From Charina bottae (lineage: Eukaryota > Chordata > Lepidosauria > Squamata > Charinaidae), in contig JALMGJ010000006.1 of NCBI GenBank assembly GCA_023362775.1, forward strand, positions 6,657,001 to 6,721,000: DNA of 64,000 bases, given 5' to 3'. Each line of letters opens with the position of its first letter. The first letter of the stretch is position 1. The notes under the pieces were generated by a model. That model saw only the letters and a program-made list of their open reading frames with translations. It did not search any database and was not told the DNA's origin. Positions 1-64,000 of the stretch are shown piece after piece. A program made the translations under genes and the position numbers.

Positions 1-160
1 CAAGAGATCTTGCTTTTTCCACAATGCTAAAATTAAAAATTCCAAAGGCAAATTTACTATCTGTGTAGACATTGACTCTCTTGTCTGTAGCCAATTCCAA
101 TGCCCTGGTTAAGGCGATTAACTCCGCCTTCTCAGTTTCAAGCTCCATGGAGATGTTGGT
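1..160 (-). pseudogene. Gammaretrovirus-like pol fragment, RNase H part (copy A)
   Basis: Read on the minus strand, this piece encodes an RNase H-like stretch with the segment KAELIALTRALELATDKRVN followed by YTDSKFAFG. The Ala-Glu-Leu and Tyr-Thr-Asp-Ser signatures are typical of the retroviral RNase H core. The fragment is cut by the window edge. In copy B the same fragment (20205-20360) continues into integrase sequence. It is a short relic with no intact frame. Confidence 0.7.
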
Positions 161-260
161 GAAATATTATTTTTACAGCTCTCAACATTATGCCTCACTG
201 CTGACCTGTGACCAATGAATGAAATAAATTCATTAGAATTAATCTCTTAATCAGATTAAG

Positions 261-996
261 TAGGCTAACCATATGTCCTGTTTTCAACGGGACAGTCCCA
301 TTTTTTAAACAATTCCCGACTGTCCTGTCGTTTTAATAAAAATGTCAATTTTGTCCCGTTTTTTAAAAAATTTGAAAGTTCCGTGAACCTGTCAGGATGG
401 AGGCCGAGTCGGAAGAGGAAAAGCTGCTGACGATGAAGGCGTGAAATTCAAATCGGAGCCAGAGCCTACGATTGGAGAAAGTCGGGCCAGAACCTCCACC
501 GCCTATCAGCATGCGCGTTAGGCGAGCTGAGAGGTGGGCCGAACAATGGGAGGCGCGAGTGGCTGGCCAAGCCAGACACACCTGCGGTCGGAGTGAAGGG
601 TCCTCCCCGGCCCGCCCGCTTTCCCGCCTGCATGGCTTGCCTCACCTGCCCTGCCGGCTGGGCAGTGACCGCGGATGGACCGAGCGTGCTCTCCTCCTGG
701 GGCCGTGGCCCTGGCTGAGGAGGGGCGAGCTCGCGCTCCCCCAGCACCCTTCTGCCCGCATTGGGTGACCCTCATACTCCCCACGCCCGCTGCAGTAGTG
801 GAGGGCTGCGGGGCTGGAGGTGTCGAGGGGAACAATGAGAGCACCCACCCGCCCTGTTTGCCGGGGCGCCGCAGGGACCGCGTTGCCGGTGAGGCTTTAG
901 ACGGAGTGTGCGCACATGCATGCGTGCCCACTTTGTCCGGCGAGCCATGGATAGGTTAGGGTCCCGCTTTTGTCTCAAGGAAATATGGTCAGCCTA
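261..996. mobile_element. hAT-like non-autonomous DNA transposon (MITE), copy A
   Basis: The element starts TAGGCTAACCATAT and ends with the imperfect inverse ATATGGTCAGCCTA. It is flanked by the perfect 8-bp direct repeat AGATTAAG (253-260 and 997-1004). An 8-bp target-site duplication is the hAT hallmark. The interior is very GC- and CpG-rich around 480-900, unlike the AT-rich flanks, and contains no transposase. The open frames inside it differ between strands and look like by-products of high GC content. Confidence 0.8.
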
Positions 997-1004
997 AGAT
1001 TAAG

Positions 1005-2368
1005 GGAGGAGAAGGGATGAAGGTTTGAAGTCTTTAAGGAAGCTTTCCACATTGCAGTGATGTAAAGATAGCGAACTCCTGGGCATTTTGAAGAAGTGTG
1101 ATTGTTGTATCTCTGGTAGCTTTCATTCCCCCTAAGAAAAAAGACATGCGTGAGCAAAAAGTCCATTGCTTTGAAAAGCTTCTTGTTGAGCGCCAGTGGT
1201 AGACTCAAACTGAAGAGGCTGGCACCTTTCCTTTAATCCCTCAATGGGGTCTCCAAAATAGCTGGTATATCAGAAGGAGTTGATTTTAGACCCCCTTCTA
1301 GCATGCAGCTACGTGTTACTCCAATCCCTACCCTGGTTCAGTGGCGCATTATGCCTATATAATTTAGGGGCCCGCAAAATTTTGAAGCAAAAAAAAAATA
1401 GATGTAACAACAAAGGGTATCTTATAACAAAGCTGTTTCAGAGATATTTCCTTACCAGATTCGTCAACGCTGTCAACAATTACAGGGCTTCTAATGTACT
1501 AGAAAAGTTCTAAAGAGACATTCAGATATGTATCTGCCTTGAAAGAAGCCAATGTTGAACCCCCCCACCCATAGGCTCCTGTGGGGGTGTCACGGGTTCT
1601 TTTTATACCCAAGATTGTTTATCCAGACTCAAATAAAAGTCCCCCAATAAAGCACTGTACACTTAAAGTTTTTAACTCTCCCCTTATAAATTTAGGGGGT
1701 GTGTTTTACTTTAAGCAAATATGTACAATATAAAAGTGTTCTATATAACTATGTGATTAGCTAATATGATCCTAGTTTATAACTAACCTAAATTACTAAT
1801 GGACTTATACTATACAACTATTTCTATCCTTACCTAATACATATATAAATTAACTATTCTTATATTACTCCTGCTGCTACAAGGTTACACGGTTGCTACT
1901 ATATCTAGTACACAGAGCTTCTTTAATTGGGCAGTTTGCATACACTTGTCCCTCTTCAGACATTTGCTGCAGGACTTTTATTCTGTGTGTTGTTTCTTCT
2001 GGACCTTCCAAGTCTCTGTGGGAAAATAAACAACTTTTTGCTTCTTTGGTTGCTTTATTTCCTTTCTGGCTGCCTGCTTCACAATCTCCAAACACACACC
2101 TTTCTCTCACCATCTCCTCTCAGCTGTTCCACATGAAGGCTTTTATCAGCCGCTCCGCTGTTCCAAGGCTGAGAGAAGGTTTGAAGTAGAGGGGAGGGAG
2201 GCAATCACAGGTGCCTGTAATTTCCTTACAGCCTGCTCTCCCACGGGGGACCGCCAACTAAGGCCAGCCCAGCCCCACCAACGGATTGTGCCGGCTGGGA
2301 GAGCACGGTTGGCTTGCCTGCGGTCAAGGATCGGGTAGACTGTACCTCTGAGGGTCCTGAAAACCCAG
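1005..2368. other. Unassigned repeat-like sequence (copy A)
   Basis: I recognise no gene or named element here. The sequence is AT-rich with a polyadenylation-like stretch (two AATAAA/AATAAAA motifs near 1630-1650) and no frame with a recognisable domain. The block recurs at 21181-22565 as part of the segmental duplication. Confidence 0.5.
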
Positions 2369-2854
2369 TCAACCAGTAGACTCTATATCAGTAGAGCCAG
2401 GAACAGAGTCCGAAGCAAAGGCTGCCAGAGCCGATGGACAGGATGTATCTGAAGATGACAAAGGCTGAGATGTTGATGCTGGAGGGGCCCACCTGAGGAA
2501 CTGGAGCTGTTTCTTTATCACCTCCGCAAAGTGTCCTGGGAAAAGGGGGATCAGCAGCTGAAGAAGCTCCTTCTTTAGCATCCCGACACTCCAGAGATGG
2601 TCTGCATGCCCCTGTAGAGCCTCGTTGTCCTCCGTAGACCAGGTCATCCATTTCGATGGAAGAGTTGTTACTTGCACGGGATTCAATTCCACAGAATTGA
2701 ATTGTAGTGGAATTTGTGCGTGCTTAAGCTTCGCTGGGATGGAAACTGGATACCGCAGAAGCACAGGAATTGACTGGAACAGGAACAGTACTGAGAGCAT
2801 TGATTGTTTTATCTGGAGCATGAAAGGACTTGCGTGTTCATGGAGAGGGGCCAT
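2369..2854 (-). CDS. Unrecognised 161-aa open frame with Myb-like helix (copy A)
   Basis: The 161-residue frame is open in both copies (see 22566-23051). The middle part (about residues 68-120) has the look of a Myb/SANT-type DNA-binding unit: MTWSTEDNEALQGHADHLW, then a helix LKKELLQLLIPLFPGHFAEV followed by IKKQLQ. Similar W...FPG...I-K patterns occur in the amino-terminal regions of some site-specific LINEs and transposases, so I infer a mobile-element origin. The tail is Ser/Pro-rich. The start codon is only the first in frame. The product is unknown, and the frame could be fortuitous. Confidence 0.3.
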   Translation of the reverse strand: MAPLHEHASPFMLQIKQSMLSVLFLFQSIPVLLRYPVSIPAKLKHAQIPLQFNSVELNPVQVTTLPSKWMTWSTEDNEALQGHADHLWSVGMLKKELLQLLIPLFPGHFAEVIKKQLQFLRWAPPASTSQPLSSSDTSCPSALAAFASDSVPGSTDIESTG

Positions 2855-3700
2855 TGAGATGAATGGTCATCAACCATTCCTGCATCAGCTTATGCAATAA
2901 CCACTGTTGCCATGGACAAAGTATGTATTTTGAGTGATACATTAGGGTTTCAAAGAACATTGAGAATTGCCTCTTCCCATATGAACTCATGCACTGTTCA
3001 TGTTCCTGTTCCCTGAGGTGCATCATCAGACATACTAGACTGAGTGCAAGATCCATTGGGCCCTGTTACAGCTCCTCTTTCAGAGGCAGTTAAGGTTTTC
3101 CTTTCCTGTTTGTTGCATTTAAAGACTGAGCCTTTTCTCGGCAACTTGAAAGCTGGCTGCTTTTAAATCAGGATGGCTAATCGTTCTAGATCAAGTTTTA
3201 TTGTAAGTGTATTTGTTATATACTGATTTGCTTGAACATCTATGAAAGAAAGGGGAGGTATATGTGCTAGTGAAAAGGTGCTGAACGAGACAGCAATTCT
3301 GATCACAGGAATAAACCTCACTGGACGCTCTGGAATTTACTTCTGAATAAATATGCACAGGATTACACCAGAAACTGAAATGCTAGCACTAAATAAACGT
3401 ATCGCTGTGGCTATTTAAACAGATTCCATTGTGGGGATTTATATTCTCAACTTTTTTTTTTTTGCTCATGCTCCCCTTCTGAGCCTCATTTACCTCTGTG
3501 ACCCCCTTCATAGTCACTGTTAGCTGTAAAAAAAGTACTTTACCGTATTGTAACTGTCTTTATATTATAAAGACAAAGTATTTGTAGTAGCTAACAAAAA
3601 TGATCAATCTATGCCGACATAATTGTGCCATAGGAAACAAAATTCTCAAAGACATAAAACGTCTAGCGGCAGCATAAGCTCCCCCCCCCCCGCCGAGATA
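2855..3700. other. Unassigned sequence (copy A)
   Basis: I see no gene. There is an A/T-rich stretch, a run of C around 3680-3691 that differs in length in copy B, and no recognisable domain on either strand. Confidence 0.5.
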
Positions 3701-3969
3701 CAACAACCAAAGAAAATTCACAACCATTAATCACCAGGTGTGACGACAGTGTTGACCACTTGTCCAAGTGGTGTCTGTAACCATTGCAGTAACCAAATTT
3801 AAAGGTTAGCACACACTCCTTACCCAATTTGGTAAATTAATACACATTGTCCTCAGGCATGTCTGGGTAAATCAATTCCATAGGCAAACTGTGTAACCTT
3901 ATGTAATCTGTGCCCCAGTCCTAGTAAAAGTTTCCAACAAATCATAAGGGCCAAAATTATAAATAGAAT
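3701..3969. repeat. Diverged internal repeat R, copy 1
   Basis: This 269-bp block recurs at 23893-24162 (as part of the big duplication) and, more diverged, at 18654-18923. All three copies end with the same sequence just before position 3969. Here the next base starts a LINE fragment, whereas in the 18.6-kb copy different sequence follows. The minus strand can be read as YGYTVLPMELIYPDM-type protein, which I do not recognise. A retroviral leader or env origin is only a guess from its neighbours. Confidence 0.7.
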
Positions 3970-5967
3970 CCTCAAACAATAAAGCGTCTGAATCCTGACT
4001 GAAAAGGATCCAGATAATCCACTTCATCCATGGCCCTCTGAAGCTGTTGCGCAACCACGTTCCCCCAAAAGAGGAGGTTAGATAACTGGACAAAAATTGC
4101 CCAGTATGGTGTCCAGCAAAGGCTTCTTCAGGAGGGGAGAACCAAGACCTCTTTAATAGGTAAGGGAACAATCCCCTCACTCAAAGAAAAATTAACCACC
4201 GCTAGAACCCACTCTCATGACACTCCCCGGGCGACTTTCACAAATCAGGTGGGGCATGGGTCTAAAGAGCAGGTGGCTGAGCTCACAATCCTAAAGACCA
4301 TGTCCACTTGCTCAGGTCCAACAGGTTCAAACCATTCTCAGATAATCAGGCAAGACTCCACTGTAGGCATCTCCTCTGGACCTGCAACAAGGCCGGTATC
4401 CAACTGTGAGCAAATCAGAGCAATATTGTCCAACATGGTGAGCATATTCCTCCGCACGCCCCTCCAAAATGTTCCCTGAGCCCCCTTTACCCAAGAGGGC
4501 TCATGTCACCTGAAACAGGGCTGCAGGGGAGCTATAGTATCTGTGGACGCAATAAGGGTGGGGAAGTATTGATGCTTCACTGCCCTTACCTCCACAAGGT
4601 AGGCCTTAATAGCAGCTCTAACCCGTGTCCGATCGAGTTTGTCCTTTGTTGAACTCCAGCAACACTCTAGACATCTTTTCTCATTTCATCTTTCTCAGCT
4701 CCTCCATGTGTGTGTTTGTGTCAGAAGCACCAAAGCGCTTCTGTAGTGAAAGGATTTGCCGGTGACATCACCGTTGCCCGGGGGAAGCCCAAGGAGGCTC
4801 CTTTCATGTCCCTGTGATTTTTCCCACCGGAGTGGTACCTAATTTATCTAATCACATTTGCATGCTTTTGAACTGCTAGGTTGGAAGGAGCTGATTTTTA
4901 ATAATTGCCGGTAGCTCACTCCAGCACGCGGCTCACACTCTTTGGTTTCAAACACCTTAATGGCTTCTGACTCAGCATCTTAACCTCTGAGCCACTGCGC
5001 TCCTCCATGAACCATAGGGAGTGACAGGATCCCCGAGAGAGGAGAGATCCCATTGGTCTGATCCAATCCAATCCAAAGCCTCAGCCACCTCCTTATTCCA
5101 AGTGGCGACCAAGGCTTTGGATGGACCGTGCAACAGACCAACAGGAACAACCCCCTAATGGGTCCAGCCTCCCTGCAGTGGATAGTGGCACTAGAGAATC
5201 CCATGGAAACGCCCTGACAAAGGGGACACCAAAAGCTCCCCCAGTTTCAGATCACATAGCCACTACTCTGACAGGAACACACCAGATCTGGTGTGACCAC
5301 TGTCCCATGTCGGGCTCTTAATGACCTGGGACAGGCCCATTGCCATCATGGTGGCCCTGAGCTTCTGAGCCACCTCAGGCCTCACCTCCAGAAAAGGCAG
5401 GTTGAAGTCCCCCAAGACTATAAGTCTGGGGAACTCCACTACCAGCCCAGAAATGGAGTCAAGGAGCTCAGGTGGGGAGGTTGCTATACAGCAGGGAGGC
5501 TGATACAGCACCAACAATTCCAAGTGATCCCTAGGGCCCAACTTAATGAACAGGGTCTCACATCCGATGACCTGTGGTACAGTGCCTCTGAAAGCCTTAA
5601 GGGATTCCCGGAATGCAATCGCCCCACCCCTGCCCCAGAGTCTCGGCTAATGCCACACCCAGAACCCCGCTGAGCATATTTCCGAAAGGGCTACCCCCCC
5701 TACTTCCCGGACCCAGCCAGGTCCCAGTGATACATGCCAGGTCGGCCGTCTCATCCTGATTAAATCGCTAATGAGGGAGATCTTATTACAGACCAACCTG
5801 GCATTCGGTAGCAGCAGCTGGAGGGCAGGGCCACTGAAGGTCTGCTCACGGTGCCAGGGTAGAGGCCAAAGAGCTGGAATGCGAAACCAGTATAAGACAA
5901 CTGTTCTGCATTCCACAAGAGCGGCCTGCTCCCTGTCCCCCACCATTCCTCCCCATGCCCATGTCAT
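3970..5967 (-). mobile_element. CR1/L2-like non-LTR retrotransposon fragment (copy A)
   Basis: On the minus strand the order is endonuclease then reverse transcriptase. The apurinic-type endonuclease is visible at about 5263-5967, with NARLVCNKISLISDLI at its start and the catalytic-type LIVLGDFNLPFLE and MGLSQVIKSPTWDSGHT near its end. Linker sequence follows to about 5010, then a nested SINE. The early RT blocks are in mixed frames between 4220 and 3970: VVNFSLSEG, LLKKPLLDTILGNFCPVI and AMDEVDYLDPFQSGFRR. The RT catalytic part is missing, so the copy is truncated and frameshifted. The same family is present at 30191-30487. I cannot separate CR1 from L2 or Rex-type by eye. Confidence 0.75.
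4826..5005 (-). mobile_element. tRNA-headed SINE fragment, Sauria-like (copy A)
   Basis: On the minus strand it begins with a tRNA-like head that reads GTGGCTCAGAGGTTAAG (A-box-like). It continues through the conserved SINE body to GGTACCACTCCGG, where it ends before the BovB-like tail. It interrupts the LINE fragment. The same insertion is present in copy B (25022-25207). A fuller member of the family is at 15058-15392. Confidence 0.7.
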
Positions 5968-6479
5968 GAACGAGTCAAGTCAAAATAGAAGCAAAAGGTT
6001 TTTATTGAAGCGTTTGCAAAGGCTGGTGGACTCAACAGTGCCAAACAAAGCGCACCAGGGAAGAGCCACACCCAGCAACAATTAGAGCTCATCTTTTATA
6101 GCCCTTTGCCCGGACGCTTTAGCCCTCCTCCTTTTACCCATAGGCTGGGTAGTCAGGAGTGAACAGCCTATACTGTCCGCCTCAATTGTCCCGCCTCTGT
6201 TTACATCTCCCACTCCCCACTTCTTACCTCCCCTTCCCCTTTATTTATTTCCTTGTAAGGAAGGTGTCCTACTTTAAGCAATGCTCATTAGCCTCACCTT
6301 TGACCGCAAAGTTTCCTATAGCATGTGGGTTACATTCAGCTTGCTAAAAATATATTCTCATTTCCTACAGGTAGTTATGTCAGAAATTTTGTTAACTAAT
6401 GCAGGAAAGGTCCAACGTAGGTTTATGGGTTAAGTTTATTAATTCTTTGTTAATAATAACTAATTTCATATTTCTCTCA
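5962..6479 (-). repeat. Gammaretrovirus-like LTR, 518 bp (copy A)
   Basis: Read on the minus strand it starts TGAGAGAAAT and ends ATGACA. It shares its 3' end with the LTR that abuts a tRNA-Pro primer site at 9460, including the conserved GACTTGACTC and poly(A)-region sequence. A TATA-like TATAAAAGATG box lies near 6098. No primer site or polypurine tract adjoins it, so it behaves as a solo LTR of the same or a sister family. Copy B has the same LTR at 26167-26684, exactly the same length. Confidence 0.7.
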
Positions 6480-7656
6480 CCCATCACCACCATAATGCCA
6501 TGGCCCACCTCCACCCCCCAATGGCAGCCCCATCCCGAAAACCAAGACAAGGGACAAAAACCTCCCAACCAACCATCACTGGGAGGGGAAGCCGGGCACC
6601 CCAAGGCACTATAGTTTCACCAGCTCTCAGTGTCATCAGGGTACATAGCCACCACCTCCCCACACACTACCATACAATCATGCATATTGTAACCCATTCA
6701 TACATACAAACACAGGTGGCTTCCCCTGCCACTCCCACCAGCTGGTAGAGGGCTCCCCTCATTGACCCACTCTCAGTTCCTCCTCTGACTCTCATCCAGA
6801 AGGAGGAAACTTTCCATTCACTATAGCGAACAAATGGAGCACATTATTCCTTCCTTCTCAGGGCTACCTGAGGAGGAAGGGGGTCTACAGTAGCCTGCCA
6901 CTCTATTATAGCCCCCACCCCTGCCTGGCCATCGCTCAAACCTCCAAGCCCCAACGTCTAACAAGAAGAGTAGATGTGCAGGAAGGAACCAGGTGATGAC
7001 AAAGGAGTCCAGCAGCAGCAAAAAGGGTCCCAACAGCAGCATCCACCAGAAGCTGCTTCCCCAGCCCGCAGCAGCAGCCCGCTCCTCACCCACTCTCTGC
7101 ATCCAGCAGCAGCCTGTTCCTCTGGAAAAACAGATCAGGAGCCAGCGCCTGGTCCAAAAAGCCCGCTGTCAAGTCCACAACAAGGATGGCACAGCCAGCC
7201 AAAATCACAAACATGGCCACAAAAACGTTGCAAAATGCCGTAAAGCGACCAGCACAGTAAAACAATAAACACGGCCGTCCTCCAGCATGCTGCGCTCCAG
7301 TCCAGTCTGGCCTGCTCCAACCTCCTCCTCTGTTTGTGCCCGATCCTGATGGGTCATTTTGGTGGTCTTGGTTCCTGGTTTATGATTGGTCATTTTTGGA
7401 GTGCTTATTCCTGTTTGGTTCTTTGTTCGTAATTGGGTCCTTGTCTGGGCAAATTTCTGATTTGCCCATTTTGGAGAGCTGATTCCTGGTTGGTCCTGCT
7501 TTTGGGCAGCGTTGTGCTGGTTGTTTTCTCGATTGAAGCTGTGGCAGACTTTGCTGTTAGTTGGCTGTGGACCCTGTGATCCTGGTGTAATTTAACTTTT
7601 TTTAATCTATACACTACTAAAACGCTCGTGGCTGTTTGATACTTGTAACCTTTAAC
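6480..7656. other. Unassigned sequence with CAG-rich tract (copy A)
   Basis: I see no supportable gene. A CAG/CCAG-rich stretch at about 7000-7130 creates several overlapping open frames on both strands. A stretch near 7605-7625 resembles published Helitron-type ends only loosely and I do not assign it. Confidence 0.45.
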
Positions 7657-7795
7657 TGGGTGAAACGGGTCGCTCAATCCTGGCTTCTTTCGGCCATTGG
7701 CTGGCTTACTCTGAAGCTCACAACCTATCAGAATCGCCTAATCAGCATATAATTAAGCCTGCCCCTGTTTACCCAACCCCTTACCCTATTCCAGG
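7657..7795 (-). repeat. Fragment of the gammaretrovirus-like LTR (U3 part, copy A)
   Basis: The sequence from GGTCGCTCAATCCTGG to about 7795 matches the U3 part of the LTR at 9460 (9621-9720) and at 29664-30190, in the same orientation. No LTR ends are present. Confidence 0.65.
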
Positions 7796-7894
7796 TTGTC
7801 ATGTTCATTATTGACATTGTACATATCTGATGTAAAACGAGTAAACATACATTGTGTTGGCTCAAAACTATTACAGCAGATAATTGTTTCTGGA

Positions 7895-8165
7895 CATATA
7901 TGCATGAATGACTAATACTGACTCTAGCAGTTCTTGTTACATTCTGTTTCTCAGTTTTGTTTTAATGAGGTTTATCTGAGAGAAAGTTCTTTCAACGGCA
8001 GCATTGGTGAAAGGCAATGCCAGGAATAATAATGCAAAATAACCTATTTCATATAAGTCATGTTCCCCAATTGTTCAGCATTCAAATCATCTGTGTTTGA
8101 CCATGACATTAAATGAAGTTTATTCCACTGTTGTTCTAGCAATCCAAGGTTTTTCATTAGTAATC
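7895..8165 (-). pseudogene. hAT transposase C-terminal fragment (copy A)
   Basis: On the minus strand this region reads through EIGYFALLFLALPFTNAAV and ERTFSQINLIKTKLRNRM. The Asn-Ala-x-Val-Glu-Arg-x-Phe-Ser pattern followed by a basic K-T-K-L-R-N-R-M stretch is the C-terminal dimerisation region of hAT transposases. The rest of the protein is absent, so it is a relic. A different hAT fragment is at 32871-33322. Confidence 0.75.
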
Positions 8166-8309
8166 TAATGGAATTTAGTAATCCAAGGTCCATTAGTCAC
8201 CTGGGGCAGGCCAATCTAATAGGCCCAGCCTCCCAGTGGAAGGGGTGGCACCAGAGAATTGGAGGCTCACCGGTGTCAGATATGAGTCAAGTCAAAAGGC
8301 AAATGGAAA

Positions 8310-8747
8310 CCATTTATGATGTTCCTCAGATTTTTCTGGTTCCTCCTCTGTTTCCAATTTATAAATCATTTCTCTTATTGCCTTCTTGTTTTTCCCTTTT
8401 GTTTCAGGCCATTGGTCGGGAGTCCATAAGAGGGCATAATCTAATTAATTTTTTAAAGACTTACACGACTTCTGTTTCACATAGTCGTATAAAGCATGAC
8501 ACCTAAAGTGATCATTTGACCCATCCCTTGGCCAAGAGGCATTATCATCCTTCCACCACACATAACAACACAGATTTATCATATCTTCCTTACTTAAGTC
8601 TAACTTGTCCACCAGAGGTTTGTACGGTTGTTTGTCCCAATTATCTAACATCTTACCTATAGGACTGCCCTTATCTATTCTCAACGTTGGATTTTTCCAT
8701 ATTTTCTTAGTGCACTTTTCCTTCCGTACACTCGAGCCTCCTCCCAT
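8310..8747 (-). pseudogene. gag: Gammaretrovirus-like gag, matrix region (copy A)
   Basis: A 100-residue frame starts with MGGGSSVRKEK, a Gly-2 start context suited to N-myristoylation. It continues with a helical basic protein (GSPIGKMLDNW, INLCCYVWW) typical of gammaretroviral matrix. After an in-frame stop at about 8445 the same frame continues with LDYALLWTPDQWPE and a charged stretch, so the original protein was longer. It then runs into the 3' LTR remnant through the internal deletion. It cannot encode capsid or nucleocapsid. Confidence 0.7.
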
Positions 8748-9135
8748 GGTTGGTTTAACTATCCTGCCTATTCCCTGTTGACCGTATTTCCAGGGCCTCC
8801 CTTCTTAGAACCAGAACCTCCAGCAGTCGCTGGACTTGTTCACCGGACAAATTTAAGGTCCTAATTCCCAATAACCTCCCAGCCCGCACTGGCTACTTTT
8901 AAAGGTTATTCTTCTACTGAGACCCATTTATCACACAACTACTACTTCATTCGCACCCGGCCGGTCCTCTCGCGAGGATTCGGAACTGCGAGTTTGAACT
9001 CCACACTCAATTCGCCTTGCCAGCCCTAATGGCCCTTGGGGCGTCTCAAATCACACCGGTTTCAAGAATCTTACAGGCCTACCCAACCAGAACCCTGCCA
9101 CCCAGGCAAGGCATTCCATGCACTTTGCGCAACCC

Positions 9136-9144
9136 TCTTACCTG
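9136..9144 (-). promoter_or_regulatory. Splice-donor-like site in ERV leader, downstream repeat unit
   Basis: The minus strand reads CAGGTAAGA, a near-perfect 5' splice site. It lies in an approximately 50-bp unit that is repeated directly about 125 bp away. In a gammaretroviral leader this position (between primer site and gag) fits the major splice donor. Confidence 0.5.
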
Positions 9145-9260
9145 GGTTCGTGCACGAAGTTGCTCGGTAATTTGTCTCTGGGGGGGATTTTCAGACTCGA
9201 GTTTTCTCTGCCAACAGGTCTAGGGCCCAGGCAAGGAATTCCATGAGCTTTGTGCAACCC

Positions 9261-9269
9261 TCTTACCTG
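9261..9269 (-). promoter_or_regulatory. Splice-donor-like site in ERV leader, upstream repeat unit
   Basis: The minus strand reads CAGGTAAGA within the second copy of the leader repeat (about 9227-9277). Its presence in both units means the leader duplication also duplicated the donor. Confidence 0.5.
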
Positions 9270-9438
9270 GCTTCCTACAGCCTTTTGTTTCTCCTTTTGA
9301 CCTCTCTTTTTGTTGTCTGGTTCCTTCACGGGCTCCGGAGTCTAAGACTCAGGAGCCCCACACTGGACTACTGAACTTAGTAGGGCATGCCACCCATAGT
9401 GAGGTCAGTGCCCAGACTTACCGAACGCCGTTCAAGGG

Positions 9439-9456
9439 ATCCCGGACGAGCCCCCA
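9439..9456 (-). promoter_or_regulatory. Primer binding site, tRNA-Pro type (copy A)
   Basis: The minus strand reads TGGGGGCTCGTCCGGGAT, the 18-nt complement of the 3' end of tRNA-Pro used by many gammaretroviruses. It lies three bases downstream of the LTR terminus (TGACA), as expected for first-strand DNA synthesis. Confidence 0.9.
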
Positions 9457-9459
9457 ATT

Positions 9460-9771
9460 TGTCAGATATGAGTCAAGTCAAAAGGCAAATGGAAACAAAG
9501 TTTTTATTTTTGAAGCTGTTTGCAAAGAGCTGGTGGACTCCACCGTGCTAGAAAACAAGCCGCATCAGGGTAGAGCCACACCCAGCACAGGTTTTCACAC
9601 TTATTTATACAGTCCTTACCCGTCGCTCAATCCTGGCTTCTTTCGGCCATTGGCCATTGTTGATCAGAATCACCTAATCAGCATATAATTAAGCCCGCCC
9701 GTTTACCCAACCCTTACCCTATTTGAAAAGACCTACTCCTATTTACTCTTTCCCTTATAAGGGAAGGCTTC
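9460..9771 (-). repeat. 5' LTR of the gammaretrovirus-like ERV, truncated (copy A)
   Basis: The LTR 3' terminus is at 9460 (plus-strand TGTCAGATATG). The R/U5 part with an AATAAAAA signal lies near 9500 and TATAAATAAG near 9595. The remaining U3 (29997-30190 in copy B) is missing because the next element begins at 9772. Confidence 0.85.
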
Positions 9772-10295
9772 TGCGGCGTTTCACTGCCGGCGGGCCTCTC
9801 ATGGCTTTCTTGGACCTGAAGAAATGAAGACACCACGCGTGGTTTCCTCGGGATGAGGGCTCCGAATGCAGCTCGGGGAACCTCTTTTATTAATTCTTAA
9901 TAAGGCGTTCCCCACCATGACTACGTTTACAAGCATGTGATATACATTGTCCATACATAGCATAGGGAGAGGCGTGGCAGCCGGGGTGCGTACGTGCCGT
10001 TTGTCTCTTGATTGGTGATCACGGCGTGCCGTCTGCGTGCTCCTTTTGTTTCTGCGCTCGTGCCGTGAGCGTGCTCGCGGCTGCTGTGCATGTGACTTCC
10101 GGACGTCGGCTGACCCTCCGTGCGCGTGTTGGATACAGCCTAGCCAGGCGCAATATCACGCTACTTTGCACGCCGCCACTCTGCCCATGCACGTGCTCCC
10201 GGATGTTCTCTCTGGGTTATTCCAATTTTGCATTATATCCGCCTGCTGCAGCTGCTAATGCAGCCTGGCAGGCTATACGTGCTAAAATCCCAACA
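9772..10295 (-). repeat. 3' LTR of the betaretrovirus-like provirus
   Basis: It is 524 bp, beginning TGTTGGGATT and ending GCCGCA on the minus strand, with TG...CA termini. It is nearly identical to 17188-17708. A promoter region with CpG-rich U3 precedes a TTAATAAAAG poly(A)-type signal near 9895. The left neighbour base 9771 is the abrupt end of duplication copy A. Confidence 0.93.
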
Positions 10296-10308
10296 TCTCC
10301 CCCTTTTT
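10296..10308 (-). promoter_or_regulatory. Polypurine tract
   Basis: The minus strand reads AAAAAGGGGGAGA immediately before the 3' LTR. It is the expected plus-strand primer for retroviral DNA synthesis and fixes the LTR edge at 10295. Confidence 0.9.
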
Positions 10309-10438
10309 AGTTTTATTTGGGCGGGGGAGCCTCTAGGGAGTCCAGGGCACATGCTAATGGACTGAGTGGGCGATGCTAAGCAGCGGGCGTTGAGTTATAT
10401 TGTTGCATTGCACCTGCCTAGCGCGCTTTACCTGGGGA

Positions 10439-11080
10439 TTACAGCGAGTCCTCCTCGGTGTCACTTGGCAGAGTGAGCGGTGGTTTTGATAGCAACCGCT
10501 GTTCCGCTGTCGCAGTTGAGCTAGAGATAATGTTGACTTGCTGTGTGTGGGTGATTTTTGAGGCAAAGCTTTTAAACATTAGCAATAAAGAAGGCAAACG
10601 TTGAATACAACAGCAAAGAACAATCAATATTACTATAACAGTTATTACGACAGAGACTAGTGACCGCAGCCAGGTTCCAGCAGGTAGCCAGGACCATAGC
10701 ATGCCCCACAGGTCCAGCGCGCCGGATTCGTCAGTGCGCAAAGGGCTGTTTTGGACCATGGACTCCATTTTTTCCACCGTGGCAGTAATATTGGGTTGAA
10801 AATCATGAATATACATACAACAATGAGAATGAATCAATGCACACACACCGCCTTTTGCCGCTAAAACAATATCTAATGCATATCTGTTTTGCAAAACAAC
10901 TTCTCTTATTTCTCTCATTTCCTGATTAAGCATCTTAAAATTCTTGATTGTTACATTAAACATAGCGGTGGTCCAATTATTCAAGGCATAAATGTCTCTA
11001 TAATTCATTGCCACTCCCAAGGGTGGGATCATAGCTCTTGCTACTTGTGTGCCTACATTGCCTAGTCCTCCCCAACCCAT
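10439..11080 (-). pseudogene. env: Env transmembrane (TM) subunit region
   Basis: The frame is 213 residues. After a Gly-rich fusion-peptide-like start there is a heptad region, then LQNRYALDIVLAAKGGVC, which matches the conserved immunosuppressive-type segment. The disulphide motif CALIHSHCC (CX6CC) follows directly. A strongly hydrophobic segment (about residues 140-165) is the membrane anchor, followed by a roughly 45-residue cytoplasmic tail. CX6CC marks gamma-type (covalently linked) Env, unlike Env of classical betaretroviruses such as mammary tumour virus. It lies in a different frame from SU, so a frameshift near 11070 separates the subunits. Confidence 0.88.
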
Positions 11081-11885
11081 TGGTGCTTAACTCTCGACGA
11101 TTGCGCAAATGACCAGAGGGAAGTTCGGGTGAAAATATAAAAGGGGGGGCAATATACCCAAGAGTGCAACGGCCAGACCAACGTGGGGGAACGCGTTGAT
11201 AAGCCCTTCGACCACAAAGCATCCAAATGTTGCCTAATAAATTAGTTGTTTCATTTTTGTCCAAGGCCGGCTCAGCCTGTTTGACCATAGCCGCTACAAG
11301 GTTACAAAGAGGGAGAGTTTCTGTGGCTTTGCTAGTAGGACATGGTCCTTCCACGGGACACCCGGTTATTTGATAATTACACATATAGTTGGTAAAATTT
11401 GATAAATGTTCAACAAGAGTTTGATTTAAGTAGGTATTGTTTCTTGTCATTGATATGGATAGTTGAAATGTGGTGTTACAATACGGATATTTTCCCATCC
11501 TGGAGGCATTGGAATTTGTGTTGTTAAATTCCCAGCAGTAAGCTGCTGGTTCTTGTATCCTGCTTCCTAAAAAATGCGTTGTATAGTTAGCTGTTTCCCG
11601 GAGTAGGTGTCCTCGAGCCCATGGATATTGCCGCCAGGCTGTAAAATTGAAGGGAACAGCATGTACCAAAAGTCCTCCTGTGCCTTGGGTTGGGATGTGC
11701 ATACAAAGCCAACAATCAGTTTTATTAATAGTTTTGGCAATATTACGCAAGTCTGTAAAATAAGAATTGGGAGCCCATGGGCCGAGATTTTCACGCTCCT
11801 GGGTTAAAAGATGGCGACTAAACCAGGTAAGGGCATACACGAGCTGGAGCTGAAGTGATTTTATGCGTCTTGTAGATGTTGCCAT
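10998..11885 (-). pseudogene. env: Env surface (SU) subunit region
   Basis: The 295-residue frame contains the CWLC motif (TDCWLCMHI, about residue 57), the CXXC isomerase-type motif of gamma-type SU. There are many N-glycosylation sequons (NKT, NFT, NYT, NNT, NTT, NQT, NFT, NET) and a basic cleavage-type site RNRRE near residue 265 followed by the fusion-peptide region. No clear signal peptide is present at the first Met, so the true start was probably upstream. The last 30 residues are out of frame relative to TM. Confidence 0.85.
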
Positions 11886-12093
11886 AGTTGTAAGAACTCC
11901 GCAAGCTCTTCCCAGGTAGCGAGCGATGGCGGGCTGTCCTCGGCGGGTGGGGCTAATATTGTTGTGGTCGAGTCAGGGGGTGACACTTGGTGCATCCACA
12001 GATCTGAAAAAGGGACGAACACAGCGGCCCAGAACCCAAACGACTTTGTCGGTGTCATGTATGGCAGCGTAGCCCCGCCCCCAAGTAATCAAA

Positions 12094-12588
12094 TCAGCTG
12101 GGCCCCGCCAGGTTGGGTCCGGAAGCTGTCGATAGTAGACAGGTGGTCGCTTGGGGGGCGCGGAGACTAGAAAAATGTCGAGAGGCAGCCGTTGAAGGTG
12201 GGTCGCCGGTGATGTTTAAAAAATTCAAAGTAAATAAGCAAAGATTTAGAGTGTTTTGCACTGCTGGGAGGCCAGGGGCGATTTTCCCCTTCTCATTTAA
12301 AAATCGGTTGAGAGCTGCTTTTAAAGTTTGATTAGCCCGTTCAACCAAGGCCTGACCTTGGCTGTTATAAGGGATACCAAACTTATGGACAATGGACCAT
12401 TTAGAGCAGAAGTCTGCAAAATTAGAGCTGATATAAGCTGGGCCATTGTCCATTTTTAACTCTTTGGGGCGTCCCAGCGATGCAAATGAGCGAATGCAGT
12501 GATTGATTACATGTTTAGCGGCCTCACCCCTCTGGGGGGAAGCCGTGATAAGTGTCAATGGAAACATGAAGAAATTTCCATGGGGCAA
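12094..12588 (-). pseudogene. pol: Integrase, catalytic core and C-terminal part
   Basis: The minus-strand frame includes LKMDNGPAYISSNF (second catalytic Asp) and GIPYNSQGQALVERANQTLK (catalytic Glu), which are two of the D,D-35-E residues. It continues to ITGDPPSTAASRHF. The first catalytic Asp lies upstream in the neighbouring frame (SIDTYHG near 12550), so a frameshift at about 12540 splits the core. Confidence 0.85.
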
Positions 12589-13318
12589 AGGGAGGAAATT
12601 GAGTAACGTCCATTTGCCAGATTTGGCAGCTCTCTAGGCCGCGAGGATTAACTCCAAGCGGGATGGAACCCGCCTGCTTACTGCAAGTAGGACATTGTTG
12701 AATAATTGCAGTGGCCTCAATGGCCGAAAGGTTAAACTGCTTCATCAAAGATTTTTTGTTTTGGTGAAAATACGAGTGGCTTTCCCAAGGTGTTAAAAAG
12801 GTAAGTGGCAGCAGCGTGGGAGAGGCAGCAGCATCGGCCGCGTTGTTGCCTTCCTGCAGTGGGCCAGGAAAAGGCTGATGACTCCGAATGTGAGCCACAA
12901 AAAATTGATGCGTCCGTTGATGTATTAACTGCTGGAGGTCCAAAAAGAGGAGAAGCAAATCATAGGGAATATTCGGAGCCAAATAGGAATCATAAATTGT
13001 TGTGACAATTTGAGTGACATATAAACTGTCTAAAATCAAGTTAAACGGTTGGTTTTTAAAGCGGTTAAACGCAAGAGTGGCAGCGACCAATTCTGAGCGC
13101 TGTGCCGACGTTTGGGGCGGCGTCAGCTGTGTGTGCCACTGATCATGCTCTTTCCAGACACATGCACCACGAGTCTTACTGCCATCGGCAAAAACCGTGA
13201 TGGCGCCTAGAAGGGGGGAAGCAGCGCAAGGGGATTGCCAATGAAAAGGAACTGTTTTTAAAAGGAAAATGCGAGGATCTGGCGGTGGGTGGCAGGAGAT
13301 AACTCCTGGCCAATCAAA
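12524..13318 (-). pseudogene. pol: RNase H and integrase N-terminal region
   Basis: RNase H is visible as FADGSKTRG (about 13185-13160), SELVAATLAFNRF and LILDSLYVTQIV. Integrase begins after ANPL-type linker sequence: SHSYFHQNKKSLMKQF and QQCPTCSKQ form the HHCC-type zinc region. WQMDVTQFPPFAPWKFLHVS then leads into the catalytic core. At least one frame change is needed to join RT connection to RNase H near 13310. Confidence 0.82.
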
Positions 13319-14552
13319 TCAGCAAGCGCTAACTGCAATGCTTCCGACGAGGCTAGCACAGTTTCCCAAGCAGACAAAGAACAGGGAACATAAAGAATAG
13401 AGGGTTCTATGCCAGCCAGGGCTTTTGACCTGAAGCGGGATTTGGTTATAAGCTGAGCAAAAAGCGAATGCCTCTGAGAGATGGTGGTTTTGGGCGTTAG
13501 ACAAATGGATCCACTCAGCAATTAGCAATTTTTTATTTGCCCCGATCTGAGCCAGAGCTGCCGTTGGGAGATTCACAGTATTAATAAGCAATATGACCAA
13601 AGACAGGTTGGGCTGCACGCGATCCACCCAGACCTGGGAAAGTGCCTCGTTAACAAGGTCACAAACCTGAAGCTGCTGTTGAGTCAAAGCAATTTTGTCA
13701 CCAGGGTGTAGACCCTGTGTGAGGGCTGCAAATAGCGGGGATAATTGAGAAGTGGTAAGCCCCATATAGGGGCGAGCCCAATTAATGGATCCCAGATATT
13801 GTTGCAGTTGAACCAACGTGGGACAAGGAAGCAAGCACAAGCGCGAAAGCTGAGGCTCAGAGCGGGCGGCCAAAAGCTTGTGGCCCAAATATAAAAAGGG
13901 TGGTTTGACTTGAATCTTTTCTGGTGAGATAAAAAATCCACACTTCTGAAAAATGGAGGTTAAAACAGGCAATGTGGCAGAAACTGCCCGAAGGGCCTGG
14001 GGCTGCCACCAAAATGTCATCCATGTAGTGATAAACAGTAAAAGTGGGGAATAGGTCCCGATACGGCTGCAGGACCTGATTGACCACATATTGACACATT
14101 GTGGGGCTGTTAAGCATGCCTTGAGGCAGCACGGTCCATTGATATCTAGCCGTAGGTCTAGAATTATTTAGTTCGGGGACCGTAAAGGCAAATAGCTGCT
14201 TATCCTCTGGATGTAAAGAAATAGAAAAAAATGCATCCTTCAAATCAATAATCATCAAATCATAATTTTCTGGTATCAAGTTAGGATTAGGCAGGCCACA
14301 CTGAAGCGCCCCCATGGGGCGAATAATTGCATTAACAGCTCGCAGGTCATGCAAAAATCTCCATTTTCCTGATTTTTTCTTTATAACAAACACTGGGGTA
14401 TTATAGGGACTGAGAGAGGGTTCGATGCGCTTTTGCACCAGTTGGTCTTGTAGTAGCTGCTGCAAGGCTGCTAATTTCTCCTGTGTTAGGGGCCATTGAT
14501 CGACCCAAACTGGGGTAGAAGTAGTTAAATGCAGCTTTAAAAATTGAGACAT
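13319..14552 (-). pseudogene. pol: Reverse transcriptase, betaretrovirus-like
   Basis: The upstream frame (13857-14552) carries the RT fingers and palm: VFVIKKKSGKWRFLHDLRAVN, LMIIDLKDAFFSISLHPEDK, LPQGMLNSPTMCQ and the active site YHYMDDILVAA near 14020. Just after YMDD the reading shifts into the frame 13319-14089, which continues with GFFISPEKIQVKPPFLYLG and the thumb/connection, LVQLQQYLGSINWARPY. The YMDD active site and overall sequence fit betaretroviruses rather than the YVDD gammaretroviral type. Confidence 0.88.
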
Positions 14553-14553
14553 G

Positions 14554-15057
14554 TCAATTGAAAATTAATTTCGCGTCGAACTGGCTCAGTAAGTCCCGTC
14601 CCCACAAATTAACATGAAGAGGAAGAACTATTGGTTTTATATGAGCGGTCACTGCGGATTCAGAAGAAGTAACCGAAAGCCAGTATTTGCTTACTCGTGC
14701 GTGTTGGACTCCACCCACTCCATGGACCGACAGCGTACTGTCCGTCTGCCAGTCAGAGGGCCATTCTGTCTCTCTTATGACCGACACGTCAGCTCCGGTA
14801 TCTAAAATACCAAAGAAGGAGCGGCCGTTGACTTGAAATGTCATGGAGGGGCGAGACTGTTGGATGTTTCGCTCCACTGATAAGATGTGCGGCGATTGGG
14901 GCACAGGAATACCCGTAGCCACCACCGTTCCCTCCGAGATCGTCATAGAGGAAGTATTTGGAATAAAGGCAAGCGCAACTGATGTAAAGTCAGCTGAATC
15001 TCTTAAAAATGGCACAGCCATCACGCCCTGTGTTATAAAATCACGGTAAGGAAACAC
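14554..15057 (-). pseudogene. pro: Retroviral protease region (pro)
   Basis: The 167-residue frame has the aspartic protease signature FFGILDTGADVSVIRETEWP (about residues 80-100). It also has the C-terminal GRDLLSQFDAKLIF, the G-R-D/N-x-L element. The amino-terminal 70 residues are not assigned. A dUTPase-derived segment would be expected there in betaretroviruses but I cannot show it. The frame is cut on its upstream side by the SINE insertion. Confidence 0.82.
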
Positions 15058-15392
15058 GGTAAGGGGCGTGGTGGCTCAGTGGGTAAGACGCCAGGCTTGT
15101 TGATTGGAAGATTGCAAGTTTGGAGGTTCGAATCCCTAGCCCTGCGTGCGGAGTGAGCTCCCGCACTAGCCCCAGCTCTTGCCAACCTAGCAATTCGAAA
15201 GCATGCAAATGCAAGTAGATGAATAGGTACCACTTCGGTGGGTAGGTAACAGCGTTCCACGCGTGTCATGCGGCCACATGACCGTGGAAGCGTCTTCGGA
15301 CAACGCTGGCTCTTCGGCTAACAAACGGAGATGAGCACCGGCCCCTAGAGTCGGACACGACTGCACAAATGTGCGGGGGGTACCTTTACCTT
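15058..15392 (+). mobile_element. tRNA-derived SINE, Sauria-like, inserted in provirus
   Basis: The head reads GGGGCGTGGTGGCTCAGTGG (A box) and GGTTCGAATCC at 15125-15135 (B box), so it carries an RNA polymerase III type internal promoter. The body includes GTAGATGAATAGGTACCAC and CCACATGACC. The tail ends GAGTCGGACACGACTG...TTTACCTTTA, where the GAGTCGGACACGACT stretch is shared with the BovB 3' end in this window. The target duplication TAAGGAAACAC is at 15047-15057 and 15393-15403. It is therefore younger than the provirus and was probably moved by BovB-type machinery. Confidence 0.88.
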
Positions 15393-15530
15393 TAAGGAAA
15401 CACTAGCAGTGGGGTATCGAATCCTGGTGGAAAAGGAAGCGCTGGCCGAATTGGTAAAAAATATGAAAGGCCAGGCAGACCGGTGACTATAGTTTCAGAG
15501 GCTACAAAAACAATGTGATGGATCTCAGCC

Positions 15531-16080
15531 TTAGGGACGGGGCTGGCTGACCGCCCCGCTATTAGTTTTCCGATGGCTGAGGCGTAGAAGGCATGGGGTT
15601 GGAGCGACACTGGTTTGCCCAATGAAAGCCTTTTTTGCAACGTGGGCAAACAGTTTTCGGCCTGGCGGCTGCACTTCCCTATTTATGGGCGCCACCACCA
15701 GGAGCACGGCATTGATTTTTAAAGTGGCCGGGCTTGCCGCAGTTAAAACAATTGCCAAATTTCGTTCTGGTTTGCGCACCGGGGTCCCCTGCCCTTTGCA
15801 ACGCCATGGCCAAGGTTTCCATATTAAACGCGTTAGTCCCCACAATTCGACAAGCCTGTATATAATCTGCTAATCCTGCATCAGGTTTGCTCATTAAGGG
15901 TTGGAGAACTCTTTTGCAATCTTCATTAGCATTTTCAAAAGCGAGTTTTTTAAGCAGTTCGCTCTGGGCTATTCCATTGGTGATTTCTCTAGATATTGCT
16001 TTTTGTAATTGGTCTACAAATTCCCCATATGGCTGGTTGGCTGCTTGAAAAATTTTAACAAATGAGCCCTTAGTTGCCAT
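15531..16080 (-). pseudogene. gag: Gag capsid C-terminus and nucleocapsid
   Basis: The frame has the capsid major homology-like region (FQAANQPYGEFVDQLQKAI) and a dimerisation domain. The first zinc knuckle is CFNCGKPGHFKNQC. A single in-frame stop at 15679-15681 follows, and the same frame then continues with the second zinc knuckle [14 protein letters not shown]. Two CCHC boxes are the norm for betaretroviruses. The stop would truncate Gag before the second box. Confidence 0.87.
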
Positions 16081-16095
16081 GTGGGCATCATCGAC

Positions 16096-16375
16096 TCAGG
16101 TTAACGCGGTTTGCACCGCGAGAGCAGAATGAGCGATATGGAGGAGATCCATGCCCTGTTGAATATTAAGCTGGCTAAAATTGCCGGTACCGGTCAATAG
16201 GTCGGCGGTAGGTTGGTTTTGACCCCGCCAGGCTAAGGCGATTTTTTTGACATTCCTTTTTCCATTCTGATTCCCAAACCACATATTGAGATGAAGTTAG
16301 AACCATATGGAATAGCCCTCTCCAGTCCTCTGGTAGCAAATGAAAGGTCGAAGCCATGTGACCTATCAGACCCAA
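16096..16375 (-). pseudogene. gag: Gag capsid N-terminal region, frameshifted
   Basis: Two overlapping frames give FHLLPEDWRGLFHMVLTSSQ (16375 downward) and, after a frameshift in a run of T near 16240, ALAWRGQNQPTADLLTGTG. The second frame continues to a stop at about 16096 just before the capsid C-terminal frame. It fits capsid of the same Gag. Confidence 0.75.
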
Positions 16376-17036
16376 GGTATAGTGGTAGAAATGCCATAGG
16401 TGGTGGTGGCTTGTTTAATTTCCTTGATGGTTTTTATGGGGATTGGTTCGTAGGTACGCTGACCTGTCGTAGGATCTATATGGACAGGAGCACAGAACGG
16501 ATAGTCCTCTGGATCAAGTTCCCCTTTTTTATAAGCCTCCGCCAATTCCCTGGAAAAGGCGCCAGCGGGGGAGCGAACTTCTTGTTCTCTTGGCGCCGTT
16601 GGATTTGGCACCATGTCCGCCTCGTAGACGGACAACGGACTCGTTACCTCCCCGTCCTGTCCCTGTTTTTTATTATTGTCGGGCTTCTCAGGCTCATAGG
16701 GAGGAGGAGGATCCGTCCTCGAGCTTTGTTGCAATGCATCCGCGTGAATTTCTAAACACTCAAATACAATTCGCCACGTGGACAAAATTTTTGGAGGAGC
16801 TCGAGGAGATTCATGAAAATATTTGCCTAATTTAATCCAAGTAGATAATTTAAGAGACCCAGCCTCTGGATAGACCGGGCAATTCTGATAGATGTATTTT
16901 AAAAGTTCAATTAAATCTTTTCTGGTGGGGAGAGGCAAATTATTCCCCTTATTTTTTAACACTAGAATTGCAGACTTGGTCAATTCCCTAAGTTCTGAGA
17001 GGTGCGCGACCTGAGGTTTAGAGAATTTTGCCCCCA
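16366..17036 (-). pseudogene. gag: Gag matrix and proline-rich region
   Basis: I take the start at MGAKFSKPQ (near 17036), because Gly-2 with a following Ser fits myristoylation. An upstream in-frame Met at 17148 would place 37 residues before it that overlap the leader. The matrix-like helical domain (STWIKLGKYFHESPRAPPKI) is followed by a PPPPYEPEKP segment, whose PPPY is a late-domain motif for ESCRT recruitment. The frame then ends where capsid should begin. Confidence 0.8.
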
Positions 17037-17167
17037 TACTCACGACAAGATTTGGGAGGGTGCTTCGTCGACTCCTGACGACCGGCCCTGAGTTGCAGTA
17101 GGCTCTTCCGCCGAGTGGGTATGAGGGTCCAAGTCCGGGGAGATCCAAGGGACGTATTCAGCAATGA

Positions 17168-17185
17168 ATCGCGTCGGGGTCACCA
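17168..17185 (-). promoter_or_regulatory. Primer binding site, tRNA-Trp type
   Basis: The minus strand reads TGGTGACCCCGACGCGAT, two bases downstream of the 5' LTR. It matches the complement of the vertebrate tRNA-Trp 3' end at 17 of 18 positions. tRNA-Trp priming is known from avian alpharetroviruses. Betaretroviruses usually use tRNA-Lys. Confidence 0.85.
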
Positions 17186-17187
17186 GT

Positions 17188-17708
17188 TGCGGCGTTTCGC
17201 TGCCGGCGGGCCTCTCATGGCTTCCTTGGATCTGGAGAAATGAGGACACCACGCGTGGTTTCCTCGGGATGAGGGCTCCGAATGCAGCTCGGGGAACCTC
17301 TTTTATTAATTCTTAGTAAGGTGTTCTCAACCATGACTACGTTTACAAGCATGTGATATACATTGTCCATACATAGCATAGGGAGAGGCGTGGCAGCTGG
17401 GGTGCGTACGTGCCGTTTGTCTCTTGATTGGTGATCACGGCGTGCCGTCTGCGTGCTTTTGTTTCTGCGCTCGTGCCGTGAGCGTGCTCGCGGCTGCTGT
17501 GCATGTGACTTCCGGACGTCGGCTGACCCTCCGTGCGCGTGTTGGATACAGCCTAGCCAGGCGCAATATCACACTACTTTGCACACCGCCCCTCTGCCCA
17601 TGTACGTGCTCCCGGATGTTTTCTCTGGGTTATTCCAATTTTGCATTATATCCGCCTGCTGCAGCTGCTAATGCAGCCTGGCAGGCTATATGTGCTAAAA
17701 TCCCAACA
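17188..17708 (-). repeat. 5' LTR of the betaretrovirus-like provirus
   Basis: It is 521 bp with TG...CA termini, and the inner edge is fixed by the primer site at 17185. The outer flank (CACGCC onward) does not match the flank at 9771. Confidence 0.93.
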
Positions 17709-17860
17709 CACGCCTAACCCACTGCTTCCTGTTGCTGACTCCTCTTCCGTCTCGGAGTTCAGCATGGCGACAGGCTACGGCGCGCGATCCGGACACTCTT
17801 CAGACTCTGTGTGACACACCGAGACACTGCCGGCGACACAGTAGTGTGTCGTGACACAGT

Positions 17861-18328
17861 TTTCAAAGCTATGTCCTGATTGATACCTTCCAACAATGAG
17901 ATCCCTTTGATGCTTTGTAAGCTCTTTGCAGACCAAGGCTTTTGCTGTAAGAGGCAACTGAGTAAACGTCAGAAAAATCCTACTAGAACAGCTGAACTTT
18001 ATATGGGCTTGATCAGAGTCACTTGAATTGATGGCAGGTGTGTACTGACTACTATTTAACATCACTTTGAATGTTATTGGTTAATTCTGACCACAGCCAC
18101 ATCCCTACTTATAAGAGGGTGTGTACATTTATGCAACCACATTATTCTAGGGTTTTTATTTTCCCCCAAAAAAGATTTCAGTTTGTTTTTCAGTTGAATT
18201 GTACAGCTTTGTATGTTACATTAAAGGTGGAAAAAATTATGAAGTGATTTATCTTGGTCTGATTGTTTTACATCTCAAAAAACCTGGCATTTTAACAGGG
18301 GTGTGTAGACTTTTTATATCCACTGTTA
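17861..18328 (-). mobile_element. Tc1/mariner-like transposon fragment
   Basis: The minus strand encodes KELTKHQRDLIVGRYQSGHS, the first helix of a Tc1-type paired DNA-binding domain. Its upstream region ends at 18300-18328 in GTGTGTAGACTTTTTATATC, a typical Tc1-family terminal inverted repeat. The catalytic domain and the other terminus are missing. Confidence 0.6.
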
Positions 18329-18653
18329 AGTCCCAACGTGCCAGCAACTCCTTTGTAACCAAAGACATTCCACCCATTCTCCTTCTAACATAAGTAATGC
18401 AATTCTCCAGTTTTTGTGATTTAGAATCCAACGTTGACATGTAATTGAATGTCTCCCAAAACTCACTTTCACAAACAGAAAACTAAACCAAAGGCTTGTT
18501 AGTCTTCCAAGTCCTTTTATTTATAGTCCTCATAATGTCCAAATCCTTGCGTATCTTTCGGTCGGCCTTAAGGGCAGCTGACAGGCTACATTCTCAACAA
18601 TCTTAGTTTTCATAATTTTAAAAACAAAGTGGACCTATCCTAGTAGATAATTT
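18329..18653. other. Unassigned sequence
   Basis: The Tc1 terminus ends at its left edge. A 63-residue minus-strand frame (18249-18440) crosses the transposon end and is not credible as a gene. I recognise nothing else here. Confidence 0.4.
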
Positions 18654-18923
18654 CAACAACCAAAGAAAATTCACAACCGTTAATCACCAGGTGAGATGAC
18701 AGTGTCGTCCATTTGTCCAAGTGGTGTCTGTAACCATTGCAGTAACCAAATTTAAAGTTTAGCGCACCCTCCTTACCCAATTAGGTAAATTAATACACAT
18801 TGTCCTCAGTCATGTCTGGGTAAATCAGTTCCATAGGCAAAACTGCGTAACCATACGCAATCTGTGCCCCAGTCCTAGTAAAAGCTTCCAACAAATCATA
18901 AGGGCCAAAATTATAAATAGAAT
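18654..18923. repeat. Diverged internal repeat R, copy 2
   Basis: It matches 3701-3969 and 23893-24162 with visibly more differences than those two show to each other, so it is an older paralogous copy. It ends at the same base as the others (AAATAGAAT) and is then followed by different sequence. Confidence 0.7.
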
Positions 18924-19389
18924 GCTTACCACTGATTAAACCATATTAACATAATTTCTATCAAAACAAACCATTTAATCACTAAACCCACAATTAAAGC
19001 TTCATTTTTTTTCCAACACAAGCAAATAGTCTAAAAGTGGTTGCCAAGTAGAGACAAATCCAGACACAGTGTTCTCTTATTAAAGCTGTTAACTTCGCCA
19101 TTTAAGCCAAATCTGTTAATAATCCGATCTTCCACTGTAGGTATTTGTGGATCTTTCCATCATTGTGCATACACAATACTTTCCCACAGCGTCTAAAAAA
19201 AGATTTTCTCCGGCGAGCTGCAGCTGTTCAGAGGGCTCAAGGAGCGATTCCCTAAATTCTCCTTTCCCGGAGAATACTTTGGGGCTCAGAATCTTGCCTG
19301 AGCCACCAGATAAATGCCGTGCTGTCAGTCTTAGCCTCGGAGGTCAGCTAAGACCGTCCTTCTGCCATTAATCCCCACCAGAAGCCCCG
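18924..19389 (-). pseudogene. Possible gammaretroviral env 5' part
   Basis: It lies directly downstream, on the minus strand, of the integrase C-terminus, where env should begin. Near 19100 a Met is followed by a hydrophobic stretch HCVWICLYLATTFRLFACV that could be a signal peptide. The frame closes soon afterwards. The assignment rests on position, not on a recognised Env domain. Confidence 0.35.
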
Positions 19390-19560
19390 TGATGCACCCA
19401 AGTCTTGATGCCTTCTACTTTCACAGACGTGAGGGTTGAGAGTAGAACTTGGTTACGGTCCTTTCCACTTGGGCTGGAGTGGGTCAGTTTCTTCCCAGGT
19501 CTTGACGTACACCGTCTCCTGCTTCAAAGGGATGAACAGGCTGGTCAAGTCCCACGGGTT
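19390..19560 (-). pseudogene. pol: Gammaretroviral integrase C-terminal domain fragment
   Basis: The minus strand reads GDGVYVKTWEETDPLQPKWK then, after a stop, STLTSVKVEGIKTWVHH. The V-K-T-W...L-Q-P-K-W-K-G-P pattern is the SH3-like C-terminal domain of gammaretroviral integrases. The catalytic core that should lie between this and 19727 is deleted. Confidence 0.75.
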
Positions 19561-19726
19561 GGTTTAACTGCAAGTAAACAGATAAAGAAGACAAGGCAGC
19601 AGATATCTGTTTCAAATACCTACAGACAGATTCCCACGGCATGTACTGTAAGTCTCCTACTTCTTCACTCAGGATTCCAGGGTAGGGTTGCCCATATACT
19701 GTACTGTACGTAAAATTTAAAACGGA

Positions 19727-20122
19727 CTAACCCCTAGCCTTTTCCTGGGAGCTATCTGGAAACAACGTAACACCAGTGGGAGGGCTTGCAGCCATGTTAA
19801 TCCTGCCTCTTGCACCAGCTTCTGAATGGATTCCAGAACAAATAAATATTCTAGACACATAACTCCCCAAAGCATTTGATCCCATTTGACTAGATTGATG
19901 GGTATTGTTTAGGATTTGTCTCAACATTACTTTGGGTAAAACTAGTTTCCCCATGCTGTTACACCACCCCAAAGGGTCCAATACTGCACCTAAGGCTTTA
20001 GCCCGGGCTTCTTCAGGGGTATAAGGTGGGTCATCAGGGAGCCCCTCTAGGAGTATGATGTCAGCCCTCCTATTACCTCTCACCACATCAGTGACTTTCG
20101 ATGAGTGAGCTTTAACATGCAT
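19727..20122 (-). pseudogene. pol: Gammaretroviral RNase H end and integrase N-terminus
   Basis: The 131-residue frame starts MHVKAHSSKVTDVVRGNRRA, the last RNase H helix region with the R-G-N-R-x-A-D signature. It continues with a proline-rich linker and LPKVMLRQILNNTHQSSQMG, the start of the integrase zinc-binding region. It is continuous with the RNase H sequence just above it (20205-20360). Confidence 0.75.
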
Positions 20123-20204
20123 AACAGAAACCTCTTGGTTTTAACACTGCCTCTAATAGGCGACTGATTCCTAACCTCTACTTAAATTTTGTTCCTTTTG
20201 AATT

Positions 20205-20360
20205 CAAGAGATCTTGCTTTTTCCACAATGCTAAAATAAAATAAAATTTCCAAAGGCAAATTTACTGTGTAGACATTGACTCTCTTGTCTGTAGCCAATT
20301 CCAATGCCCTGGTTAAGGCGATTAACTCCGCCTTCTCAGTTTCAAGCTCCATGGAGATGT
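20205..20360 (-). pseudogene. pol: Gammaretrovirus-like RNase H fragment (copy B)
   Basis: It is the counterpart of 1-160. Here it connects directly to the RNase H end and integrase fragment at 19727-20122, showing that the copy A fragment is also part of a leftward gammaretroviral pol. Confidence 0.7.
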
Positions 20361-20461
20361 TGGTGAAATATTTTTACAGCTCTCAACATTATGCCTCACT
20401 GCTGGCCTGTGACCAATGAATGAAATAAATTCATTAGAATTAATCTCTTAATCAGATTAAG

Positions 20462-21172
20462 TAGGCTAACCATATGTCCTGTTTTGAACGGGACAGTCCC
20501 GTTTTTTAAACAATTCCCGACCGTCCCGTCGTCTTAATAAAAATGTCAATTTTGTCCCGTTTTTTAAAAAATTTGAAAGTTCCCGTGAACCTGTCAGGAT
20601 GGAGGCCGAGTCGGAAGAGGAAAAGCTGCTGACGACGAAGGCGTGAAATTCAAATCGGAGCCAGAGCCTACGATTGGGGAAAGTCGGGCCAGAACCTCCA
20701 CCGCCTATCAGCACGCGCGTTAGGCGAGCTGAGAGGCGGGCCGAACAATGGGAGGAGTGAAGGGTCCTCCCCGGCCCGCCCGCTTGCCCGCCTGCATGGC
20801 TTGCCTCACCTGCCCTGCCGGCCGGGCAGTGACCGCGGATGGACCGAGCGTGCTCTCCTCCTGGGGCCGTGGCCCTGGCTGAGGAGGGGCGAGCTCGTGC
20901 TCCCCCGGCACCCTTCTGCCCGCATTGGGTGACCCTCATACTCCCCACGCCCGCTGCAGTAGTGGAGGGCTGCGGGGCTGTGGGGCTGGAGGTGGTGAGG
21001 GGAACAATGAGAGCACCCACCCGCCCTGTTTGCCGGGGCGCCGCAGGGACCGCGCTGCCGGCGAGGCTTTAGACGGAGTGTGCGCACATGCATGCATGTG
21101 TGCCCACTTTGTCCGGCGAGCCATGGGTAGGTTAGGGTCCCGTTTTTGTCTCAAGGAAATATGGTCAGCCTA
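20462..21172. mobile_element. hAT-like MITE (copy B)
   Basis: It has the same termini as 261-996 and the same 8-bp AGATTAAG duplication at 20454-20461 and 21173-21180. The interior is about 25 bp shorter than in copy A because of small indels in the GC-rich core. Confidence 0.8.
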
Positions 21173-21180
21173 AGATTAAG

Positions 21181-22565
21181 GGAGGAGAAGGGATGAAGGT
21201 TTGAAGTCTTTAAGGAGGCTTTCCACATTGCAGTGATGTAAAGATAGCGAACTCCTGGGCATTTTGAAGAAGTGTGATTGTTGTATCTCTGGTAGCTTTC
21301 ATTTCCCCTAAGAAAAAAGACATGCGTGAGCAAAAGGTCCATTGCTTTGAAAAGCTTCTTGTTGAGCGCCAGTGGTAGACTCAAACTGAAGAGGCTGGCA
21401 CCTTTCCTTTAATCCCTCAATGGGGTCTCCAAAATAGCTGGTATATCAGAAGGAGTTGATTTTAGACCCCCTTCTAGCATGCAGCTACATGTTACTCCAA
21501 TCTCTACCCTGGTTCAGTGGCGCATTATGCCTATATAATTTAGGGGACCGCAAAATTTTGAAGCAAAAAAAAAAAGATGTAACAACAACAAAGGGTATCT
21601 TATAACAAAGCTGTTTCAGAGATATTTCCTTACCAGATTCGTCAACGCTGTCAACAATTACAGGGCTTCTAATGTACTAGAAAAGTTCTAAAGAGACATT
21701 CAGATATGTATCTGCCTTGAAAGAAGCCAATGTTGAACCCCCCCACCCATAGGCTCCTGTGGGGGTGTCACGGGTTCTTTTTATACCCAAGATTGTTTAT
21801 CCAGACTCAAATAAAAGTCCCCCAATAAAGCACTGTACATTTAAAGTTTTTAAGTCTCCCCTTATAAATTTAGGGGGTGTGTTTTACTTTAAGCAAATAT
21901 GTACAATATAAAAGTGTTCTATATAACTATGTGATTAGCTAATATGATCCTAGTTTATAACTAACCTAAATTACTAATGGACTTATACTATACAACTATT
22001 TCTATCCTTACCTAATACATATATAAACTAACTATTCTTATATTACTCCTGCTGCTACAAGGTTACGCGGTTGCTACTATGTCTAGTACACAGAGCTTCT
22101 TTAATTGGGCAGTTTGCATACACTTGTCCCTCTTCAGACATTTGCTGCAGGACTTTTATTCTGCGTGTTGTTTCTTCTGGACCTTCCAAGTCTCTGTGGG
22201 AAAATAAACACCTTTTTGCTTCTTTGGTTGCTTTATTTCCTTTCTGGCTGCCTGCTTCACAATCTCCAAACACACACCAGCCCTGCTCTTGTCCTGCTTT
22301 CTCTCACCATCTCCTCTCAGCTGTTCCACATGAAGGCTTTTATCAGCTGCTCCGCTGTTCCAACGCTGAGAGAAGGTTTGAAGTAGAGGGGAGGGAGGCA
22401 ATCACAGGTGCCTGTAATTTCCTTACAGCCTGCTCTCCCACGGGGGACCGCCAACTAAGGCCAGCCCAGCCCCACCAACGGATTGTGCCGGCTGGGAGAG
22501 CACGGTTGGCTTGCCTGCGGTCAAGGATCGGGTAGACTGTACCTCTGAGGGTCCTGAAAACCCAG
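21181..22565. other. Unassigned sequence (copy B)
   Basis: It is the counterpart of 1005-2368. No gene is recognised. Confidence 0.5.
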
Positions 22566-23051
22566 TCAACCAGTAGACTCTATATCAGTAGAGCCAGGAA
22601 CAGAGTCCGAAGCAAAGGCTGCCAGAGCCGATGGACAGGATGTATCTGAAGATGACAAAGGCTGAGATGCTGATGCTGGAGGGGCCCACCTGAGGAACTG
22701 GAGCTGTTTCTTTATCACCTCCGCAAAGTGTCCTGGGAAAAGGGGGACCAGCAGCTGAAGAAGCTCCTTCTTTAGCATCCCGACACTCCAGAGATGGTCT
22801 GCATGCCCCTGTAGAGCCTCGTTGTCCTCCGTAGACCAGGTCATCCATTTTGATGGAAGAGTTGTTACTTGCACGGGATTCAATTCCACAGAATTGAATT
22901 GTAGTGGAATTTGTGCGTGCTTAAGCTTCGCTGGGATGGAAACTGGATACCGCAGAAGCACAGGAATTGACTGGAACAGGAACAGTACTGAGAGCATTGA
23001 TTGTTTTATCTGGAGCATGAAAGGACTTGCGTGTTCATGGAGAGGGGCCAT
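22566..23051 (-). CDS. Unrecognised 161-aa open frame with Myb-like helix (copy B)
   Basis: It is the counterpart of 2369-2854, the same length and still open, with only a couple of residue changes (I to V and T to A). See copy A for the motif reasoning. Retention in both copies is weak evidence for function because the copies are young. Confidence 0.3.
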   Translation of the reverse strand: MAPLHEHASPFMLQIKQSMLSVLFLFQSIPVLLRYPVSIPAKLKHAQIPLQFNSVELNPVQVTTLPSKWMTWSTEDNEALQGHADHLWSVGMLKKELLQLLVPLFPGHFAEVIKKQLQFLRWAPPASASQPLSSSDTSCPSALAAFASDSVPGSTDIESTG

Positions 23052-23892
23052 TGAGATGAATGGTCATCAACCATTCCTGCATCAGCTTATGCAATAACCA
23101 CTGTTGCCATGGACAAAGTACGTATTTTGAGTGATACATTAGGGTTTCAAAGAACATTGAGAATTGCCTCTTCCCATACGAACTCATGCGCTGTTCGTGT
23201 TCCTGTACCCTGAGGTGCATCATCAGACATACTAGACTGAGTGCAAGATCCATTGGGCCCTGTTACAGCTCCTCTTTCAGAGGCAGTTAAGGTTTTCCTT
23301 TCCTGTTTGTTGCATTTAAAGACTGAGCCTTTTCTCGGCAACTTGAAAGCTGGCTGCTTTTAAATCAGGATGGCTAATCGTTCTAGATCAAGTTATATCG
23401 TAAGTGTATTTGTTATATACTGATTTGCTTGAACATCTATGAAAGAAAGGGGGAGGTATATGTGCTAGTGAAAAGGTGCTGAACGAGACAGCAATTCTGA
23501 CCACAGGAATAAACTTCACTGGACGCTCTGGAATTTACTTCTGAATAAATATGCACAGGATTACACCAGAAACCGAAATGCTAGCACTAAATAAATGTAT
23601 CACTGTGGCTATTTAAACAGATTCCATTGTGGGGATTTATATTCTCAACTTTTTTTTTTTGCTCATGCTCCCCTTCTGAGCCTCATTTACCTCTGTGACC
23701 CCCTTCATAGTCACTGTTAGCTGTAAAAAAAGTACTTTACCGTATTGTAACTGTCTTTATATTATAAAAAGTATTTGTAGTAGCTAACAAAAATGATCAA
23801 TCTATGCCGACATAATTGTGCCATAGGAAACAAAATTCTCAAAGACAAAATGTCTAGCAGCAGCATAAGCTCCCCCCCCCCCCGCCGAGATA
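23052..23892. other. Unassigned sequence (copy B)
   Basis: It is the counterpart of 2855-3700. The C-run near 23873-23883 differs in length from copy A. No gene is recognised. Confidence 0.5.
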
Positions 23893-24162
23893 CAACAACC
23901 AAAGAAAATTCACAACCATTAATCACCAGGTGTGACGACAGTGTCGACCACTTGTCCAAGTGGTGTCTGTAACCATTGCAGTAACCAAATTTAAAGGTTA
24001 GCACACACTCCTTACCCAATTCGGTAAATTAATACACATTGTCCTCAGGCATGTCTGGGTAAATCAATTCCATAGGCAAAACTGTGTAACCATATGTAAT
24101 CTGTGCCCCAGTCCTAGTAAAAGTTTCCAACAAATCATAAGGGCCAAAATTATAAATAGAAT
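23893..24162. repeat. Internal repeat R, copy 3
   Basis: It is the counterpart of 3701-3969 within copy B. Confidence 0.7.
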
Positions 24163-26172
24163 CCTCAAACAATAAAGCGTCTGAATCCTGACTGAAAAGG
24201 ATCCAGATAATCCACTTCATCCATGGCCCTCTGAAGCTGTTGCGCAACCACGTTCCCCCAAAAGAGGAGGTTAGATAACTGGACAAAAATTGTCCAGTAT
24301 GGTGTCCAGCGAAGGCTTCTTCAGGAGGGGAGAACCAAGACCTCTTTAATAGGTAAGGGAACAATCCCCTCACTCAAAAGAAAAATTAACCACTGCTAGA
24401 ACCCACTCTCATGACACTCCCCGGGCGACTTTCACAAATCAGGTGGGGCATGGGTCTAAAGAGCAGGTGGCTGAGCTCACAATCCTAAGGACCATGTCCA
24501 CTTGCTCAGGTCCAACAGATTCAAACCATTCTCAGATAATCAGGCAAGACTCCACTGTAGGCATCTCCTCTGGACCTGCAACAAGGCCGGTATCCAACTG
24601 TGAGCAAATCAGAGCAATTTTGTCCGACAGATGGTGAGCATATTCCTCCGCACGCCCCTCCAAAATGTTCCCCGAGCCCCCTTTACCCAAGAGGGCTCAT
24701 GTCACCTGAAACAGGGCTGCAGGGGAGCTATAGTATCTGTGGACGCAATAAGGGTGGGGAAGTATTGATGCTTCACTGCCCTTACCTCCACAAGGTAGGC
24801 CTTAATAGCAGCTCTAACCCGTGTCCGATCGAGTTTGTCCTTTGTTGAACTCCAGCAACACTCTAGACATCTTTTCTCATTTCATCTTCCTCAGCTCCTC
24901 CATGTGTGTGTTTGTGTCAGAAGCACCAAAGCGCTTCTGTAGTGAAAGGATTTGCCGGTGACATCACCGTTGCCCGGGGGAAGCCCAAGGAGGCTCCTTT
25001 CATGTCCCTGTGATTTTTCCCACCGGAGTGGTACCTAATTTATCTAATCACATTTGCATGCTTTTGAACTGTTAGGTTGGAAGGAGCTGGGACTGATTTT
25101 TAATAATTGCCGGTAGCTCACTCCAGCACGCGGCTCACACTCTTTGGTTTCAAACACCTTAATGGCTTCTGACTCAGCATCTTAACCTCTGAGCCACTGC
25201 GCTCCTCCATGAACCATAGGGAGTGACAGGATCCCCGAGAGAGGAGAGATCCCATTGGTCCAATCCAATCCAATCCAAAGCCTCAGCCACCTCCTTATTC
25301 CAAGTGGCGACCAAGGCTTTGGATGGACCGTGCAACAGACCAACAGGAACAACCCCCTAATGGGTCCAGCCTCCCTGCAGTGGATAGTGGCACTAGAGAA
25401 TCCCATGGAAACGCCCTGACAAAGGGGACACCAAAAGCTCCCCCAGTTTCAGATCACATAGCCACTACTCTGACAGGAACACACCAGATCTGGTGTGACC
25501 ACTGTCCCATGTTGGGCTCTTAATGACCTGGGACAGGCCCATTGCCATCATGGTGGCCCTGCGCTTCTGAGCCACCTCAGGCCTCACCTCCAGAAAAGGC
25601 AGGTTGAAGTCCCCCAAGACTATAAGTCTGGGGAACTCCACTACCAGCCCAGAAATGGAGTCAAGGAGCTCAGGTGGGGAGGTTGCTATACAGCAGGGAG
25701 GCTGATACAGCACCAACAATTCCAAGTGATCCCTAGGGCCCAACTTAATGAACAGGGTCTCACATCCGATGACCTGTGGTACAGTGCCTCTGAAAGCCTT
25801 AAGGGATTCCCGGAATGCAATCGCCCCACCCCTGCCCCAGAGTCTCGGCTGATGCCACACCCAGAACCCCGCTGAGCATATTTCCGAAAGGGCTACCCCC
25901 CCCCCCACTTCCCGGACCCAGCCAGGTCCCAGTGATACATGCCAGGTCGGCCGTCTCATCCTGATTAAATCGCTAATGAGGGAGATCTTATTACAGACTA
26001 ACCTGGCATTTGGTAGCAGCAGCTGGAGGGCAGGGCAACTGAAGGTCTGCTCACGGTGCCAGGGTAGAGGCCAAAGAACTGGAACGCGAAACCAGTATAA
26101 GACAACTGTTCCGCACTCCACAAGAGCGGCCGGCTCCCTGTCCCCCACCATTCCTCCCCATGCCCATGTCAT
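24163..26172 (-). mobile_element. CR1/L2-like LINE fragment (copy B)
   Basis: The endonuclease frame is better preserved here than in copy A: a 235-residue frame at 25465-26172 runs without a stop from NARLVCNKISLISDLI to GLSQVIKSPTWDSGHT. The early RT blocks lie at about 24163-24400 as in copy A, and the SINE is nested at 25022-25207. Confidence 0.78.
25022..25207 (-). mobile_element. tRNA-headed SINE fragment (copy B)
   Basis: It is the counterpart of 4826-5005, with the same head and truncation. Confidence 0.7.
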
Positions 26173-26684
26173 GAACGAGTCAAGTCAAAATAGAAGCAAA
26201 AGGTTTTTATTGAAGCGTTTGCAAAGGCTGGTGGACTCAACAGTGCCAAACAAAGCGCACCAGGGAAGAGCCACACCCAGCAACAATTAGAGCTCATCTT
26301 TTATAGCCCTTTGCCCGGACGCTTTAGCCCTCCTCCTTTTACCCATAGGCTGGGTAGTCAGGAGTGAACAGCCTATACTGTCCGCCTCAATTGTCCCGCC
26401 TCTGTTTACATCTCCCACTCCCCACTTCTTACCTCCCCTTCCCCTTTATTTATTTCCTTGTAAGGAAGGTGTCCTACTTTAAGCAATGCTCATTAGCCTC
26501 ACCTTTGACCGCAAAGTTTCCTATAGCATGTGGGTTACGTTCAGCTTGCTAAAAATATATTCTCATTTCCTACAGGTAGTTATGTCAGAAATTTTGTTAA
26601 CTAATGCAGGAAAGGTCCAACGTAGGTTTATGGGTTAAGTTTATTAATTCTTTGTTAATAATAACTAATTTCATATTTCTCTCA
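26167..26684 (-). repeat. Gammaretrovirus-like LTR, 518 bp (copy B)
   Basis: It is the counterpart of 5962-6479, identical in length and with a few substitutions. Confidence 0.7.
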
Positions 26685-27861
26685 CCCATCACCACCATAA
26701 TGCCATGGCCCACCTCCACCCCCCAATGGCAGCCCCATCCCGAAAACCAAGACAAGGGACAAAAACCTCCCAACCAACCATCACTGGGAGGGGAAGCCGG
26801 GCACCCCAAGGCACTATAGTTTCACCAGCTCTCAGTGTCATCAGGGTACATAGCCACCACCTCCCCACACACTACCATACAATCATGCATATTGTAACCC
26901 ATTCATACATACAAACACAGGTGGCTTCCCCTGCCACTCCCACCAGCTGGTAGAGGGCTCCCCTCATTGACCCACTCTCAGTTCCTCCTCTGACTCTCAT
27001 CCAGAAGGAGGAAACTTTCCATTCACTATAGCGAACAAATGGAGCACATTATTCCTTCCTTCTCAGGGCTACCTGAGGAGGAAGGGGGTCTACAGTAGCC
27101 TGCCACTCTATTATAGCCCCCACCCCTGCCTGGCCATCGCTCAAACCTCCAAGCCCCAACGTCTAACAAGAAGAGTAGATGTGCAGGAAGGAACCAGGTG
27201 ATGACAAAGGAGTCCAGCAGCAGCAAAAAGGGTCCCAACAGCAGCATCCACCAGAAGCTGCTTCCCCAGCCCGCAGCAGCAGCCTGCTCCTCACCCACTC
27301 TCTGCATCCAGCAGCAGCCTGTTCCTCTGGAAAAACAGATCAGGAGCCAGCGCCTGGTCCAAAAAGCCCGCTGTCAAGTCCACAACAAGGATGGCACAGC
27401 CAGCCAAAATCACAAACATGGCCACAAAAACGTTGCAAAATGCCGTAAAGCGACCAGCACAGTAAAACAATAAACACGGCCGTCCTCCAGCATGCTGCGC
27501 TCCAGTCCAGTCTGGCCTGCTCCAACCTCCTCCTCTGTTTGTGCCCGATCCTGATGGGTCATTTTGGTGGTCTTGGTTCCTGGTTTATGATTGGTCATTT
27601 TTGGAGTGCTTATTCCTGTTTGGTTCTTTGTTCATAATTGGGTCCTTGTCTGGGCAAATTTCTGATTTGCCCATTTTGGAGAGCTGATTCCTGGTTGGTC
27701 CTGCTTTTGGGCAGTGTTGTGCTGGTTGTTTTCTCGATTGAAGCTGTGGCAGACTTTGCTGTTAGTTGGCTGTGGACCCTGTGATCCTGGTGTAATTTAA
27801 CTTTTTTTAATCTATACACTACTAAAACGCTCGTGGCTGTTTGATACTTGTAACCTTTAAC
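26685..27861. other. Unassigned sequence with CAG-rich tract (copy B)
   Basis: It is the counterpart of 6480-7656. No supportable gene. Confidence 0.45.
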
Positions 27862-28000
27862 TGGGTGAAACGGGTCGCTCAATCCTGGCTTCTTTCGGCC
27901 ATTGGCTGGCTTACTCTGAAGCTCACAACCTATCAGAATCGCCTAATCAGCATATAATTAAGCCTGCCCCTGTTTACCCAACCCCTTACCCTATTCCAGG
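27862..28000 (-). repeat. Fragment of the gammaretrovirus-like LTR (copy B)
   Basis: It is the counterpart of 7657-7795. Confidence 0.6.
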
Positions 28001-28097
28001 TTGTCATGTTCATTATTGACATTGTACATATCTGATGTAAAACGAGTAAACATACATTGTGTTGGCTCAAAACTATTACAGCAGATATTGTTTCTGG

Positions 28098-28369
28098 ACA
28101 TATATGCATGAATGACTAATACTGACTCTAGCAGTTCTTGTTACATTCTGTTTCTCAGTTTTGTTTTAATGAGGTTCATCTGAGAGAAAGTTCTTTCAAC
28201 GGCAGCATTGGTGAAAGGCAATGCCAGGAATAATAATGCAAAATAACCTATTTCATATAAGTCATGTTCCCCAATTGTTCAGCATTCAAATCATCTGTGT
28301 TTGACCATGACATTAAATGAAGTTTATTCCACTGTTGTTCTAGCAATCCAAGGTTTTTCATTAGTAATC
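28098..28369 (-). pseudogene. hAT transposase C-terminal fragment (copy B)
   Basis: It is the counterpart of 7895-8165, with the same NAAVERTFSQ motif on the minus strand. Confidence 0.72.
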
Positions 28370-28513
28370 TAATGGAATTTAGTAATCCAAGGTCCATTAG
28401 TCACCTGGGGCAGGCCAATCTAATAGGCCCAGCCTCCCAGCGGAAGGGGTGGCACCAGAGAATTGGAGGCTCACCGGTGTCAGATATGAGTCAAGTCAAA
28501 AGGCAAATGGAAA

Positions 28514-28951
28514 CCGTTTATGATGTTCCTCAGATTTTTCTGGTTCCTCCTCTGTTTCCAATTTATAAATCATTTCTCTTACTGCCTTCTTGTTTTTCCC
28601 TTTTGTTTCAGGCCATTGGTCGGGAGTCCATAAGAGGGCATAATCTAATTAATTTTTTAAAGATTTACACGACTTCTGTTTCACATAGTCGTATAAAGCA
28701 TGACACCTAAAGTGATCATTTGACCCATCCCTTGGCCAAGAGGCATTATCATCCTTCCACCACACATAACAACACAGATTTATCATATCTTCCTTACTTA
28801 AGTCTAACTTGTCCACCAGAGGTTTGTACGGTTGTTTGTCCCAATTATCTAACATCTTACCTATAGGACTGCCCTTATCTATTCTCAACGTTGGATTTTT
28901 CCATATTTTCTTAGTGCACTTTTCCTTCCGTACACTCGAGCCTCCTCCCAT
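28514..28951 (-). pseudogene. gag: Gammaretrovirus-like gag, matrix region (copy B)
   Basis: It is the counterpart of 8310-8747. The 100-residue frame 28649-28951 is identical in sequence as far as I can compare, with the same in-frame stop followed by continued coding potential. Confidence 0.7.
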
Positions 28952-29339
28952 GGTTGGTTTAACTATCCTGCCTATTCCCTGTTGACCGTATTTCCAGGGC
29001 CTCCCTTCTTAGAACCAGAACCTCCAGCAGTCGCTGGACTTGTTCACCGGACAAATTTAAGGTCCTAATTCCCAATAACCTCCCAGCCCGCACTGGCTAC
29101 TTTTAAAGGTTATTCTTCTACTGAGACCCATTTATCACACAACTACTACTTCATTCGCACCCGGCCGGTCCTCTCGTGAGGATTCGGAACTGCGAGTTTG
29201 AACTCCACACTCAATTCGCCTTGCCAGCCCTAATGGCCCTTGGGGCGTCTCAAATCACACCGGTCTCAAGAATCTTACAGGCCTACCCAACCAGAACCCT
29301 ACCACCCAGGCAAGGCATTCCATGCACTTTGCGCAACCC

Positions 29340-29348
29340 TCTTACCTG
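29340..29348 (-). promoter_or_regulatory. Splice-donor-like site, downstream leader unit (copy B)
   Basis: CAGGTAAGA on the minus strand, counterpart of 9136-9144. Confidence 0.45.
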
Positions 29349-29464
29349 GGTTCGTGCACGAAGTTGCCCGGTAATTTGTCTCTGGGGGGGATTTTCAGAC
29401 TCGAGTTTTCTCTGCCAACAGGTCTAGGGCCCAGGCAAGGAATTCCATGAGCTTTGTGCAACCC

Positions 29465-29473
29465 TCTTACCTG
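29465..29473 (-). promoter_or_regulatory. Splice-donor-like site, upstream leader unit (copy B)
   Basis: CAGGTAAGA on the minus strand, counterpart of 9261-9269. Confidence 0.45.
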
Positions 29474-29642
29474 GGTTCCTACAGCCTTTTGTTTCTCCTT
29501 TTGACCTCTCTTTTTGTTGTCTGGTTCCTTCACGGGCTCCGGGGTCTAAGACTCAGGAACCCCACACTGGACTACTGAACTCAGTAGGGCATGCCTCCCA
29601 TAGTGAGGTCAGTGCCCAGACTTACCGGACACAGTTAAAGGG

Positions 29643-29660
29643 ATCCCGGACGAGCCCCCA
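29643..29660 (-). promoter_or_regulatory. Primer binding site, tRNA-Pro type (copy B)
   Basis: TGGGGGCTCGTCCGGGAT on the minus strand, three bases from the LTR terminus at 29664. Confidence 0.9.
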
Positions 29661-29663
29661 ATT

Positions 29664-30190
29664 TGTCAGATGTGAGTCAAGTCAAAAGGCAAATGGAAAC
29701 AAAAGGTTTTTATTTTTGAAGCTGTTTGCAAAGAGCTGGTGGACTCCACCGTGCTAGAAAACAAGCCTCACCAGGGTAGAGCCACACCCAGCACAGGTTT
29801 TCACACTTATTTATACAGTCCTTACCCGTCGCTCAATCCTGGCTTCTTTCGGCCATTGGCTGGCTTACTCTGAAGCTCACAACCTATCAGAATCGCCTAA
29901 TCAGCATATAATTAAGCCCACCCGTTTACCCAACCCTTACCCTATTTGAAAAGACCTCTACTCCTATTTACTGTTTCCCTTATAAGGGAAGGCTTCCCAT
30001 TTGAAACATTTGCTGTTTGTCTGAACTCCCTAATTGTGGATACATAGTCTCATATTCCCAACTGTCATCTCTTTTTCTGCAGGTGGTTTTGATAGAAGCC
30101 TTAGTGAGCTAGCTTAGGAAAGTCTCAAAAGTTCAAGCTGTTTTAATTATTAATTCTTTGTTAATAATAACAGATCCCTCATTTCTCTCA
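29664..30190 (-). repeat. 5' LTR of the gammaretrovirus-like ERV, complete (527 bp)
   Basis: On the minus strand it starts TGAGAGAAATG and ends TGACA. It carries TATAAATAAG near 29800 and an AATAAAAA poly(A)-type signal near 29705. It is the intact counterpart of the truncated LTR at 9460-9771. Confidence 0.87.
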
Positions 30191-30483
30191 CCGGGGAATG
30201 ATCTGACCATGGCAGGGGACAAACCAATATCTCCCCCAAATCCATAACACTCTGCCATTGTTCTGACAGAAAAACCAGGTCAGGTGTATTACCACTATTA
30301 TGTGTCGGGCCCTGGATGACTAGGGACAGGCCCATGGCTGCTATGGTGGCCGTGAACTCCCGAGCTATCTCTGACCCTGCAGCCAGAGAAGACAAAGCCC
30401 CCCAATACCGTAAGCGTGGGGAACTCCACCGCCGGTCCAGCCACGGAGTCAAGAAGCTCAGGAAGAGAGGTTGCTACGCAGCA
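30191..30483 (-). mobile_element. CR1/L2-like LINE endonuclease fragment
   Basis: The minus strand reads CCVATSLPELLDS, then MGLSLVIQGPTHNSGNTPDL and VCPLPWSDH: the end of an apurinic-type endonuclease with its Ser-Asp-His signature. It is the outer half of the LINE copy interrupted by the ERV at 28478-30190. Its upstream side joins the virus-like relic at about 30484. Confidence 0.75.
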
Positions 30484-31013
30484 GAGTTACATTGCCTCTT
30501 ACAAAAACCATCACCTTTATAAACAACTGAAAATGGACCATCACCCCTAAGCAAATAATTAACTAATCATCTTGGAAACAACCCCAATTATTCAAAAGTG
30601 TCCCGGGCTCACCACTAGTTTTCTGATAACCAGCAACACCGCAACCATAAGGTGAAACTATACAATAGTTCTTCCTAAAAAGAGTAGTAATGGTCAAGAA
30701 ATGTTGAAACACCATACCTCTTCCAATACTCATGCACCAAAACCTGTGTAAATTCATTTTCATTAGCATCAAATGTCTCAGCATCAGTTATACCATTAAC
30801 AGCAACAGAAGGAACTTTAGAAAAAGCAGATGTGACTCTACCAATGAAATCAGTTTCAACCATATAAACATCAGTAATGATGTTTTCTGCATCACTCGTA
30901 GCAACCAATTGCGTCAAAAATCTGAAAACACTACAAAACAGCACAAGCACCAACACTCCAAGCTGAAATTCCCTGACCTACTTTAGTAACATCAAAATCA
31001 AATTTAGGTTATT
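30484..31013 (-). pseudogene. Endogenous viral element: RdRp of a positive-strand RNA virus (hepe-like)
   Basis: On the minus strand the ordered RNA polymerase signatures are visible in three frames. GQGISAWS (30955-30978) is the block ahead of motif A. DANENEFTQ (30744-30770) is motif A-like. TSGEPGTLLNN (30587-30619) is motif B with S-G-x3-T-x3-N. VVYKGDG (about 30507-30527) is motif C with G-D-G in place of G-D-D. Gaps are roughly 60, 40 and 20 residues. The S-G-E-P-x-T form of motif B points to the hepelivirus part of the alphavirus-like supergroup. At least two frameshifts and several stops make it non-coding. Codons are strikingly T-ending. No retroviral features adjoin it, so capture by a LINE is likely. 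The family level is inference. Confidence 0.75.
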
Positions 31014-31080
31014 TATTTATTATTTATATTTATATCACCGCCCATCTCCCCCAAAACGGGGACTCTAACAATATCTTAAA
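31014..31080. repeat. Interspersed repeat fragment with CCGCCCATCTC motif
   Basis: A (TTTA)n-rich lead is followed by CCGCCCATCTCCCCC and GGGGACTCT. The same motif pair occurs at 33596-33665 and, diverged, at 46300-46345, so it is an interspersed repeat, probably the 3' end of a LINE or SINE family. Confidence 0.55.
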
Positions 31081-31159
31081 GCTTGAATCTAACGATTCTT
31101 GCATCACAGTTATCATAGTCACCAGAACCCAAGAAAGACTCCATATATTGTAGTGTTTA

Positions 31160-32128
31160 GAGGTCTGTCTGTCTATCCATTCAGTCGTGTCTGACTCTCG
31201 GTCACTTTGTGGAATGATGCTTTCCATGCCTTTCTATCTCTTACAGCTTCCTTTGTTGTTGTTGTTGTTCAGTCGTTTAGTCGTGTCCGACTCTTCATGA
31301 CCTCATGGACCATAGCACGCCAGGCCTTCCTGTCCTCCACTGTCTCGGAGTTTACTCAAATTCATGTTCATTACATCGGTGATGCTATCTAACCATCTCA
31401 TCCTCTGCCGTCCCCTTCTCCTTTTGCCTTCAGTCTTTCCCAGCATCAGGGTCTTTTCCAGTGAGTCCTCTCTTCGCATTAGGTGGCCAAAGTATTTGAG
31501 TTTCAGCTTCAGCATCTGTCCTTCCAATGAGCAGTCAGGGTTGATTTCCTTTAGGATTGACTGGTTTGACCTCCTTGCAGTCCAAGGGACTCTCAAGAGT
31601 CTTCTCCAGCACCACAGCTCGAAAGCATCAATTCTTCGGTGCTCAGCCTTCCTTATGGTCCAACTCTCACAGCCATACATTACTACTGGGAAAACCATAG
31701 CTTTAACTATACGGATCTTTGTCGGCAAGGTGATGTCTCTGCTTTTTAATATGCTGTCTAGGTTTGCCATAGCTTTCCTCCCAAGGAGCAAGCGTCTTTT
31801 AATTTCATGGCTGCAGTCACCGTCTGCGGTGATCTTGGAGCCCAAGAAAATAAAATCTGTCACTGTTTCCATTTCTTCCCCTTCTATTTGCCAGGAAGTG
31901 ATGGGACCAGATGCCATGATCTGGGTTTTTTTAATGTTGAGTTTCAAGCCAGCTTTTGCACTCTCCTCTTTCACCCTCATCAAGAGGCTCTTTAGTTCCT
32001 CTTCACTTTCTGTCGTTAGGGTGGTATCGTCTGCATATCTGAGGTTGTTGATATTTCTCCCGGCAGTCTTAACTCCGGCTTGTGATTCATCCAGCCCGGC
32101 ATTTCTCATGATGTACTCTGCATATAAG
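31160..32128 (-). mobile_element. BovB (RTE) LINE, 5'-truncated
   Basis: The minus strand encodes a 268-residue frame (31303-32109) with [13 protein letters not shown] (RT active site YADD), [40 protein letters not shown] and [20 protein letters not shown]. The frame then runs into the BovB 3' end with the GTCGGACACGACT tail and a (GTT)n repeat at about 31251-31262. A second tail-like stretch at 31170-31235 suggests an older BovB or SINE end beside it. The 5' break is at about 32128, within NLYAEYIMR. It is about 3% to 10% different from the copy at 39310 by impression only. Confidence 0.9.
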
Positions 32129-32337
32129 TTAGCTCAAGAAGGGTGTGTGTGTGGTAAATTTAATCTAACTAATTGTTGCCTCCAGACAGACGACAATGGG
32201 AGAGCTATCGAAGAGATAACAGAACGAATGCGAAAATTAGCTCATGTGCCAGTACAGACCTGGAAGGGTATGGGAGACTTAGGGATCAAGAATTGGTTCG
32301 GGGGCATGTTTAATAATTGGAAAAGGGACCTGGTGTA
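32129..32337 (+). pseudogene. env: Retroviral env TM fragment
   Basis: The plus strand reads [20 protein letters not shown] followed by [20 protein letters not shown] and a stop (TAA). The Cys cluster with N-L-T-N-C-C followed by a heptad-repeat helix and HVPVQ is the ectodomain of a TM subunit after the immunosuppressive segment. Between the first Cys and the CC pair I count seven residues, one more than CX6CC. It is broken on the left by the BovB truncation point and on the right by an LTR, so no anchor remains. Confidence 0.65.
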
Positions 32338-32880
32338 AGGCACCAAACTTACCACGCGCCTCAAGAGTAAGCCAAATACACAATGGAGACTTTGTAAAAG
32401 GAACAGCAGCAAGTTTTAATTGGCCAACAAAGGTTGCTGGATGGCAGTCCCTACAGGTGTCACATGCAAGTGACCCCTGAGTGAAACCACCATCCCGAAG
32501 AACAAAAGAGCACAAACTTTTATACAGAGATTACAAGCAGGAAGTGAGGATGATGATGGTATGCCCATGTGTGGGTGAGGTGTCCTCTGACCATTCCCTG
32601 GGATTGGCTGGCTTTTGGGGATCAGGGTCCCTCCCAGGGCTGAAGGATTCTGGGATTCATCAGGCCAAGGGGGTGACGTGGGTCATCAACATAGTTACAA
32701 TGAGAGGAGCCGGTGAACATTCACACCAATTGTTCTATGGGCACTTTCCGGAGGCCAGAGATTAATACTTGCATCTTACACAGATAACAGTTACACTTTT
32801 AGGGACATTGGGTTATACAAGCACAACTAAATCACTGAGGTCAAAACCATAAAATCAAATCTTTGCACATTTACATCTTA
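32333..32880 (-). repeat. LTR-like repeat, family X, copy 1 (partial)
   Basis: It matches 34897-35430 throughout (GTAAGGCACCAAA..., TGACCATTCCC, GGGTGACGTGGGTCATCAAC). In minus orientation it would carry a TATAAAAGTTTG box near 32523. Only the part shared with the first 540 bp of the other copy is present. Confidence 0.7.
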
Positions 32881-33322
32881 GGAGGGGGAACAGAAGATTT
32901 ATTATGTTGCTTCTTTGGGATTTTAAGGAAAGTGGTACGTGTTTTTTTTAAATTTCCCACGCTGATGTAGAGGCTGAAAAAAACATACAGGTAATTTAGT
33001 GTTCCAAAGAATGTTTGAGCTTCAGGTGATGATTCAGCAGCATGTGCTCCAACTAAATTCAGAGAGTGGGCTGCACATGGCAGAAAATATGCAAGTTTGT
33101 GTTCCTGGAGTATTCTCGGTTGTACCCCTTTATAGATACCAGCCATATTGGCCCCATTGTCGTACAACTGGCCTCTGCAGTTCTTCATGTTCAAGCCACC
33201 ACTTTCTACCTTTTTCAAAATCTCTTCAGTGAGGCCAAAACCTGTTCTGTCAATGATAATAAAAAAATCAATGAAGCTTTCCAAGATTTCCAGTCCACTC
33301 TGTCATTTTCACATAATGAATT
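32871..33322 (-). pseudogene. hAT-family transposase fragment (DUF4371-type)
   Basis: The minus-strand frame includes ESFIDFFIIIDRTGFGLTEE, CRGQLYDNGANMAGIYKGVQ and LPCAAHSLNLVGAHAAES. The C-R-G-Q-x-Y-D-N-G-A-N-M-A-G and C-A-A-H-S-L-N-L blocks are the catalytic-domain signatures of hAT/ZMYM-type transposases. Termini and the C-terminal domain are absent, and the L1 below begins at about 33323. Confidence 0.82.
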
Positions 33323-34896
33323 ATTTCTCTTTTGTAATATATTTTATTATTTAAAAAATTAAAAAAGAAAAAATTAACATACAAAACATATACTACAAAC
33401 TGACATACAATTACATTTATAGATATAAATAGAAAAAGAAGAGAGTAAGGAAAAACAAAATTTTGATAGATTTAAAAAGACTTCCTGCTACCCATCCAAA
33501 GAATCAAGATACTTATCTAAATTATCTTTTCTAAATTGTTATCAAATTATATATCTGCTATTTCTATTAACATTTTATATTATATAATTAATTTATTTTA
33601 TTTATTATTTATTATTTCAATTTATTCCCCGCCCATCTCCCTTGCAAGGGACTCTGGGCGGGTTACAACAATTGAAAGTTTAAAAATACAAAAACAGTAT
33701 CTAAAATACATCGAATAATAATAACAATAAATTACATAAAATCCAAGAAGGGGTATTTTGTGTTCTAATATAATCGAAAAAAGGTTTCCAAGTCTGTTTA
33801 TATTCATCCATATTTTTCCCATGTATCTGGTCAGTATGTTTTGCCATTTGTGTCAACTCCATTAGTTTAATAATCCATTCTTCTATCGTCGGCGTGGAGT
33901 CTTCTTTCCAGTGACATGTGTATACCGTTCTTGCTGCAGTTGTCAGGTATAATAAAAGTCTTTTGTATTTATTTTCTAAATCTTCATCCAAATGCCCCAG
34001 TAAGTAGAACTTGTTGGGTAATAAATTTAAGAGAAGACAAAAGGGAATATCAACTTTATGTTTATATAGTTCAAAATATACAAAAAAGAAAAAGCATAAA
34101 ATATATCTACAACAGACAACAATATAAATATAATATACCAAGACAGCAAGGAGCCAGGCAGAAAAGCCAAAAAGAAAAAGAGGCAGCGTATAGAGCAAAC
34201 AAGGATACTTCTCTTATACATTATCCACCACCTGATTTAGATTACAACTCAAACAAGAGTAATCCCTGTTAGGGCTACAGATCTTGAATATATCCAACAG
34301 AAATCAGATTTTTTTATAATACTTGCTTCCATCATTTTACAAATACAATTGTGAATTTTATCCCAATGTTTTTTACCTTTTTTACACAACCACCATATAT
34401 GGTAGAAGGTACCTGTCTCAGTTTTGCATTTCCAACATATCGTTGGGATATTCCGGTTCTTTTTAAACAGCTTTTCAGGTGTCATGTACCATCTGTACAT
34501 CATTTTGTAATAATTTTCTTTCAAGTTATAACTCAACATATATCAAGTTCTTTATCCACATATTTTCCCACATCTCATATCTAATATCATGTCCGAGGTT
34601 CTCTTCCCATTTTACCATGCAATTTTTAATTTTTATGTCCAAGGTTTTGATTTCCAATAATTTTTATACATTTTGGAAATTAAGTGATCATTTTCTGAGC
34701 ATAATATCTCATCCCAATTAACTGTTTGTTTTGTAAATTTAAATATTTTTTGTCTATATTAAATTGTTCTTTCAATTGTAAATATGTAAACCAGTGACAT
34801 AAAAATCCTTCTGTTTCCGATTCCTCTCTTGTTTTCAATCTATAATTACTTCCTTCAAATTGTATTAAATTAGTATACTTTAACCATTTTTCATTT
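33323..34896 (-). mobile_element. Host L1 (L1-H), 3' segment
   Basis: The 3' end is at about 33323-33370 (A-rich). ORF2 C-terminal sequence is recognisable in several frames: LLLYLTTAARTVYTCHWKED, PTIEEWIIKLMELTQMAKHT, MYRWYMTPEKLFKKN with the CWKC...FYHIWW zinc-type region, and NEKWLKYTNLIQFEGSNY. The frames are broken. A repeat insert sits at about 33590-33720. It is interrupted at 34897 by an LTR. Confidence 0.88.
33590..33720. repeat. Interspersed repeat with CCGCCCATCTC motif in L1-H
   Basis: TTATTTATT-rich sequence is followed by CCGCCCATCTCCCTTGCAAG and GGACTCTGGGCGGG. It is the same family as 31014-31080 and is inserted in the L1 3' region. Confidence 0.55.
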
Positions 34897-35764
34897 TGTA
34901 AGGCACCAAAACTTACCACGCGCCTTTAGAGAAAGCCAAATACACGAAGGAGACTTTGTAAAAAGGAACAGCAGCAAGATTTATTTGGCCAAGCAAAGGT
35001 TGCCGGGTGGCAGCCAGACAGTTGTCACGTGCAAGTGACCTCTGAATGAAACCACCACCCTGAGCATAAGGGTGCACAAACTTTTATACGGGGAATACAA
35101 GCAGGAAGTGAGGATGAGGAAGGTATGCCCATAGGTGGGCGAGGTGTCTGATGACCATTCCCTAGGATTGGCTGGTTCTTAGGGGACAGGGTCCCTCCCA
35201 GAGCTGAAGGATTCTGGGACTTACCAGGTCAAGGGGTGACGTGGGTCATCAACATATTTACAAAGGATAGAATTGGGGACATTCACAGTAAGGAAATACT
35301 TGCATCTTACAAGGACAACAGTAACAGTTACAGAGACATTGGGTTACACAAGCAGGTTGAATCACAAAGGGTCAGAACCATGAAATCACAGTTTAACATA
35401 TTTACATCTCAGGAGAGGGGAAGCAAGGCATTTATTACAAGAAGGTTAGGTAAACATATTGGCTTTGTCTCAGGAAGAGGATGCTTGACCAGATAGATGG
35501 TCCCAGACTGTTATGCATTCCTGAGAGAGGTAGAATTGGTTTCAGAGCTTTACACTTAACCTTTCTTATGCAGTATTTGTTGGGGCTTGTTGAGGCCCAT
35601 CTCAAGGGTCATCCTTGGGTGACAATTCTTTGGTTCAGGCACAATCTTTGGTTCAGTTATGTTGCATCATGGGGAAATGTTACAGCATGGTGTTTTCCAG
35701 GCCAAGGTTTGTGAGCCGGGTTTCCCCATATCCCTTCAATTTCCTATATTTTCTCTCCTGGCAA
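34897..35764 (-). repeat. Solo LTR, family X, copy 2 (about 868 bp)
   Basis: It interrupts the L1-H ORF2 between PLWTSPQEAFAR and NEKWLKYTN. On the minus strand a TATAAAAGTTTGTG box near 35083 is followed about 110 bp later by AATAAA (near 34980), then about 85 bp to the terminus CTTACA. That is the promoter/poly(A) arrangement of an LTR. No internal region or clear target duplication is visible. Confidence 0.7.
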
Positions 35765-36250
35765 ATGCCTCTTGTGGCGAGGTCCATAGCGGCAAATTTG
35801 GTAATAAAATTTATATTTATTCCAGATTTTTAAAATTGATCTTCTGATGACATGCTTGTTAAATGCTTTATTGACTTTACTTTTATTGTACCATAGAAAA
35901 CCATGCCATCCGAATCTAATATCATATCCTTCTAAATTTAATAATTTGTTGTTTTCCAATGTAATCCAATCTTTCAACAAAATTAGTCCACATGTAATAA
36001 TAGTTTTAAATCAGGAAGACCTAGACCTCCTCTTTCTTTTGCGTCTTCTAAAAATTTAAGTCTTATTCTAGGCTTTTTCCCTTGCCAAATAAACTTTGAT
36101 ATATCTCTTTGCCATTTGAGAAAAGTTTGTTCACTAACTGTTACAGGAATTGTTTGAAATAAAAATAAAATTCTAGGTAAGATATTCATTTTAATTGTGG
36201 AAATTCTTCCTAGTAAAGATAATTGTAACGTTTCCCATCTCAGTAAATCC
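35765..36250 (-). mobile_element. Host L1 (L1-H), ORF2 segment 2
   Basis: The minus strand encodes ORF2 after the RT domain: IPVTVSEQTFLKWQRDISKF, IWQGKKPRIRLKFLEDAKE, GLGLPDLKLL, then LNLEGYDIRFGWHGFLWYNK and RRSILKIWNKYK. It is colinear with the L1-A ORF2. Several frameshifts and a short deletion after LKLL are present. Confidence 0.88.
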
Positions 36251-36820
36251 TGTGTTAGAAGGAAATCTTACCAAGGTTCGTCCCAAGCCGGGAATGAATA
36301 GACACAGGAAGTTGCTGGAACAGAGGTTTGCTGGTTTATTCCCAAGAGCATATGCAGAGTACAAAGTACAGGGTATGCTGGTTGGAAGGTGGCCACACCT
36401 GTATTTCCCCCACAGGCCATTTATATAGGAGAGCTTGGTCGTTGCTATGCAAAGGTGTTCCCGCCCCCTAGGAACTTGAGAGAAGTGTAATTTGCCGGAT
36501 TTCAGAGAGGCGCTCTGTGGTTGGGCCCCCTGCTGTTTGTGTTTCCTGTCTGTGTTCCCTGCAGGCTGTGGCTTTGTCTACTTACTTGGAATGTGCACCT
36601 TGGAAGGAATCTTTTGTTATTTGATTATGGAGATCTGTTTGGCTGGGGAAGAAGGTCTACCTGAATGGACTGGCTAAGTTCTGTGAATGAGCTGACCTTT
36701 TGTGTTCCAAGCTTTCCAATTGAATTGGAAGGGAATCCTTTGTCTAAGCAGTTGGGCTTCCTTTTCCACCTTAATCTCTGGCATTATCAAACTCATTCTA
36801 TTTTGTAACCTTTTTTAACA
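36251..36820 (-). repeat. Solo LTR, family Y (570 bp)
   Basis: On the minus strand it starts TGTTAAAAAAGG and ends CTAACACA. TATATAAATGG lies near 36423, with AATAAACC near 36340 about 85 bp downstream. It interrupts L1-H. No copy of it occurs elsewhere in the window. Confidence 0.6.
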
Positions 36821-36837
36821 ATTGGGGCTCTTGGGGA

Positions 36838-37160
36838 TGAGGTTAGATACTAGGAGAGGATATATTGTGTGGATATTATCCTTCCTTTCTCACGTGAGTG
36901 AGATCAGCAGAGTATCATTCCCAGCAGCATAAAAAGTTGGAAGCTTGAGACAAGGTTGGTTTAACCTTCTAGAAAATAATCCAGGATGCTGTGAGGCAGA
37001 CTGGATTATCCTGGTATTACCCCTTTTTATCCCTCTTAAAACAACAACAATCACACAGTTTTGTGAAGTAATAAAAGTAATGTTTACTCACATAACTTAG
37101 TTCTCAAAAACAATACTTGCAGTAGTAGTCAAGGCAGGTTTAAAAACATACTAGGTTTCA
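36838..37160 (-). repeat. Copia 3' LTR
   Basis: It reads TGAAACCTAG to CTAACCTCA on the minus strand. It is the counterpart of 38560-38879 with a handful of differences (for example a 3-base CAA unit). Confidence 0.85.
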
Positions 37161-38278
37161 AATAATATACTGCAACCTTTTCTGGCCAGAGTAGAGACAC
37201 TAAGCATATTGCAGGTTAGTTCTGGAGTATACAAGACTCGTTGTATGGGATTCTCTTTTGTCTCACAACCTATCTTGCACTTCAGGACTCCTGACCCTGC
37301 GCCATGTACATTTATGACTTTGCCATCTGCAATTTGAATACTGCCATCTTGTGATGGGTCAATACTCTCAATGTCCTCAAAGAAATCCTTTTCATGAGTA
37401 AAATGACTTGAGGCTCCAGAATCTATTATCCATTTGTTTGACTTGGTGTCACAACTGTTAGTAGTTAAACTTTTTTCTACTAAGAGAAAACTTCCCTCAT
37501 TTTTCTCTTTCTTTTCGTTTGGCCGCTTAAAGGCAGGGAAATTTTGTGACTTTCGGACTTTGCAAGCTTTTGTCATGTGCCCTTCCTTATTACAATTCAA
37601 GCACACAATTTTCTTAGGTGTGGCTTTGGCCCTCACTTGGAATCTAGAAACATAGTTTGAATCATTGGCTTTTACAGTCCTGGTAGGAGATTCTTGTCTC
37701 CTTTCCACACACTCTTCTTTCAGATGGGCAACTACTTTTCTTAGAGTTAAGTCTGTCTTACCATCCATAAGAGTTGCAAAAGTCTCAAACTTAGGTCCTA
37801 GTGATCCCAGGAAATAACAAACTTTCTGTTCTTCCTGCATTGGGTATTCTGAGAGTTCTAATTTTTCAATAATTAGGAATTCTGTCACATGACTGTTACA
37901 GTCTGCTTTGGACACAAGTTTCAACTTAAATAAGTCTCTCACCCAGGAATGGTGAGAGCGTTTACTTGCAAATCCATATGACAATTCCAAATTCTCAAGG
38001 ATCTGGACTGCAGTATTCCCCTTCTTAACGTGAACCATCTGCACATCCGAAATGCTACTCAGAATTATAGCTACTGCTAACTTATTCTGCTTTTCCCATA
38101 TCTTGATTGAAGCTTGGGCTTCTTCTGTATTGCCAATAGGCTTCTCTTTTTCAATACAATCCAAGATATCTTTAAGATCAAATATAGCTTCCAGGCGCTT
38201 TTTCTATTGGATAAAATTGTTCTCTCCTAGTCTGGGTAGCTTGAGGCTTCCCTCATCAATTTGATTCTGATTGGCCAT
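37161..38278 (-). pseudogene. gag-pol: Copia gag-protease open frame with one in-frame stop
   Basis: The natural start is the Met at 38278 (MANQNQIDEG, GSLKLPRLGENNF). An in-frame TAG at 38204-38206 follows and the frame is then open for 337 codons. It contains a UBN2-type copia Gag (IWEKQNKLAVAIILSSISD, YFLGSLGPKFETFATLM), the zinc knuckle CLNCNKEGHMTKAC and the copia protease core NKWIIDSGASSHFTHEKDFF. LYTPELTCNMLSVSTLARKG leads toward integrase. The frame runs into the 3' LTR through the deletion. Confidence 0.9.
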
Positions 38279-38534
38279 CTTAAAAATCAAAAATTTGAAA
38301 AATGTCCAAAAATTCAAAATCAAAAACTTAAATCTCCAATGAAAAAATCTAAGATCTTCTCTGCCTAGCTACTGCACTGCGAGGGAAATGTGGGGTTAAT
38401 CCTTTCACAATGGAGACAATACAATGGAAGTCATCATGTGCTCACCAGGAAAAACAAAATGTCTGCTTTGAATCTTTCTTCTCCCTTAAGAAAATCCAGC
38501 GACATCCACTAAAATACTTCAAGTTTTGTCTCTT

Positions 38535-38548
38535 CTGGGCCCATAACC
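38535..38548 (-). promoter_or_regulatory. Copia primer site, initiator tRNA-Met internal type
   Basis: The minus strand reads GGTTATGGGCCCAG, 11 bases inside the 5' LTR. It corresponds to the anticodon-arm region of initiator tRNA-Met, not its 3' end. Drosophila copia is known to use the half-tRNA in this way, and the same word follows its LTR. Confidence 0.75.
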
Positions 38549-38559
38549 CTTCTTGGGGG

Positions 38560-38879
38560 TGAGGTTAGATACTAGGAGAGGATATATTGTTTGGATATTA
38601 TCCTTCCTTTCTCACGTGAGTGAGATCAGCAGAGTACCATCCCCAGCAGCATAAAAAATTGGAAGCTTGAGACAAGGTTGGTTTAACCTTCTAGAAAATA
38701 ATCCAGGATGCTGTGAGGCAGACTGGATTATCCTGGTATTACCCCTTTTTATCCCTCTTAAAACAACAATCACACAGTTTTGTGAAGTAATAAAAGTAAT
38801 GTTTACTCACATAACTTAGTTCTCAAAAACAACAGTTGCAGTAGTAGTCAAGGCAGGTTTAAAAACATACTAGGTTACA
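38560..38879 (-). repeat. Copia 5' LTR
   Basis: 320 bp, starting TGTAACCTAG and ending CTAACCTCA on the minus strand. Confidence 0.85.
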
Positions 38880-39179
38880 AAATAGAATATCTAAGCTTGC
38901 ACATAATTGAGGCTGGAGGGCTCAGACATCCACATGCTGCTGCTTTCATTTTGGAAGCATGGGGGGAAAAAAGTCTGAGGAAGAAGAAGGAAGTGACCTC
39001 ACAGAGTTCTCTCTTCAGGAAGTCTCTGCGAGTCTCCGCCCTCTACATGTCCTTATAGAGCAAGACATGAATTGTTGGTATGACTGTAATATTTTTCCCA
39101 CAGGGGCTTCCTTTACATGTTCTGGAGGAAGACAACATGGAGGGCACACAGTGTTCTGGGGGAAGATCCCAACACCTGT
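38880..39179. other. Unassigned sequence between copia and L1-H
   Basis: About 300 bp, neither copia LTR nor L1. A purine-rich stretch lies near 38960-39000. No gene or known element is recognised. It does not match the sequence left of the 3' LTR, so the copia insertion has no visible target duplication. Confidence 0.4.
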
Positions 39180-39309
39180 TTAATTTCTTTCCAAATTTTA
39201 ACATAATTATTTTGAAATAGGTCTATATTTTTGGAAGTTATTTGTATTCCTAAATATTTTATTTGCTTGACACTTTGAAAGCCAGATTTATGTTCTAGTA
39301 TGGATTGTT
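39180..39309 (-). mobile_element. Host L1 (L1-H), ORF2 segment 3
   Basis: The minus strand reads SILEHKSGFQSVKQIKYLGI then NNYVKIWKEIKQV, colinear with the L1-A ORF2 segment around YLGVDITSNNSDLFKNNYTK. It ends at the target word ATGGATTGTT (39300-39309), and its missing upstream part resumes at 48559. Confidence 0.85.
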
Positions 39310-42300
39310 TCTCCAGCAAAGGAGTTCGTTACCTTGTCGTGGTGCTGGAGCTTGAGCACCTCAATGAAACCATGAGCTAAACCGTGAAGGGACACCCAAG
39401 ACGGGAAGGTCATGGCAGAGAGGTCAGACTAAATACGATCCCTGGGGAAGGTAATGGCAACCCACCCCAGTATTCTTGCCGTGAAAACTAAATGGATCAG
39501 TACAACCAGAGATATGTTGGTATACCATCGGAAGATGGGACTCCCAGGTCAGAAGATGGTCAAAATGCTACTGGGGAGGAACAGAGGATAAGTTCAACTA
39601 GCCCCAGATGTGATGACGCAGCTAGCTCAAAGCCAAAAGGACGGCTAGCAGCCGACGGTGCTGGTGGTGAACGACGAATCCGATGTTCTAAAGATCAACA
39701 CACCATAGGAACCTGGAATGTAAGATCTATGAGCCAGGGCAAATTGGATGTGGTTATTGGTGAGATGTCAAGATTAAATATAGACATTTTAGGTGTCAGT
39801 GAACTGAAATGGACTGGGATGGGCCACTTCACATCAGATGACCACCAGATCTACTACTGTGGACAAGAGGACCACAGAAGAAATGGAGTAGCCTTCATAA
39901 TTAATAATAAAGTGGCTAAAGCAGTGCTTGGATACAATCCAAAAAACGATAGAATGATCTCAATTCGAATTCAGGGTAAGCCATTTAACATCACAGTGAT
40001 CCAAATATACGCCCCAACCACAGATGCTGAAGAAACAGAAGTAGATCAGTTCTATGAGGATCTGCAGCACCTACTGGATAATACACCAAAAAGAGATGTT
40101 ATTTTCATTACAGGAGACTGGAATGCTAAGGTGGGTAGTCAAACGACACCTGGAATTACAGGCAAGCATGGCCTGGGAGAACAAAATGAAGCAGGACATA
40201 GGCTGATAGAATTTTGCCAAGACAACTCACTGTGCATAACAAACACTCTCTTCCAACAACCTAAAAGACGACTTTATACATGGACTTCACCAGATGGTCG
40301 ACACCGAAATCAAATTGACTACATCCTTTGTAGCCAAAGGTGGCGGACATCTATACAGTCGGTAAAAACAAGACCTGGAGCTGACTGTAGTTCAGATCAC
40401 GAACTTCTTATTGCAAAATTTAGAATCAGACTAAAGAGAATAGGGAAGACCCACAGATCAGTTAGATATGAGCTCACTAATATTCCTAAGGAATATGCAG
40501 TGGAGGTGAAGAATAGATTTAAGGGACTAGATTTAGTAGATAGGGTCCCGGAAGAACTATGGACAGAAGTTCGCAACATTGTTCAGGAGGCGGCAACAAA
40601 AAACGTCCCAAAGAAAAAGAAAACCAAGAAGGCAAGATGGCTGTCTGCTGAGACACTGGAAGTAGCCCAAGAAAGAAGGAAAGCAAAAGGCAACAGTGAT
40701 AGGGGGAGATATGCCCAATTAAATGCAAAATTCCAGAGGTTAGCCAGAAGAGATAAGGAATTGTTTTTAAACAAGCAATGTGCGGAAGTGGAAGAAGACA
40801 ATAGAATAGGAAGGACAAGAGACTTCCAGAAAATTAGAAACATTGGAGGTAAATTCCAGGCAAAAATGGGTATGATCAAAAACAAAGATGGTAAGGACCT
40901 AACAGAAGCAGAAGAGATCAAGAAAAGGTGGCAAGAATATACGGAAGATCTGTATAGGAAGGATAATAATATTGGAGATAGCTTTGACGGTGTGGTCAGT
41001 GAGTTAGAGCCAGACATCCTGAAGAGTGAGGTTGAATGGGCCTTAAGAAGCATTGCTAATAACAAGGCAGCAGGAGACGACGGTATCCCAGCTGAACTGT
41101 TTAAAATCTTGCAAGATGATGCTGTCAAGGTGATGCATGCCATATGCCAGCAAATTTGGAAAACACAAGAATGGCCATCAGATTGGAAAAAATCAACTTA
41201 TATCCCCATACCAAAAAAGGGAAGCACTAAAGAATGTTCAAACTATCGAACAGTGGCACTTATTTCACATGCCAGTAAGGTAATGCTCAAGATCTTGCAA
41301 GGTAGACTCCAGCAATTCATGGAGCGAGAATTGCCAGATGTACAAGCTGGGTTTAGAAAAGGCAGAGGAACTAGAGACCAAATTGCCAATATCTGCTGGA
41401 TAATGGAGAAAGCCAGGGAGTTTCAGAAAAACATCTATTTCTGTTTTATTGACTATTCTAAAGCCTTTGACTGTGTGGATCATAACAAATTGTGGCAAGT
41501 TCTTGGTGGTAAGGGGATACCAAGTCATCTTGTCTGCCTCCTGAGGAATCTGTATAACGACCAAGTAGCAATGGTAAGAACAGACCACGGAACAACAGAC
41601 TGGTTTAAGATTGGGAAAGGAGTACGGCAGGGTTGTATACTCTCATCCTACCTATTCAACCTGTACGCAGAACACATCATGCGACGTGCTGGGCTTGAGG
41701 AATCCAAGGCTGGAGTTAAAATCGCTGGAAGAAACATTAACAATCTCAGATATGCAGATGATACCACTTTGATGGCTGAAAGCGAGGAGGAGTTGAGGAG
41801 CCTTATGACGAAGGTGAAAGAAGAAAGTGCAAAAGCTGGGTTGCAGTTAAACCTCAAAAAAACCAAGATTATGGCAACCAGCTTGATTGAGAACTGGCAA
41901 ATAGAGGGAGAAAAAGTGGAAGCAGTGACAGACTTTGTATTTCTAGGCGCAAAGATTACTGCAGATGCTGACTGCAGCCAGGAAATCAGAAGACGTCTAC
42001 TTCTTGGGAGGAGAGCAATGGCATATCTTGATAAAATAGTTAAGAGCAGAGACATCACACTGACAACAAAGGTCCGCTTAGTTAAAGCAATGGTATTCCC
42101 AGTAGTAACCTATGGCTGCGAGAGCTGGACCATAAGGAAGGCTGAGCGAAGGAAGATAGATGCTTTTGAACTGTGGTGTTGGAGGAAAATTCTGAGTGCC
42201 TTGGACTGCAAGAAGATCAAACCAGTCCATACTCCAGGAAATGAAGCCAGAGTGCTCACTTGAAGGAATGATATTAAAAGCAAAACTGAAGTACTTTAGC

Positions 42301-42523
42301 CACATAATGAGAAGACAGGATACCCTGGAGAAGATGCTGATGCTAGGGAGAGAGGAAGGCAAAAGGAAGAGGGGCCGACCAAGGGCAAGATGGATGGACG
42401 ATATTCTGGAGGTGACAGACTCAACCATGGGGGAGCTGGGGATGGTGAAGGCCGACAGGAAGCTCTGGCGTGGGCTGGTCCATGAAGTCATGAAGAGTCG
42501 GAAGCGACTGAACGAATAAACAA
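39310..42523 (+). mobile_element. BovB (RTE) LINE, near full length
   Basis: It is 3214 bp, flanked by the 10-bp duplication ATGGATTGTT (39300-39309 and 42524-42533). The 5' region has the conserved BovB sequence GGCAACCCACCCCAGTATTC. The 3' end is GAGTCGGAAGCGACTGAACG followed by AATAAACAA. One long frame with endonuclease and RT is interrupted once. Confidence 0.95.
39492..42519 (+). pseudogene. BovB endonuclease-reverse transcriptase, single frameshift
   Basis: The frame is open for 923 codons (39492-42263). The endonuclease covers roughly residues 70-315: IGTWNVRSMSQGKLDVVIGE at the start, GDWNAKVGSQ with a catalytic Asp, and SSDHELLIAKFRI at the end. The RT covers about residues 480-800: YIPIPKKGSTKECSNYR, IYFCFIDYSKAFDCVDHNKL, GVRQGCILSSYLFNLYAE and the active site [11 protein letters not shown] frameshift at about 42190 moves the reading to the frame 42196-42519 ([20 protein letters not shown] to a stop at 42519), completing the normal C-terminus. 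It encodes the enzyme for target-primed reverse transcription. With one repairable lesion it is a recent insertion. Confidence 0.95.
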
Positions 42524-43033
42524 ATGGATTGTTGTTGTTTTTTTGTAAATATTTTATTTATACACATAAATCAACAATAATACAATACCATATATACATT
42601 ATACAACATACAACATATAAACGTATAATATATATCAATCAGTATCTTTTCTACCTTCTATGCCTCCATCTTCTTCAACACATCCAAAACGTTCTGTTAT
42701 TTTTAACCTACAATCTTTAATCCTTTTTCTCCTACTCCTCTCAACATACTTGTACCTTCTAAGATCTCTTCTTTCCCTTTTTATACTTACTCCAACCTTC
42801 TCCTCTTTCTATAAATCCACATTCCTCTTTTCTTTCTTTCTTTTCTTTCTTTCTTATATTTTAGCTGTACTCACACAACATTTAAACAACACATAACAAA
42901 AAGCAACAAAGAAAACTAAAATGGACTTCCTACTTTCTCATCAAAAATATCTATACTACATTTCTATAATAAATTCTATATAATATATGGTTACTTTTTA
43001 TTTACTCTTTATATATATAATACAATAACTTGT

Positions 43034-43560
43034 TTACATTAAATTTACTATTTGTATTTTTTGTGTTTTTTCTATATATCTATAAAATGGGTCCCAACAT
43101 AACTTAAATTCTTCTTGATTTTTGTCATTTAATAAATCTGTTAATTTTGCCATCTGGATTAGATCCATTGTTTTTAATAACCATTCCTCAATTGTGGGTA
43201 TACCATCCTCTTTCCAATGTTTGGCAAATATAATTCTAGCCGCTATTATTAAATAAAATAATAATTTCCCATATTTTTTGTGTATTTCCGGTTTTAAAAA
43301 TCCTAATAAATACATGTCTGGTATAATTGTTAAATCTTCATCCAATATTTCACATATTATTTGATGTATTTTTATCCAATATTTTTTTGTTTCTTTACAA
43401 GACCACCATGCATGAAAAAATGTGCCCGTTTCTTTTTTACATTTCCAACATTTGTTTGATAGTCAAGTATTTGGCGTTATGTACCACCTGTACATCATTT
43501 TGTAGAATTTTTCTTTCATGTTATAGTTCAATGTAAATTTTAAATCTTTTAACCACATAT
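43034..43560 (-). pseudogene. L1-A ORF2, C-terminal region
   Basis: The minus strand reads MYRWYITP-like sequence, a CWKC-type zinc region near 43440-43480 and, in a 103-residue frame, PDMYLLGFLKPEIHKKYGKL, ARIIFAKHWKEDGIPTIEEW and FYRYIEK. It matches the L1-H C-terminus at 33700-34500. It is out of frame with the main RT frame. Confidence 0.8.
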
Positions 43561-43571
43561 CTTCCCATATT

Positions 43572-45152
43572 TCAAATTGTATCTTGTGACCTAAATTTTT
43601 TTTCCCAATTACTCATGCATTTCTTTTTTTGTATATTTACCGAATTATTTGAAATTAATATCTTGTATATTTTTGAAATCAAATGATCTTTATCTTTCCA
43701 TAGGACGATGTCCCAATTTTTTACACTTTCTTTAAATTTAAAATTTTTACTATCTACTCTGAACTGTTCTTTAATTTGAGCATAAGAGAACCAATTGCAG
43801 TTTATTCCCTCATTTAATAAATTTTCTCTTGATTTTAAATTATAATTTGATCCTTCAAAAGATAATAGATTTTTATATGTAATCCAATTTCCTATATTTA
43901 AGTTTCCATGCCATGTAAAGGCCTCGTGTGGTGATATCCAAAGAGGTATATTTGGTAAAATAGTATTTTTGTATTTGTTCCAAATTTTTAGAATTGATTT
44001 TCTAATGGGATGGTGATTGAATGCTATATTTGCTTTAATTTTGTTATACCATAGGTATCCGTGCCAGCCAAATTTTAGATCATGTCCTTCTAAATTTAGT
44101 AATTTTTTGTCTTCCAATCTTATCCAATCTTGAAGCCACCAAAGAATACATGCCTCATAATATAATTTTAAGTTAGGAAGATCAAGACCACCGTTTTCTT
44201 TAATATCTTGTAAAAATTTAAATTTTATTCTTGGCTTTTTGCCTTGCCAAATAAATTTCGCCAGTTCTTGTTGCCAGTTCTGAAAAGTCTTTTGCGTTAT
44301 CACGATTGGTATAGTTTGGAATAGAAAAATAATTTTTGGTAATATATTCATTTTTATTGTTGAGATTCTACCCAAGAATGACAGATGTAAATTTTTCCAA
44401 AGTTTTAAATCATTTTTTATATTAGTCCATAATTTTGTATAATTATTTTTAAATAAATCTGAATTATTAGATGTTATATCCACTCCTAGATATCTTAGTC
44501 TTTTAACATTTACAAATCCCGTATTCTGTTCCATATTGTGAATGGTTCTTGGATCCATATTCAAATTTATCATCTTAGTTTTGTGTTTATTTATTTTAAG
44601 CCCTGCCAATTCACCAAAATCTTGAATTTTTTTTAATAAATGTTTAATCGAAATTTCTGGGTTTTGTAAAGTTATAACCATATCATCTGCGAATGCTCTT
44701 AATTTATAATTTTCCTGTTTTATTTTTATCCCTTCTATTAAATTATCTTTTCTAATATTTTCTAATAACACTTCTAATACCAAGATAAAAAGGAGTGGTG
44801 AGATTGGACAGCCTTGTCTAGTACCTCGACTTATTTGACAGTCCTGGGTAGTTTCTCCATTTACCACTATTTTGGCAATTTGCCGTGTATATATGGCTTG
44901 GATGGCTTTTATAAATTTTTCCCCATATTCCAGTCTTTCCAAAATCTTTATCATAAAATCCCAATTTAGGTTGTCAAAAGCTTTTTCAGCATCTAAAAAT
45001 AACAGTAGAATTTGTTTTTCTTTATGGACTTTTGCGTATTCAATCAAATTTATAATAGTTCTAATATTATCCTTGATATGTCTTTTTGGTAAAAAACCAG
45101 ATTGATCCATATTTATTGTGTTTTGTAGAATCTCTTTTAATCTATTGGCCAA
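43572..45152 (-). pseudogene. L1-A ORF2, reverse transcriptase domain
   Basis: The 526-residue open frame carries the RT core: MDQSGFLPKRHIKDNIRTII, LLLFLDAEKAFDNLNWDFMI (motif A), SRGTRQGCPISPLLFILVLE (motif B) and LRAFADDMVITL (catalytic FADD). YLGVDITSNNSDLFKNNYTK and LWKNLHLSFLGRISTIKMNI follow, then the long post-RT region with WQQELAKFIWQGKKPRIKFK. It supplies the enzyme for target-primed reverse transcription. The frame closes after SQDTI at 43572 through a frameshift. Confidence 0.93.
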
Positions 45153-46268
45153 AATACTGGTAAAAGTTTTATGTTGGCATTTGTCCAGGTTTCCGGTATT
45201 GTGTTTCCTGTTAATACTGAATTTAGTAATAAATTAAATGGTTTTAATAATTGATCTTGAAATACTTTGTAATACATTGCAGTAAATCCATCTGGACCTG
45301 GAGTTTTACCTGATTTCTGTCTTTGAATGGCACTTGAGATCTCTTGAATAGTTATGGGTTCATTTAACCTATCTTGCTATGATTTAGATATTGTTTGTAA
45401 ATTGCTTTCTGTTAAATATCTGTCTGCCTTTTCTATATCTAATTGTTGTTTTTGGTATAATATTGTATAAAATTGATGAAATACTTTTTTGATACTGGTA
45501 TTATCATTTAATTCTAGCCCTTTACTGTATCTTTAATTTTATTTATGATTTTTTTCCTTCTTCTTTTCTTAACTTAAATGCTAACCATTTACCTGCTTTA
45601 TTAGCGTATTGAAAGTTTCTCTGTTTAATATCTTCGGTTGTTAATATTTCTATTTGCTTTTGTAATATAATAATTTGGTTTTTTATATCTTTATCTCCTG
45701 GTTTACGTTGCAACTCAATTTCTTTTATTTTAATTTGTTCACATAATTTTGAAAATTTTTGTAGTTTCATTTTTTTATAATATTTGCCTAAAGATATAAA
45801 ATGGCCTCTCATATAGGCTTTACTTGCGTCCCATATAGTATTTATATTTGTGTTTTCTTTCATATTTAATTTGAAAAATTCTATTAATTTGACTTTGCTC
45901 TCTTCCAGATATACTTTATTTTTTAGAATGGATTCATTAAGTCTCCATCTATATTGTATAGCGGATGTTTTTAAATTTAATTGTATTGCGTTATGATCTG
46001 ATATTATTTTTGCTAATATTTTGACATCTTCAACTTTATTTAGTAAATTTTTTGACGTCCAAATCATATCTATTCTGGAAAGAGAGTGAAATCTATTTGA
46101 AAAGAAAGTAAAGTCTTTGGCATTGCCCATTTTATATCTCCAGGTATCCATCATTTCTAAATTGTTCGTTTCAAAAAAAATCTGAGGTAATTTTCCTTGA
46201 TTTGCTTTTATATAATTATCAGATTTCCTATCTAGAGCTGGATTAATAACACCATTCCAATCACCCAT
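45153..46268 (-). pseudogene. L1-A ORF2, endonuclease C-terminal half and linker
   Basis: A 241-residue frame (45543-46268) starts MGDWNGVINPALDRKSD (endonuclease GDWN motif). It continues with RIDMIWTSKNLLN and IISDHNAIQLNL (catalytic S/D-H), then a coiled, lysine-rich linker. From 45540 to 45153 the reading is in other frames (PGPDGFTAMYYKVFQ-like RT lead-in near 45290). The SINE composite at its upstream edge splits the endonuclease. Confidence 0.87.
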
Positions 46269-46275
46269 AATTATC

Positions 46276-46370
46276 CAATTCTTATTTTATTTATTTGTCT
46301 TATTTATACCCTGCCTATCCCCTCCCTACTGGAGGACTCTAGGCGGCTTACAACATTCAATTACATATCA
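46276..46370. repeat. Interspersed repeat fragment with CCTGCCTATCCC motif
   Basis: A (TTATTT)n lead, CCTGCCTATCCCCTCCC, then GGACTCTAGGCGGC. It is a diverged member of the family at 31014 and 33596. It begins exactly where the L1-A endonuclease frame stops, so it forms one side of the composite insert. Confidence 0.5.
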
Positions 46371-46384
46371 ATTATACATCATTA

Positions 46385-46605
46385 CAATTTTTACCGCGCG
46401 ATAGGGAGAGGGGAAGGGAACCGGGTCTTCAGCTGCAGGCATTGGACTACATGTCCCAGAATGCCTCGCTCCGCACCGGCTGCTGACGTCCAGGAAGCTG
46501 TTATTTCCGGATCCGTCGTCCTCCGCCGCCATCACCGTTCTCCAGGTCTTTCTTGGATCGAGGACGACCCTCCAATGGACGCCCGCAAATTGCCCCACGT
46601 GAGTG
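46385..46605 (+). promoter_or_regulatory. Promoter-like CpG segment with ZNF143-type, CRE, ETS and YY1-like sites
   Basis: This GC-rich segment stands out in an AT-rich L1. It contains ACTACATGTCCCAGAATGC (46448-46466), which fits the ZNF143/STAF consensus. It also has TGACGTC (46485-46491), CAGGAAGC and TTTCCGGA (ETS-like), and GCCGCCATC (YY1-like, near 46527). This combination is typical of TATA-less housekeeping promoters. It could be a captured first-exon region or part of an unknown repeat. No coding frame is convincing. Confidence 0.45.
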
Positions 46606-46767
46606 GTACCCATTTATCTACTTGCTATATTAGCTTTTGAATCGCTGGGTTGGCAGAGAGCTAGGGCTAGTGACGAGAGCTCACCTCGCCATGCGGTTTC
46701 GAACTGCCAACCTTGTGGTCGGCAGTCTAACGGCTCAGTGGTTTAACCCGCTGAGCCACCGCGCCCC
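46606..46767 (-). mobile_element. tRNA-headed SINE fragment in L1-A
   Basis: The minus strand starts GGGGCGCGGTGGCTCAGCGG (A box) and has GGCAGTTCGAAACCG (B box). It then runs through the body to GGTACCACTC, where it is replaced by the promoter-like segment. The BovB-like tail is missing. Confidence 0.75.
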
Positions 46768-46789
46768 TATTTGACAATTCTGTTAAACA

Positions 46790-47160
46790 ATTCATCAATA
46801 TTTTAAAAAAATTATTCTGATTATCGTTTGGGGCATAGACACCTACTAGTACAACTTAGGTGTTTTGAATTTCAATTTCAATTACAATAAATCTTCCCTT
46901 ATCATCTACTTTTATTAATTGTGGTTTTCAGTTTGGTTTAATATAGCATACAATCCCATTCTTTTTGTTTTCATTTTTGTTGTGAATTCTAGTCCTATTT
47001 TTTTATTACTTAACAGTTTGCTATCTTTGCCTCTAATGTGTGTTTCTTGTAAACATATTATATCCAAATTGTATTTGTAAAGAATGTGAAAAGTTCTATT
47101 TCTTTTTATTGGAGAGTTCAATCCATTTATATTCCATGACAAACATTTTATTTTATTCAT
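46790..47160 (-). pseudogene. L1-A ORF2, endonuclease N-terminal half
   Basis: The frame starts at 47160 with MNKIKCLSWNINGLNSPIKR, the start of an L1 endonuclease, and has DIICLQETHIRGKDSK with the catalytic Glu. The start codon overlaps the ORF1 stop by 8 nt (47153-47160). It is frameshifted after NQTENHN and then cut by the SINE composite at about 46780. Confidence 0.88.
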
Positions 47161-48010
47161 TGTCTGATTGGCTGTCTAATTCTTGAGCATCCACTACTTG
47201 TGCAAAGATTTTAAATTTTTCTGATAATTTTTCTTTTGGGGGACTATTTCTTGGTATAGGATTAGTATCTTTTTCTATCTTTCTAAGAAAATCTTTTGCT
47301 TTTTCCAGTGAATTTAATTTAAATCTTTGTTCTTTATATAACACATTTATCTATAAGTAATTTTTTTCCTTTTCAGGACATCAGTCAAAAAATAATATTC
47401 TTTTCTTTTTTTCAGTATAGTAGCAGGAATCTCTTTGAACATTTGAATGTCTCTCCCTTCTACATTTATTTTCTTGTCAAATCCTGTTTGTAAAATCAGG
47501 TCTCTTAATTTTTTTCTGCTAAACTCAATCACCATATCTCTTGCTATGTTATGTTCTTTTGCATATCTTGAGTTGACTCGGTACATTACTTCTATTTCTT
47601 CTTCTAGTTGTTCTTTTTCCCAGTCTTATAAAATCAGCCAAAGCTTGGGTAATTGTGTTTTTAATTTCAGTCTCTTTTCCTTCCTTTAGACCTCTGATTC
47701 TCAAGCAATTTTCTTTTTGTTTTAGTTCCAGTAAAGATATTTTATCCATTTCCTCATCTTTATGTTTTTCCATTGTTTTGATTTTTTCTTTCATTCCTTT
47801 TATTTCCATTTGAAATCTTTGTTCCATGCTATCTAATTTTGTATATAATGATCTTTCAAAACCTTGTATTTTTTCTTCCAATACTGAAGTTACATTTGTT
47901 GTAATGCTTTGAATGGCTTTTTTTGTAAAGTCTTCAAATAGTAGCTTTAGCCATTCTCCTTTGTCTTCAGATAAGTCTGAACTTCTTCTTGTCATTTTCT
48001 TTGAAGCCAT
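47153..48010 (-). pseudogene. L1-A ORF1 protein
   Basis: The start at 48010 gives MASKKMTRRSSDLSEDKGEW. A coiled-coil region follows (FQMEIKGMKEKIKTMEKHKD), then LLELKQKENCLRIRGLKEGK, the start of the RRM-like domain. After frameshifts near 47570 and 47345 the C-terminal domain continues with MVIEFSRKKLRDLILQ, FKEIPATILKKRKEYYFLTD and LYKEQRFKLNSLEKAKDFLR. It is the RNA-binding chaperone of the L1 particle. Three frames are needed, so it is a pseudogene. Confidence 0.9.
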
Positions 48011-48558
48011 TTTTCAAATTGAATTAATTATCACCAGTTAAGTAGCAATAAGTTTAGTCTAATTTCTTTTCTCAAACAGTCAAAATGGCGATTTTAAATA
48101 ATTAATAATAGTCACTTTCACTTACTCTAACGGCAATTCAACAATTCAGCGTCTCAGCCACTTTCTTTGGACCTTTAACTCAATGTTTCTTGATAAGAAA
48201 GTTTTTGTTACTTGCAAATTAGTTCACACTTTTAAGTATTGTGAAAGAGTAACAGAAATGGCAGCTCTCCCAAACGGGAAATAACGAAGGTAGTCGCTCA
48301 CCCGACTTCTTGGCTTACTTTCGCTGCTGTAGTTCTTCTGGCTGAGAAAGCTAAAGTGTCAGCCTGCTTTCCCTCCGCGGCGCCAAGAAGCTGCAGGACT
48401 TTTTATTTCTATCGGGTTCGCCCTTATTTTGGCTACCCAGCCGATCCTTTGCACTCCAAAAACGCTCCCAAAAATCGGCAATTTTCTTCATTAATTACAA
48501 AATTAAGAAGAGCTGTTCTCCACACGTCCGCTCGCCATTTCTGTACACCGGAAGTCCT
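48011..48558 (-). promoter_or_regulatory. L1-A 5' UTR / internal promoter region
   Basis: This 548-bp non-coding stretch lies between the ORF1 start and the upstream target duplication at 48559. GC content rises towards the 5' end (48360-48550), as expected of an L1 internal promoter. I see no repeated monomers. Confidence 0.65.
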
Positions 48559-48641
48559 ATGGATTGTTCTTTTGTTGGTATATTTAAATTTATCATCTTT
48601 GTTTTTTGCCTCTTTATTTTAAATCCAGCCAAATCTCCATA
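48559..48641 (-). mobile_element. Host L1 (L1-H), ORF2 segment 4
   Basis: The minus strand reads YGDLAGFKINKTKTK-like RT sequence followed by MINLNIPTKEQSI. It is the direct continuation of SILEHKSGF at 39309 across the L1-A and BovB insertions, and of KIQEYGDLAG across the gypsy element. Confidence 0.85.
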
Positions 48642-48982
48642 TGTAAGGCGCTCCATCCGATATCTGTAATCTTCCTGCTCTAGAGTAACTCACCGAGGCA
48701 TGAGCTCTTAGAAGTAGAATAGTTTATTACAGGATACAGAAGCTAGCACGAACAAAGACTGGAATGCCGATTCTAGGAACAACAAGCACATTTAAACCTT
48801 TCCCTCCCCCAGGGTCCTTTGCTGCTGACACGTGTGGTCAGGTCTACCCGGTTGCTCCGGCAACCGCCTCCCAGATGTGTATTCCCGAGCGTCGGGTGGA
48901 TGTCAGCTTCGCGCCACTTCCAGTCTTCTGATGAGCTCTTTGTCTGCCTGCCATTTTGTTAGAGATCAGGTGATCTCTGACA
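48642..48982 (-). repeat. gypsy-1 3' LTR
   Basis: 341 bp, TGTCAGAGAT to GCCTTACA on the minus strand. A polypurine-rich GTTTTGGGGCGGGAGCA (48983-48999) precedes it. Confidence 0.92.
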
Positions 48983-49017
48983 TGCTCCCGCCCCAAAACT
49001 CACCCCCCTGGTTCCCT

Positions 49018-50440
49018 TCAGTGGGGTTTGTCTGGGAATTCTTTATGGAACTTCTTGACTAATTTAGGGGCGCGTGTGTGTTTGGCGCTGACCCATTCCT
49101 TGTCTCCAATTGGTAGATGTTGCCACTTCACTAGGTACTGTAGCTGCCCCTTGTGTCTTCTGGAGTCCAGGATTCTATCAATCTCAAAATGTGGTTCGCC
49201 CTCCACCAACAACGGGGGGGGGGGGTTCCTCTGGTTCAGGGTGCCAGTGTTGTGAACTGTGGTGTTGTTTCAACAAACTGATGTGGAACACAGGATGCAC
49301 CTTTCTTAGCGCTTTTGGCAATTGTAATTTTGCCGCTACTGGGTTGATGACCTCAATGATTGGGAATGGACCTATGAATTTTGGTGCCAATTTCCGTGAT
49401 GGTTGTGTTGCCCGCAGATTTTTTGTTGACAAATACACCTTGTCTCCTACTCTTAATTCCCATTCTTCCCCCCTCTTGCGGTCCGCATATTTTTTGTAAC
49501 TAGCTTTGGCTTCCTGCAATGTTTGCACCATGACTGGCCAATTGCTGCTTAGTTTTTCTATCCATTCATCCGCTTTTAGGGGTTGTGGCAATTCCGTGTT
49601 GTGTGACATGGCCAATTCGGGGATATTTACAAAGTCCTGCCCTGTGGCGACTTTAAATGGCGAAAACCCCGTGCTTTGATGTACCGTGTTGTTATAAGCA
49701 ACCTCTGCGAACGGCAACAGTTCCGCCCAATCGTTCTGTTGGTAGTTAGTGTAACATCTAAGGTATTGCTCCAATGTAGCATTCAGACGTTCGCTCGCAC
49801 CATCCGTGCAAGGATGGAACGCACTGCTGAGCCCCTGTGCCGCTCCAATTAATTTAAAAAAAGCCCGCCAAAATTTGGAAGTAAAAGTGCTGCCGCGATC
49901 GCTGATTATGCGTTCCGGCGTTCCGTGGGCTCTATAGATGTGTTGTATGAACAGTCTAGCTAGTTTTTGGGCATTCGGTATTCCTTTGCATGCAATGAAG
50001 TGTGCCTGCTTGGAGAATAAATCCGTGACTACCCAAATTGCCGTGTTCTTTTTGCTCACCAGCAAATCTCCTATGAAGTCCATGGCGATTTGCTTCCATG
50101 GTTGTGAGGGGTTTGCTACTTCCTGCAGCTTCCCTGTGGGTTTCCCAATTTTCCTTTTGGCTATTGCGCACACTGGGCATGAGCGCACATAGTCTTTAAC
50201 GTCAGTGCGCAAGGATGGCCACCAAAATTTGCGTCGGATTAAGTGTAGCGTTTTTACGAAGCCAAAATGCCCTGCCGTTTTGTGATCATGATGCATGGTC
50301 AAGACCTTTTGCCTTAAGGGCTCAGGGACATAGGTTTTGTTGTCCTTCCACCCCACTCCATCCTTCTCCACTAGGTTAATTGTTTGTTCTCCCCCCACCA
50401 GGTGTCCGTTACTGTTGCCGCCCGCAGCTCGGCTGTCCAC
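49018..50440 (-). pseudogene. pol: gypsy-1 integrase with C-terminal chromodomain
   Basis: The 418-residue frame shows the zinc-binding region (HHDHKTAGHFGFVKTLHLIR, SCPVCAIAKRK) and the catalytic core with QIAMDFIGDLL, ERIISDRGSTFTSKFW and CTDGASERLNATLEQ. YADRKRGEEWELRVGDKVYL and GPFPIIEVINPVAAKLQLPK then lead to HPVFHISLLKQHH, the GPF/Y-type module. After a run of about 12 G residues (49206-49217) the frame shifts into the chromodomain HFEIDRILDSRRHKGQLQYL, VKWQHLPIGDKEW. A chromodomain of this kind binds methylated histone tails and can guide integration. Confidence 0.93.
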
Positions 50441-51795
50441 GGGTCGCTTTCATCCGCGCGCTTCGCGCTGCTGCGGATGATTGCCATGTTGCCTTCCCCC
50501 CTCCCTTCTGTTATTGCTGAGCTCTGTGCCTCCACTGGCTGAGAGGGGATGAGGGATTCAATGACCTCTTCCATTTTGCTCTCATGTTGCGGCAAGCGTG
50601 ATAACGCGTCTGCCAAGTAGTTTTTTCCCCCAGGAAAATACTTCAACGTGAAGTTGAATCTGCTAAAAAATTCTGCCCACCTGAGGTGCTTAGGGTTCAA
50701 CTTCCTGGGTGATTTGAGAGCTTCCAAATTTTTATGGTCCGTCCACACTTGGAACAGCTCTGCTGTGCCTTCTAAGAGATGTCGCCACGTGCTTAGGGCA
50801 TGTTTGACAGCGAAAGCTTCTTTTTCCCAAATATGCCATCTTTTCTCCGTCAGGTTAAACTTTCGGGAAATGTAAGCGCATGGTCTTAGTTTCCCCGTGT
50901 CATCTGCCTGCAAAAGTATGGCCCCCACTGCGCTAATTGATGCATCTGTGTGTATCACAAATGGTTTGTCAGCTTCTGGGTGCTTGAGTATGGGTTCTCT
51001 TGTGAACATTTCCTTTAGACTATCAAACACTGCCTGGCATTCCTGCGTCCACACGAGTTTCGTGCTCGGTGATGGGGCTTTCGCATTTGCTCCCTTGCCT
51101 TTTGTCTTTAACAGGTCAGTCAGGGGCAGTGCGATTTGCGCGAAATTCTGAATGAATTGCCTATAAAACCCCGCAAAACCGAGGAACGCTTGTAGCTGTC
51201 TGCGAGTACGGGGGGGCTGCCAGCCTAGGACTGCCTTGACTTTTTCAGGGTCCATCTCAATGCCCTCATGTGAAATGCGATACCCCAAGAAGTCTAACTG
51301 CTCCCTGTGAAATTCACATTTCTCGAGTTTTACATACAGCTTTGCCTCCAATAACTTCTCGAGTACCCTCTTAACTAACTCCATGTGTTCTTCCAGATTC
51401 TCAGAAAATATTAATATATCGTCCAAATATACAATTACCCCTTTATACAAAAATTCATACAATACCTCGTTTATGAACCTCATGAAAATTCCTGGTCCCC
51501 CCGCAATCCCAAACGGGAGCACCCTGTATTGGAACGATCCCAATGGGCAATTGAATGCTGTTTTCCATTCGTCCCCCTCCCTTATGCGAACACGATAGTA
51601 GGCTTCTCTGACGTCTAGTTTTGTAAAGATTTTTCCTTTTGATAACTGGGCTAACATGTCTTTTAACAACGGTAGGGGGTATTGTCTGGTAACCGAAATT
51701 GCATTGAGCCCCCTGTAGTCCGTGCAGAGTCGGAGTGAGCCGTCCTTTTTCTTCCTGAACAGGACGGGCTGCAAGGGGGGAGTTGGCTGGCTCAA
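50371..51795 (-). pseudogene. pol: gypsy-1 reverse transcriptase and RNase H
   Basis: The 474-residue frame has the RT motifs DGSLRLCTDYRGLNAISVTR, GKIFTKLDVREAYYRVRI, FQYRVLPFGIAGGPGIFMRF and the active site VIVYLDDILIF. The RNase H includes KPFVIHTDASISAVGAILLQ, EKEAFAVKHAL and FQVWTDHKNLEAL. It is joined upstream to the protease frame by a frameshift at about 51770 and downstream to integrase by one near 50400. Confidence 0.94.
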
Positions 51796-52534
51796 TAAAC
51801 CCCCTTGCCAAGTTCTTATCTATGAAGTTGCGCAGCTCTTGCAGTTCCTTTTGCGTCATAGCATACATCTTGGGCTTGGGGAAAGGTGCCCCAGGGATGA
51901 GATCGATGGTTGCGTCTGACTGTCTATGGGGGGGTTCCTGTTCACATTCCCTTTTGTCAAATACCTCTGCTACTGACAAGTATTTCTCCGGAATTGCGTT
52001 GGAGAGAGTGCTATCACCTTTATCCTGCTCCCCCTCTTCCAATTCCAACCCCGTTGCCCCCAACTCGACGTAGTCCGGTGGGCTACTATAGTCCAAGTCC
52101 TGATAATTCCCATCCGTAAATTCCAACTCTCCCGAGACCCAATCTACCTTGGGGTTTCTTGCCCTCAACCATTTTAATCCTAACACAATGGCCCGTGTTG
52201 CGATGGGAGCCACTAAGAATCGTAATGTCTCCACATGCGTTCCCAATGTCATTTGAAGTCCTTCAGTGTAAAATTCCACTGGCCCCCCTTTCAGTTCAGA
52301 CCCATCTAATTGGCAAAATGTGATGGGGGTTTTAAGTTTACACAAGTCCAGGCCCATCTTTTTGGCTACATTCGGGTGTATCAAGTTCCGCGAACAGCCC
52401 GAATCTAACATGGCAACTCCCGCATACTGTTTCCGTCCCCCCAGTGTTTTTAACTGTACTTTCAGGTGCATTGTCGGGTTGTTGTGACTACTGCCTTTGC
52501 GCCCTTTTGTGGAGGTCTGTCCTGTGGCGCTCAT
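51771..52534 (-). pseudogene. pol: gypsy-1 pol N-terminus and aspartic protease
   Basis: The Met at 52534 (MSATGQTSTKG) overlaps the gag stop as TAATG. The protease signature MLDSGCSRNLIHPNVAKKMG is visible, then IVLGLKWLRARNPKVDWVSG and the RT lead-in KMYAMTQKELQELRNFIDKN. The frame ends in the frameshift at about 51770. Confidence 0.9.
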
Positions 52535-53933
52535 TAGAACAAACCTGGCTCGTTTCCCGCCGCCTGGATTTCGAAATCGGAGTCCTCGCTGTCTTCTAGG
52601 TCCGGATTCTGACAATGGTGCACTGTTGCCGCCGCTGCTCCTTTTCCTTTAGTGTGTGTTGTCTTTGGGTTACTTTTGTCTGTTGCCTTTTTTCCCGGAG
52701 GTTGTTCCTTCGCGTTCGTTCTCCCCTGAGGGCAAGCGCTAATTCGGTGTCCCTCCTTCCCGCAGCGAAAGCATAGTCCCTCTTTAGTCCGGCGATCCTT
52801 CTCCTCCTCCCAACTCCGCTGTTTCGCATGCGTACGGGTTTGATTTGTAAATTCCCCTCGTTCCACTGTCTAAATTGCAGTTTCCTGATACTTTGCAACT
52901 GTAACCTGTTGCTCTCGATTTTCCCGGCTAATTGGATCCACCCCTCTAGAGTTCCAGGGTCATCTCTGTCCAATGCCTTTTCCAATAGGTCCTGTTTTAG
53001 GCCATATTGAAAGTGTTCTATCTTTATCGATTCCGGCCATTCCGGCAGATAGGACAATAACCTTTTGAAGTCCATAGCATATGCAGCTACTGTCCTAGTT
53101 CCCTGCCTTAAGTTTCGGAGTCGCACCCTGGCTGAGACTTTGGTCAGTGTATCTTCAAACCGTTTCCGGAGGGCATACATGAAGTCCAGTAGTTCCCTAG
53201 CCCCCCTGTCATGAAGCGTTACTAGCCAGTCCCCTGCCTCACCTTTCAGAAAACTGGAGATGTATCTGATTTTGCTCTCTTCCATTCGGAAGGTGTATTC
53301 GAATTCACTCATGAACCCCTGTACGTGGGTTAAAAAACATGCTAGGTTCTTTGGGTCACCGTTGAATTTTGTTTTTAATTCACCAATTCCAAACGGTGTA
53401 TGTGGCCCCCCTGGGGTCGTGTATTGATTGTATGATGGAGTCATGGGTGCTCTGTTATAGGGGTGAAATTTCTCCTCTTCCTCCTCACTTTCGGTGTCTC
53501 CCTCTCCTTCGGATGGCGTCAGGCCATGTTCCTGCTCTGTGGGTTCATCTAATTTGTCCATTAATTTCCCAAAGGCAGCGCCCAATGAGTCCATTTTATT
53601 TATCATCTTTCCTATATTTAGCTGCACATTGGACATCTGTTCCTCCAGCCGTACGATGCGCTGGGTTGGGGTGATCCTCTTCTTATTTCCTTTTGCCCCT
53701 TTCTCCACTAGCCCTTCACCTACAGCTACGGACCATCCCGCTAGCTCTGGTTCGGTGCTGCTTAAATGAATGGGGGTTTTGGTTCCCTCTATGTGTTTTT
53801 CCTTCTTCTGTGCTTTCTTGGCCCCCCCCCGTACCTTTTCCTGCGGGGGGGCTGAGCTGGGTTCGGGTTCACATTCTTCACCCCTCTCTGCTTCTTCCCG
53901 GGCTGCCTCTGACGTGGTAGCCTGGGACTCCAT
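52534..53933 (-). pseudogene. gag: gypsy-1 Gag
   Basis: The frame starts at 53933 (MESQATTSEAAREEAE) with an acidic N-terminal region. The capsid-like part includes LKTKFNGDPKNLACFLTHVQ, YISSFLKGEAGDWLVTLHD and FEDTLTKVSARVRLRNLRQG. A frameshift near 52870 is followed by WEEEKDRRTKEGLCFRCGKE and the zinc knuckle CFRCGKEGHRISAC, and the true Gag end is GNEPGLF at 52536. It is related to the Gag family domesticated in mammals as PEG10/RTL genes (established for sushi elements; here by similarity only). Confidence 0.92.
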
Positions 53934-54755
53934 TCGACCTCTCAGGGTTGGGGTTTTCTCGCGTACCTCTCGGAGTAGATGCGTTGGCCGCCACGTGGTC
54001 TCTGCCGCCGCGTGGTATCCGCTGCTTGTGAGCGCTGGTCTCTGCCCCGCTTTGCCGCCACGTGGTCTCCGCTGCCCGCCTACCCGTTGCTGGGGCCGCC
54101 GCCTCTCAAGTGCTGTGCCGGCGCCGCCACTCGCTGTTAAAGCTCGCCGCCTCTCCGCTGCTTGGGCCCGCCTATCAGCTGCTGAGCCCTCCGGTTTCCA
54201 CTGCCGTCATCGGGTTTTGCTGCCGCTCTTCCGCCGCCGCTCAGTTGCTTGGTGAAGCCGGTGCCTGCTGCTGCGCTGCTGCCGCCGCCGCTCAGCTGAG
54301 GGATCGCCGCCTCTCAGCTGTTTGGCGCGCTGCTGCGCTGCTGCCTCTGCTCCGCTGCTGGGGAAAGCTGGTTCCTGCTGCTGCGCTGCTGCCGCCGCTC
54401 AGCTAAGGGATCGCCACCTCTCAGCTGTTTGGCGCACTGCTGCCTCCGCTTCTGGGGAAAACCGGTTCCTGCTGCTGCGCTGCTGCTACCGCTCAGCTGA
54501 GGGATCGCCGCCTCTCAGCTGTTTGGCGCGCCGGTTCCTGCTGCTGTGCTGCTGGGAAAAGCCGGGTTCTGCTGCTGCGCTGCCAGGGATCCCCGCCTCT
54601 CAGCTGTTTGGCGCTGCCGGGGGAAGCCGGTTCCTCGCTCGCCTGGTCCCCTTCCGAAAATTTTTTCCCCCCGGGTCTCTGCCCAGTATGTGTAGAAGCC
54701 GGTCTCGACCGTGAAGCTGTTGGTTTCGCTCCCGGGAAAACCGATTGGTTTGGGG
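53934..54755 (-). other. gypsy-1 5' leader, GC-rich, with minisatellite
   Basis: The leader is unusually long (over 800 bp). It contains three direct imperfect repeats of about 94-107 bp starting near 54290, 54397 and 54491, plus a partial fourth near 54585. Each has GATCGCCGCCTCTCAGCTGT and CTGCTGCGCTGCTG. Overlapping frames here are by-products of the repeats. Gypsy-2 has a short leader without them. Confidence 0.75.
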
Positions 54756-54767
54756 ATTCCAGTCTTT
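54756..54767 (-). promoter_or_regulatory. gypsy-1 primer site, self-priming type
   Basis: The minus strand reads AAAGACTGGAAT, one base inside the 5' LTR. It is the exact complement of ATTCCAGTCTTT at 54868-54879 (minus strand) in the LTR, about 31 nt downstream of a TTTAAA box. No tRNA match is evident. See the finding on self-priming. Confidence 0.75.
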
Positions 54768-54768
54768 A

Positions 54769-55096
54769 TGTAAGGCACTCCATCCTTCCTGCTCTAGAGT
54801 AACTCACCAAGGCATGAGCTCTTAGAAGTAGGAGAGTTTATTACAGGATACAGAAGCTAGCACGAACAAAGACTGGAATGCCGATTCTAGGAACAACAAG
54901 CACATTTAAACCTTTCCCTCCCCCAGGGTCCTTTGCTGCTGACACGTGTGGTCAGGTCTACCCAGTTGCTCCGGCAACCACCACCCAGATGTGTATTCCC
55001 GAGCATCGGGTGGATGTCAGCTTCGCGCCACTTCCAGTCTTCTGATGAGCTCTTTGTCTGCCTGCCATTTTGGCAGAGATCGGATGATCTCTGACA
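54769..55096 (-). repeat. gypsy-1 5' LTR
   Basis: 328 bp. On the minus strand the core is a TTTAAATG box near 54905, the predicted transcript start ATTCCAGTC at 54879, and AATAAAC near 54842. The differences from the 3' LTR include a 13-bp indel near the inner end and scattered substitutions. Confidence 0.92.
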
Positions 55097-57230
55097 CCAT
55101 ACTCTTGTATTTTCTTTAATATTTTGTAGCATTATAACCAAGTCATCCGCAAATGCTCTTAATTTATATGTCTCTTGTTTTATTCTAATTCCTTCTATAT
55201 TATCATCTTTTCTAATACCTTCTAACAACACTTCAAGAACTAGAATAAATAATAGTGGAGACAGCGGACAACCTTGTCTCATACCCTTTTCTATTACACA
55301 TTCTTGCGTTGCTTCCTCATTTACAATTATTTTTGCCTTTTGTAATGTATAGATAGCTTGAATTGCATTAATAAATTTCTCTCCAAAATCCATATGTTCT
55401 AATATATTCATCAAAAAGTCCCAATTCAAGTTATCAAACGCTTTTTCAGTGTCTAGAAATAATAGCATTATTTGCTTTTCATTATGTGTATGTGCGTATT
55501 CAATTAGATTTAAAATTATTCGTATGTTGTCTTTTATTTGTCTTTGAGGAAGAAATCCATTTTGATTGTGGCTTATTAGTTTCTGAAGGATTTTTTAAAG
55601 TCTTTCTGCTAAAATACTAGTAAATATTTTATAATCGTCATTCAGTAAGGAGATTGGTCTATAATTTTTACATTCCATTATATCTTGATTATCTTTTGGA
55701 ATCAAAGTAATATTAGCCTCTGTCCAAGATTTGGGTATTCTATTTCCTTTTAGTATTAAATTAAATAAATTTTTAAGTGGTTCTAACAATTGTTCCTGAA
55801 ATTGTTTATAATAAGCAACAGAGAATCCGTCTGGACCGGGTGTGTTGCCCATTTTCAATCTTTTAATAGCTTCTGTAATTTCTTGGGTCGTAATCAAGGT
55901 ATTAGTTATTTCTTTTTGTTCTTTAGATAATTGATTTAAGTTACAATCTGAAATACATTTTTTAATTCTATCAATAGGTATTTGTTGCTTTTTATAAAGG
56001 TTTGAATAGAAAGTATGGAAAGCTTTTTTAATTTGTTCATTATCAGTTAAGTCTACTTCGTTTTCTCTGATTTTGGTAATAATCCTTTTTTCCCTTTCCT
56101 TAATTTATAAACGAGCCATCTGCCTGGTTTATTGGCATATTCAGAATTTCTTTGTTTAACATATTTCAGTTTTTCAATATCGTCTGTCGTAAGTGTCTTT
56201 AGTTGTTGTAATAATTTAATTTGATATTTTATATCCTCCTTTGCATTTGATGTTTGTAAATCTTTTTCTTTCATTTTAATTTGATCCATAATTGTTTGGA
56301 ATTATTTTTGTGTTGTTGGGGGTTTTTTTGGTAATTATTCAGGGAGATAAAGTGCCCTCTCATAAATGCCTTACTAGTATCCCATACTATATCAAGATCT
56401 ACGTCTTTATCTGAATTCCAATAGAAGAATTCTTGTAGTTCCTTTTTACATCCTTCTAGATTTTCCTTATTTTTAAAAAGATTTTCATTTAATTTCCACC
56501 TAAAATTTCTTGAGAATGTTTTCAAAGTTATTTGAACTGGGTTATGGTCCGAGAATGTTCTTGGGAGAATAGATACATCCGTAATTTTGTTTGCCAAGTT
56601 AGTTGAAATCCAAACCATATCTATCCTGGAAAATGATTTGAATCTGTTTGAGTAAAATGTGAAATCTCTCGAATTTCCATTTTGGTGTCTCCATGCATAT
56701 ATTAAACTCAAATTTCTTGTTATTTCAAGAAATTCCTTGGGTAATTTGCCTTGGTTATTGCTAATTTGTTGTTCTGATTTCCTATCAAATTCTGGTAAAA
56801 TAACCCTGTTCCAATCCCCCATTAATATCCAATTTTTATATGATAATTCTGAGAGCACATTGAGTAAATCTTTGTAAAAAAAAATTTGATTATCATTCGG
56901 GGCATAGACCCTGACTATTATTGCTTTAACATTTTGGATTTCTATTTCAATTAAAATATATCTCCCATCATCATCCAATTCTATTAATCTGGGCTTCAGA
57001 AAAGATTTTACATATATGACTTTTCCTTTTTTTTTTTTTTGGTTTGCAGTAATAAATTCAACTCCTAATTTTTTATTAATCAAATATTTGATTTCTGTTT
57101 TCTTTATGTGTGTTTCCTGGAGGCATACAATATCTAATTTTAGTCTATTTAGAAATTGAAAGATTCTCTGCCTTTTAACTGTTGAGTTTGCCCCATTAAT
57201 GTTCCATGAGATACTTTTTAGTTCAGTCAT
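55097..57230 (-). pseudogene. Host L1 (L1-H), ORF2 5' part: endonuclease and early RT
   Basis: The endonuclease is a 319-residue frame (56271-57230): MTELKSISWNINGANSTVKR, VCLQETHIKKTEI, NWILMGDWNRVILPEFDRKS, RIDMVWISTNLAN and RTFSDHNPVQITL. The linker is in another frame (56053-56289), then GNTPGPDGFSVAYYKQFQEQ (55595-55897). Next come RT motif A in LLFLDTEKAFDNLNWDFLMN, motif B-like KGMRQGCPLSPLLFILVLEV and LRAFADDLVIMLQ at 55150, where the gypsy element cuts the gene. It begins at 57230, overlapping the ORF1 stop by 8 nt. Confidence 0.92.
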
Positions 57231-58192
57231 GTGCTAACAGTACTGAGAATTCTTTGGAACTTGAGGCTTCTTCCTCTTCAGTATTCAGGGGTTTCTTTTT
57301 CCTTTCTCTTTTATCTTTTGGTTGTTCTAATTCCTTCCCAAATCTTATAAGAAAATCTTTGGCTTTAAAAATTGAGTTGAGCTTAAATCTCTGATCTTGG
57401 AAAGTTAAACTGATTCCTTCTAATGCTTCCCACCTGAAGGCAATTTTATTTTTCTTTAAAATTTCAGTTAATCTGTATTCTTTTCTCTTTTTAAATATTT
57501 TTGCTGGTATTTCTTTGAAAATCATTATATCATTTCCCTCTATTTCAATCTTTTTATTACATGATGTTTGGATTATCATATCTTTATCATATCTAGAAAA
57601 TTCTATCACTATACCTCTAGGCTTTTTGAAGGTGGTGGCATATTTTGAGTTTATCCTATACATTTTTTCTATTTCATCCTCCAATCTATCCTCTTCCCAA
57701 TCTATTAAATTAGCTAGTATTTGTATGTATTGTTGAAGGCTTTCACGGCCAGAGTTCGATGGCTGTTGTGGGTCTTCCGGGCTGTGTGGCCATGTTCAGA
57801 ACACGGCCACACAGCCTGGAAGACCCACAACAGCCATAATTGTATTATATCATTTTAACTTCTTTCTCTTCTGTTACTCCCCTCAATCTGATACAGTGTT
57901 CTTTCTCTTTTAATTCTAGCAATGTTATACAGTCCAATTCCTTGTCTTTATCTTCCTCCCATTTGTCAACCTTTTTTTTCACCTCCTGAATTTCTTCTTT
58001 TAATCTTTTGTCCATTTTTTCCAATTTCTGGTCTAATCTTTTTTCTAGACCTTCCAATTTTTCCTCTAACACACAAGTCAAATTTTGGGTTATATTTTGT
58101 GTAGTCTTTTTAGTAAAGTCCTCAGACATAGATCTTAACCATTCACCCTCACCTGCCTCAGATCCCCTTCTTTGCTGCTTTCTAGTGTTCAT
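57223..58192 (-). pseudogene. Host L1 (L1-H) ORF1 protein, interrupted by hairpin element
   Basis: The N-terminal part (57845-58192, MNTRKQQRRGSEAGEGEWLR) has a coiled coil (LEKRLDQKLEKMDKRLKEEI) and CITLLELKEKEHCIRLRGVT. The C-terminal part (57223-57684) has MYRINSKYATTFKKPRGIVI, FKEIPAKIFKKRKEYRLTEI and FQDQRFKLNSIFKAKDFLIR. A foldback repeat at 57731-57840 splits them. It is colinear with the L1-A ORF1. Confidence 0.9.
57731..57840. mobile_element. Foldback hairpin element (MITE-like)
   Basis: Two 39-nt arms, 57759-57797 and 57799-57837, are inverted repeats of each other with only two mismatches and a one-base loop. The outer sequence GAAGGCTTTCACGGCC precedes the left arm. It interrupts L1-H ORF1. 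Similar TTCCGGGCTGTGTGGCC-type repeats are frequent in squamate genomes (recollection, not searched). Confidence 0.7.
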
Positions 58193-58779
58193 TTTGTTTT
58201 ACTTTAGTACCAGAAATAGACTTATTAACTTCATTTCTTAAACAGCATTAATTATATTAATTAAATGAGTCAATAGTTAAATAAATCTTAATATCAAAAT
58301 CTTACTTATAATAATCTTACCAATATATAATTAAATCTAAAATTTATGCTAAGTTAATATATTAATATATAATATTTATTACTTAAGTATATACTTATAA
58401 CTATTTCTTTATCTATAATAATTATTCTAATTTATACTATGCAAAACGGCAATTTTATATAAATAATTGTATCAGTTTCATTTAAATCTTTCAGTGTACA
58501 AAATAGCTATCCCCTCACCCAGATGTTACAGTCTTTTTCTTCGTTTAGGAGAGCTCAAATTCTATTCTTTTTATGCAATTGCTGGATATAGTTCTTATTG
58601 TAGATGGAGATATTTGCGACGAGTGCCTATAATCCTAGGCTGCACAGCGTGATTTCAGCCTTTTTAGCTTCCTGGCTTCCCGGCTTGTTCTCTTTTCGAC
58701 GAGTAGGGGAAAGGCAGAAAGTGAAAGTTACCCGCTTAATTGCCATCCGGAAGCCACAGGAATCCTCTTTCGGAGGCGC
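58193..58779 (-). promoter_or_regulatory. Host L1 (L1-H) 5' UTR region
   Basis: Non-coding sequence upstream of the L1-H ORF1 start (58192). It is AT-rich at 58210-58450 and then GC-richer towards 58779, where the gypsy-2 LTR begins. The true L1 5' end is not resolved. Confidence 0.55.
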
Positions 58780-59134
58780 TGTCAGGGTTCATGTCTATGA
58801 ATCCTGCCATTGGGATTAATCAAGGCTTAGTGCTTGCATAGTAGTTGGGAGGGGGAATGGCAGTTGAGTGGTATGTTGGCTGCTGGAAGCTAGAGACAGC
58901 TCGGCCAAGGTCACGCACCTGCAACGGAGTGGAGATGGGACCGTTTGCTTCATGAGATCATCGTTGGTGAATTGGCACGCAGGGGGAAGGGTTAAGAGCT
59001 TAGTTTGGCGGGAATCAGTATTCAAGTCTTTAGGAGTGCTTCAATGAACATGTATCCTGAATAAAGCTTTATCTGCATTTCAGTGAATTGCATGGAGAAG
59101 TGTTTATTGGGACATTGTTGTTGAGATCATCACA
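58780..59134 (+). repeat. gypsy-2 5' LTR
   Basis: 355 bp, TGTCAGGGTT to GATCATCACA. A TTAAGAG box (58992) lies 28 nt before the predicted start ATTCAAGTC (59020), and AATAAAG follows near 59062. Confidence 0.85.
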
Positions 59135-59135
59135 G

Positions 59136-59147
59136 AAAGACTTGAAT
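59136..59147 (+). promoter_or_regulatory. gypsy-2 primer site, self-priming type
   Basis: AAAGACTTGAAT begins one base after the LTR end. It is the exact complement of ATTCAAGTCTTT at 59020-59031 in the LTR. Confidence 0.75.
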
Positions 59148-59238
59148 CTACAATCCAGTCGGTTTATCCTGAGGTTACAAGAGGTAACTCCATTTAGTGC
59201 CTCCTGAGTGAGAATCGGTTTGTCCAAGCAACTTCAGC

Positions 59239-60654
59239 ATGGAAGAATCTATGGAATGTTTCCAGGCGGAGGAAGGGGAGCAACCAGGCCCCTCTTCAGG
59301 TTGGGAAGCGAATTCCAAGGAAGGGAAAAGTGCGGCTGCTGAACCAGAAGCAGCTAAGAAAAAAGCCTCTAAGAAGGTGTCTCGACGGAGTGGCGTAGAG
59401 ACTACCGAGCTAGCCATGGCACGCACCCCTAGAGTGGGAGCGGAATGGTCTGTGGGAATTGGAGGCGGCATCCAGGCTGGGATGGGGAAACGCACGGCTA
59501 AGCCCAGAGTGACCCAGTCCCAGAGGATGGCTTCACTGGAAGCGAAGACTGCACGTATTGATTTTGAAATGGAGACTATTAGTCACCAACTACAAACCCT
59601 TATCCAATCCGTGCAGCAACTGGCCCTGGCTCCAAAGCAGGAAGGGATTCCAGGGGTGGATTTACAACCTAGATTGATGACCACGGCAGCAGAGAGCGGC
59701 ACGTCCAGTGGAGAGGAGGAGGAGGAATTCTCTGGACCCGAAATGGAGGTGCCTCAACCGGCCGTAAGTGGATTAAAAAGGGGCCAACCTAGGGTGTTCG
59801 CGTTGAACAAATTGAAAACAAGATTTGATGGGGACCCAGGGAAATTGGCTTGCTTTATGACCCATGTCAGGGGTTTTATGGAGGAGTTTGAAGAGTCTTT
59901 CTTAACGGAAGAAGCCAAAGTAAGGTATGTCTCAAGTTTCTTAGAAGGAGAGGCTGCTTTATGGCTGGTGGCGTTGCATGACTCTAACTCTCCAGATTTA
60001 TGGACTTTTAATGGCTTTATGCTAGCCTTACGACGCCGGTTTGAAGATACCCTCTCTAAAATGTCAGCTAAAGTGCAATTGCAGCAGCTACGCCAGGGGA
60101 ACCGATCTGTTGCCGAATATGCAATGGAGTTTAAAAAGCTTATAGGAATGGTCCCAACCTGTCCTGAAGCTTTTCAGGTGGAATATTTCCAGATGGGGCT
60201 GAAACCAGAGATTTTAGAGATGGCAGCAGGACGAGGTGATCCTGACACCCTAGAAGAATGGATTCAATTAGCTGGCAGGGCTGAGAGCACTCAATTAAGA
60301 CTGAGATCGTACCGGAAGCTGCATAGCTTGGGGAAAACCCCTGTGGGACAGCCACCGGCTAAGAAGCTGGCTAGAGCCAATGCTTGGGAAGAGGAAAAGG
60401 AACGCAGAGCAAAAAGGGGCTTGTGTTTCAAATCTGGCAGAGAGGGGCATCGCATTAGTGACTGCCCTCAGAAACCCTCTACAGTAAAAGCAAAGCCAGA
60501 CAGCCAGCTTTCCAAACCATTTAAGCTACAACCACGCAAGGGAACAGCCCATGCTCTGGATGAAAGCAAGACGCGGGAATTGGTTGGGGGAGAGAACGAC
60601 TCCTCTGACAAAGAATTCATGCAGCCGGCGGGAAACGAGCGATGTCTGGCTTGA
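59239..60654 (+). CDS. gag: gypsy-2 Gag, intact frame
   Basis: The 471-residue protein starts MEESMECFQAEEGEQPGPSS, the first Met after the leader. The N-terminal half is basic/acidic low complexity (KKKASKKVSRRSG, SSGEEEEEF). The capsid-like domain (about residues 190-370) includes LKTRFDGDPGKLACFMTHVR, VRYVSSFLEGEAALWLVALH and LRRRFEDTLSKMSAKVQLQQ. The zinc knuckle at about residue 396 reads CFKSGREGHRISDC, with Ser (60433-60435) where gypsy-1 has the second Cys. It forms the retrotransposon particle and packages its RNA; the altered knuckle may impair RNA binding. The stop at 60652-60654 overlaps the pol start. Confidence 0.93.
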   Translation: MEESMECFQAEEGEQPGPSSGWEANSKEGKSAAAEPEAAKKKASKKVSRRSGVETTELAMARTPRVGAEWSVGIGGGIQAGMGKRTAKPRVTQSQRMASLEAKTARIDFEMETISHQLQTLIQSVQQLALAPKQEGIPGVDLQPRLMTTAAESGTSSGEEEEEFSGPEMEVPQPAVSGLKRGQPRVFALNKLKTRFDGDPGKLACFMTHVRGFMEEFEESFLTEEAKVRYVSSFLEGEAALWLVALHDSNSPDLWTFNGFMLALRRRFEDTLSKMSAKVQLQQLRQGNRSVAEYAMEFKKLIGMVPTCPEAFQVEYFQMGLKPEILEMAAGRGDPDTLEEWIQLAGRAESTQLRLRSYRKLHSLGKTPVGQPPAKKLARANAWEEEKERRAKRGLCFKSGREGHRISDCPQKPSTVKAKPDSQLSKPFKLQPRKGTAHALDESKTRELVGGENDSSDKEFMQPAGNERCLA

Positions 60655-63600
60655 AGTGCGCCGTGGGCCAGGCATTTGCAGATCGGCGCTCCGATCCGCT
60701 GGTGAGTGGAGATTGTCCTACCATGCAGGTTAAGATAAAGCTTGAAACTTTGGATGGGAGGGATCAGAACAATTTGATGGCAATGCTGGACTTGGGGTGC
60801 TCAAGATGTTTGATGCATCCTGCCATTGTTACAGGACTGAGACTTAAGTTGCATAAGTTAAAAGTTCCCATCATATTTTGTCAGTTGGATGGGTCAGATA
60901 TGAAAGGGGGTCCAGTGGAATACTATACAGAAGCCCTGAAAATGACTATTGGGACGCATCAAGAGACTATTAGGTTCATTGTGGCTCCCATTTCCAATCA
61001 GCCCATAGTATTGGGGCTCAAATGGTTGAGGGAGCGTAACCCTCAGATTGACTGGGTTTCTGGAGAAATGGAATTTGCAGATGGCTCATATTTGGGAGTT
61101 GAGCGGGAAACTGCAGGACTCTGTGTGGTGCGGGAGCTAGCGCAAGCAGCGGTGGCACCGTCAGTGTATGAGGAGGAGGGGGAGATTTTTGTAGAGACGG
61201 AATCAGACCAGATGCCCCCTCATCGGAAAACAGACTGTTCTTTGCAATTGGAGCCTGGGGCAGTGTTGCCTAAACCCAAGTTGTATTCAATGACTCATAA
61301 GGAACTGCAGGAGCTGAGGAATTTTATAGATAAGAACCTAAAGCGGGGGTTTATTGAGCCGTCCACCTCACCCACGGCTGCTCCGGTATTGTTCCGGAAA
61401 AAGAAAGATGGCTCCTTAAGGCTTTGCACGGACTATAGGGGGTTGAATGCTATTTGTATTTCTAACCAATATCTGCTACCTTTGATGAAAGATATGCTGG
61501 CTCAACTGACCAAAGGGAAAATATTCACCAAGCTGGATTTGAGAGAAGCGTATTTTAGAGTACGCATAAAAGAAGGGGATGAGTGGAAGACCGCCTTCAA
61601 TTGCCAATTAGGTTGTTTACAATATAAAGTCATGCCGTTCGGATTAAGGGGCGGGCCTGGAGTCTTCATGAGCTTAATTAATGAGGTTCTGCATGAATTT
61701 CTGTACCAGGGGGTATTGGTATATTTGGATGACATCTTAATATACACAGAGACCATGGAGGAACATATAAAACTAGTAAAAGCCATGCTCAGAAAGCTTT
61801 TAGAAAACAAATTGTATGTTAAGTTGTCTAAATGTGAATTTCACAAAGAAAAACTGGATTTTCTAGGCTACAGAATATCCCATCAGGGCATAGAAATGGA
61901 TCCCGCCAAAGTTAAAGATGTGTTGGCGTGGGAAACCTCCAGAACAAAAAAGCAATTACAATCTTTTCTTGGATTCGCAAACTTTTATCGCCAGTTCATT
62001 CCCGCGTTCGCCAAGATTGCGTTACCATTAACCGATATGTTAAAAACCAAGAAATCGGCTGATGGCGTATTAGCAAATAAACCTCAACCGAAATTAAAAT
62101 GGACGCCGGCGTGCCAAACGACTTTTGAACAACTGAAGCAGTTGTTTACTGCAGAACCCGTTTTAAAACATCCTGATCCAGAACGTCCCTTTGTGATCCA
62201 GACAGACGCGTCCAATTCTGCGGTTGGATGCATATTATTGCAAAAAGACAATAATGATCAGTTAAGGCCTTGTGCATATATTTCTCGTAAATTTACTGAG
62301 GCTGAACAACGTTGGTTGGTTTGGGAAAAGGAAGCTTTTGCAGTGCGACATGCTCTAGCTACATGGCGACACCTGCTGGAGGGTTCGCCTCATCCATTTG
62401 AAGTCTTTACTGACCATAAAAACTTGGAAGCACTTAAAACGCCTCGGAAATTAAATCCTAAACAAATCCGTTGGGCTGAATTTTTCAGTAGGTTTAATTT
62501 CACGCTAAAGTATTTGCCAGCTGGGAAAAACTTTTTAGCAGATGCTTTGTCTAGGTTACCACAACATGACACTCAAACAGAACTGGTGGTATCTACAGTA
62601 ATGTCTCCGCAACAATTGGGATTATCCAACCAGGAGGAGCCTGGTCCTGGAAGTGCTACAGTACCCATACCTGTACAATTGCAAGGGAATGTGGCTCTCA
62701 CTAGAAGCAAGGCCAAAACACCGAAACCCCCATGTGAACCTTCTCTAGAGAAAGAACTTAGGGCCGCTATAGAGACTGATGATTGGTGGAAAGAACACAA
62801 GCAAACTTTAACTGAGACGAATGGGGTGTGGTGGAACGGAGACAGATTATATGTTCCGGAGACTGTGAGAAAGGCTATTTTACAACGTTGTCATGATAGT
62901 AAAATTGCCGGACATTTCGGATTTGTAAAAACTTTACATTTGGTTAGAAGGCAATTTTGGTGGCCAACTTTGAGGAAAGATGTTAAACAATATGTTTTGT
63001 CATGTCATGTTTGTGCTTCCATGAAAAAAGCGCCCGGGAAACCGGTGGGACTGTTGCAAACCGTGGCTGAGCCAACAAGCCCATGGAAACAAATTTCAAT
63101 GGATTTCATTGTGGACTTGCCAGAGAGTAAAGGCAAGACAGTCATATGGGTAGTGACTGATTTATTCTCTAAGCAAGCTCATTTCATCCCTTGTAAAGGA
63201 CTACCCTCTGCTGGTCAACTGGCAAAATTATTCATCTTGCACATTTACCGAGCGCACGGCGCCCCCTTGCGGATTATCAGCGATCGCGGAAGTCAGTTTA
63301 CCGCCAAATTTTGGAAATCATTCCTAAAATTTATTGGAACTAAGCAGGGTCTCACCTCTGGGCATCATCCGGAGGGTAATGGGGCTTGCGAACGACTTAA
63401 CTCCGTGTTGGAGCAGTATTTACGGTGTTACATTAGTCATCAGCAAGATAATTGGGTGGAGTTGTTACCCTTTGCTGGGGTGGCTTATAATAATGCCGTT
63501 CATCAGAGCACTGGGTTTTCCCCATTTAAAGTGGCTACTGGTCAAGATTTTGTACCTATTCCTGAACTACCTGACCCTGCCATGATTCAACAGACTGACC

Positions 63601-64000
63601 CTGTAATGGCAGATGAGTGGATTACAAAAATACGATCAAATTGGCCGATAATGTTGAATATATTGCAGGAGGCCAAAAATTCTTACAAAACTTTTGCTGA
63701 TCGTAAACGGGCTCCAGAATGGCCTTTAGTGGTGGGAGAAAAGGTTTACCTGTCTACAAAACATTTGAAATCAACTCAGCCATCCAAGAAACTGGGGCCT
63801 AAGTTTATTGGCCCTTTTCCTATTGTGAAAGTGATCAACCCGGTGGCCGCTCAGTTAGATTTGCCAAAGAACCTTTGTAGAGTACATCCTGTCTTCCACA
63901 TCAGTTTATTGAAACCAGTTAAACCTGCTCATCAATGGCATCTGGATCCAGTGACACCTCCACCTATCATGGTGGGAGATAACGAACATTTCGAAATTGT
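60642..64000 (+). CDS. pol: gypsy-2 Pol (protease, RT, RNase H, integrase), open to window end
   Basis: The ATG at 60642 lies inside the last codons of gag, in another frame. The frame stays open to 64000: I checked the phase at the protease, the RT active site and the last codons, and it is the same. The protease region reads MLDLGCSRCLMHP, with Leu (60792-60794) in place of the Ser of the D-S-G triad. RT has LRLCTDYRGLNAICISNQY, KIFTKLDLREAYFRVRI and VYLDDILIY at about 61730. RNase H has FVIQTDASNSAVGCILLQ. Integrase has GHFGFVKTLHLVRRQFWWPT, RIISDRGSQFTAKFW and NGACERLNSVLEQYL. The start of the chromodomain (EHFEI) is at the edge. Confidence 0.93.
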   Translation, partial: MSGLKCAVGQAFADRRSDPLVSGDCPTMQVKIKLETLDGRDQNNLMAMLDLGCSRCLMHPAIVTGLRLKLHKLKVPIIFCQLDGSDMKGGPVEYYTEALKMTIGTHQETIRFIVAPISNQPIVLGLKWLRERNPQIDWVSGEMEFADGSYLGVERETAGLCVVRELAQAAVAPSVYEEEGEIFVETESDQMPPHRKTDCSLQLEPGAVLPKPKLYSMTHKELQELRNFIDKNLKRGFIEPSTSPTAAPVLFRKKKDGSLRLCTDYRGLNAICISNQYLLPLMKDMLAQLTKGKIFTKLDLREAYFRVRIKEGDEWKTAFNCQLGCLQYKVMPFGLRGGPGVFMSLINEVLHEFLYQGVLVYLDDILIYTETMEEHIKLVKAMLRKLLENKLYVKLSKCEFHKEKLDFLGYRISHQGIEMDPAKVKDVLAWETSRTKKQLQSFLGFANFYRQFIPAFAKIALPLTDMLKTKKSADGVLANKPQPKLKWTPACQTTFEQLKQLFTAEPVLKHPDPERPFVIQTDASNSAVGCILLQKDNNDQLRPCAYISRKFTEAEQRWLVWEKEAFAVRHALATWRHLLEGSPHPFEVFTDHKNLEALKTPRKLNPKQIRWAEFFSRFNFTLKYLPAGKNFLADALSRLPQHDTQTELVVSTVMSPQQLGLSNQEEPGPGSATVPIPVQLQGNVALTRSKAKTPKPPCEPSLEKELRAAIETDDWWKEHKQTLTETNGVWWNGDRLYVPETVRKAILQRCHDSKIAGHFGFVKTLHLVRRQFWWPTLRKDVKQYVLSCHVCASMKKAPGKPVGLLQTVAEPTSPWKQISMDFIVDLPESKGKTVIWVVTDLFSKQAHFIPCKGLPSAGQLAKLFILHIYRAHGAPLRIISDRGSQFTAKFWKSFLKFIGTKQGLTSGHHPEGNGACERLNSVLEQYLRCYISHQQDNWVELLPFAGVAYNNAVHQSTGFSPFKVATGQDFVPIPELPDPAMIQQTDPVMADEWITKIRSNWPIMLNILQEAKNSYKTFADRKRAPEWPLVVGEKVYLSTKHLKSTQPSKKLGPKFIGPFPIVKVINPVAAQLDLPKNLCRVHPVFHISLLKPVKPAHQWHLDPVTPPPIMVGDNEHFEI

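What the first reader, a model, noticed from the sequence alone, without database searches (positions are those of the whole stretch)
30484..31013. Relic of a positive-strand RNA virus polymerase (hepe-like) in a reptile genome
Seen: on the minus strand, four RNA-polymerase blocks occur in the right order: GQGISAWS, DANENEFTQ, TSGEPGTLLNN and VVYKGDG, separated by about 62, 41 and 22 residues and spread over three frames. Known: the S-G-x3-T-x3-N motif B followed by G-D-D is diagnostic of viral RNA-dependent RNA polymerases, and the S-G-E-P form is typical of hepelivirus relatives in the alphavirus-like supergroup. Inferred: an ancient infection was copied into DNA by a LINE. Non-retroviral positive-strand RNA virus insertions are rare in vertebrates. 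The frameshifts, the T-ending codon bias and a G-D-G in place of G-D-D show it is an old, dead copy.
Basis: partly seen in the sequence, partly recalled or inferred. Interest (0 to 1): 0.9.

Follow-up and report, generated by a model that had tools for sequence, protein, structure and literature searches.

The report
Dead RNA-virus polymerase fragment in genome
A 520-base broken piece of an RNA virus's copying enzyme, resembling that of hepatitis E virus and its kin, lies between transposons of what looks like a reptile genome; such virus fossils are rare in vertebrates, but similar ones from lizards and a snake were reported in 2024.

Summary
[quoted passage not shown] Scored against hepatitis E virus (HEV) motifs taken from print, at HEV spacing, they reach 121; the best of 150 whole-window shuffles reaches 97 and the best of 300 permuted-peptide controls 100. 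Spacings are 59.3/55.3/32.7 codons against 55/56/32 in HEV. T-ending codons mark the same frames (p 1.6e-12), so this was coding sequence, now with at least three frame changes. No Pfam, PHROGs, PDB or protein-database search of the pieces found a relative: the case rests on motifs, spacing and codon phase. A LINE-type tail and a truncated LINE fragment flank it, so it reads as integrated. Best reading: an endogenous viral element from a Hepelivirales-like virus, probably copied in by a LINE. The family is open: benyvirus-like RdRp elements of Podarcis, Gekko and Python are published (PMC11521997), and an exogenous skink hepevirus exists (PMC11170836). Species, age and orthology were not testable. 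New member of a known kind.

The parts
30934..31008 (-). Piece 1 of the viral polymerase relic: GQGISAWS block, like HEV motif II (SAWS); ends at a stop codon
   Evidence: motif II score 31 at 30966
30678..30869 (-). Piece 2: motif A, TDAETFDANENEFTQ, D-x4-D kept
   Evidence: Motif IV score 24 at 30788; T in third position of 61% of codons
30566..30691 (-). Piece 3: motif B, KTSGEPGTLLNN
   Evidence: Motif V score 46 at 30622; BLASTP 10 of 14 identical to the printed HEV peptide, E 6e-6 for that single comparison
30477..30566 (-). Piece 4: motif C, VVYKGDG in place of KGDD; its last bases are already LINE-like
   Evidence: Motif VI score 20 at 30524; no BLASTP alignment to the HEV peptide
31001..31050 (-). 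LINE-type 3' tail directly upstream of the viral piece
   Evidence: 83% identical to 33590-33641; the LINE class is my recall
30214..30484 (-). Fragment of a LINE endonuclease region directly downstream of the viral piece, same orientation
   Evidence: 71-72% identical to 5221-5494 and 25423-25696; Exo_endo_phos_2 only at E 0.15, below its cut-off
30068..30192 (-). Another repeat downstream of the LINE fragment
   Evidence: Aligns with 6481-6356 on the minus strand
31265..32130 (-). 3' part of an RTE-type (BovB-like, recalled name) LINE upstream
   Evidence: 75% identical to 41658-42523 inverted; RVT_1 E 8.2e-10 on 31303-32133

Best explanation
It is an endogenous viral element: about 520 bases from the polymerase gene (a block before motif A, then motifs A, B and C) of a positive-strand RNA virus of the order Hepelivirales or close to it, in sense on the minus strand, now a pseudogene. 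Steps: a virus infected germ-line cells (inferred); a LINE reverse transcriptase copied a piece of viral RNA into DNA, probably by jumping to it from a LINE RNA, because the viral piece sits at the 5' edge of a truncated LINE fragment in the same orientation, has no poly(A) of its own and abuts the A+T-rich tail of another LINE (anatomy shown, mechanism inferred); it then lost its reading frame at three or more places (shown). It most likely has no function today (inferred).
For: Four HEV motif blocks in order and at HEV spacing: 121 against at most 97 in 150 shuffles and at most 100 in 300 permuted-peptide sets; with +/-1 codon of slack still 113. T in the third position in 101 of 161 codons against 45 of 161 at each other position. 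Motif B 10 of 14 identical to HEV. LINE-like sequence on both sides, the downstream match beginning at 30484. Single copy in the window. Published precedent of RdRp elements of this order in lizards and a snake.
Against: No profile or database relative for any piece: Pfam, PHROGs, PDB, protein database, IMG/VR. HEV motif III has no good counterpart. Motif C is GDG and its piece does not align to the HEV peptide by BLASTP. The residue after the motif B asparagine is not S/T. No target-site duplication was recognised at the junctions; a 12-base direct repeat lies inside both flanking LINE stretches, 31044-31055 and 30229-30240, and I take it as chance.
Confidence: 0.85

Rival explanations
1. Family question: the source was a benyvirus-like animal virus, so this is one of, or a sibling of, the benyvirus-like RdRp elements already reported in vertebrates.
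For: PMC11521997 reports 19 such RdRp elements, hosts including Podarcis, Gekko and Python (passages). Benyviridae is in Hepelivirales.
Against: No benyvirus sequence was available for comparison; the only viral papers found with the letters SGEPGT are on HEV (2 of 9 listed).
Confidence: 0.5
2. Family question: the source was a true hepevirus of a reptile.
For: Motif B and the spacing are very close to HEV; an exogenous Rainbow skink hepevirus and a red-eared slider hepevirus are reported (PMC11170836, passages).
Against: No hepevirus element is mentioned in the passages seen of two vertebrate-wide surveys: the letters hepe occur 0 times in the main texts held of PMC11521997 and PMC11089739. 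Motif III does not fit.
Confidence: 0.2
3. Assembly or library artefact: a stray viral sequence joined to host DNA, or frame changes that are sequencing errors.
For: No reads could be examined; motifs and codon bias are well kept although frame changes are dense.
Against: The piece is short, internal to a gene, and bounded on both sides by host repeats in the same orientation; a genomic DNA library should hold no RNA-virus RNA (general knowledge).
Confidence: 0.06
4. A decayed retroelement or host gene that imitates RdRp motifs.
For: Retroelements fill the window, and reverse transcriptases share the palm fold (general knowledge). RdRP_1 scored weakly, E 0.19 and below its cut-off, on the RTE LINE at 31303-32133, so such profiles can cross-react.
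Against: RVT_1 is found on neighbouring LINE and LTR frames but on none of the pieces; the stretch has no second copy in the window; motif B is of the RdRp type.
Confidence: 0.04
5. Chance resemblance.
For: Motif B alone is matched by 1 of 150 shuffles, and nine IMG/VR stretches match the motif B pattern, 0 of 9 with a GDD-like triplet at the right distance.
Against: The chain of four blocks is beyond all shuffles and permuted sets; the codon phase follows the same frames.
Confidence: 0.02

Closest known systems
Benyvirus-like RdRp endogenous elements of vertebrates (Barreat and Katzourakis 2024, PMC11521997)
   Same: RdRp fragments of a positive-strand virus family of the order Hepelivirales in vertebrate genomes, including lizards and a snake
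Hepatitis E virus RdRp (Hepeviridae), motifs as printed in PMC9582770 and PMC2780410
   Same: SAWS block, D-x4-D motif A, K-x-SGEPGTLL-x-N motif B and KGD motif C in the same order and nearly the same spacing
   Different: GDG instead of GDD, no good motif III, frame changes; an endogenous fragment, not a virus
Rainbow skink hepevirus (PMC11170836)
   Same: A hepevirus reported from a squamate
   Different: Exogenous transcript; sequence not available for comparison
Flavivirid endogenous elements of vertebrates (PMC11089739; hepacivirus element in PMC11521997)
   Same: Rare positive-strand RNA virus fossils in vertebrate genomes
   Different: A different virus family

Membership tests
Viral RdRp, alphavirus-like supergroup / Hepelivirales | Motifs A, B, C in order at polymerase spacing | tested here: met
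   59.3/55.3/32.7 codons against 55/56/32 in HEV; controls
Viral RdRp, alphavirus-like supergroup / Hepelivirales | Motif A D-x4-D | tested here: met
   TDAETFDANENE at 30788
Viral RdRp, alphavirus-like supergroup / Hepelivirales | Motif B [S/T]Gx3Tx3N[S/T] | tested here: inconclusive
   SGEPGTLLNN meets [S/T]Gx3Tx3N; the S/T after the N is not met (W)
Viral RdRp, alphavirus-like supergroup / Hepelivirales | Motif C GDD | tested here: not met
   GDG; a dead copy may have lost it, and it does say that this copy would not be an active polymerase
Viral RdRp, alphavirus-like supergroup / Hepelivirales | Match to the RdRP_2 profile (PF00978) | tested here: not met
   No match of any separate piece; pieces are 25-100 residues, so the test is weak; joined reading was not run
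Hepeviridae | Groups with hepeviruses in an RdRp tree | not testable with these tools
   No hepelivirus RdRp set was found in the collections
Benyviridae-like vertebrate elements | Groups with benyviruses, or is one of the published loci | not testable with these tools
Endogenous viral element | Viral sequence contiguous with host DNA on both sides | tested here: met
   LINE-like sequence adjoining both ends; reads not checked
Endogenous viral element | Same insertion in related species | not testable with these tools
LINE or LTR reverse transcriptase | Reverse transcriptase profile on the pieces | tested here: not met
   RVT_1 absent from the pieces, present on neighbours

The most novel reading that the evidence does not exclude
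The first vertebrate genomic fossil of a true hepevirus (Hepeviridae), caught as a chimera in which a LINE reverse transcriptase jumped from its own RNA to the viral genome; orthologous copies would give the family a minimum age in reptiles.
Probability: 0.15. Interest if true: 0.75.

Novelty: new member of a known kind. Interest (0 to 1): 0.45.

Why it matters
Positive-strand RNA viruses rarely leave fossils in vertebrate genomes: one 2024 survey found only flavivirid ones (PMC11089739, passages) and another added benyvirus-like and hepacivirus ones (PMC11521997, passages). A further locus with recognisable motifs and codon usage would help to place and date the animal lineages of Hepelivirales, the order of hepatitis E virus. 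The LINE-virus-LINE arrangement also offers a concrete junction for studying how RNA viruses become host DNA.

Tried and rejected
Separate pieces against Pfam, PHROGs (three pieces) and PDB sequences: nothing related to a viral polymerase. Weak rows were WNK kinases, Cj0248, HtrA, a plasma-membrane ATPase, phytase, notch, Pom152 and DUF7888, all taken as chance. Protein database, 3 of 3 searches: no candidate for motif B with candidate lengths of about 425-1353 and 696-2216 residues; for motif A 6 candidates, none at E 10 or better. IMG/VR, 5 of 8 scans: a 17-residue chance match (L001), no relative, one pattern match on the opposite strand of another gene (L002), no stretch for the alignment, and 9 stretches for a looser motif B pattern, of which 0 of 9 have a GDD-like triplet at the right distance. 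So these collections seem to hold no hepelivirus RdRp with this motif, and their silence says little. Rfam and tRNA scans of the window: 0 and 0. That the sequence after 29996 continues the sequence after the endogenous retrovirus: rejected (score 18; 30 shuffles mean 19.1, max 26). Structure prediction was not run: single short pieces without relatives would give no usable model.

Papers: 10 of 10 searches, some of them capped lists (16 of 17, 25 of 94). Of the papers that I opened or saw listed, PMC11521997 is the only one I saw reporting elements of this order in vertebrates. 12 papers were opened; I saw passages of each, plus the outline and the data-availability section of PMC11521997; none was read whole.

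Full report
What is there. Minus strand, about 31005 to 30485. Read from stop to stop, four pieces carry RdRp-like blocks: 31008-30934 (GQGISAWS), 30869-30678 (TDAETFDANENEFTQ), 30691-30566 (KTSGEPGTLLNN) and 30566-30477 (VVYKGDG). They occupy three frames, so the stretch has at least three frame changes.

Chance. To avoid judging by eye I took HEV RdRp motif letters from PMC9582770 (passages with table 2) and PMC2780410 (one passage), scored them without gaps (BLOSUM62, best sub-stretch) at every position of both strands, and chained them at HEV distances +/-12 codons. Four blocks: 121 at this locus, next best places 80-81, 150 dinucleotide-preserving shuffles at most 97. Three blocks (IV, V, VI): 90 against at most 73. 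Five blocks, with HEV motif III: 134 against at most 115, but motif III added 13 to the score and 14.5 to the shuffle mean, so it has no good counterpart here. V and VI: 66 against at most 57. Motif V (B) alone: 46, reached by 1 of 150 shuffles. Controls: 0 of 300 residue-permuted peptide sets reach 121 (max 100; their best place fell at this locus in 8 of 300), reversed peptides 87, true order best of 24 with the next at 104, and 113 with only +/-1 codon of slack. A Gumbel fit gives about 1.7e-6 per window; that is extrapolation.

Codon phase. In the four pieces T stands in the third position in 101 of 161 codons and in 45 of 161 at each of the others (chi-square p 1.6e-12); the pieces overlap by 14 bases and 1 base, and they were chosen by motif and open frame, which favours the test. 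A sliding T-phase that knows nothing of motifs changes frame in the windows around 30940-30870, 30760-30690 and 30610-30540 and fades beyond about 31000 and 30480. G+C is 0.363 with 11.9% C, against 0.55 in the LINE fragment that follows.

Surroundings. In the direction of the viral piece: the 3' part of an RTE-type LINE, 32130-31265 (RVT_1 8.2e-10; 75% like 41658-42523); a LINE-type tail ending at about 31001 and 83% like 33590-33641; the viral piece; from 30484 a LINE endonuclease fragment, 71-72% like two other copies in the window; then a repeat shared with 6481-6356. These run the same way. There is no poly(A) at the viral 3' edge. No target-site duplication was recognised; a 12-base direct repeat at 31044-31055 and 30229-30240 lies inside both flanking LINE stretches and I take it as chance. 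I infer a LINE reverse transcriptase that jumped from LINE RNA to viral RNA; order and orientation suggest it and do not prove it. The names BovB and RTE, and the squamate host, are judgements from recall; PMC9007160 (passages) says BovB is inherited vertically in squamates but also occurs in ruminants, frogs and others, so the host is not proven.

What the searches did not find. No relative of any piece in Pfam, PHROGs, PDB, the protein database or IMG/VR. In the protein database a protein of the tried lengths with SGEPGTLL would share four five-letter words with the query, and no candidate appeared, so it seems to hold none. Motif B aligns with the printed HEV peptide (10 of 14 identical, E 6e-6 for that one comparison), the motif C piece does not. 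The lack of a Pfam hit for short diverged pieces is the main weakness of the case.

Known relatives. Hepelivirales contains Hepeviridae, Benyviridae, Matonaviridae, Alphatetraviridae and Mycoalphaviridae. PMC11521997 (abstract, passages, outline, data section) reports 19 benyvirus-like RdRp elements, hosts including Podarcis, Gekko and Python. PMC11089739 (passages) found only flavivirid positive-strand elements. PMC11170836 (passages) reports an exogenous skink hepevirus. The kind is known; whether this very locus is listed I could not see.

Verdict. Observation confirmed and sharpened; interpretation right in kind, open as to family; mechanism inferred; age and host unproven. New member of a known kind.

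Noticed in passing
1-9771 and 20205-29996: A duplication of about 9.8 kb at 97.6% identity, offset by about 20.2 kb. The first copy stops at 9771, where a retroviral LTR begins; the second stops at 29996, and the sequences beyond the two ends do not match.
   Followed up: partly
9772-17708: An endogenous retrovirus on the minus strand with LTR-like ends 9772-10295 and 17188-17708 (96.4% alike) and protease, integrase and envelope domains. No matching target-site repeat is evident by eye at its two edges.
   Followed up: partly
60609-63998: A 1130-residue open frame running off the window that looks like a Gypsy-type pol (not domain-searched); stretches at 49267-50291 and 50582-51895 match it inverted at 67%, and the frame 50371-51819 there has RVT_1 and RNase H domains.
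   Followed up: no
39492-42263: A 923-residue open frame of an RTE-type LINE, long enough to look fairly young (not domain-searched).
   Followed up: no
31303-32133: The RTE-type LINE frame gives a weak RdRP_1 match (E 0.19, below cut-off) beside its RVT_1 match, a reminder that viral polymerase profiles can touch reverse transcriptases.
   Followed up: no
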